From NCBI GenBank assembly GCA_947467185.1, contig CANIHR010000016.1, positions 1 to 34,241 of the forward strand: a stretch of 34,241 nucleotides of DNA. Direction: 5' to 3'. This document shows, one piece after another, positions 1-34,241 of this stretch. Numbering within the stretch: the first letter of the stretch is position 1; each line of letters starts with the position of its first letter. This DNA comes from Bryobacterales bacterium. Lineage in GTDB: Bacteria; Acidobacteriota; Terriglobia; Bryobacterales; Bryobacteraceae. The translations under genes were made by a program, and so were the position numbers. The notes beneath the pieces are model-generated. The model ran no database searches, was not told where the DNA came from, and saw nothing but the letters and a program-made list of their open reading frames with translations.

Positions 1-2424
1 TCCCCCGACTATTTCGACGCCCTCGGCCTCGTCCGCACCATGGAGCTTCTCTCCGCCGGACGCTACTACGGTGTCGACCAGTATTGGACCCGCGTCATCG
101 ACTACGGCTTCTCCAAAACCAAAGCCGAATCCATCTCCCGCTGGACCCACGACCGCGTTCTCTATGACGTCGTCAAGGTTGTCCGCCAGGTTCGCCCTCT
201 CGTCATCACCTCCGTCTTCGTCGGTGGCACCAGTGACGGCCATGGCAACCACCAGACCGCGGGTGCCATGGCGCAGGAAGTCTTCCGCGCCGCCGGTGAT
301 CCCAATGTTTTCCCTGACCAGATCAAGGCCGGTCTCAAGCCCTGGAATCCCATCAAGGATTACGCCCGAGCCCCCAACTCCCGTCGCGGCGGCACCAGCC
401 CGCTCTCCGTGAATGTCGAAGTCCCCGAAGGTGACTACGATCCCATCCTCGGTGCTTCCTATCAGCAGATTTCCCGTGAAGGCCTCGGTTACCAGAAATC
501 CCAGAACGGCGGCAGCTCCATCCCGAACGCCGGCCAGATGATGGCGGGCTATCACCGCTACGCCTCCGAAGTTGCCGTCCCCGAAAAGGAAAAGACCTTC
601 TTCGATGGCATCGACACCTCGCTCTCCGGCATCTCTTCTCTCGCCGGTCCGAATCCGCCCGCGTTCCTGACGGACGGTCTCCGCCAGATCAACGCCTCTG
701 TCGAAGAAGCCATCAGCAAGTTCTCCGCTGTGAAGCCCGATGCCACCGCGCCCGCTCTCGCCACCGGCCTCAAGGCCACCGCGGCGTTACTCGACGCCGT
801 AGGGAAGAGCAATCTCCCCGAACTCGCAAAGTTCAACGTCACCCACGAACTTCAGGTGAAGCGCGTGCAGTTCAACGACGCCCTCGCCGAAGCTCTCGGC
901 CTCTCCATCGCCGCCAACGTCGCGCCCGCCACCGAGAACACCTCACCCTTCGCTGCCATGATGGGCGACCCCGAGACCTTCCGCCTCGCCATCCCCGGCC
1001 AGAAGTTCGCCGTGAAGGTTCACGTCGTCAATCAGGCCGCCACCCCGGTCACCCTGAAGGCCGCCACCGTCGAGGCATACCAGCAGAAGGAACCCTGGAC
1101 CATCGCTGCCGCCGCACCGGTCACACCCGGTCCGCTCGCCGATGCGAAGGCCCTCGACGTTCGCTTCAACGTGACCGTCCCCGACAACGCAACCTTCACG
1201 CGACCCTACTTCTCTCGCCCTGACCTCGAGCAGTCCTACTACGACATCGCTGACGAGCGTTTCCTCAACAACCCCCTCTCGCCGTACCCTCTCGCCGCCT
1301 GGGCCGACTTCGAATATGAAGGCGCACCCATCCGCATCGGCCAGTACGTCCAGACCATCAAGCGCGTCACCGGCTCCGGCACCGTCAAGGAACCCCTGGC
1401 CGTCGCCCCTGCCGTCAGCATCGCCATCGCCCCCCGTGCCGGCATCGTGCCCATCGGCTCCAAAGCCTTCGAAGTCAACGCGGTCATTCGCAGCAACGTC
1501 AAAGGCCCCGCCAAAGGCACCGTTCGTCTGAACCTGCCCGCTGGCTGGACCTCCAAACCCGCCGCAGCCGACTTCTCTACGGCTGACGATGGTCAGGAAC
1601 AGGCCATGAGCTTCACGGTCACGCCTGCCAACCTCGCCGAAAAGCCATACCAGATTCAGGCCGTCGCCGAATACGCCGGACGCAAATACACCGAAGGCTA
1701 CGAGATGACCGGCTACTCCGGCGCTCGCCCCTACTTCCTCTACAAGCCGTCCACCTATAACCTCGCCGGCGTCGACGTCAAAGTCGCCCCCGGTCTCAAG
1801 GTCGGCTACATCATGGGCACCGGCGACGATGTCCCCGCTTCCCTCGAACACCTCGGTATCAAGGCCACTCTCCTCGGCCCCACCGAAGTGGCTTCGGGCG
1901 ATCTCTCCCGCTTCGACATCATCCTCCTCGGCGTCCGCGCCTACGCTGCGCGTGAAGACCTGAAGGTCCACAACGCCCGCCTTCTCGACTACGTCAAGAA
2001 CGGCGGCGTGGTCGTGGTTCAGTACAACACCCCCGAGTACGATCACAACTTCGGACCTTACCCGTACGTCATGGGCAGCAACCCCGAAGAAGTCACCGAC
2101 GAAGTCTCGAAGGTGAACATCCTCATCCCCACCCACCCCGTCTTCAACTGGCCCAACAAAGTCACCGAAAAGGACTTCACCGGCTGGGTCGAAGAGCGCG
2201 GTTCCAAGTGGCTCAAGTCCTGGGATCCCCAATACCAGGCTCTCCTCGAAACGCATGACTCGGATCAGCCGCCGCAGTCCGGTGGCCTCCTCTACGCAAA
2301 GTACGGCAAGGGCATCTACGTCTACAACGCATACGCCTTCTACCGCCAGCTGCCCGACGGCGTCCCCGGTGCCTACCGCATCTTCGCCAACATGCTGAGC
2401 CTGCCGAAGAACCCGCAGCGGTAA
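1..2424 (+). CDS. PIG-L family deacetylase-like secreted protein with long C-terminal extension (5' partial)
   Basis: The frame is open from the first base, so the N-terminus, including the expected AHPDDE-type metal motif, lies outside the window. The visible part starts with a PIG-L (LmbE-like) stretch: RPLVITSVF followed by DGHGNHQ, whose HxxH at 241-252 matches the second zinc-binding motif of N-acetylglucosaminyl deacetylases. A long beta-rich middle (about 1000-1740) resembles NEW3/alpha-galactosidase-associated domains. The last third (about 1790-2400) looks like a ThuA/class-I glutamine-amidotransferase fold, with KVGYIMGTGDDVP, an ILLGVRAY strand and GGVVVVQYNTPEY. Proteins of this architecture are common in Acidobacteriota and are usually exported; the substrate is unknown and may be a glycan or glycoside. 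The stop codon overlaps the next start (TAATG), which suggests translational coupling to the cytochrome gene. Confidence 0.82.
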   Translation, partial: SPDYFDALGLVRTMELLSAGRYYGVDQYWTRVIDYGFSKTKAESISRWTHDRVLYDVVKVVRQVRPLVITSVFVGGTSDGHGNHQTAGAMAQEVFRAAGDPNVFPDQIKAGLKPWNPIKDYARAPNSRRGGTSPLSVNVEVPEGDYDPILGASYQQISREGLGYQKSQNGGSSIPNAGQMMAGYHRYASEVAVPEKEKTFFDGIDTSLSGISSLAGPNPPAFLTDGLRQINASVEEAISKFSAVKPDATAPALATGLKATAALLDAVGKSNLPELAKFNVTHELQVKRVQFNDALAEALGLSIAANVAPATENTSPFAAMMGDPETFRLAIPGQKFAVKVHVVNQAATPVTLKAATVEAYQQKEPWTIAAAAPVTPGPLADAKALDVRFNVTVPDNATFTRPYFSRPDLEQSYYDIADERFLNNPLSPYPLAAWADFEYEGAPIRIGQYVQTIKRVTGSGTVKEPLAVAPAVSIAIAPRAGIVPIGSKAFEVNAVIRSNVKGPAKGTVRLNLPAGWTSKPAAADFSTADDGQEQAMSFTVTPANLAEKPYQIQAVAEYAGRKYTEGYEMTGYSGARPYFLYKPSTYNLAGVDVKVAPGLKVGYIMGTGDDVPASLEHLGIKATLLGPTEVASGDLSRFDIILLGVRAYAAREDLKVHNARLLDYVKNGGVVVVQYNTPEYDHNFGPYPYVMGSNPEEVTDEVSKVNILIPTHPVFNWPNKVTEKDFTGWVEERGSKWLKSWDPQYQALLETHDSDQPPQSGGLLYAKYGKGIYVYNAYAFYRQLPDGVPGAYRIFANMLSLPKNPQR

Positions 2425-3974
2425 TGCTTCGCAACGTACTACTTCTGGGCGGAGTCAGCGTTTTGCTGATCTCCGCCCAGACTATTTCTAACCCCTGCAA
2501 GACCTGCCACCCCAGCGAGACCGCGCGCTTCCTCGCCTCCCCCATGGGCCGGTCCCTCGGCCCCGCTGACGCCATCGCCTCCGGCCGCACAACCCACGCC
2601 CCCTCCGCCACCACCCTCACCGCCGACTTCCGCAAAGGCCAGCTCTTCCACACCATCTCCGCGCGCGGCATCACCGCCGAATATCCCGTCGCCTTCCAGA
2701 TCGGTCGGGGCGACAAAGCCCGTACCTACGCGGTCCGCGTCGGCGACTATCTCCTCGAATCCCCCCTCACCTGGTACAAATCCGGAGGCTGGGACGTCTC
2801 CCCCGGCTACGAAGCCATGCAACTCCTCGACTTCGACCGCCCCGTCACCGAAAACTGCCTCTTCTGCCACGCCGGACGCGCCAAAGCGAGCGACGCCGAC
2901 GGCCGCAAAATCCCCGCCGTCTCTGTCACCGCCATCACCTGCGATCGCTGCCACGGCGCCACCGCCGCCCACCTCGCCAGCCCGTCGGCCACCAACATCG
3001 TGAACCCCGCGAAGCTCACCGGCCCCGCCCGCGACAGCGTCTGCGAACAGTGCCACCTCGAAGGCGAAACCCGAGTCAATAATCCTGGGAAGACCCAGTG
3101 GGACTACCGCCCCGGCGACACCTTCGAAGCCACCATGGCCACCTACCTCCTCCACGACCCCGCCGAGAACGGACGCAAAGCCGTCACCCAGGTAGAGGAA
3201 TTAGCAGAAAGCAAATGCGCCAAATCCGGCCAGCTCTGGTGCGGTACCTGCCACAACCCCCATGCCGACACGGCCAATCGAGCCGCCAAAATGGCCCAAA
3301 TCTGCACCGGCTGCCACAGACAGCCTACCCTCTCCAAAACCGCCCACACCGCCAAAGCCACCGATTGCGCCGGCTGTCACATGCCCGCCCGACCCACCAG
3401 CAACGTCGCCCACCTCGCCGTCACTGACCACCAGCTCCGCCGCCCCGGCACCCCACCCGCCGCGCCCGTCCCCGGACCTCCCGGCATCAAACCCTGGCGT
3501 CAGCCCCCTGCCGAATTCCGTCAGCGCAACATGGCCCTCGCCGCTCTCCAGCTCGCCGCCGAACGCGACCTCCCGGCCCTCGCCGCTCAGGCCACCCGTA
3601 TCGTCGAATCCCTTCCCGCCCAACAGCAAACCAACGACCCCGAAGTTCTCGCCGCCCTCGAAGTCCTCTACCTCGGCACCAGCTCGCCCGAAAAGGCCGT
3701 TGAACTCAGCAAGTGGGCCGTCGATTCCGCCCCCAACTCCGCCACCTTCGCCATGAACCACGGCCTCGCCCTGATGCGGGCCAACAATCTCTCCGAAGCC
3801 GAACGCGAACTTCTCCGGGCGCTCAACCTCGACCCCTCCCTCATGCAGGCTGCCGCCCAACTCGCCATCCTCTATGACCGCCAGGGCCGCAAAGCCGATT
3901 CCCAGGCTGCCATCGCCCGCTTTTTAAAATGGAATCCGCAGAGCCTTCAGTTCCGCCTCGCGAACCGCCAATGA
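2424..3974 (+). CDS. Secreted seven-heme c-type cytochrome with C-terminal TPR repeats
   Basis: A 516-residue protein with a hydrophobic signal peptide (residues 1-19, VLLLGGVSVLLISAQ). It has seven CxxCH heme-attachment motifs, at residues 25-29, 145-149, 173-177, 207-211, 273-277, 294-298 and 315-319. A Pro-rich linker (340-362) leads to a helical C-terminus with TPR-like repeats (about 405-510, for example NHGLALMRANNLSEAERELL). The family is expected in the periplasm or on the cell surface, carrying electrons; the donor and acceptor cannot be told from sequence. The start overlaps the previous stop (TAATG) and the stop overlaps the CRTAC1-like gene (ATGA), so the three are probably made together. 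Matured multiheme cytochromes need a Ccm or Ccs system, which is not in this window. Confidence 0.9.
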   Translation: MLRNVLLLGGVSVLLISAQTISNPCKTCHPSETARFLASPMGRSLGPADAIASGRTTHAPSATTLTADFRKGQLFHTISARGITAEYPVAFQIGRGDKARTYAVRVGDYLLESPLTWYKSGGWDVSPGYEAMQLLDFDRPVTENCLFCHAGRAKASDADGRKIPAVSVTAITCDRCHGATAAHLASPSATNIVNPAKLTGPARDSVCEQCHLEGETRVNNPGKTQWDYRPGDTFEATMATYLLHDPAENGRKAVTQVEELAESKCAKSGQLWCGTCHNPHADTANRAAKMAQICTGCHRQPTLSKTAHTAKATDCAGCHMPARPTSNVAHLAVTDHQLRRPGTPPAAPVPGPPGIKPWRQPPAEFRQRNMALAALQLAAERDLPALAAQATRIVESLPAQQQTNDPEVLAALEVLYLGTSSPEKAVELSKWAVDSAPNSATFAMNHGLALMRANNLSEAERELLRALNLDPSLMQAAAQLAILYDRQGRKADSQAAIARFLKWNPQSLQFRLANRQ

Positions 3975-5668
3975 TCCACCGCCGCCACGCCCTGTCACTC
4001 CTGGCCGCACCCCTCCTGGGGCAGGGAATTGCCACCCGAGGCGTCCGCCCCACCCCACGCGGCAAACCCTCCGGTCTCCCCTTCCACTCCCGCCTCACCG
4101 ACATCGCCAAACAGGCCGGCCTCACCGAACCCATCGTCTCCGGCGGCGTCGATACCAAGAAATTCATCCTCGAAACCATCGGCTGCGGAGTCGCCTTCCT
4201 CGACTACGACAACGACGGCTGGCTCGATATCTTCCTCCTCTCCGGCACCCGCCTCGAAGGCTCCACCGCCACCAACCGCCTCTACAAAAACAACCGCGAC
4301 GGCACCTTCACCGACGTCACCGCCAAAGCTGGCCTCACCCACACCGGCTGGGCCTCCGCCGTCGCCGTCGCCGACTACAACAACGACGGTTTCGACGACA
4401 TCTTCATCACCTGCTGGGGCGAAAACCTTCTCTACCGCAACAATGGCGATGGCACCTTCACCAACGTCACCGCCCAGGCCGGCCTCGCCACCAAAGCCCC
4501 CCACTGGGGCTCCGGCTGCACCTGGCTCGACTACAACCGCGACGGCCACCTCGACCTCGTCGTCGGCAACTACACCCCCTTCGACCCCAAAACCGCTCCC
4601 CTCCCCGGCACCGCCGATAACTGCATTTGGCGCGGAGTCCCCGTCAACTGCGGCCCCCGAGGCCTCGTCCATGGCGGCATCGCCCTCTACCGCAACAATG
4701 GCGACGGCACCTTTACCGATGTCTCCGTCCCCTCCGGTCTCGCCAAAGCCAAATCCAGCTACGTCATGACCACCGTCGCCGCCGACTTTAACAACGACGG
4801 CTGGCCCGACATCTACGCCGCCTGCGACTCCTCCCCCAGCCTCCTCTTCCGCAATAACCACGACGGCACCTTCGCCGAAATCGCCCTCGAATCCGGCGTC
4901 GCGCTCAACGAAGACGGCCGCGAACAGGCCGGCATGGGTGTCGGGCTCGGCGACTACAACCTCGACGGCAACCTCGACATCTTCAAGACCCACTTCACTG
5001 ACGACACCAGCATCCTCTATCGCAACGCCGGCAACGGAACTTTCTTTGACCAGACCGTCCCCGCCGGCCTCAGCGTCGAAACGCGTTTCGTTGGCTGGGG
5101 AGCGGGTATCGTGGACCTCGATAACGATGGCAACCCCGACATCTTCCTCGTCACCGGCCACGTCTATCCTGAAGTCGAAAAGCCCCTCCCCGCCTACCCC
5201 TGGAAAACGCCCCGCATCGTCTTCCGCAACCTCGGCAATGGCCGTTTTGAAGAACTCATCTCCGAGACCCCCTCCCACGCCAGCCGCGGCTGCGCCTTCG
5301 GAGATTTCGATAACGACGGAGACCTCGACATCCTCGTCATGAACATGAACGAGCCCCCCAGCCTTCTCCGCAACGATGTCTCCGGTGACAACCACTGGCT
5401 CAAACTCAGGCTCACCGGCACCAAATCGAACCGGTCCGCCATCGGAGCTCGCGTCACTCTCACTTACGGTGGCAAACGCCAGACCCAGGAAGTTCTCAGC
5501 CAGTCCAGCTTCTACTCAACCAGCGACCGCCGCCTCCATTTTGGCCTCGGCCCCGCCGCAATCGCCGACCTCGAAATCCGCTGGCCCTCCGGTCTCACCG
5601 AACGCTACCTCCGCCTCGAGGCCAACCGCCTCATTGAGATCCGCGAAGGTGACGCGCCCTCGCCTTAA
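3971..5668 (+). CDS. CRTAC1 family protein: VCBS/FG-GAP repeats plus ASPIC/UnbV domain
   Basis: A 565-residue exported protein. I place the start at 3971, where ATGA overlaps the cytochrome stop. This gives [17 protein letters not shown], a twin-arginine-like signal; an in-frame ATG at 3929 would add 14 residues and bury the signal. Seven calcium-binding repeats of type DxDxDGxxD are visible near residues 78, 135, 187, 272, 328, 382 and 445 (for example DYDNDGWLD and DFDNDGDLD), as in FG-GAP/VCBS beta-propellers. Each is spaced by an [11 protein letters not shown]-like strand. Residues 485-555 are an ASPIC/UnbV domain (SAIGARV, RLHFGLG, IRWPSG). The family occurs widely next to TPR/cytochrome genes in Acidobacteriota and Planctomycetes. 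Its biochemical role is not established; a surface or periplasmic binding scaffold is likely. Confidence 0.92.
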
Positions 5669-5699
5669 TCGCAAAAGTCGATGCGCGAAACTAGAGGTA

Positions 5700-6542
5700 A
5701 TGCACGTTCAGCCTCTTCAATCACTTGACCAATGGGATGACGCCGTTCGGGATCGCTATGATCCGAACAAAAAGAAAGAAGAGTTCCGCCAGTACGACGA
5801 CAAAACACCACCCGTCGTCCGCGAATTCTACCGCCAGAACCACCAGTTCCAGACCCTGGCTTCCGTCCTCGAACGCGAAGCGAATTTCGGCGCCCTGAAC
5901 CGCGGCGAAATGGGCATCTGGGAAGCGATGGAAAAGCTCAACACGCTCGTCGACGACAGCGATCCCGACACCTCGCTCTCGCAGATCGAACACAACCTCC
6001 AGACCGCCGAAGCCATCCGCCGCGATGGCCACCCCCGCTGGATGATCCTGACCGGCTTCATCCATGACCTCGGCAAGATGCTCTGCTTCTACGACGAACC
6101 CCAGTGGGCCGTCGTCGGCGACACTTTCCCCGTCGGCTGCGCCTGGTCAAACAAGATCGTTTACCCCGAATTCTTCGCCGCCAACCCCGACGCCCTGAAC
6201 CCCGCTCTCCAGACCGCCAACGGCATCTACGAACCCGGCTGTGGCCTGCGCAACGTTCACCTTTCCTGGGGCCACGACGAATATCTGTACCGCGTCACGA
6301 AGGACTACCTGCCCGAACCCGCGCAGTACATGATTCGCTACCACTCCTGCTACCCAGTCCACCGCGAAGGTGCCTACCAGCACCTCCTCGACGATCATGA
6401 TCGCGAAATGCTGGAATGGGTCCGCAAGTTCAACCCCTACGATCTCTATTCGAAGAGCGATACCCGCCCCCGCATGGAAGATCACCAGGCCTTCTACAAC
6501 GATCTGATCGCCGAGTTCTTCCCGAAGCCCATTCGCTGGTAA
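5700..6542 (+). CDS. myo-Inositol oxygenase (MIOX)
   Basis: A 280-residue protein matching the MIOX family along its whole length. It would cleave myo-inositol with O2 to D-glucuronate using a mixed-valent diiron centre. All expected iron ligands are present: H98, the HD pair H122-D123 in FIHDLGK, H192 in SWGHDEY, H215 in MIRYHSCYP and D248 in FNPYDLY. The family signature [15 protein letters not shown] is at 133-147, and VDDSDPD at 84-90. The start at ATG 5700 has AGAGG just upstream, spaced rather tightly. It lies 31 bases after the CRTAC1-like gene on the same strand, so co-transcription is possible. No inositol uptake gene or glucuronate pathway is adjacent. The stop codon abuts the stop of the convergent hybrid kinase with no gap. 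MIOX is best known in eukaryotes and is less common in bacteria. Confidence 0.95.
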
Positions 6543-8930
6543 TCAGGGGCTTTCGATAAACTCACGGAGTTGATTCTGCGTGCGGTCGAATTCCGCCGTC
6601 AGTTGGCTGAAGCACCTCTGGATTTCTGCCTCGTTCCCCTCGCCCGCTGCCCGCTCGATTTCGCGGGCGACGCGGCTGAGGTGTGTCACGCTCACATTCG
6701 CCGCCGCTCCCTTGATGGCGTGCGCCAGATCCCGCACCTGTCCTGCTTCGAGTGCCGGACCCGACTCCAGTGCCTGTGCCAGAGCTGCAATCTGCGCCGG
6801 TACATCGTCCAGGAACCGGCTGGCCACGCGCTTCGCCAGGTCTTCATTTCCCATGAGTCGCTCGACGAAATCGTCCCGATCAAACCCGTCGGTCCGGGGC
6901 GACAGGCTTTCCTCCTCTGCTGCAACCGGATCCGGAACCTTTCCTGAGACGCCCGTATATTGATCCAGCAGCGCCTCCAGCACTTTTGCCTGGACCGGTT
7001 TCGAAATGTAGTCGTCCATCCCGGCCTGGAGGCATTTCTCCCGGTCACCGGCCAGCGCATGCGCCGTCATGGCTATTACCGGAACATCGTGATCCGCCAC
7101 CTGCGTCTCCCGAGACCGAATCAGCCGGGCCAGTTCGTAGCCATCCAGTTCCGGAAGATTACAGTCCGTAAGCACTGCGGCGTAACAGTTGGTGTGCAGC
7201 AACTGAAGCGCGGCTTTGCCATCAAAGGCGACATCCGCCTCGTACCCCAGGTCCTCAAGAATGCCCAGCGCTACCTCCCGGTTCACCGCATTGTCTTCCA
7301 CCAGCAGTAGTTTTCGCCCCCGTCGCAGTGCTTTCTGCACCGGCGCCGGGGAGGTTGCCGCCCACTCTGCGTTTTGTTGCCGCCCAAAGCCCATGGCGAA
7401 GGCCAGCGCTGCCCCCAGATCGCCTTGTCTCAGCGGCTTCGTCACTCGTCGGGTGAATCCTCGCTGTTGCCACCAGGCCGTGTCGCGGGCGTCCTTCAAC
7501 GCTGTCATCGCGATCAGCGGCATGGGGAAATGATGTGGGAATCCTTCGCCGCTCATCTCCCGATTTCCCACGTCCACCAGCACGGCATCGTATCCCGAAT
7601 CCATTTCGCTCAACCGCTTCAGCGCACCTGCGCGGTCCGGTGCTTCATCTCCTCGGCAATCCCAATAGCGGAGGTATCTCAGGATGTGCGCCCGACTTGC
7701 CGCTGAACTGTCGACAATCAGAACCCGTTTCCCCTGTAATGACAGTGCTTTGGGTCTGCGGACTTCGGGCTGGGCCGGCAAGGCGGCAGTGAACCAGAAC
7801 ATCGTCCCCTTGCCTTCGTCACTCTCGAACCCAACCTGCCCACCCAGCATCTTCACCAGTCCGGCGACAATCGACAGCCCGAGACCCGTGCCTCCGTGTC
7901 GGCGCGCGGTGGACGCGTCTGTCTGGGAAAACGGCTGGAACAGCAGGTTGTGCTTGTTGGCTGGTATCCCTGGACCTGTATCCTGAACTTCGAACCGCAA
8001 CAAGTCACCGCTGCCTTCTGAGCGGCTTACTTCCAGCGCGACACTGCCTGCCGCTGTGAACTTCACCGCATTGCCCATCAGGTTGATCAGAATCTGACGC
8101 AACCGGTTGGGGTCGCCCTGCAGCCGCGTCGGCACTCCCGGCTCGATGAAATAGAGTACCTCCAGACCCTTTTCCTGTGCGCGGACTGCCAGGAGTTCGC
8201 AAACATCTTCCACAATCCGGCGCAGGTCGAAATCGGCCACTTCCAGTTCCAGCTTGCTGGCCTCGATCTTGGAAAAGTCCAGGATATCGTTCAGCACTCC
8301 CAGCAGCGCTTCCGCGCTGTCTCGCAGTGTCTCCATCCTGCCCCGCTGCCGCGTCGTCAGATCGCTGTTCATCAGCAGCCCCGCCATTCCCAGAATCCCG
8401 TTCATCGGGGTCCGGATCTCGTGGCTCATGGCCGCCAGAAATTCGCTTTTTGCTCGGCTGGCTGCTTCCGCCGCCCGCAGGGCTTTTTCCAGTCGCCGGG
8501 CTTGTTCCACCCGCTGGCTGACGTCTTCAATTATTCCGACATAGCCCAAAATGCAGCCCTGTTCGTCCATCGTCGGACTCACGCTCAGGCTTCCGGCGAA
8601 ATGGGTCCCATCGCGCCGGACCATCGTCCACTCGGTCGCCTCCGGCAGACCCCGCTCATCGGTGCGGATCGCCAGGTCCCCAAACTCCACTGGCCTTTTC
8701 AGCAGTTGGCGCATTTGTCGCTTTCGCGCCTGCACCTCCTCAGCCATATGGAGCCTTTCTGCCAGCATCCGCCCGGTGACATCCTGCGCTCTGTATCCCA
8801 GCAGGATCTCCGCCCCACGATTAAATAACGTGATGAGGCCCCGTCGGTCCGTCCCGATCACCGCCACGGACGTGATCGCCTGCAGGATCCGTGCCAGGTC
8901 TCCATCCTGACTGTTAGAGTTCTCAGCCAT
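6543..8930 (-). CDS. Hybrid histidine kinase: PAS-HisKA-HATPase-REC-REC-Hpt
   Basis: A 795-residue cytoplasmic-looking kinase with no clear membrane segment. Domains in order: PAS (about 15-138); HisKA with phospho-His H170 in AAMSHEIRTPMNG; HATPase_c with the N-box around N287, DTGPGIP at 317-323 and GGTGLGLSI at 346-354; a first receiver (402-510); a second receiver (539-658); and an Hpt domain with H737 in LAHAIKGAAAN. The second receiver is complete (E545/D546, D589, T622, K644). The first keeps D453, T476 and K498, but its acidic pair is only D407-S408, so metal binding may be weak. It is the last gene of the chemosensory operon, and its start overlaps cheR by 8 bases. A phosphorelay ending on Hpt suggests it passes phosphate to a separate receiver. 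Candidates in the operon are the PP2C-linked REC, the CheA REC or CheB. Confidence 0.93.
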   Translation of the reverse strand: MAENSNSQDGDLARILQAITSVAVIGTDRRGLITLFNRGAEILLGYRAQDVTGRMLAERLHMAEEVQARKRQMRQLLKRPVEFGDLAIRTDERGLPEATEWTMVRRDGTHFAGSLSVSPTMDEQGCILGYVGIIEDVSQRVEQARRLEKALRAAEAASRAKSEFLAAMSHEIRTPMNGILGMAGLLMNSDLTTRQRGRMETLRDSAEALLGVLNDILDFSKIEASKLELEVADFDLRRIVEDVCELLAVRAQEKGLEVLYFIEPGVPTRLQGDPNRLRQILINLMGNAVKFTAAGSVALEVSRSEGSGDLLRFEVQDTGPGIPANKHNLLFQPFSQTDASTARRHGGTGLGLSIVAGLVKMLGGQVGFESDEGKGTMFWFTAALPAQPEVRRPKALSLQGKRVLIVDSSAASRAHILRYLRYWDCRGDEAPDRAGALKRLSEMDSGYDAVLVDVGNREMSGEGFPHHFPMPLIAMTALKDARDTAWWQQRGFTRRVTKPLRQGDLGAALAFAMGFGRQQNAEWAATSPAPVQKALRRGRKLLLVEDNAVNREVALGILEDLGYEADVAFDGKAALQLLHTNCYAAVLTDCNLPELDGYELARLIRSRETQVADHDVPVIAMTAHALAGDREKCLQAGMDDYISKPVQAKVLEALLDQYTGVSGKVPDPVAAEEESLSPRTDGFDRDDFVERLMGNEDLAKRVASRFLDDVPAQIAALAQALESGPALEAGQVRDLAHAIKGAAANVSVTHLSRVAREIERAAGEGNEAEIQRCFSQLTAEFDRTQNQLREFIESP

Positions 8931-9762
8931 TGGTTTTCAGTTCGTAGTACACCGACCGCAGATGCCTCCTCGACTCGAACTGCGGACACAAACCGTTCAG
9001 GGACTCCATCGATCCGATGACCAGCTGACCATCCCGCTCCATCCTCTGACCAATTCGGGTAAACATCGATATCCGGTCCTTCTCATTGAAGTAAATTGCC
9101 ACGTTCCGGCAAAACACGATGTCGAACGTCCCCACGCCGGAGAAATCCTCCACCAGATTCAGGCGGCGAAAACATACCATGCCGCGGAGTTCGTCCCGAA
9201 TTTTCCAGCCGCGTGGAACCCGCGTGAAGTACCTCGCCACCGACGCCTCACTCAGGCCACGGGAGATCTCCACCTCGCTGAAAATACCCTCGCTCGCCGT
9301 CGCAACCGCCGCATCGGAAATGTCCGTTCCCAGAAGTCGAATCTTGTACTTGCTAACATCGCCGAGTGTCTCCTTCAGGGCGATGGCAATGCTGTAGAGT
9401 TCCTGTCCGCTGGAACATGCCGCGCTCCAGATGCGAATTGGGATCGGCGCCACGGAACTGCGCCGTCTGTCGATCAGCTCAGGAATCAGCTTGAATCGCA
9501 GCAGGTCAAACGGCGATGAATCCCGGAAAAAAAGTGTCTCCCTGGTCGTGATGTCATTGATGATTCGCCGCTGCACGCCGCCACTCAAATCGGACTTCGC
9601 CTTCTGAAGAAGTTCCAGATAGCTCCCGCAGTGCAGTTCTTCTGCGATGCCGCTCAGTCGGTTCTCAATCAGATATGTCTTTGATGGATCCAGCGAGATC
9701 GAACAAAGCGCATGAATATATGCGCCAACAACGGGAAACTCCTGTGCCTGCAATCTGATCAT
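8923..9762 (-). CDS. cheR: Chemoreceptor glutamate methyltransferase CheR
   Basis: A 279-residue SAM-dependent methyltransferase that methylates glutamates on the cytoplasmic helices of the chemoreceptor. The N-terminal helical part leads into TTRETLFFRD (72-81), the family's TxxTxFFR motif. This is followed by the SAM-binding loop IWSAACSSGQE (111-121), D147 in LLGTDISD and the FCRNVAIYF segment (217-225). The MCP in this operon has no C-terminal NWETF-like pentapeptide, so CheR here is probably of the pentapeptide-independent type. The start overlaps the cheB stop as ATGA, with GGGA upstream on the coding strand. Length and motifs are normal for the family. Confidence 0.95.
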   Translation of the reverse strand: MIRLQAQEFPVVGAYIHALCSISLDPSKTYLIENRLSGIAEELHCGSYLELLQKAKSDLSGGVQRRIINDITTRETLFFRDSSPFDLLRFKLIPELIDRRRSSVAPIPIRIWSAACSSGQELYSIAIALKETLGDVSKYKIRLLGTDISDAAVATASEGIFSEVEISRGLSEASVARYFTRVPRGWKIRDELRGMVCFRRLNLVEDFSGVGTFDIVFCRNVAIYFNEKDRISMFTRIGQRMERDGQLVIGSMESLNGLCPQFESRRHLRSVYYELKTNG

Positions 9763-10889
9763 TTCGCATCCCGAACCTGGCGCATAATTTCCGCCGCCAC
9801 AAGGCCCAGCGGAACGACGTGGTCCGCAATACCCGCCCGAATTACCTCACGAGGCATGCCGAAGACTATTGAAGTCGCCTCATCCTGCGCAATCGAAACA
9901 CACCCTGACTTTTTTAACTCCCGAACACCTTCCGTGCCGTCGGTACCCATCCCCGTCAGGACTACCGCGATCGATCTTTGCGGGAATGCACTTGCCACGG
10001 ACCGGAACAATACGTCCACTGCGGGCCGACAGCCATGTTCCGGCGGACCGTCTGTCAGTCGGATCACCGGCCGGTTCATTCCCGCGGGGACAAGCGTCAT
10101 GTGTCTGCCGCCCGGCGCCAGATAGGCGCAGCCCGGAGTGGCCACTTCGCCATCTTCGGCCTCTTTGATACGTATCCGGCTCTTTGCCTGCAGACTCTGT
10201 GCCAGCGCAGCAGTGAACAGCGGCGGCATGTGTTGCACGATAAAGATGGGGGCTGGTAGCTCCGCCGGCAGGGATGGCAAAACTTCCGCCAGCGCGCGGG
10301 GGCCCCCCGTCGAGACCCCGATCAGGATGAGCGCCGGCTTCACGATCCTGTTGTCGGTCGCGCCCGACGGACCAGTTGACCGTCCCTGGACGGGAGCGGT
10401 GGCGGGGGGCGGTGGCGGTGTCGTGTGGGATGCCATGGAAGTCGCCGGCTTCCGGTATGAATGATTCAGCAACTGCCGGATTTCCCGCTGGCGGGCAAAA
10501 GCAGCCAGCTTCGGCGCCAGCACGCCTCGCAGCTTCAGGATCGTACTTTCTGCGTTGCCACCGTCCGGCTTGGCAATGAAGTCGAAGGCCCCCAGTTCCA
10601 GTGCCCTCATGGTAGTCTGTGTGCCACGGACCGTTCCGGAACTGATCATCAGCGCTCCCGGCGCTCCGTCAATTCGAGCCAGAGCTTCCAGCGTCTCAAT
10701 GCCGTTCATCTCCGGCATTTCCAGATCCAGTGTTAACAAATCCGGGCGCGCTGTCTCCAGTCGAGCCAGTGCCAGCTTCCCGTTCGAGGCCGTCCCGCAG
10801 ACTTCCACGTCCGGGATACCAGCCAAAGCATCAGACACGACCTTCCGGAAGACGGCCGTATCATCCACCACCAGCACGCGCAGGCTCAT
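9759..10889 (-). CDS. cheB: Chemotaxis protein-glutamate methylesterase/deamidase CheB
   Basis: A 376-residue two-domain response regulator. The N-terminal receiver has D9/D10, phosphoacceptor D55 in LLTLDLEMP and K108 in AKPDG. A Pro/Ala/Thr-rich linker (about 148-182) leads to the CheB methylesterase domain. Its catalytic triad is S193 in GVSTGGP, H220 in VQHMP and D317 in GMGTDG. It would remove methyl groups from, and deamidate, the MCP when phosphorylated by CheA. The start is well supported: MSLRVLVVDD begins at the domain edge and AGAGAGGA lies about 8 bases upstream. The gene begins inside cheW, with a 29-base overlap. Confidence 0.96.
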   Translation of the reverse strand: MSLRVLVVDDTAVFRKVVSDALAGIPDVEVCGTASNGKLALARLETARPDLLTLDLEMPEMNGIETLEALARIDGAPGALMISSGTVRGTQTTMRALELGAFDFIAKPDGGNAESTILKLRGVLAPKLAAFARQREIRQLLNHSYRKPATSMASHTTPPPPPATAPVQGRSTGPSGATDNRIVKPALILIGVSTGGPRALAEVLPSLPAELPAPIFIVQHMPPLFTAALAQSLQAKSRIRIKEAEDGEVATPGCAYLAPGGRHMTLVPAGMNRPVIRLTDGPPEHGCRPAVDVLFRSVASAFPQRSIAVVLTGMGTDGTEGVRELKKSGCVSIAQDEATSIVFGMPREVIRAGIADHVVPLGLVAAEIMRQVRDAK

Positions 10890-11367
10890 TGGCTATTCCT
10901 CTCTGCCCCCGGCCGACTACCTCCGGGGCAAGCAAGGCCTCGGTATCGAGCAGCGCGATGACCCTTTCATTGACTCGGTAGACTTCCCGGCAAATACCCG
11001 CTCGTTCCGGTGCCAGATTCGCAGGCACCGGTGCCGACGCTCCGGATTCCGTCTCCAGAACTTCGGCGACTCTTTCCACCATCAGGCCCACAAACTCCGC
11101 CCGGCTATGAACGATGATGACCCGGCTTCCCCGGTCAGCGTCCGACGCTCCCACCCCCAGCAGCATTCCTGCGTCGAAGATCGTGACAATCCTGCCCCGC
11201 AGGTTGATGACGCCGAGCACCCCTCCGCCGGCATGGGGTACTCTCGTCATTGCCCGGGGGCGAATCACCTCCTGTACGCGCGAAGCCTCGATCGCGTACA
11301 TCACATCCTTCACGGCAAACGTTGCCAGAAGGGTTGTGGAATCGGCAACAGCATTAAGCGTGGACAT
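10861..11367 (-). CDS. cheW: Chemotaxis coupling protein CheW
   Basis: A 168-residue protein with a single CheW domain that would bridge the MCP and CheA in the signalling array. Visible features are the first strand LLATFAVKDVMYAIEAS, the segment MTRVPHAGGGVLGVINLRG, IVTIFDAG and the late LMVERVAEVLE strand. The N-terminal 10 residues and the C-terminal Ala/Gly/Arg tail (about 150-168) lie outside the domain. It overlaps the MCP gene upstream by 14 bases and cheB downstream by 29 bases. The tail is encoded by the overlap with cheB, so it may be a by-product of the gene packing rather than functional. Confidence 0.93.
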   Translation of the reverse strand: MSTLNAVADSTTLLATFAVKDVMYAIEASRVQEVIRPRAMTRVPHAGGGVLGVINLRGRIVTIFDAGMLLGVGASDADRGSRVIIVHSRAEFVGLMVERVAEVLETESGASAPVPANLAPERAGICREVYRVNERVIALLDTEALLAPEVVGRGQRGIANEPARAGGG

Positions 11368-13459
11368 GGGCGGCCTGTACCCGGAACCGGTCTACCGTCA
11401 GCTGCAACTGATTCGAAATCCGTGAGACCTCGTCGGCGCTGGCCCGCACATGTCCGCTCCCATCAGACATCTCTGACGCCGCATGGTCCACAGTGCCAAT
11501 GTCCTTCGCAATTTCGCGCGAGACCTGAGACGACTGTGCCACGCGCTCGTTGGCGTCATTCACCCCTGTCGAAGCCTCCGCGATATTCCGTGCGATATCC
11601 TTCGTCGCTGTCGCCTGCTCTTCAATCGCCGCAGCAATCGACCCAACAATGTCGCTGACCTCATGAATGACCTGCGAGACCTTTTCAATCTCCGAAATCC
11701 CGCTGGCCGTTGATCTCTGCACTCCGGCCACGCGGTTCTTGATATCTTCCGTGGCCGCCGCTGTCTCCTGCGCTAACGCCTTGATTTCGTTGGCCACCAC
11801 TGCGAAGCCCTTACCTGCTGCGCCAGCTCGCGCGGCTTCAATCGCTGCATTCAGCGCCAGCAGATTCGTCTGCGACGAGATCTCGTTGATCGTTTCCGTC
11901 ACCTTGCCAATCTCCCTCGCTGATTCGCTCAACTGGTTGATCTGCTCGGTGATCTTCTGCGCCTGCATGGTGGCATCATGTGTAATCCGCCGCGCCCGTT
12001 CGGAATTACCGGCGATTTCGCCAATTGTTGCCGTCATCTGGTCAGTCGCTGCCGCCACGTTCGCGAGGTTGGTCGTCGTCTCTTCCATCCCGATCGCGAC
12101 CGAAGTCACGTTCGAACTCATCTCTTCGGCCGCCGCCGCTACTGAGTGCGCCTTATCAGAAGCGTTTCTTGATTCTGCGGTCATCTGCGTTGAACTGCTT
12201 TGCAGCAGGCCCGCCGCCGACGAGAGTACCCCGACACCACTCGAAATCTCACCCACCATCTTCCGCAGCTTCGTCGACATCTCCTGCATGGCCCGCGCCA
12301 GTGTTCCAATCTCATCACCGCGTTCCAAAAAGCTCTCGGGCAGATCTCTCGAAAGATCACCATCCGCTACAAAGCCTGCGTGCGCGACCGCTGTCGATAG
12401 TGGCCTGGTTACCCCGCGGATCGTCAGCACCAGCACAGCCAGCGCCAGCGCCAGTCCCGTCCCCGTGATCAGCGTCGTCCGGTAGCTGCCGAAGTCCGCA
12501 ATTCGCTCCTCAAGAAGTCGCTGTAGCTCCGCCAGCGACTTCTCCCCCAGTTCTACACTGGCCTGGCTCGCCCGCGAAGCCACTTGTTCGAACTCCTCGG
12601 CCGAGATCTGCTTTCCCTGTCCCATGCCGTTCAATGTGTCAATCAGATGCCCAAGTTCGGTCCTGTACCGTCCCAATGTCGTTTCCAGCGAGGCCCGCAG
12701 CGCAGCGCTCGGATTCGGACCTTTCGAATTGGCCTCAAGAACCGTTACCAGATCTTCGTTGATATGGTCAAATTCCGCGTCCTTCAACATGGTGCCCGCG
12801 ATCGCCATATCCTGTTTCTCGTTACTGCTCTGGCTGTGAACTTTTGCCGCACTTGCAATCTGTATTCGCACGGAACCGAGTCGGGCGACATGCTTCGCGA
12901 GAATCTCCGACGAGGCGTCCCCCAGATGATACGTGTCTAACTCTGGATCGAGGGTAATGTTCGAGGTGTCGACCGCATGGGCCACCCAATCTGTCATCGA
13001 CATAACCATCTGGTCGTACTGCTCCGACGCTGCTTTTGACAAGGGATTCTGCGACTCACGCTGCAGCGCCTGCCACTTCTGTGCAATTGCCTCCAGCCGG
13101 AGATTGTCGTGGCCCGATTCTTTTAGTTGCTTGTCGGTGAACTGCATCGATTCCCCGTGCTCCTGCATTTCTTTGCTGAGTTGCTTTAACTGGTTTTCCA
13201 CCTCCTGACGAGCCGCTTCGCTGTCGCGGCTTCCCCGGATCGTGGCGACGCGATAATCTGCCAGTGATTTGAGCATGCGGATCGCCGGAGCCTCGAACTT
13301 CGCACCATCCACTTCAAGTCTCGCGAAGGAAAGCTTCTCCGATAATTGCTCTATGTTGAAGTAGAACAGCACTCCCAGCGGCAGGGAAAAGAAGCACACG
13401 CTTGCCAGAAAGCGCTGCGCAATATTAAAGCGGTTCAGAAATTTCACTGTTTTCGACAT
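11354..13459 (-). CDS. Methyl-accepting chemotaxis protein (transmembrane chemoreceptor)
   Basis: A 701-residue receptor. The start at 13459 (MSKTVKF) is chosen because AGGTGA sits about 6 bases upstream; an in-frame ATG at 13486 would add 9 residues and overlap cheA. TM1 is at about 17-35 (FLASVCFFSLPLGVLFYF). A helical extracytoplasmic sensor region of about 290 residues with no recognisable ligand domain follows. TM2 is at about 326-347 (ITGTGLALALAVLVLTI), then HAMP, then the signalling coiled coil. The hairpin tip (about 523-563) reads SSQTNLLALNAAIEAARAG followed by GFAVVANEIKALAQE, which contacts CheA and CheW. It is the only receptor in the operon, so it is probably the dedicated input. 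No C-terminal CheR-docking pentapeptide is present. Confidence 0.94.
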   Translation of the reverse strand: MSKTVKFLNRFNIAQRFLASVCFFSLPLGVLFYFNIEQLSEKLSFARLEVDGAKFEAPAIRMLKSLADYRVATIRGSRDSEAARQEVENQLKQLSKEMQEHGESMQFTDKQLKESGHDNLRLEAIAQKWQALQRESQNPLSKAASEQYDQMVMSMTDWVAHAVDTSNITLDPELDTYHLGDASSEILAKHVARLGSVRIQIASAAKVHSQSSNEKQDMAIAGTMLKDAEFDHINEDLVTVLEANSKGPNPSAALRASLETTLGRYRTELGHLIDTLNGMGQGKQISAEEFEQVASRASQASVELGEKSLAELQRLLEERIADFGSYRTTLITGTGLALALAVLVLTIRGVTRPLSTAVAHAGFVADGDLSRDLPESFLERGDEIGTLARAMQEMSTKLRKMVGEISSGVGVLSSAAGLLQSSSTQMTAESRNASDKAHSVAAAAEEMSSNVTSVAIGMEETTTNLANVAAATDQMTATIGEIAGNSERARRITHDATMQAQKITEQINQLSESAREIGKVTETINEISSQTNLLALNAAIEAARAGAAGKGFAVVANEIKALAQETAAATEDIKNRVAGVQRSTASGISEIEKVSQVIHEVSDIVGSIAAAIEEQATATKDIARNIAEASTGVNDANERVAQSSQVSREIAKDIGTVDHAASEMSDGSGHVRASADEVSRISNQLQLTVDRFRVQAAHVHA

Positions 13460-13463
13460 CGGT

Positions 13464-16436
13464 TCACCTGTTTCTGTTTTCTGCAATCTCTTCGGAGAGC
13501 GACTTGCGGATACTGTTGATCAACATGTCGCCGTCCAGTTTCACCTGATACTCGCTGACGCCGGCCGCAAAGCCCCGCGCGATTTCCGCTTCTCCCGCAA
13601 GTGACGACAAAGCAATCACGGGCAGTTTGGCAAATCTGGAATCCGCCCGAATGTGCCTTGTAAGCTCCAGCCCGTCCATTCTCGGCATCTCCACATCGGT
13701 TGCCACAAGAGAAACGCGTTCGGCGTTCTCCATCAGCAGTTCCCATGCGGCCTGCCCGTCCGGAGCGGCGATCGTTCGGTATCCAACCGCCTCTACCAAT
13801 CGCTGGATCTGGTTTCGGAAAAAGTCGGAATCCTCGGCGATCAACACTGTCCCGCTCTCTCCCGCCGCTTTGCGTTCTACCTGAACCTCGGCGGGCCGTA
13901 CGTCCGGCTGGCCGGCCACGCTGCTTCCCAGTTCAAAAACGTCCAGCATCAGGGTTGTCTTTCCGTTCAGCACGGCGGATCCACCAACACCCGGTTGCCG
14001 AAGCGTAACGGCGTCCAGCGCCACTTCTGCTTCCAGCATCTCCAGTGGTTCCGCGGCCACCAATCCAAAGGTCCGGCCGACCCGCTCCACCAGAATCACC
14101 ACCCATTGCTGTGTTGGCTCCAGTTCTCCCACGTCCGCCATATCCCGCAGCATCACCAGCGGCAGACTCGCTCCTTCGTACTGCATGGTCCGCCGTCCGC
14201 CCAGATACTCCACCTGTGAAGGGTCCACGCTGTCGACCCTCTTCACCTGCTCAATCGGAATCGCACACGCCTCTCCCGGCGCATTGTGGAACATAAGCAG
14301 TGAATGGCTGCTGCTCTGTTTCTCCGCCGTTTCCTCCTGCCCGGTTCTCAGGCCCTCGCTGGCCTTCATGGCCGCGCGTTCCGCCAGCCCGGCGGCATCC
14401 AGAATCAGGGCAACTTCACCGTTGCCCAGAATCGTCGCCCCGGCATAGTCCCGCAAGTCCTGCAGATGCCGCCCCAGCGGCTTCACCACAATTTCCACCG
14501 TGTCGTGAAGCTTCTCGACGATCAGGCCAAATTCGAAGCTCCCCGTGTCCAGCAGGACAACGTTGAGCGCCACCGACGGGTCATCCAGACGTTCCAGCCC
14601 GACCGCGTCAGCCAGATGCAGCAGCGGCACCAGTCGGTCCCGCAGCAACAGAACCTCCGCCCCGCCGGCCCGGTCAATGCGCTCCGCAATCTTGCCCGCT
14701 GGAATCCGGATGAGTTCGCCGACGCTCACCTGCGGAATCGCGAAGCGTTCGTCACCCTGCGATACCAGCAGAGAAGGAATGATCGCCAGCGTCAGCGGCA
14801 ACTTAATGCGGAACCGGGCACCCTTGCCCGGCATCGACTCGATCTCCACCTTGCCGCCCAGTTTGTCCAGGTTCGTGCGCACCACATCCATCCCCACACC
14901 GCGCCCCGAAACATCGCTCACCACTTCCGCCGTTGACATTCCCGGCAGGAAAATCAGTGCGATTTTCTCCCGGTCGCTCATGCCTTCCAGTTGCGCCTGG
15001 GAGACAAGGCCACGAGCCAGGCTGGACGCTGCTATTTTGTCGGCGCGCAGCCCCTTTCCGTCGTCCCCGATTTCAATCACGACCTGGCCCGCCTGATGAC
15101 TCGCCCGCAGCGTCACAGTTCCTGCGGCTGCCTTTCCTGCGGCACTCCGCACTTCCGGCGCTTCAATCCCGTGGTCGACCGAGTTCCGCACCATGTGGGT
15201 CAGCGGATCGCTCAGGCCTTCCAGGATCGTCTTGTCGAGTTCAACTTCGCCGCCCTCCATGCGAAGGTGAACGTCCTTTCCCAGGCTTCGCGCGAGATCC
15301 CTCACCAGCCTGGGGAACTTAGCGAACAGGGAGCTGACCGGCTGCATGCGGGTCAGCGTCACTGCTTCCTGCAATTCCGAAGTTGCCGCGCTGATGCGGT
15401 TCGCGCTCGCTGCAATCGCACGTTCATCACGACTGGCGAGCGCCTCGTTCATCTGGTTGCGTCCCAGTACCAGCTCGCCGGCCAGCGTCATCAGCGAATC
15501 CAGCAACGAGACATTCAGCCGCACCGTGGCTTCCGGTGCCGGCGTTGCAACACTCTCCGCCCGACCGGCTATTTCTTCGCGAACAGTTTCTTCTCGTACA
15601 GCGACTGGCCCCGGACCTTCCGTCCACTCCACCGCAACCGCAGACTCCGCCTGTCGAATCGGTTCCGCCAATTCCTGAACACAACGAATCTGCTCGGGCC
15701 GGATCCGCAATAATTGGCTTAGCGCCACTTCATCCAGGGTGCTGGCATAGAGCACGTCCAGGTGTATCTCACCGCGCGGCTCATCGTCCAGTGTTCCCAC
15801 CGACTGCAGGTCCAGTGCGGAATCCAGAACCTGGCCGGAGTCCATCAGGGTTCGGAAAATGTCGAGTGGTGTCGCGTTGCGCCGCTGGATATCGGTGAGT
15901 AAATCGAAGGCCACCTGGAAAATGCGTTTCCCGGCTCGTCGCGCATGCTCCAGATCGAACTCGGAGACCTCCGCGAACGGCCCTTCGCCGCTCACATCAA
16001 TGGCTCCGCACAGCGCGGACGGTTGTGACCCTTCAAGTCCCGGGACGACGCTCGAAAGGCTGGTCAGTGCCGTTACAAAATCTGAGATGTCCTCGCTGTT
16101 ACTGCTGCCGAAGTTGTCCAGCAGGTCTCGCAGCTTGTCAAAAGCCAGCAGCAGAACATTGACGATTTCCGGCGTCGGTACCATCTCCCGCGACCGGACC
16201 ATGTCCAGTACATTTTCCGTTTTGTGCGCCAGCTCCCGGATCTTTGTCAGGTCAAAGAAACCGGCCCCACCCTTGATCGAGTGTGCTGCCCGGAAAACCC
16301 GATTTACCAGCTGTTCGTCAATTGCCGAGCCGGCCTGCTCAATCTGCAGCAGATCGGTTTCAATCGTCGCCAGGTGTTCACGGCTTTCTGCCAGATAGCA
16401 CTGTACCAGGTCGTCATCGTGGGCGAAATCGCTCAT
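13464..16436 (-). CDS. cheA: CheA histidine kinase with two CheW-like domains and a C-terminal receiver
   Basis: A 990-residue hybrid CheA. The Hpt domain (8-106) has phospho-His H52 in AAHSIKGGAGFF. Residues 155-255 form an extra domain that I cannot assign firmly; it may be a P2-like regulator-docking domain. A charged linker leads to the dimerisation helices (about 307-372), then HATPase with the N-box HMVRNSVDHGIE (414-425), DDGKGL (458-463) and GRGVGMDVV (511-519). A standard CheW domain follows (548-685), then a second CheW-like domain (about 710-845). A receiver closes the protein (862-980) with E868/D869, D914 and K966. The ATG at 16436 has GGAG 9 bases upstream. The built-in receiver may serve as phosphate sink or output, because no separate cheY is present. 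Confidence 0.95.
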   Translation of the reverse strand: MSDFAHDDDLVQCYLAESREHLATIETDLLQIEQAGSAIDEQLVNRVFRAAHSIKGGAGFFDLTKIRELAHKTENVLDMVRSREMVPTPEIVNVLLLAFDKLRDLLDNFGSSNSEDISDFVTALTSLSSVVPGLEGSQPSALCGAIDVSGEGPFAEVSEFDLEHARRAGKRIFQVAFDLLTDIQRRNATPLDIFRTLMDSGQVLDSALDLQSVGTLDDEPRGEIHLDVLYASTLDEVALSQLLRIRPEQIRCVQELAEPIRQAESAVAVEWTEGPGPVAVREETVREEIAGRAESVATPAPEATVRLNVSLLDSLMTLAGELVLGRNQMNEALASRDERAIAASANRISAATSELQEAVTLTRMQPVSSLFAKFPRLVRDLARSLGKDVHLRMEGGEVELDKTILEGLSDPLTHMVRNSVDHGIEAPEVRSAAGKAAAGTVTLRASHQAGQVVIEIGDDGKGLRADKIAASSLARGLVSQAQLEGMSDREKIALIFLPGMSTAEVVSDVSGRGVGMDVVRTNLDKLGGKVEIESMPGKGARFRIKLPLTLAIIPSLLVSQGDERFAIPQVSVGELIRIPAGKIAERIDRAGGAEVLLLRDRLVPLLHLADAVGLERLDDPSVALNVVLLDTGSFEFGLIVEKLHDTVEIVVKPLGRHLQDLRDYAGATILGNGEVALILDAAGLAERAAMKASEGLRTGQEETAEKQSSSHSLLMFHNAPGEACAIPIEQVKRVDSVDPSQVEYLGGRRTMQYEGASLPLVMLRDMADVGELEPTQQWVVILVERVGRTFGLVAAEPLEMLEAEVALDAVTLRQPGVGGSAVLNGKTTLMLDVFELGSSVAGQPDVRPAEVQVERKAAGESGTVLIAEDSDFFRNQIQRLVEAVGYRTIAAPDGQAAWELLMENAERVSLVATDVEMPRMDGLELTRHIRADSRFAKLPVIALSSLAGEAEIARGFAAGVSEYQVKLDGDMLINSIRKSLSEEIAENRNR

Positions 16437-16442
16437 CGCTGT

Positions 16443-16757
16443 CTACTCCACTCCGCTGATTCTGAAATGCTGGTGCATTCGCATGCTGCGGAACAAGTCG
16501 CCGATCTCCGGTGCCACGCCTGTTAGTTCCAGCTTGCCTCCGGTTTTTTTGAGGGAATTGTGCGTTGAAATGATTAGCCCGATCCCCGCCGAGTCCACCA
16601 TTCGGACCTCCTCCAGATCCAGTTGCAGTACCTGAACGCCTCCGGCCAGCAATTCCTTTAGCTGGGCTCTCAATTCCGGCACCCGTGCCGCAACCACATC
16701 GGTCGTAAGCCGGAACAGTTTCTGATCCTGAAAATCCAATACACATGTGTCGTTCAT
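16443..16757 (-). CDS. STAS domain protein (anti-sigma factor antagonist-like)
   Basis: A 104-residue single STAS domain of the SpoIIAA/RsbV type. The key segment VRMVDSAGIGLII (51-63) contains S56, the serine that an RsbW-like kinase would phosphorylate and a PP2C phosphatase would restore. The start at 16757 (MNDTCVLDFQ) overlaps the stop of the kinase gene as ATGA and has GGGGA 8 bases upstream; longer in-frame starts add only unstructured sequence. It lies between the RsbW-like kinase and cheA, six bases from cheA. It is probably the switch protein whose phosphorylation state is the output of the operon. Its target is not encoded next to it. Confidence 0.93.
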   Translation of the reverse strand: MNDTCVLDFQDQKLFRLTTDVVAARVPELRAQLKELLAGGVQVLQLDLEEVRMVDSAGIGLIISTHNSLKKTGGKLELTGVAPEIGDLFRSMRMHQHFRISGVE

Positions 16758-17185
16758 ACTTGTTTTCCCCGTATCCCCAGACGCCTGACGAGCATCACCT
16801 GATTTCCGCTTCGGTTGAAGCGAATCCGGTCCGCATATCCCTGGTAGATCGCCATCCCCCGACCGCAAACGTCACAGTCGCCTGGTGCATGTATCTTCAC
16901 GCTCCGCCAGTCAAAACCAGGGCCTTCATCGGTCACCGCCATAGTGAGTCGATTCGACCGGACCCGCGCCGCAAAATTCACTGTTCGCGTCCCATCCATT
17001 TCCGAACCATGCCGGATCGCATTGGCCAGCGCCTCGCGGCACAGCAGTTCCCCCGCGAAGACATCCGTCCGGGAGTAGCGACCTTCCATCAGCCTGCGGA
17101 GCTGCATGGACACTGGGTCCACAGCCTCCAGCGAAGCAGGTAACCTCTTTCGGATGTCAAACTCCACCGATGCCGAATTCGCCAT
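16754..17185 (-). CDS. RsbW-like serine kinase / ATP-binding protein (HATPase_c)
   Basis: A 143-residue GHKL ATPase domain of the anti-sigma factor/serine kinase type. The N-box CREALANAIRHG (49-60) contains E51 and N55. The G1 box is TDEGPGFDW (85-93), and a shortened GRGM (108-111) serves as G2, preceded by a CDVC motif (104-107). It would use ATP to phosphorylate Ser56 of the neighbouring STAS protein, and could hold a target such as a sigma factor or other effector while the STAS protein is phosphorylated. The gene starts one base after the phosphatase reading frame ends and overlaps the STAS gene by four bases. The paired cysteines could be a metal or redox site, but that is a guess. Confidence 0.9.
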   Translation of the reverse strand: MANSASVEFDIRKRLPASLEAVDPVSMQLRRLMEGRYSRTDVFAGELLCREALANAIRHGSEMDGTRTVNFAARVRSNRLTMAVTDEGPGFDWRSVKIHAPGDCDVCGRGMAIYQGYADRIRFNRSGNQVMLVRRLGIRGKQV

Positions 17186-17186
17186 T

Positions 17187-18354
17187 TCAGACTTTCACTC
17201 CCAGCAGCAACAGATCGTCCGCAGTCACTCCCGCGGAGCTTCGAACTGCGTGCGCGATCGCCGGTACACCAGCCTCCAGCGGCAGGTCACGGTAGTCCAT
17301 GCAGGCTTCTACCAGTTGTTCCAGCCCGCGTCGCCTGCCCGCCCCAGGCGTACCTTCAATCAGGCCATCGCTAAACATGTAAAAGCGGTCGCCCCTGGTC
17401 ACCGTGCACCTTCCGGCTTTGGAGCGTCAGCGCCCCGAAACTTCCCAGCGGATCGCTGTCCAGTTCCACCAGTTGCGCCTTACCACTGGCTGTCACCACA
17501 ATGACCGGGGGATGCCCCGCGCTCACCACGGTCAGTCCACCCGTAGCCCGGTTCAAACGCGCATAACTCGCCGTCAGATACTGTTCCTCGCCCAGCAATT
17601 GCCGCATCACCGCGTCCACCCCGCGCATCGCGTCTTCCGGTGAAAATACCGGGCTCGAGTACTGGCGCAGCAGTGCTTTCACTGCAGCTGTCAGGAATGC
17701 TGCGCTCGCCCCATGGCCACTCACATCCGCGACGAAGTAGCCAAACAGGTCCTCAGCGAGTGCGACGACATCATAGAAATCACCACTGGCTTCCTCAAGT
17801 GGTCGAAAATAGACCGCAAACTCCGCGTCCGGAAGCTCGTCGGGCTGCACCAGGATCGCCCGCTGCGCATCCCGCAACTGCTCCAGTCGCGATTGCTGCT
17901 CACGCATCAGCGCCCGGTTGGTTTCCCGAATCCGCAAATGCACGCGAACCCGGGCCAGAACTTCTTCCCCATGCACCGGCTTCGACACAAAATCCACGCC
18001 ACCCGCCTTCAGGCCGCGAACCTTGCTCTTCACGTCGTCCAGAGCCGACAGGAATATGATCGGAATATCTGCGGTTCGCGGGTCCGACTTCAGTTCGGCG
18101 CAGGTGTCAAATCCCGATTCTCCCGGCATCACCACGTCCAGCAGCACCAGGTCAGGACTCTCCTCCCGACACAGCCGCCGCGCGGCCCCTCCGTCCGCCG
18201 CCCGCAGCGTCCGAAAGCCCTCGGCATTCAGTACGTACTGCAGCAGATCGACGTTTACCGGCGTGTCATCCACAATCAGAATCCGGGGTGTTCCCGTGCT
18301 GGATTCTGAGCCCTGCCACGATCGTTGTGTCTGTATGTCCTGCACCTGAGTCAT
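17187..18354 (-). pseudogene. REC-PP2C (RsbU/SpoIIE-type) response regulator phosphatase, frameshifted
   Basis: The first frame (18354 to 17371) encodes a receiver (24-140; D29/D30, D73, K125) and a helical linker (142-170). It continues with most of a PP2C/SpoIIE domain, including D192 in EASGDFYD and D210 in ADVSGHG, then runs off as KVHGDQGRPLLHV and stops. The missing end is read in another frame at 17402-17187: VTRGDRFYMFSDGLIEG and DDLLLLGVKV, with the remaining metal-binding aspartates. Removing one C from the CC at 17402-17403 joins them as RKVHVTRGDRFYMFSDGL, about 388 residues. The role would be dephosphorylating the STAS protein under receiver control. As written, the gene is broken, unless the two pieces are made separately or the base is a sequencing error. 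The ATG at 18354 lacks a clear Shine-Dalgarno; a GTG three codons later is an alternative. Confidence 0.88.
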
Positions 18355-18376
18355 TTATCGGCTCAGGTTAAGAAAA

Positions 18377-18406
18377 ACTATAGGAGATATAACTACAGAA
18401 AGTTAA
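18377..18406 (-). promoter_or_regulatory. Candidate sigma70-type promoter of the chemosensory operon
   Basis: On the minus strand, TTAACT (18401-18406, four of six to TTGACA) is followed after 18 bases by TATAGT (18377-18382, five of six to TATAAT). Transcription would begin about 15-20 bases before the ATG at 18354. The site lies in the 52-base gap between the hydratase stop and the first gene of the operon. Directly before the ATG is GCCGATAA (18355-18362), identical to the enterobacterial FliA -10 box. It sits 12 bases after TATAGTTT, one base more than the consensus spacing. A start from that box would fall inside the coding region. Confidence 0.45.
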
Positions 18407-19207
18407 CTATCTTGTCGACGGCTCGTCACTGCCTGTAAACGCCACTGCTACGGTGCCCAAAGATCCAAAATCTGCTTCGATTTCGTCCCCTGCCTCAGCC
18501 ATGTACACCGCCGACACAACTCCCGTCGTCATGTACTGACCCGCCCGTACCGTCTCACCACGGCTGTTCACTTTGTTGACCAGCCATTGCAGGGCATTCA
18601 GAGGATGTCCCAGCACTGCCGCGCCGGACCCCTCCCTTGCCACCGCCCCATTCACCCGGACCTGTACCTGCTGCGCCGCCAGATCTGCGCCCCGCCAGTC
18701 GCGTATCAGTTCGCCTCGAACCCACCCGCCATTGCACGCGTTGTCCGAGACCAGCGAGACCGCACCCACATGTTCCCAGTCGTCAAAACGGCTGTCCACA
18801 ATCTCAATCGCAGGCAGTAAACCTTCCACGGCCACCGCAATCTCTTCCCGCGACCGTCCGCCCGCTACCGGCGCTAAGTCCGCACCCATTCGGAAGCCGA
18901 ACTCTGCCTCAATCACGCGCATGAAGAACCCGTCCGCCGCCAGTCGAACCCCGCTGTGCCAGCAAAACGGCGACAGCAACCGCCCATAAAACGGCCCGTC
19001 CACACCCAGTTGCTGCTGCGCAATCACGTTTGTACAGGCCACTTTGTAGCCCGCCACCGCTCCCCCGTAATGCGCCAGCCACCCGGCAACCACGCCATCC
19101 TGGCAGACATAGGCTTCATCGACAGACCCCGGTCGCACCGCTGGCGGTAATTCCGCCAAACGCCGCTTCCCAATCCTCGCCTGAACCAGCAACTCCGACG
19201 CCGACAT
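18407..19207 (-). CDS. 2-oxopent-4-enoate hydratase-like / FAH-superfamily protein
   Basis: A 266-residue member of the 2-keto-4-pentenoate hydratase (MhpD-like) family, which adds water to 2-hydroxydienoates in meta-cleavage pathways; related decarboxylases share the fold. The family's metal-binding segment is seen in RVIEAEFGFRM (96-106), followed by AIEIVDSRFDDW (132-143) and SDNACNGGWVRG. The segment GSGAAVLGHPLNALQWL (about 193-209) and YMTTGVVS are also typical. No other aromatic-catabolism gene is nearby, so the substrate is open. The ATG at 19207 follows AGGGTGAG, which overlaps the ychF stop codon 11 bases upstream; it is therefore probably co-translated after ychF. Confidence 0.85.
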   Translation of the reverse strand: MSASELLVQARIGKRRLAELPPAVRPGSVDEAYVCQDGVVAGWLAHYGGAVAGYKVACTNVIAQQQLGVDGPFYGRLLSPFCWHSGVRLAADGFFMRVIEAEFGFRMGADLAPVAGGRSREEIAVAVEGLLPAIEIVDSRFDDWEHVGAVSLVSDNACNGGWVRGELIRDWRGADLAAQQVQVRVNGAVAREGSGAAVLGHPLNALQWLVNKVNSRGETVRAGQYMTTGVVSAVYMAEAGDEIEADFGSLGTVAVAFTGSDEPSTR

Positions 19208-19218
19208 TGAATCTCACC

Positions 19219-20331
19219 CTACAGGAACGTCTTGAACTCCATAATGTCGCCGTCCTGCACCACGTATTCCTTGCCTTCCGTCCGCGTCTTGCCCAGTTCG
19301 CGGCACCGCGCAAAGCTGCCGCACTCCATCAGATCGTCGTACGCCGTGGTTTCCGCCGAAATGAAGCTCTTCTCGAAGTCCGAGTGAATCACGCCCGCCG
19401 CCACCGGAGCCTTGTCGCCCGCATGAATCGTCCACGCGCGCGTTTCTTTCTCGCCCGTCGTCAGGTACGACCGTAGCCCCAGCAGCTTATACGCTTCCTG
19501 AATCAGCGTCCCGGCCCCCGTCTTCGACCCGTCTTCCACGCCCAGCCCTGCCAGATACTCCGCCCGCTCGTCGGCCGGCAGCGTAATCAGTTCCGACTCA
19601 ATCTCCGCCGAAACCACCACCACGCCGCACCCCAGGTGCGTCGCCGCATACTCCTTCACCTTCGTCACCCACGGGTTATTCTCCGGATGCGCCAGGTCTT
19701 CTTCGCCAACATTGCAGGCAAACAGCGTCGGCTTCGCCGTCAGGAGAAACAGCCCCTTCCGCACGGCAACTTCTTCCGGAGTAACTTCCATCGAGAACGC
19801 GTGCTTGCCTTCATTCAGATGCGCTTCCAGACGGTCAATCAGCGCCAGTTCCGCAATCGCCTTCTTATCCCCGCCCTTGGCGATCTTCTGTTGCTTCAGG
19901 CGCCGCTTCTGAATGCTGTCCATATCGGCCAGCACCAGCTCCGTGTTGATGATCTCGATGTCCCGAATCGGGTCCACTGTGTCCATCACGTGCTCAATGT
20001 TCGAATTTTCAAAACACCGCACCACCTGCACAATCGCATCCACTTCCCGAATATGCCCCAGGAACTGATTTCCCAGCCCTTCGCCCTGGCTCGCGCCCTT
20101 CACCAGCCCCGCAATATCCACGAATTCAAATACCGAGGGGATGATCTTCTGCGTCTTGCTGATCTTCGCCAGCACTTCCAGCCGTTCGTCCGGCACCGTC
20201 ACCACGCCCTGATTCGGCTCAATCGTGCAGAACCGGTAATTCGCCGCCATCGCCTTCCGGCTTTGCGTCAAAGCATTAAACAATGTACTTTTGCCAACAT
20301 TGGGCAGACCTACGATTCCGGCACAGAGCAT
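19219..20331 (-). CDS. ychF: Redox-regulated ATPase YchF (OLA1 family)
   Basis: A 370-residue Obg-like P-loop NTPase that prefers ATP and associates with the ribosome. Walker A is GLPNVGKST (8-16). The switch region FCTIEPNQGVV is followed by the G3 motif FVDIAGLVKGASQGEGLG, and the G4-like position reads ACNVGEED. A central helical coiled region (about 140-175) and a C-terminal TGS domain (about 285-368, ending in VQDGDIMEFKTFL) complete the family architecture at its usual length. The ATG at 20331 has no obvious Shine-Dalgarno. It is divergent from the diguanylate cyclase gene and is followed by the hydratase gene. Confidence 0.97.
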   Translation of the reverse strand: MLCAGIVGLPNVGKSTLFNALTQSRKAMAANYRFCTIEPNQGVVTVPDERLEVLAKISKTQKIIPSVFEFVDIAGLVKGASQGEGLGNQFLGHIREVDAIVQVVRCFENSNIEHVMDTVDPIRDIEIINTELVLADMDSIQKRRLKQQKIAKGGDKKAIAELALIDRLEAHLNEGKHAFSMEVTPEEVAVRKGLFLLTAKPTLFACNVGEEDLAHPENNPWVTKVKEYAATHLGCGVVVVSAEIESELITLPADERAEYLAGLGVEDGSKTGAGTLIQEAYKLLGLRSYLTTGEKETRAWTIHAGDKAPVAAGVIHSDFEKSFISAETTAYDDLMECGSFARCRELGKTRTEGKEYVVQDGDIMEFKTFL

Positions 20332-20484
20332 GATTATTAAGGGAGTGAAAAATCTTTCAGGACTTGTAGGTCAGCCGCCGACAGCCGCTAATCCACTACT
20401 TCTATTCTAAAACGCCGCCCGCACTCCCACTGGCATAATGAGGACACAACCGCCTGGTACTACCACTGGGCACCTCGGAGACCA
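20332..20484. other. Divergent intergenic region between ychF and the GGDEF gene
   Basis: These 153 bases are the longest gap in the window. They must hold the starts for ychF (-) and the cyclase gene (+). I see a CATAAT box at 20434-20439 (+) and a TAGAAT box on the minus strand near 20404-20409, but neither has a convincing -35 partner at the right distance. GGAG at 20476-20479 is a likely ribosome binding site for the cyclase gene. No hairpin, riboswitch or small gene is evident. Confidence 0.4.
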
Positions 20485-21471
20485 ATGCCGCTGAACCCCT
20501 TCGCCCGCCTCATCCCCGTCACAACCGGGGGGATCTCAGACACGACGCCCGACTTCTCCGCAGCCGCCCGCGCCGTCCTCGATTACCTCCACAAAAAGAT
20601 GGGTTTCGACCTCTGGATGGTCACCCGCACCGAGGGCAATGACTGGATCGTCCTCCAGGCCAACGACCACGGCTACGGTGTCGAACCCAACAAGGTCCTC
20701 AAGTGGACCGACAGCTTCTGCTCCCACATGGTCGAAGGCCGCGGCCCCCGCATCGCTCCCGACTCCGACTCCATCCCGGTCTACGCCAATACCCCCATCC
20801 GCCAGCAGTTGCAAATCGGAGCCTACGTGGGCGTTCCCCTTACTTACTCCGATGGCTCCCTCTTCGGCACCCTTTGTGCCATCCACCCCACGCCCAGGGC
20901 CGATGCCACCGAAGACAACCTGCCCCTCATTGAGCTCTTCGCCGCGATGCTCAGCAGTCTCCTGAACGCCGAAATCACCGCGACCGAAGTCGCGCGACTC
21001 GCTGAACGCGCCCGAGAGGACGCCGAAATCGATGCGCTCACCAATCTCTACAACCGCCGCGGCTGGGACCGCCTCCTGGCTGCCGAAGAAGCCCGCTGTG
21101 CCCGCTACGCCACCCCCGCCTCCGTCCTCGCCATCGATCTCGACGGCCTGAAGCAGGTCAACGACACCCGGGGCCACGCCGCTGGCGACGATCTGCTCGT
21201 CAGCGCCGCCCGCGCCATCAGTGTCGCCGTCCGCGAAATCGACGTCGTGGCACGCACCGGAGGCGATGAATTTCTGATCCTGGCCACCGAATGCGACGCC
21301 GCCAGCGCCCGAGCCCTCACGGCGCGTGTGCAGGACCACCTCGCCGAAGCCGGCATCGCCGCCTCCATCGGCTACGCAACCCGCATCCCTGGCCAGGGCC
21401 TCACCAAAGCCACCGAAGCCGCCGACCAGGCCATGTACGAAGTCAAATCCGCCCGCAAAGCCCGATCCTGA
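20485..21471 (+). CDS. GAF-GGDEF diguanylate cyclase
   Basis: A 328-residue soluble protein with an N-terminal GAF domain (about 24-162, containing YVGVPLTYSDGSLFGTLCA) and a short helix. The GGDEF domain (about 180-325) starts DALTNLYNRRGW. The active site reads GGDEF at 259-263, and an inhibitory RxxD site is present at R250-D253, five residues before it, so product feedback is expected. IDLDGLKQVND carries the metal aspartate. It would make cyclic di-GMP from two GTP in response to a small molecule or other signal bound by GAF. GGAG lies 5 bases upstream of the ATG. It stands alone, 45 bases before thiE on the same strand. Confidence 0.95.
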   Translation: MPLNPFARLIPVTTGGISDTTPDFSAAARAVLDYLHKKMGFDLWMVTRTEGNDWIVLQANDHGYGVEPNKVLKWTDSFCSHMVEGRGPRIAPDSDSIPVYANTPIRQQLQIGAYVGVPLTYSDGSLFGTLCAIHPTPRADATEDNLPLIELFAAMLSSLLNAEITATEVARLAERAREDAEIDALTNLYNRRGWDRLLAAEEARCARYATPASVLAIDLDGLKQVNDTRGHAAGDDLLVSAARAISVAVREIDVVARTGGDEFLILATECDAASARALTARVQDHLAEAGIAASIGYATRIPGQGLTKATEAADQAMYEVKSARKARS

Positions 21472-21516
21472 GTAATCTACCCACGACCATCCGGTTCCCA
21501 TGTCGATAATGGTCAT

Positions 21517-22164
21517 TTGACTCTCCCCCCCATCTACCCCATCCTCGACGCCACCACCCTCACCCAGCGAGGCATCCCCCCCGAACTCGCCGCCGAGGCC
21601 TTCCTCGAAGGCGGAGCCCAAATCCTCCAGCTCCGCCACAAAGATCCCTGGACCCGCCACACTTACGCTCTCGCCCAGCGCCTCGCCACCCTCTGCGCCC
21701 AGGCCAACGCCATTTTTATCGTCAACGACCGCGCCGACTACGCCGCCCTCCTGAACCTCTCCACTCCCACCGGCCTCCACGTCGGCCAGGACGACCTCGC
21801 CCCCTCCGACGCCCGCCGCGTCATCGGCCCCACCGCCCTCCTCGGCTTCTCCACGCACAATCCCGCCCAGCTCACCCTCGCGGAGAACGAACCAGCCGAC
21901 TACCTTGCCTTCGGCCCTATCTTCCCCACCACCTCCAAGGAACGCCCTGACCCCACCACCGGTCCCGACCTCCTCCGCACCGTCCGAGCCCTCACCACCC
22001 GCCCTCTTGTTGCCATCGGCGGCATCACGCGCGACAATGCTAAGACTTGCTGGAATGCAGGTGCCGACTCCGTTGCCGTCATCGCTGACATGCTTCCGCT
22101 ATCCTGCACAAAGCAGACTCTTCGAGATCGGATGACCGAATGGCAACAACTGACCCGGGCGTAA
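21517..22164 (+). CDS. thiE: Thiamine-phosphate synthase (ThiE-like)
   Basis: A 215-residue TIM barrel that would join the thiazole and pyrimidine halves of thiamine. Visible family motifs are ILQLRHKD (about 35-42), IFIVNDRADYA (66-76), GLHVGQDDL (84-92), AFGPIFPTTSK for phosphate binding and LVAIGGIT (166-173), plus GADSVAVIA near the end. The first usable in-frame start after the upstream TGA is TTG at 21517; nearby ATGs at 21500 and 21509 are in another frame. No clear Shine-Dalgarno and no TPP riboswitch is seen upstream. The last 25 bases overlap the first permease gene, linking thiamine synthesis to the following run. A TenI-like regulator of the same fold is the alternative. Confidence 0.88.
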   Translation: MTLPPIYPILDATTLTQRGIPPELAAEAFLEGGAQILQLRHKDPWTRHTYALAQRLATLCAQANAIFIVNDRADYAALLNLSTPTGLHVGQDDLAPSDARRVIGPTALLGFSTHNPAQLTLAENEPADYLAFGPIFPTTSKERPDPTTGPDLLRTVRALTTRPLVAIGGITRDNAKTCWNAGADSVAVIADMLPLSCTKQTLRDRMTEWQQLTRA

Positions 22165-23573
22165 CGCAGCCCGCCGCAGCAAGAAGACAGGGCTTTGTCA
22201 AAGGCCTCGGCCTGACTGACGCCACCACGCTCGTCATGGGCTCCATGATCGGCTCCGGTATCTTCATCGTCAGCGCCGACGTCGGCCGCCAGGTCAAATC
22301 GCCCGGACTGCTCCTCGCCTGCTGGCTCCTCGGCGCCATTCTCACCATCGTCGCCGCCCTCAGTTACGGCGAACTCGCCGCGGCTATCCCCGACGCCGGT
22401 GGCCAGTACGTTTATCTCCGCGAAGCCTTCGGCCGCCTTTGGGGCTTCCTTTATGGCTGGACCCTCTTCGTCGTCATCCAGACCGGCACCATCGCCGCAG
22501 TCGCCGTCGCTTTCGCCAAATACACCGGCGTCTTCTTTCCCTCGATATCCGCCGCCAACTACATCTTCGGTTCCGGCAAACTCGGCCTCACCACCCAGCA
22601 ACTCCTCGCCATCGCCGTCATTCTCATCCTGACCGCTATCAACACCCGGGGCATTCGCACAGGCGCCCTCGTCCAGAACGTCTTCACCTTCGCGAAAGTC
22701 GCCTCACTCCTGTTCCTCGCCGGCCTCGGCTACTTCCTCGGACGCAACCCGCAGGTCATCGCCGCCAACTTCGGCCACCTCTGGGAATACACCTCCGGTG
22801 CCCCCGTTAACTTCGGCTGGACCGCCATCGCTCTCGTCGGCACCGCCATGGTCGGCCCCCTCTTCTCCTCCGACTCCTGGAACAACGTCACTTTCGCTGC
22901 CGCCGAAGTCCGCAATCCCCAGAAGAATCTGCCTCTCGCCCTCGGCCTCGGCGTCGGCATCGTCTGCTTCCTCTACCTCGCCTGCAATCTCGTGTACATG
23001 TCGGTGCTGACCTTCCCGCAGATCACCACCGCCCCCGAAGATCGCGTCGCCACCGCTGTCGTCTCCGTCATGTTCGGCCCCATGGCCACCAAAATCATGG
23101 CCGCCGCCATCATGGTGTCCACTTTCGGCTGCCTCAACGGCATCATCCTCTCCGGGGCGCGCGTCTATTTCACCATGGCGCAGGACAAGCTCTTCTTCGC
23201 CAAAGCCGGGGAACTCGACGAGAAGACCCACGCCCCCATCCCCGCGCTCGCCATGCAGTGCGGTTGGGCCGTCCTGCTCACCCTCAGCGGTCAGTACAAC
23301 GATCTGCTGGATTATGTTATCTTTGCTGTTCTGCTCTTCTATATCCTGACCATCGCAGGATTGTTCCGGCTCCGCCGGACCCGCCCGAGTCTGGCGAGAC
23401 CCTACAAAGCGGTCGGATACCCCGTCGTACCCGCTCTGTATATCCTGATGGCAACAGTCATTGAAGTACTCTTACTTATAAACAAGCCCGAATTCACGGT
23501 GCGAGGCCTCATTCTGGTCCTTCTCGGCGTCCCCGTGTTTTACCTGTGGCAACGGAAAGGTGCTCAAGCATGA
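22140..23573 (+). CDS. APC superfamily amino acid permease (first of tandem pair)
   Basis: A 477-residue integral membrane protein with about 12 hydrophobic segments. The start of TM1, TTLVMGSMIGSGIFIVSADV, carries the G-S/A-G-I-F unwound motif of amino acid/polyamine transporters. AAAIPDAGGQYVYLREAFG and a WNNVTFAAAEVRNPQKNLP segment are also typical of LAT/APA-type members. It would move amino acids across the cytoplasmic membrane by exchange or cation symport; the substrate is unknown. It starts inside thiE (25-base overlap) and its stop overlaps the next permease as ATGA. Confidence 0.9.
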   Translation: MATTDPGVTQPAAARRQGFVKGLGLTDATTLVMGSMIGSGIFIVSADVGRQVKSPGLLLACWLLGAILTIVAALSYGELAAAIPDAGGQYVYLREAFGRLWGFLYGWTLFVVIQTGTIAAVAVAFAKYTGVFFPSISAANYIFGSGKLGLTTQQLLAIAVILILTAINTRGIRTGALVQNVFTFAKVASLLFLAGLGYFLGRNPQVIAANFGHLWEYTSGAPVNFGWTAIALVGTAMVGPLFSSDSWNNVTFAAAEVRNPQKNLPLALGLGVGIVCFLYLACNLVYMSVLTFPQITTAPEDRVATAVVSVMFGPMATKIMAAAIMVSTFGCLNGIILSGARVYFTMAQDKLFFAKAGELDEKTHAPIPALAMQCGWAVLLTLSGQYNDLLDYVIFAVLLFYILTIAGLFRLRRTRPSLARPYKAVGYPVVPALYILMATVIEVLLLINKPEFTVRGLILVLLGVPVFYLWQRKGAQA

Positions 23574-24988
23574 GCCTGTTTGCAGTCAAACCGCTGAGTC
23601 GCATTATTCGCGAAAGCGAAGGTGGCACTCACTCACTAAAACGGACGCTCGGTCCGCTGAACCTCATTCTTCTGGGGATCGGCGCGGTCATCGGCGCCGG
23701 CCTCTTCGCCATCACCCCGACAGCGGCCCACAATAACGCCGGCCCCGCCGTCGTCTTCTCCTTTATCGTTGGCGGCCTCGGCTGCGCTTTCGCTGGTATG
23801 TGCTACAGCGAATTCGCCACCATGATTCCCGTAGCGGGCAGCGCCTACACCTATGCCTACGCCACCATGGGCGAACTCCTCGCCTGGATCATCGGCTGGG
23901 ATCTCATCCTCGAATACGCGGTCGGAGCTGCCACGCTATCCGTCAGTTGGTCGAACTATCTGGTCAAGCTCTTGCACCATTTCGGCCTAGCCCTGCCGCA
24001 CAACCTGACAGCCGGACCCTTCGAAGGCGGCATCGTCAATCTCCCCGCCATCTTCGTCGTCTGTCTCACGTCCATGGTTCTCATTCGAGGCATCTCCGAA
24101 TCCGCCAAATTCAACGCGGCCATCGTGATGCTCAAAGTGTCCATTGTGCTCATAGTGATCGCCGTTGGCTGGTCGCACGTCATTCCGGCCAACCACACTC
24201 CGTTCATCCCGGAAAACACCGGCACATTTGGCGAATTCGGCATCAGCGGCATCATGCGGGCCGCCGGCATTGTCTTCTTCGCCTACATCGGCTTTGACGC
24301 CGTCTCCACTGCCGCGCAGGAAACGAAGAACCCGAATCGCGACATGCCCATCGGCATCATCGGATCTCTCGGCATCTGCACCCTGCTCTATGTCGGTTTC
24401 TCGTACGTCCTCACCGGCATCATGAACTACAAGGACATGGGCCCCACCGCCATCGACGACGCCATGCGCAGCATCGGTTACGGCTGGCTCTCCACCGCCA
24501 TCATCGTCGGCATCCTCTGCGGTTACGCCTCCGTCATCCTCGTCATGCTCCTCGGCCAGAGCCGCGTCTTCTTCTCCATGTCGAAGGACGGCCTCATCCC
24601 CGCGGTCTTCTCTGACGTCCACCCGAAATTCCTCACCCCCTGGCGCTCGAACCTGCTCCTCATGTTCTTCGTCTGCCTCTTCGGTGGCTTCATCCCGCTC
24701 GCCAGCCTCGGCAACATGACCAGCATCGGTACCCTGCTCGCTTTCGTCATCGTTTGTGTGGGAGTCATCGTCATGCGCCGCACCAATCCGAATGCGCCGC
24801 GTCCCTATCGCACACCGTGGGTTCCCGTGGTACCCATCCTCGGTGTCCTCGTTTGCTTCGCGATGATGGCTTCCCTCGACAAAGAAACATGGATTCGTCT
24901 CGTCGTGTGGCTCGCCATTGGCCTTGCCGTCTACTTCGCGTATAGCCGCCACCACAGCCGTCTGGTAACCGACCCCGAAAAACCGTGA
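23570..24988 (+). CDS. APC superfamily cationic-amino-acid-type permease (second of tandem pair)
   Basis: A 472-residue membrane protein with about 12 hydrophobic segments. I place the start at ATG 23570 (MSLFAVKPL), overlapping the previous stop as ATGA, with AAAGG upstream; an ATG at 23546 would add 8 residues. The N-terminus [20 protein letters not shown] and the [11 protein letters not shown] segment are typical of the CAT family (CAT/YfnA-like). So are [20 protein letters not shown] and [20 protein letters not shown]. It differs clearly from the upstream permease, so this is not a recent tandem duplication. The stop overlaps purC as GTGA. Confidence 0.92.
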
Positions 24989-25869
24989 ACGTTATAACCA
25001 CCACCAACCTTCCTGGCGTCGATCTCGTCGCCAGCGGCAAGGTGCGTGATGTCTACTCGGTGGGCAGCGACCTGCTCATCGTCGCCACTGACCGCATCTC
25101 TGCCTTCGATTGCATCCTGCCCCAGGGCATCCCTGGCAAAGGCCGCGTCCTGACAGCCATGTCGCTGTTCTGGTTCGATCTGCTCCGCGACGTTGTGCCG
25201 AATCACCTGATCTCGGCCAGCGTCGATGAGTACCCGGCACATCTCCACCAGTTCCGCGACCAGCTCGAAGGCCGCTCCATGTACGTCAAACGCTGCCGCA
25301 TGGAGCCGGTTGAGTGTGTGGCCCGCGGCTACGTCTCCGGCTCCGGCTGGAAGGACTACAAGCGTACCGGCGCCATCTGCGGCATACCCCTGCCTGCCGG
25401 TCTCGTCGAAAGCGACCGCCTCCCGGAACCCATCTTCACCCCCGCCAGCAAAGCGCAAAGCGGGCACGATGAGAACATCTCGTTCGAGGAAGCCGCCGCC
25501 GTCATCGGTGTCGAAACAGCCTCCCTCCTGCGCGACCTCACCCTGAAGATCTACTCCCGTGCCTGCGAGCACGCCGAGTCCCGTGGCATCATCCTCGCCG
25601 ACACCAAGTTCGAGTTCGGCTGGCACAACGGCGAACTCCTCCTGGGCGACGAAGTCCTCACCCCCGATTCCTCCCGCTACTGGCCCCGCGACACGTACCA
25701 CCCCGGTGGCCCCCAGCCCTCTTTTGATAAACAGTTCGTGCGCGATTACCTCGAAACGCTCACCTGGAACAAACAACCGCCCGCCCCTGATCTGCCGGCC
25801 GATGTGATCACCCGTACGGCGGAAAAGTACCACGAAGCCTACCGCCGCATTACGGGTCTCACTCTGTGA
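24985..25869 (+). CDS. purC: Phosphoribosylaminoimidazole-succinocarboxamide synthase
   Basis: A 294-residue SAICAR synthetase for purine synthesis, joining CAIR and aspartate with ATP. It is of the longer type, as in yeast Ade1. Motifs are [20 protein letters not shown] (18-37, ATP-binding), [16 protein letters not shown] (38-53), [16 protein letters not shown] (about 111-126), [19 protein letters not shown] and [10 protein letters not shown]. Start GTG 24985 overlaps the permease stop (GTGA), and the stop overlaps the cvpA GTG start in the same way. Other purine genes are absent, so purC is separated from the pathway here. Confidence 0.97.
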
Positions 25870-26438
25870 CAGTAACCACTCTCAACTGGCTCGACATCAT
25901 TTTCGCGATCATTCTGCTCATCTCTATGGCGATGAGCCTCCGTCGCGGCTTCACACGCGAAGTCGTCGGCCTCGTGACTTCGGCCCTGGCCCTCATCCTC
26001 GGCATGTGGTTTTATGCCGATGCCGGGGCGTTCGTGGAATCCTGGGTTGGCTCCCGGAGCGCCGCGAACCTCGTCGGTTTCTTTCTCGTCGCAGGTTCTG
26101 TAGTCCTGCTCGGAGCCATCATCGGACGCATGGTCTCCAGGTTCCTCAGTACCGTCGGATTATCCCTCGCGGATCGCCTCCTCGGCGGCGCTTTTGGCCT
26201 CATTCGAGGTCTTCTCCTTTCTATCGCCCTGCTGACCGCCGTCACCTCTTTTGGCCCTTTCCTCTCAGGCGGCTCGGCGCCGGATGTGGTGGTACACTCG
26301 CAACTTGCGCCCTGGTTACTCGAAGCATCCCGATTGGGAGTAGCGATTGCGCCACCGGAGCTCAGGCAGAGGTTCCGCAGGTACTACGGGCAGACTACCC
26401 AACTCTGGCGCCAAAGGGCTGTCAGGAAAGCTGACTAA
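25866..26438 (+). CDS. cvpA: CvpA family inner membrane protein
   Basis: A 190-residue protein with four hydrophobic segments in the first 140 residues ([74 protein letters not shown]). [11 protein letters not shown] after TM1 and [17 protein letters not shown] match the colicin V production protein family. The basic C-terminal tail is cytoplasmic. CvpA homologues are often near purine genes (purF in E. coli), and here the gene overlaps purC by four bases, which fits that link. The role is unclear; envelope integrity and colicin V export have been proposed in Enterobacteria. Confidence 0.9.
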
Positions 26439-26443
26439 GATTC

Positions 26444-26722
26444 ATGAACGCGGGTTTTGAAACATTAATCGACCATCTCGTGGAGGCTGGCTTCTTCCTG
26501 GAAGAAGCAGTCGAGATTCTCGAAAAAGGCATGATCGACCGGGCGCTTCGTCGCACCCAGGGTAACCAGTCCGAGGCCGCGAAGGCCCTCGGCATCCACC
26601 GCAACACTCTCCTCCGCAAGATGCTCGAATTCGGCATCGACGGCAAACGCCCCCGTCCCCGTCCCGCTGGTAAAGCCGGCAACGACGCCACCGCCACCCG
26701 TTCTCGTCGGCGCGCGTCCTAA
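26444..26722 (+). CDS. Small Fis-type helix-turn-helix protein
   Basis: A 92-residue protein. Residues 30-64 form an HTH_8 (Fis) domain, with ALRRTQGNQSEAAKALGIHR followed by NTLLRKML, as at the C-terminus of NtrC-family activators and in Fis. An acidic helix (5-29) precedes it and could pair into a dimer. The C-terminus (67-92) is a basic Pro/Arg/Lys tail that probably aids DNA binding. No AAA+ or receiver domain is attached, so it is a stand-alone DNA-binding protein. The gene starts five bases after cvpA and ends three bases before the phosphatase gene, so it rides on the same transcript. Its targets are unknown. Confidence 0.85.
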   Translation: MNAGFETLIDHLVEAGFFLEEAVEILEKGMIDRALRRTQGNQSEAAKALGIHRNTLLRKMLEFGIDGKRPRPRPAGKAGNDATATRSRRRAS

Positions 26723-26725
26723 CCC

Positions 26726-27376
26726 GTGTCCCTGCTGATTTTCGATCTCGACGGTACCCTGATCGATTCGCGCCTCGACCTCGCCAACGCAGTCAACGCC
26801 ACGCGCCTGCAAACCGGCCGTGACGCTGTCGACCATGACCTGATCTACTCCTGGGTCGGCAACGGCGCTCCCGTGCTCATACGGCGCGCTCTGGGCGAAG
26901 CAGCGCCCCAGCAGGAAGTGGATGCGGCGCTCGAATTCTTCCTCAACTGGTACCGCGCCCACTGCGTAGAGCACACCGTACTCTACCCCGGCGTCACCGA
27001 GTCGCTCGTCAGCCTCCACGAAGCTGGCCACACCCTCGCCGTCCTCACCAACAAGCCCGTCCGCATCAGCAACTTCATCATGGAGCACTTCGGCCTCGCC
27101 GAGATGATGCTGAAGGTCTACGGAGGCAACAGCTTCGCCCAAAAGAAGCCCCACCCGGTAGGTATCGAAACCCTGCGAGCCGAAGCCAGCGCCTCCCCCG
27201 AAGACACCTGGATGATAGGCGACAGCTCCGTCGACATCAAGACCGCCCGAGCCGCCGGAGTCCTGGCGTGCGGAGTCACCTACGGCTTCCAGCCCGAAAC
27301 CCTCTCCGACCCCACCCCCGACCTCCTCTGCCACCAAATCGAAGAGTTCGCCGACCACATCCTCCGTCTCCGGTAA
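26726..27376 (+). CDS. gph: HAD-superfamily phosphatase, phosphoglycolate phosphatase-like
   Basis: A 216-residue HAD hydrolase. Motif I is FDLDGTLIDS (5-14, nucleophile and acid Asp). Motif II is LTNKP (about 107-111). Motif III includes AQKKPHPVGI, and motif IV is MIGDSSVDIKTARAAG, with the metal-binding aspartates. The helical cap between motifs I and II is of the C1 type. The gph symbol reflects best resemblance; the true substrate could be another small phosphate ester or 2-phosphoglycolate. It starts at GTG 26726, three bases after the Fis-type gene. Confidence 0.85.
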   Translation: MSLLIFDLDGTLIDSRLDLANAVNATRLQTGRDAVDHDLIYSWVGNGAPVLIRRALGEAAPQQEVDAALEFFLNWYRAHCVEHTVLYPGVTESLVSLHEAGHTLAVLTNKPVRISNFIMEHFGLAEMMLKVYGGNSFAQKKPHPVGIETLRAEASASPEDTWMIGDSSVDIKTARAAGVLACGVTYGFQPETLSDPTPDLLCHQIEEFADHILRLR

Positions 27377-27388
27377 ACTGGGGACAGG

Positions 27389-27631
27389 ATGTCACCGCAC
27401 ATGTTGATCGACTGGTCGCGTTGTCCCGTGCTCGAAAGCAAACCCGATACACAGGGTGGTGCCTGGGTGTTTCGTGGAACAAGGGTTCCCGTTACAGCCA
27501 TCCTCCGCAATCTGAGCGAACTCAGCGTCCCCGAACTCGCGCAGGAATTTCCCTCGGTTCGCCCCGAACAAATCACGGATCTCCTTGAGTTCATCGCGCG
27601 CAGCGCAGAACCTCTCCCCCTCAGTGCCTAA
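27389..27631 (+). CDS. DUF433 family antitoxin-like protein
   Basis: An 80-residue protein. The DUF433 core is visible as WVFRGTRVPVTAIL (26-39) followed by LSVPELAQEFPSVRPEQI (45-62), a winged-helix-like DNA-binding fold. DUF433 proteins are usually paired with a DUF5615 PIN-like toxin and act as its antitoxin and repressor (VapB45-type). The ATG at 27389 has GGGGA just upstream; an ATG at 27401 lacks one. The gene is 12 bases after the phosphatase gene, with no terminator between, and overlaps its broken partner by 8 bases. Confidence 0.85.
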   Translation: MSPHMLIDWSRCPVLESKPDTQGGAWVFRGTRVPVTAILRNLSELSVPELAQEFPSVRPEQITDLLEFIARSAEPLPLSA

Positions 27632-27954
27632 AAAAGTCCTGCTCGACGAAAATCTGCCCGTAGAAGCTCCGGCTCCTGCTCGATGCTCATGACGTTGCAA
27701 CCACTGCCTGGCAAGGCTGGGCAGGGAAGTCAAACGGCGAGTTAGTCGCGGCTGCGGAAGCTGCTGAATTTGACGTCCTCGTCACGGCCGACCAGGGGCT
27801 TAATTATCAGCAAAACATGCTGGGTCGCAAGCTTGCACTCGTTGTCCTGAGCACAAACAGAAACAGCCGCGTGATCGCTGCCTCCGAGAATATTTCTGCG
27901 GCCATCACCGCCGCAGAACCCGGTGGCTTCCTCTCAGTCGACATCGGTCTCTAA
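27624..27954 (+). pseudogene. DUF5615 PIN-like toxin, frameshifted
   Basis: Starting at GTG 27624 inside the antitoxin gene, the first frame gives VPKKVLLDENLPVE, the conserved N-terminus of DUF5615 toxins. It then goes off-frame and stops at 27690-27692 (TGA). From 27667 another frame continues the family: LRLLLDAHDV, TAWQGWAGKSNGELV, FDVLVTADQGLNYQQN and LALVVLSTN, ending at 27954. Deleting one base near 27666 restores a 109-residue protein of normal length. The total span is one base more than a multiple of three, which agrees. As written the toxin cannot be made whole. It may be decayed or a sequencing error. The intact protein would be a PIN-like ribonuclease held by the DUF433 partner. 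Confidence 0.87.
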
Positions 27955-27961
27955 CCTCCAC

Positions 27962-29083
27962 CTACCCCCGCCACAAAATCCCCGCCGCCACAAAACTCAA
28001 AGCATCCCCACGCTCCCGAGCCAAATCCCGCATCTTTCCAAACTTCCCAGCCTGATAACAAAGCTGCAGCGCCGTCGGCACCGGAGTCCCCCACGGAGCA
28101 TCCTCAAACACATGCTCCAGCACCGCCGCTAACGCCTCCTCCGTCCGCCCCAGACTCACCAGCAATCGCACCAGCGTCCTCCCTGGCGCATCGCCATCCA
28201 CATCCGGGTCCGAAGCGGCCACCTTATCCCGGAAGTACGCCACATGTGCGTCCACGTCGATTCCCCGCAGCGCCTGAATGTAGTGCCCATAAGCCTCGCA
28301 CTGGCTCTCAAACGGAGCCACCCCCGCCGACTGAAACTGCGCCGCCAGCCGCTTCCCGTACTCGCACAACTCCCAAACGCACTCCAGTGCCGCCGCATCC
28401 TTCAGCTCCAGCCCATACGGAATCACTGACAGCAAATGCGACGTATCCACGTAGTAATCCCACTCACCAAACAGCCACTCCCGACCCGCCATTAGCTCCA
28501 CCAGTCGCTCACTCTCCGGAGCAGCCCCCTCCTGCGCCGCAATCGCCTCTTTCATCCGCGGCACAATCTCCCCATACAGATGCCGCGCCAGCATCGCGAT
28601 GCACTTCTCCCGATCCTTCTGCACCGCCGTCATCCCAAACGCCGTAATCGCCCGGCACATCCCCTGATTCGCCAGAATCAGCTCCAGACCCTTCAGCGGA
28701 TGCACGCCCTCCTGAAACGCAATCGCGATCACCTGCTCCACGTCGCCCTCATTCGGCAGCGCCGCAATCGCATCCTCAATCGGCTGCACATCCCCAATCG
28801 CCCGATAGTAAGGCCACGCGCGCGCAATATTCCCCGCTGCCAGAAACAACCCGCCCGTCTCCCGCGCAATCGCCATCACGGCCTGCTGATACTCATCCCC
28901 CGTGATCTGGTCGCTCTGGATCAGCGGCAGCCCCAACTCCCACCGCTTCCGCATTAGCCGAGCCTCAAACATCAGCCCAAACTCCCCCGTCTCCCGCAAC
29001 CGCGCAATCAAATGCTCCAGCGCTACTCCGGGCTCCGCGGATGCCACCAGGCGATCCAGTTCTTCGAACAGTTCGGTTGTCAT
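27962..29083 (-). CDS. Conserved hypothetical alpha-helical protein
   Basis: A 373-residue soluble protein that I do not recognise as a named family. It has no signal peptide or membrane segment and is rich in Ala, Glu and Leu. Helix-pair-like segments are visible (FLAAGNIARAWPYYRAIGD, VEQVIAIAFQEGVHPLKGLE, LVRLLVSLGRTEEALAAVL), as in TPR- or HEAT-like solenoids. Residues 198-214 read MAGREWLFGEWDYYVDT, an aromatic stretch that could be a binding or catalytic surface. It faces the frameshifted toxin tail to tail with seven bases between. It is divergent from the M28 peptidase gene. The start at 29083 has only a weak AGAG upstream. Confidence 0.75.
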   Translation of the reverse strand: MTTELFEELDRLVASAEPGVALEHLIARLRETGEFGLMFEARLMRKRWELGLPLIQSDQITGDEYQQAVMAIARETGGLFLAAGNIARAWPYYRAIGDVQPIEDAIAALPNEGDVEQVIAIAFQEGVHPLKGLELILANQGMCRAITAFGMTAVQKDREKCIAMLARHLYGEIVPRMKEAIAAQEGAAPESERLVELMAGREWLFGEWDYYVDTSHLLSVIPYGLELKDAAALECVWELCEYGKRLAAQFQSAGVAPFESQCEAYGHYIQALRGIDVDAHVAYFRDKVAASDPDVDGDAPGRTLVRLLVSLGRTEEALAAVLEHVFEDAPWGTPVPTALQLCYQAGKFGKMRDLARERGDALSFVAAGILWRG

Positions 29084-29168
29084 TGCTCTTGCATCATAAA
29101 CGGTCGCCCTACACCCCCCAAAAAGCCCGAAACTATAACAAAAGTGCTATCCTGCACGCTTAACAGCT

Positions 29169-30839
29169 ATGTCACCCCGAATATCTGCATTACTCATCAC
29201 CGCGGCGGTAGCCGTACCGGCCCTCATCGTTGCCCAGCAGATGCCGCAGGAACGTGTCGACCTCAACGTTCTCCACCGCATCAAAGTCGCCGAATTTGGC
29301 TCCGGAGGCGGCGGACGTGGCCGCGGCCCCCAGGGTGGCAAAGTCATGGACCTCGCCTGGCAGCTGACCGATCACTACGGTCCGCGCCTCACCAACTCCC
29401 CCCAGTTCCGCGCCGCCGGTGACTGGGCCGTCGGCCAGCTCAAGGAATGGGGCCTTGCCAACGTCAAGCTCGAAGCCTGGCCCACCAAAGACGTCCCCTC
29501 CGGCGCCATCCCCGGCTGGCAGGTCAAGGCTTACTCGGGCGCCATGATCGAACCCTCTTACATGCCCATCATCGGCGTGCCCATCGCCTGGACCAAAGGC
29601 ACCGACGGCCCCGTCACCGGTGAAGTCGCTATGGCCACCATCGATACCCCGGCCGACCTCGACAAGTATCACGGCAAGCTCAAGGGCAAAATCGTCTTCA
29701 CTGCCCCCATCGCTGATCTCCCGTTCCCCAACACCCCGCTCGCCACTCGCTACACCAACGAGCAACTCGCCGACCTCGCCACGGAAATGATCCCCGTACC
29801 CGCCCGCGGCGGTCGTGGTGGCGCTGCTGGTGCCGGACGCGGTGGCTTCGCAGCCCTCGCTGCCATGACCCCGGAAGAACGCACCGCGTTCCAGGAAAAG
29901 CAGCGAAACTTCTGGAAGGATGAAGGCGTCCTCCTCACCGTCACCGCCTCCGCCCGCGGCGAAAGCGGCACCCTCTTTGGTGGCGGCGCGGCCCGCCGTG
30001 GTGACCCCACGCAGAACACCCCCTCCATCTCCGTCACCGCAGAGCAGTACAATCGCGTCGCCCGCCTCGTCGAGCGCAACATCCCGGTGAAGCTCCAGTT
30101 CGATATCAAAACCGAATTCGACAACAACACCGAGTCCTTCAACGTCGTCGCGGAAATCCCCGGTACCACCAAGCCCAACGAAGTCGTCATCGTCGGAGCC
30201 CACTTTGACTCCTGGCACTACGGCACCGGCGCCACCGATAACGCTGCCGGCTCCGCCGTCGCCATGGAAGTCATGCGCATCCTCAAGTCCCTCAACCTCA
30301 AGATGGACCGCACCGTCCGTCTCGGCCTGTGGGGCGGGGAAGAGCAAGGCCTCCTCGGTTCCGCCGCCTACGTGAAGAAGCACTTCGCCGACCCCGAAAC
30401 CATGAAGACCACCTCCGAACACGACAACTTCGCGGGCTACTTCAACATCGATAACGGCACCGGCCGTATCAAGGGCATCTACCTCCAGGGCAATGAAATG
30501 ATGCGTCCCATCTTCGAAGCCTGGTTCGCGCCCCTGAAGGACATGACCCCCGGCACCATCACCATTCGGGACACCGGCGGCACCGACCACCAGTCCTTCG
30601 ACCGCGTCGGCCTCCCCGGCTTCCAGTTCGTGCAGGATCCCATGGATTACAACACCCGCACGCACCACTCCAACATGGACACCTTCGATCGCCTCCAGCC
30701 TCAGGACCTGGCGCAGATGGCCGTCATCGAAGCCATGTTCGTCTACAACGCCGCAACCCGTCCCGAAAAGCTGCCCCGCAAGGACCTCCCCGCCGCAACC
30801 CCGCCCGCCGGTGGCCGTGGTGGTCGCGGCGGCAACTAA
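29169..30839 (+). CDS. Secreted M28 family zinc aminopeptidase with Gly/Arg-rich tracts
   Basis: A 556-residue peptidase with a signal peptide (1-22, ending IVAQQ). Zinc ligands and catalytic residues of M28 are visible: H345 in GAHFDSWH, D357 in TDNAAGS, E391-E392 in WGGEEQGLLG, D428 in FNIDNG and H500 in THHSNMDT. A PA-like insert lies about 120-310 between the N-terminal part and the catalytic domain. Three low-complexity Gly/Arg tracts stand out: 44-57, 213-226 and 548-556, the last at the very C-terminus. It probably trims peptides outside the cytoplasm. The 85 bases upstream hold no convincing promoter or Shine-Dalgarno. The gene ends just before a strong terminator. Confidence 0.93.
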   Translation: MSPRISALLITAAVAVPALIVAQQMPQERVDLNVLHRIKVAEFGSGGGGRGRGPQGGKVMDLAWQLTDHYGPRLTNSPQFRAAGDWAVGQLKEWGLANVKLEAWPTKDVPSGAIPGWQVKAYSGAMIEPSYMPIIGVPIAWTKGTDGPVTGEVAMATIDTPADLDKYHGKLKGKIVFTAPIADLPFPNTPLATRYTNEQLADLATEMIPVPARGGRGGAAGAGRGGFAALAAMTPEERTAFQEKQRNFWKDEGVLLTVTASARGESGTLFGGGAARRGDPTQNTPSISVTAEQYNRVARLVERNIPVKLQFDIKTEFDNNTESFNVVAEIPGTTKPNEVVIVGAHFDSWHYGTGATDNAAGSAVAMEVMRILKSLNLKMDRTVRLGLWGGEEQGLLGSAAYVKKHFADPETMKTTSEHDNFAGYFNIDNGTGRIKGIYLQGNEMMRPIFEAWFAPLKDMTPGTITIRDTGGTDHQSFDRVGLPGFQFVQDPMDYNTRTHHSNMDTFDRLQPQDLAQMAVIEAMFVYNAATRPEKLPRKDLPAATPPAGGRGGRGGN

Positions 30840-30858
30840 GCGTTTCTCGCACCAAAGA

Positions 30859-30892
30859 AAAAGGGCCGGACTCACCAGAGTCCGGCCCTTTT
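30859..30892. terminator. Bidirectional intrinsic terminator
   Basis: A perfect 15-base-pair stem (30859-30873 with 30878-30892) closes a four-base ACCA loop. The core is GGGCCGGACTC paired with GAGTCCGGCCC, flanked by AAAA on the left and TTTT on the right. It therefore works on both strands. It ends the M28 peptidase transcript (+) 19 bases after the stop, and the small membrane protein transcript (-), whose stop is at 30903. Confidence 0.95.
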
Positions 30893-30902
30893 CTCATTTC
30901 AT

Positions 30903-31274
30903 TTACTGTTCGAAACTATGCGGTTCCGTAAGCCACCGGATCGCCGCCCGCGACACCAGCGACGCCGCAATCACCGCCGGCACCAGGTCCGTCGCGAAGA
31001 ACATCCAGCGGCCTGCTCCGGCCCACAACAACACCGCTTTGACGGGCACCGAAATCACGTAGATCTTCACCGCCAGCGCTCGAAACCCGAACAGATACAG
31101 GAAAGCGCAGCCGACCAAATCGCCCAGTACCACCGACGCCAGCCACGGACTCACGTTCCACCGCAGCAGCAGAAACTCAACCCCCGTAGGAATCCCGTAA
31201 ATCGCCGCCGCTACTGTCAGAAACGTCGAGATGACCAGAAGCGGCTTCATTGGTATAAAGAAAGTATAAACCAC
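30903..31274 (-). CDS. Small integral membrane protein, function unknown
   Basis: A 123-residue hydrophobic protein with about four membrane segments (LLVISTFLTVAAAIYGIPTG; ASVVLGDLVGCAFLYLFGF; VISVPVKAVLLWAGAG; FFATDLVPAVIAASLVS). I recognise no named family. The start at GTG 31274 is chosen because GGAGGT (31285-31290) lies 10 bases upstream. An ATG at 31250, giving MKPLLVIST, has no such site. It follows the SDR gene on the same strand by 67 bases and ends at the shared terminator. Confidence 0.7.
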   Translation of the reverse strand: MVYTFFIPMKPLLVISTFLTVAAAIYGIPTGVEFLLLRWNVSPWLASVVLGDLVGCAFLYLFGFRALAVKIYVISVPVKAVLLWAGAGRWMFFATDLVPAVIAASLVSRAAIRWLTEPHSFEQ

Positions 31275-31341
31275 CAGGGTCTACACCTCCTATCCAAATA
31301 AAGACGCCAGCAAGGTACGCTTCGTTACATCGCTTTCGGCC

Positions 31342-32097
31342 TTATCCCCGGCCCACAAACGGCATGTTATTCGCCATGACTGTCAGGAATAAGACGTTTG
31401 AATCCAACGACAAAGAGGCAATGTACAGCACTGCTTTCGCCACGTTGTTCACGTCCATTGTGGGTTCGGCAGCCAAACTTCCATTCGCCTGTAAGACCCC
31501 ACCCGACATCCGCGCCGTCATCTCCGTCGCCGCATTTCCAATGTCGATTTGGCTGCAACAGATGTCATACTGCCGGCAATCCAGAGAAATCGACTTCGTT
31601 AATCCCGTAATGGCGTGTTTCGTCGCCGTGTAGGGCGCCGAATGGGGCCGCGGCGTGTGTGCCGAGATCGAACCATTGTTGATGATCCGGCCACCCCGCG
31701 GATTCTGCTCCTTCATCAGCCGGATCGCCTCCTGTGCACACAGGAACGACCCCGTCAGATTCACATCCACCACGGACTTCCACGTCTCAAACGGCAGATC
31801 TTCCATCGGCACCGGAGGCGCACCCCGACCCGCATTGTTGAACAGCAAATCCAGCCGCCCAAACGCATCCCGAGTCTTCTTGAACAGAGCCTTCACGGAC
31901 TCCGCTCGGCCCACATCCGTCGTCACTGGCAGCATCGTCGTGCCCGGCGCGGCCAGGTCGGCTGTCTTCTCCAGTTCTTCCAGTCGACGCCCCGCCAGCA
32001 CGACGTTATACCCACTCGCATTCAACGCCAGGCTCACCGCCCGGCCCACTCCGGAACCCGCTCCGGTGACAAGTGCAACTTTTGCTTGTTGAGACAT
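31342..32097 (-). CDS. Short-chain dehydrogenase/reductase (SDR)
   Basis: A 251-residue classical SDR that would oxidise or reduce a hydroxyl or carbonyl group using NAD(P). The nucleotide-binding motif is TGAGSGVG (11-18), NNAG is at 87-90, and the catalytic residues are S143 in NNGSISA and Y156/K160 in YTATK. AGRR at 35-38 after the second strand suggests NADP preference. The start at ATG 32097 has GGAG 7 bases upstream; the frame stays open far upstream, but that part is only Arg-rich shadow of the OYE gene. It follows the OYE gene by 31 bases, so both probably act on related carbonyl or enone substrates. Confidence 0.93.
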
Positions 32098-32128
32098 GTA
32101 TGTCTCCGAGTTTACCGGGCGAGTCTCG

Positions 32129-33220
32129 TTACTGTGGCGGTCTCGCAACACTCCCATGCGGAGCGGCCCGCAGATATTGCTTCGGCCACGACATCGTCTT
32201 CCCCAGCTTCTCCGCCGCATGCACCGGCCAGTACGGATCCCGCAGTAATTCCCGCGCCAGCAGCACCAGGTCTGCCTGCTCCGTTCGAATAATCTGATCC
32301 GCCTGCATCGGGTCCGTAATGAACCCGACCGCCGCCGTCGGAATCCCCGCTTCCCGCCGGATTCGCGCGGCAAACGGCACCTGGAAACCAGCACCCGCCG
32401 GAATCTTCGCGTCCGGCACCAACCCGCCCGATGACGTATCAATCAGATCCACGCCATGCGCCTTCAGCACCTTCGCCAGTTCCACCGATTGATCCGCGTC
32501 CCAACCGCCTTCTTTCCAGTCGGTCGCAGAAATCCGCACAAACAGCGTCTTCTTCCAGACCTCGCGAACCGCGTCCACCGTCTCCACCAGCAGCCGGATC
32601 CGATTCTCAAAAGAACCGCCATACTCATCCGTCCGCAAATTCGATAAAGGAGACAGGAACTCGTGCGATAGATACCCGTGCGCCGAATGCAGTTCCACCA
32701 CATCGAACCCCGCCGCAGCCGCGCGCCGCGTCGCCGTCACAAACGCCTCCCGAACCGCCGCAATCCCCGCCGTATCCAAAGCCACCGGAGTCGGGTAATT
32801 GCCCGCAAACGCCACCGCGCTCGGAGCCATCACATTCGTCCAGCCGCCTTCCTCCACGCTGCGCACCCGGTCCGCCGGATTCCACGGCAAATCCATGCTC
32901 GCCTTCCGACCCGCGTGTGCCAGCTGAATCCCGATATGCGACCCCTGCGAATGCACGAAATCGACGATCCGCCGCAGCATCGGCACATGCTCGTCTTTCC
33001 AGATTCCCAGGTCCTCCGGTGTGATCCGACCCTCCGGCACCACCGCCGCCGCCTCCGTCAGCACCAGCCCCGCTCCACCCTGAGCTCGCGCTCCCAGATG
33101 CACCAGGTGCCAGTCGTTCGCGAAACCGTCTTCCGACGAGTACTCACACATCGGGGAAACACCAATGCGGTTATGCAGGGTAATCCCGCCAATTTCAAAA
33201 GGAGCGAATAAGTCAGCCAT
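32129..33220 (-). CDS. Old Yellow Enzyme family NADH:flavin oxidoreductase (YqjM-like)
   Basis: A 363-residue FMN-binding TIM-barrel ene-reductase. [17 protein letters not shown] (22-38) contains C25, the redox-tuning cysteine of the YqjM/XenA class. IQLAHAGRK is at 98-106. [16 protein letters not shown] (176-191) carries H178 and H181, the substrate-binding pair, and Y183. [16 protein letters not shown] (194-209) is a family hallmark. It would reduce activated C=C bonds with NAD(P)H; the natural substrate is unknown. The start at 33220 (MADLFAPF) overlaps the M2 peptidase stop as TAATG, with AGGGA upstream; an earlier in-frame ATG is only peptidase shadow. Confidence 0.95.
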
Positions 33221-34241
33221 TATTTCCCTGATGCTACCGTCCACCCTGTCGCCGCGCCCTTGTTCTGTTCCTTCAGCCATTCCAGCAGCGGCGCAAAGTA
33301 CTCCACCATCGCCCCCGCATCGGCCTTATCCTCGCCCGTCATCTGCTTCAGCGCCTCCGGCCACGGTTTCGACAGGCCGAGCTCCAGCATCGCCTGGAAC
33401 TTCTTACCTGCCTGCTTCGAATCAAAGAACGAACACCGGTTTAGCGGCCCGTTGTACCCCGCCTCCCGGCACATCGCCCGGTAGAACTGGAACTGATAAA
33501 TCGCCGCCAGGAAGTACCGCGCATACGGCGTATTCGCCGGAATGTGATACTTCGCCCCCGGATCAAACGCCTCCGCCGGACGCTCGCCCGGTGCCGCCAC
33601 ACCCTGATACTTCTGTCTCAACGCCCACCACGCCTTGTTGTAATCCGCCGGCTTCACTTCACCCGAAAACACCTGCCAGCGCCACTTGTCAATCAGCAGC
33701 CCGAACGGCAAAAACGCTACCTTATCCAGCGCCCGCCGCAGCAGAATCGGAATATCCGCCGCCGGAGGAGGCACCTGCTGAATCAGCCCGATCGTCTTCA
33801 GATACTCCGGTGTAATCGACAGCGCAATCGTGTCCCCAATCGCCTCATGGAACCCGTCATTCGCCGCGCCCCGGAACAGGAACGGCTGCTTCTTGTACGA
33901 GAGGTCGTAGAACAGATGCCCCAGCTCGTGGTGTACCACTGTAAAGTCCTCGCCCGTTCCCTGAATGCACATCTTCAGCCGAACATCGCTCTCCGCGTCG
34001 ATATCCCACGCGCTCGCATGGCAAACCACATCCCGGTCCGCCGGGCGCGTCAGCATCGACCGCGTCCAGAACGCCGGCGGCAGCGGCTCAAATCCCAGGC
34101 TCTTGAAGAAGTTCTCCCCGTAAGCCGTAATCTGCTTCGCGTCCGTCTTCCTCGACGCCAGAATCTTGCTCAGGTCATACGTGGCCGGTGCGGACGCTGG
34201 AGCCACCAGATCGAAAATGTTCCCCCATTCCTGCGCCCAGA
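33220..34241 (-). CDS. M2 family (ACE-like) zinc peptidyl-dipeptidase, 5' partial
   Basis: The frame stays open to the window edge (WAQEWGNIFDLV at the start), so the N-terminal part is missing and the visible 339 residues are the C-terminal half. The zinc site HHELGH has HExxH at 33916-33930, and the third ligand E lies at 33844-33846 in GFHEAIGD, as in angiotensin-converting enzyme. FRGAANDGFHEAIGDTIALS and TRSMLTRPADRD also match the family. It would remove C-terminal dipeptides; bacterial members are usually exported. It is the first visible gene of the operon with the OYE and SDR genes and is linked by TAATG. Confidence 0.93.
   Translation of the reverse strand, partial: WAQEWGNIFDLVAPASAPATYDLSKILASRKTDAKQITAYGENFFKSLGFEPLPPAFWTRSMLTRPADRDVVCHASAWDIDAESDVRLKMCIQGTGEDFTVVHHELGHLFYDLSYKKQPFLFRGAANDGFHEAIGDTIALSITPEYLKTIGLIQQVPPPAADIPILLRRALDKVAFLPFGLLIDKWRWQVFSGEVKPADYNKAWWALRQKYQGVAAPGERPAEAFDPGAKYHIPANTPYARYFLAAIYQFQFYRAMCREAGYNGPLNRCSFFDSKQAGKKFQAMLELGLSKPWPEALKQMTGEDKADAGAMVEYFAPLLEWLKEQNKGAATGWTVASGK

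Follow-up and report, generated by a model that had tools for sequence, protein, structure and literature searches.

What joins a PIG-L-type protein, a multiheme cytochrome and a CRTAC1-like propeller that are encoded by consecutive, overlapping genes? The locus opens the window, by which we mean the whole 34,241-nucleotide stretch of Bryobacterales DNA that was analyzed; it is an entire contig, and its start cuts off the 5′ end of the PIG-L gene. Three open reading frames on the plus strand were called at 1–2424, 2424–3974 and 3971–5668. Their coordinates confirm the original prediction of three coupled genes, with a TAATG at 2422–2426 between PIG-L and cytochrome and an ATGA at 3971–3974 where the cytochrome and CRTAC1 genes overlap; an in-frame ATG at 3929 provides an alternative start for CRTAC1. 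A fourth gene, absent from that prediction, follows on the same strand after a gap of 31 bases (5700–6542) and encodes a myo-inositol-oxygenase-like protein (MIOX) by family match.

The second gene (2424–3974, plus strand) encodes a c-type cytochrome of 516 residues with a signal-like N terminus and a C-terminal TPR domain. As originally claimed it carries seven hemes, with exactly seven CXXCH motifs: CKTCH for heme 1 (2496–2510), CLFCH for heme 2 (2856–2870), CDRCH for heme 3 (2940–2954), CEQCH for heme 4 (3042–3056), and those of hemes 5–7 at 3240–3254, 3303–3317 and 3366–3380. In the predicted model, a beta-strand domain is inserted between hemes 1 and 2 (2571–2798). The TPR domain (3510–3971), likewise part of the earlier claim, matches designed consensus TPR proteins (E = 1.7e-12) and forms TPR helices that are confident in the model, while its best Pfam score is 23.7 bits against a cut-off of 27. 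A 1592-residue frame in G275 was set aside, as it appears to be a heptaheme-TPR gene extended too far upstream.

Conservation was counted over 51 cytochromes that are complete and carry seven or more CXXCH motifs. All seven motifs and several candidate ligands are invariant across the family alignment, as is His183 (2970–2972), and a non-heme S-x-C between hemes 4 and 5 (3210–3218) is nearly so, with Ser263 in 51/51 and Cys265 in 50/51. Met41 (2544–2546), 12 residues after the His of the heme 1 motif, occupies a probable axial-ligand position. Met is found there in 48 of the 51 proteins and His in the remaining three, which are split-gene proteins, and the residue is Met or His in 26/26 multiheme proteins encoded within two genes of CRTAC1. 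Two histidines of intermediate conservation, H58 (33/51) and H308 (26/51), are of a kind that might ligate heme 2. CXXCK, the catalytic motif of NrfA, was not seen when the cytochrome sequence was inspected by eye.

When the complete cytochrome model was used for fold searches, the listings were swamped by TPR matches, with no heme-protein fold among them, and the heme domain was therefore placed by sequence profile only. On that basis it is a putative member of the c554/OcwA/NrfA multiheme superfamily. Its best match in the PDB is 6i5b (E = 2.4e-14), followed by 6qvm, MccA and NrfA, with a weak match to c554 (E = 0.07); a Cytochrome_C554 Pfam match is found in 32/33 family members. Entry 6i5b is OcwA, described as a nonaheme terminal reductase from Thermincola potens in which hemes 2 and 5 are open. 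The two proteins share, besides the profile match, a similar spacing of hemes 1–4 and a beta-sheet domain, but the window cytochrome has seven hemes rather than nine, a C-terminal TPR domain in place of a three-helix bundle, and Met41 where OcwA has a His at the +12 position. Taken by themselves, the OcwA and MccA segments around this residue reach no more than 3 to 6 bits. The Met probably represents a changed axial ligand; what we claim is a relationship to OcwA, not identical ligation. By homology to heme 2 of OcwA, heme 2 of the window protein may be open on its distal side and is a candidate five-coordinate heme. Unlike the c554, NrfA and MccA proteins that it also resembles, the cytochrome lacks CXXCK and has an extra TPR domain and a CRTAC1 gene partner.

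The third gene (3971–5668, plus strand) encodes a seven-bladed FG-GAP propeller with a UnbV_ASPIC domain (5438–5635; 70.7 bits against a Pfam cut-off of 23.4). The seven calcium-type repeats and ASPIC/UnbV domain first read from the DNA are borne out by seven D-x-[DN]-x-D-G repeats and by a model with seven blades (pLDDT 83). The closest solved structure is mouse CRTAC1 (9etn; E = 7.5e-30, TM 0.69–0.70), and GlcNAc-binding lectins are among the folds ranking after it. The window protein shares propeller and UnbV_ASPIC domain with mouse CRTAC1 and bacterial UnbV_ASPIC proteins; it differs from CRTAC1 in being bacterial and in having a Tat-like signal and a heme-protein gene partner. RR-type motifs mark Tat signals, and a loose RR-x-hydrophobic motif occurs within the first 70 residues in 13/13 proteins of the window clade (the smallest clade of at least 12 around the window protein on the CRTAC1 tree) versus 32/125 of all CRTAC1 proteins, which supports the probable Tat signal already proposed. 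The stricter RRxF[LIVM] is found in 5/13, the window protein not among them, versus 15/125. UnbV_ASPIC proteins are numerous, with 19 matches in the bacterium's own genome and, among the matches listed, up to 56 in a relative. Fusion of the heme and CRTAC1 parts into a single chain was looked for and rejected: 0/149 CRTAC1 gene calls, some of them genes present in more than one locus, contain even one CXXCH.

Does the pairing of cytochrome and propeller extend beyond this locus? Genes were called with a simple open reading frame picker that gave a bonus for hits, and neighborhood counts excluded calls under 150 residues, locus-end genes and identical proteins, the last counted once within each cohort but not across cohorts; some contigs apparently occur under two names (for example L081 and G011 C1, or L083 and G010 C86). 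After these exclusions, 38 cytochrome genes remain from the 44 named loci, a number that includes second copies. The 98 CRTAC1 genes of relatives come from 60 regions in 13 genomes, chosen largely by E-value among the matches listed of 322. Background genes, with CRTAC1 genes excluded, were drawn from G011, at 20 regions spaced evenly, and from G000, where the initial 20 kb of each of 20 contigs was taken.

A protein with at least five hemes adjoins CRTAC1 in 3/14 cases in the own genome and 9/98 in relatives, against 1/462 background genes, and CRTAC1 lies within two genes of the cytochrome in 11/38 cases against 8/462. Adjacent same-strand pairs of such a protein with CRTAC1 number 13, in both gene orders. 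An in-frame NTGA stop/start overlap joins 9 of these 13 pairs versus 39/305 same-strand background neighbors (Fisher p = 9e-6, a value overstated because several of the pairs are orthologs of each other). Orthologous pairs are those of the window and L053, and those of L044, L105, L109, L113, L154 and L172. A second type, pentaheme-TPR with CRTAC1, is contiguous in 9 of 13 genomes of the genus; its heme gene is present in 10/13, and in the tenth the contig end falls inside it. The commonest CRTAC1 partner overall is TPR, fused or adjoining in 13/14 own-genome cases and 57/98 in relatives versus 24/462 in the background, as counted with a TPR profile built from the same loci. Heme, TPR and CRTAC1 occur as separate consecutive genes in L111, L157 and L169.

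Most CRTAC1 genes, in the own genome and in relatives, have no multiheme neighbor. There is no CRTAC1 within four genes of 24/38 cytochromes in the named loci, nor among the up to four flanking genes shown for 16/21 in a wider phylum selection (20 regions, mostly outside the window's class, some on contigs that end early). On a FastTree phylogeny with long branches, covering 125 CRTAC1 proteins that are 450 residues or longer and allowing one intervening same-strand gene, the heptaheme-neighbor label changes 9 times for 12 genes. Shuffled labels change 11.6 times on average, with 6/500 shuffles as low as observed; the scatter is also close to that expected for unselected neighbors. The pairing of cytochrome and CRTAC1 recurs without being obligatory, and in Acidobacteriota multiheme proteins pair with CRTAC1 repeatedly, in more than one type of pair. 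The literature on CRTAC1/UnbV proteins, mostly at the level of titles and abstracts, yielded no multiheme-TPR/CRTAC1 pair.

The PIG-L gene has a different distribution. It encodes a PIG-L-type deacetylase/amidase with a NEW3 (NPCBM_assoc) domain (1–2424, plus strand), and since the window begins inside it, the signal peptide and AHPDDE, a PIG-L motif, are visible only in the full-length homolog of L053 (7293–10001). The PIG-L domain of that homolog scores 60.7 bits and also has HGNH; the cut window copy reaches 26.5 bits against a Pfam cut-off of 28.2. Only 2/57 cytochromes adjoin a PIG-L gene, those of the window and L053, and the complete trio was found only in these very close relatives. 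PIG-L matches occur in 75/151 genomes, and in 20 sampled loci of relatives this cytochrome lies within four genes of 0/21 PIG-L genes. A CRTAC1 gene is found three genes from one of them, a six-heme gene that falls below the match threshold to the cytochrome lies four genes from one, and a TonB-type receptor is at most four genes from 12/21. Of the conserved neighborhood looked for in relatives, the cytochrome/CRTAC1 part stands and the PIG-L part does not: the trio looks lineage-specific, and PIG-L is apparently a local neighbor specific to the window's lineage. MIOX was likewise rejected as part of a unit. It lies downstream in L053 also, but among 12 sampled loci, own included, from matches in 37 genomes, CRTAC1 was found in the 1.5 kb flanks of 0/11 others. 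In L053 and L096 the gene immediately upstream of PIG-L encodes a TonB-type receptor; the window ends before the corresponding position. We assign PIG-L, this receptor of the relatives and the MIOX-like enzyme to a lineage context outside the recurring unit, and that context possibly serves uptake and processing of a glycoconjugate.

The overlapping heme-protein and propeller genes, together with their recurrence in relatives, suggest an exported redox complex. In the reading we favor, to which we would give slightly less than an even chance, the cytochrome and CRTAC1 protein are its two subunits. The TPR tail of the cytochrome would dock the propeller; we infer this because CRTAC1 is most often partnered by TPR proteins and because heme, TPR and CRTAC1 genes are consecutive in three loci. 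Electrons would pass along the hemes, one of them predicted to be His-Met ligated through Met41, to heme 2, which with its putatively open distal side could reduce or oxidize a small substrate or chelate, and the propeller would offer a metal-stabilized surface that positions substrate or partner. Contacts, catalysis and substrate are all inferred here. A bolder proposal, which we consider doubtful, is that CRTAC1 is a general non-catalytic subunit of an unrecognized class of exported multiheme oxidoreductases in Acidobacteriota, with a role like that of the hydrazine synthase (HZS) beta-propeller, into which heptaheme-TPR, pentaheme-TPR and HZS-like parts plug through TPR adaptors. HZS-like clusters have been described in which a CRTAC1 gene lies between HZS-alpha-like and HZS-beta-gamma-like genes (PMC12758564). 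A member of the genus (L152) has such a cluster with CRTAC1, with a heptaheme-TPR gene immediately upstream, and the gene layout of L143 points to another. No HZS-like gene is found among the four of the window, nor among those that encode the TPR protein, receptor and PIG-L protein in L053, and a search of G000 for HZS-beta-gamma, run without a positive control, gave no match at E = 1e-20.

Could the locus instead serve TonB-dependent uptake, with CRTAC1 and TPR proteins as surface lids or docking proteins, as in the BtuG lid and TPR-containing SusD, and with the cytochrome, as a variant of the TPR proteins, reducing a metal or chelate before it is imported? BtuB–BtuG complexes are known (PMC10404256), the lectins among the folds after CRTAC1 would fit, and the gene order in L053 is TPR, TonB-type receptor, PIG-L, cytochrome, CRTAC1. 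Such a receptor lies within four genes of 48/98 CRTAC1 genes in relatives and 19/38 cytochromes, compared with 82/462 in the background, but in the own genome the excess does not reach significance (5/14, p = 0.09) and a directly adjoining same-strand receptor gives a weak signal (0/14 own, 8/98 relatives, 10/462 background). The likeness to SusCD and BtuBG, a receptor near TPR and propeller genes, is offset by the multiheme cytochrome and by the L053 TPR protein, which matches TPR families only and no SusD family at E = 0.001; inspection by eye showed no lipobox in either the cytochrome or CRTAC1. We regard this explanation as unlikely. The locus may itself handle a glycan or ligand, because in relatives both families show an excess of nearby TonB-type receptors, which also lie upstream of PIG-L in L053 and L096.

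It is also improbable, in our estimation, that the proteins have no functional link and that the operon is a chance neighborhood of two common families in one lineage. The 19 UnbV_ASPIC matches in the genome, the restriction of the trio to very close relatives, the mostly unpaired members of both families and the scattered heptaheme label all fit such a view, whereas the enrichment over background, the junctions with overlapping codons and the pentaheme pair that spans the genus argue against it. A cytochrome that acts purely as an electron-transfer wire, with every heme six-coordinate and feeding another enzyme while CRTAC1 serves as its docking protein, would agree with the seven invariant motifs, the several invariant candidate ligands and the missing CXXCK. 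Homology to OcwA, in which heme 2 is open, and the nearly invariant non-heme Cys265 speak against it, and we think it very unlikely.

These bacteria have many CRTAC1-like proteins, and the literature surveyed, seen in part (PMC6703420 and PMC3174227 among it), offered no assignment of a bacterial function. If CRTAC1 is a subunit of multiheme redox complexes, as our favored reading proposes, this family would gain a testable role and the orphan multiheme cytochromes of Acidobacteriota would gain partners with which they could be co-purified. Substrate tests could start from the HZS-like, CRTAC1-containing cluster found in this genus.

The window is one entire contig of its genome (G000; 5.78 Mb in 496 contigs), and the nearest named loci to its cytochrome come from Acidobacteriia and Bryobacterales MAGs. 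The forward strand carries four genes in a row: a PIG-L-type gene whose 5' end is lost at the contig edge (1-2424), the heptaheme-TPR cytochrome gene (2424-3974), the gene for the CRTAC1-like protein (3971-5668, or from 3929 with the alternative start) and one for a MIOX-like protein (5700-6542). The sequence confirms the TAATG and ATGA junctions by which the original prediction tied PIG-L, cytochrome and CRTAC1 together. The reverse-strand chemosensory cluster at 6543-16868 (hybrid kinase with PAS and Hpt domains, CheR, CheB, MCP, and a CheA-like protein that also has CheW and receiver domains) does not seem to belong to the cytochrome operon.

The same overlaps are found at a named Acidobacteriia MAG locus (L053), whose cytochrome is 83% identical to that of the window and whose gene order is TPR protein, TonB-type receptor (OMP_b-brl_4 and CarboxypepD_reg domains), PIG-L, cytochrome, CRTAC1, MIOX. 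Another relative (L096) keeps the TPR protein, receptor and PIG-L, and its sequence ends inside the cytochrome. Of the 57 cytochromes examined, only those of the window and L053 adjoin a PIG-L gene. Viewed from the PIG-L side, with 20 relative loci fetched and a reach of four genes, 12 of 21 PIG-L genes had a TonB-type receptor nearby and none had the cytochrome. MIOX lay beside CRTAC1 at none of 11 other MIOX loci looked at. The trio is, as far as examined, a local arrangement in which PIG-L is a neighbour. The original interpretation is supported in part: the unit that recurs in relatives is the cytochrome/CRTAC1 pair.

In named loci picked by cytochrome match alone, a CRTAC1 gene lies within two genes of 11 of 38 cytochromes, versus 8 of 462 background genes. 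Conversely, a protein with at least five hemes adjoins CRTAC1 in 3 of 14 cases in the window's own genome and 9 of 98 in relatives (background, 1/462). CRTAC1 genes in these bacteria mainly partner TPR proteins, fused or adjacent in 13/14 and 57/98 cases, respectively, versus 24/462. Because of common ancestry among the loci and among the genomes, the p-values for pairing are overstated. In our samples, most members of either family lack the partner: for 24 of the 38 cytochromes from named loci there is no CRTAC1 gene up to four genes away, and in a wider phylum selection 16 of 21 lack one among the neighbours shown. The heme-domain family itself is present in 29 of 197 Acidobacteriota genomes (E 1e-25).

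Thirteen adjacent same-strand multiheme/CRTAC1 pairs were found (seven heptaheme, six pentaheme), with the cytochrome leading in ten and CRTAC1 in three; nine of the 13 share an in-frame NTGA overlap, compared with 39 of 305 same-strand pairs in the background. In a tree built from 125 CRTAC1 proteins, where gain and loss are indistinguishable, the pentaheme label (6 genes) required three changes and the heptaheme label (12 genes) nine, only slightly below the shuffled mean of 11.6. This indicates repeated pairing with little clustering, and the tree alone cannot separate selection from chance.

The clearest conserved neighbourhood is that of another pair from the window's genome (contig C67, L044:2438-6984), where a pentaheme-TPR gene, encoding 964 aa with hydrophobic stretches at the N terminus, overlaps a CRTAC1 gene. 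Of 13 genus genomes, 10 have a match to the pentaheme protein, and nine of these keep the orthologous pair contiguous; in the tenth (G336) the contig stops inside the heme gene. In G005, the CRTAC1 ortholog (77%) is present and the heme gene is unmatched at the threshold used.

At three loci (L111, L157, L169) the heptaheme protein, TPR protein and CRTAC1 are three successive separate genes, and the window cytochrome therefore looks like a fusion of a heme protein with a TPR protein. Elsewhere the separate genes run CRTAC1, heptaheme, TPR (L171). At L222 (genome G254), 11-heme and 5-heme protein genes lie directly upstream of the heptaheme-TPR gene, possibly forming an electron conduit. Several CRTAC1 genes stand in a conserved tandem at L037 (G000 contig C109), L109, L150, L163 and L174, with a CRTAC1-TPR fusion of ~1050 aa and a small TPR gene, the latter lacking a gene call in L163. 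Heme-associated genes that we take to be DUF1549/DUF1553- and DUF1501-like occur beside or near CRTAC1 genes at L105, L175 and L043.

In a genus member (L152, 2797-13622), CRTAC1 is flanked by two hydrazine synthase (HZS)-like genes; a heptaheme-TPR gene lies upstream, and a Reg_prop-type propeller gene, a small gene and a periplasmic-binding-protein gene follow. One flanking gene is HZS-alpha-like, matching Pfam HZS_alpha at E 6.5e-18 and HZS alpha in the PDB at E 1.5e-12. The other is HZS-beta-gamma-like, matching an NCBIfam model at E 1.7e-59, under its curated cut-off, and HZS beta in the PDB at E 3.5e-41. Gene layout and sequence likeness suggest the same HZS-like/CRTAC1 order in another genus member (L143), and a 2025 paper (PMC12758564) describes other bacteria in which CRTAC1 genes adjoin HZS-like ones. 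We make no claim of hydrazine chemistry for the window genome because a search run without a positive control returned no beta-gamma match there.

All seven CXXCH motifs of the 516-aa cytochrome are invariant across 51 relatives selected for at least seven, as are His183, His280 and Ser263; His336 and Cys265 are kept in 50 and His330 in 44, with Ser263 and Cys265 falling between hemes 4 and 5. Position +12 from heme 1 is Met in 48 of the 51 and His in the three split-gene proteins, which carry it in place of Met41 of the window. Met or His occupies this position in every one of the 26 multiheme proteins whose genes lie no more than two genes from CRTAC1, and the residue is therefore very probably an axial ligand; a Met ligand should raise the potential of the heme it binds. 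The nearest structure to the heme-domain profile is 6i5b (E 2.4e-14), OcwA of Thermincola potens, which is described as having open hemes 2 and 5, a His-Met heme 9 and a beta-sheet domain that MccA also has (PMC6703420). Unlike the window cytochrome, OcwA has His at +12, as does MccA, in short, weakly scoring profile segments. Heme 2 aligns with the second CXXCH of OcwA and is thus a candidate open site. In the predicted model (pLDDT 83), hemes 1 and 2 are separated by a beta insert, and the TPR tail is modelled confidently.

The CRTAC1-like model has seven blades and best matches mouse CRTAC1 (E 7.5e-30), followed by GlcNAc-binding fungal lectins and integrin alpha. All 13 proteins of its clade carry a loose Tat-type RR motif. 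Both families are already known, and a literature search mostly by titles and abstracts found no description of multiheme/CRTAC1 pairing. Within this pairing, the TPR is likely the adaptor between the cytochrome and CRTAC1.
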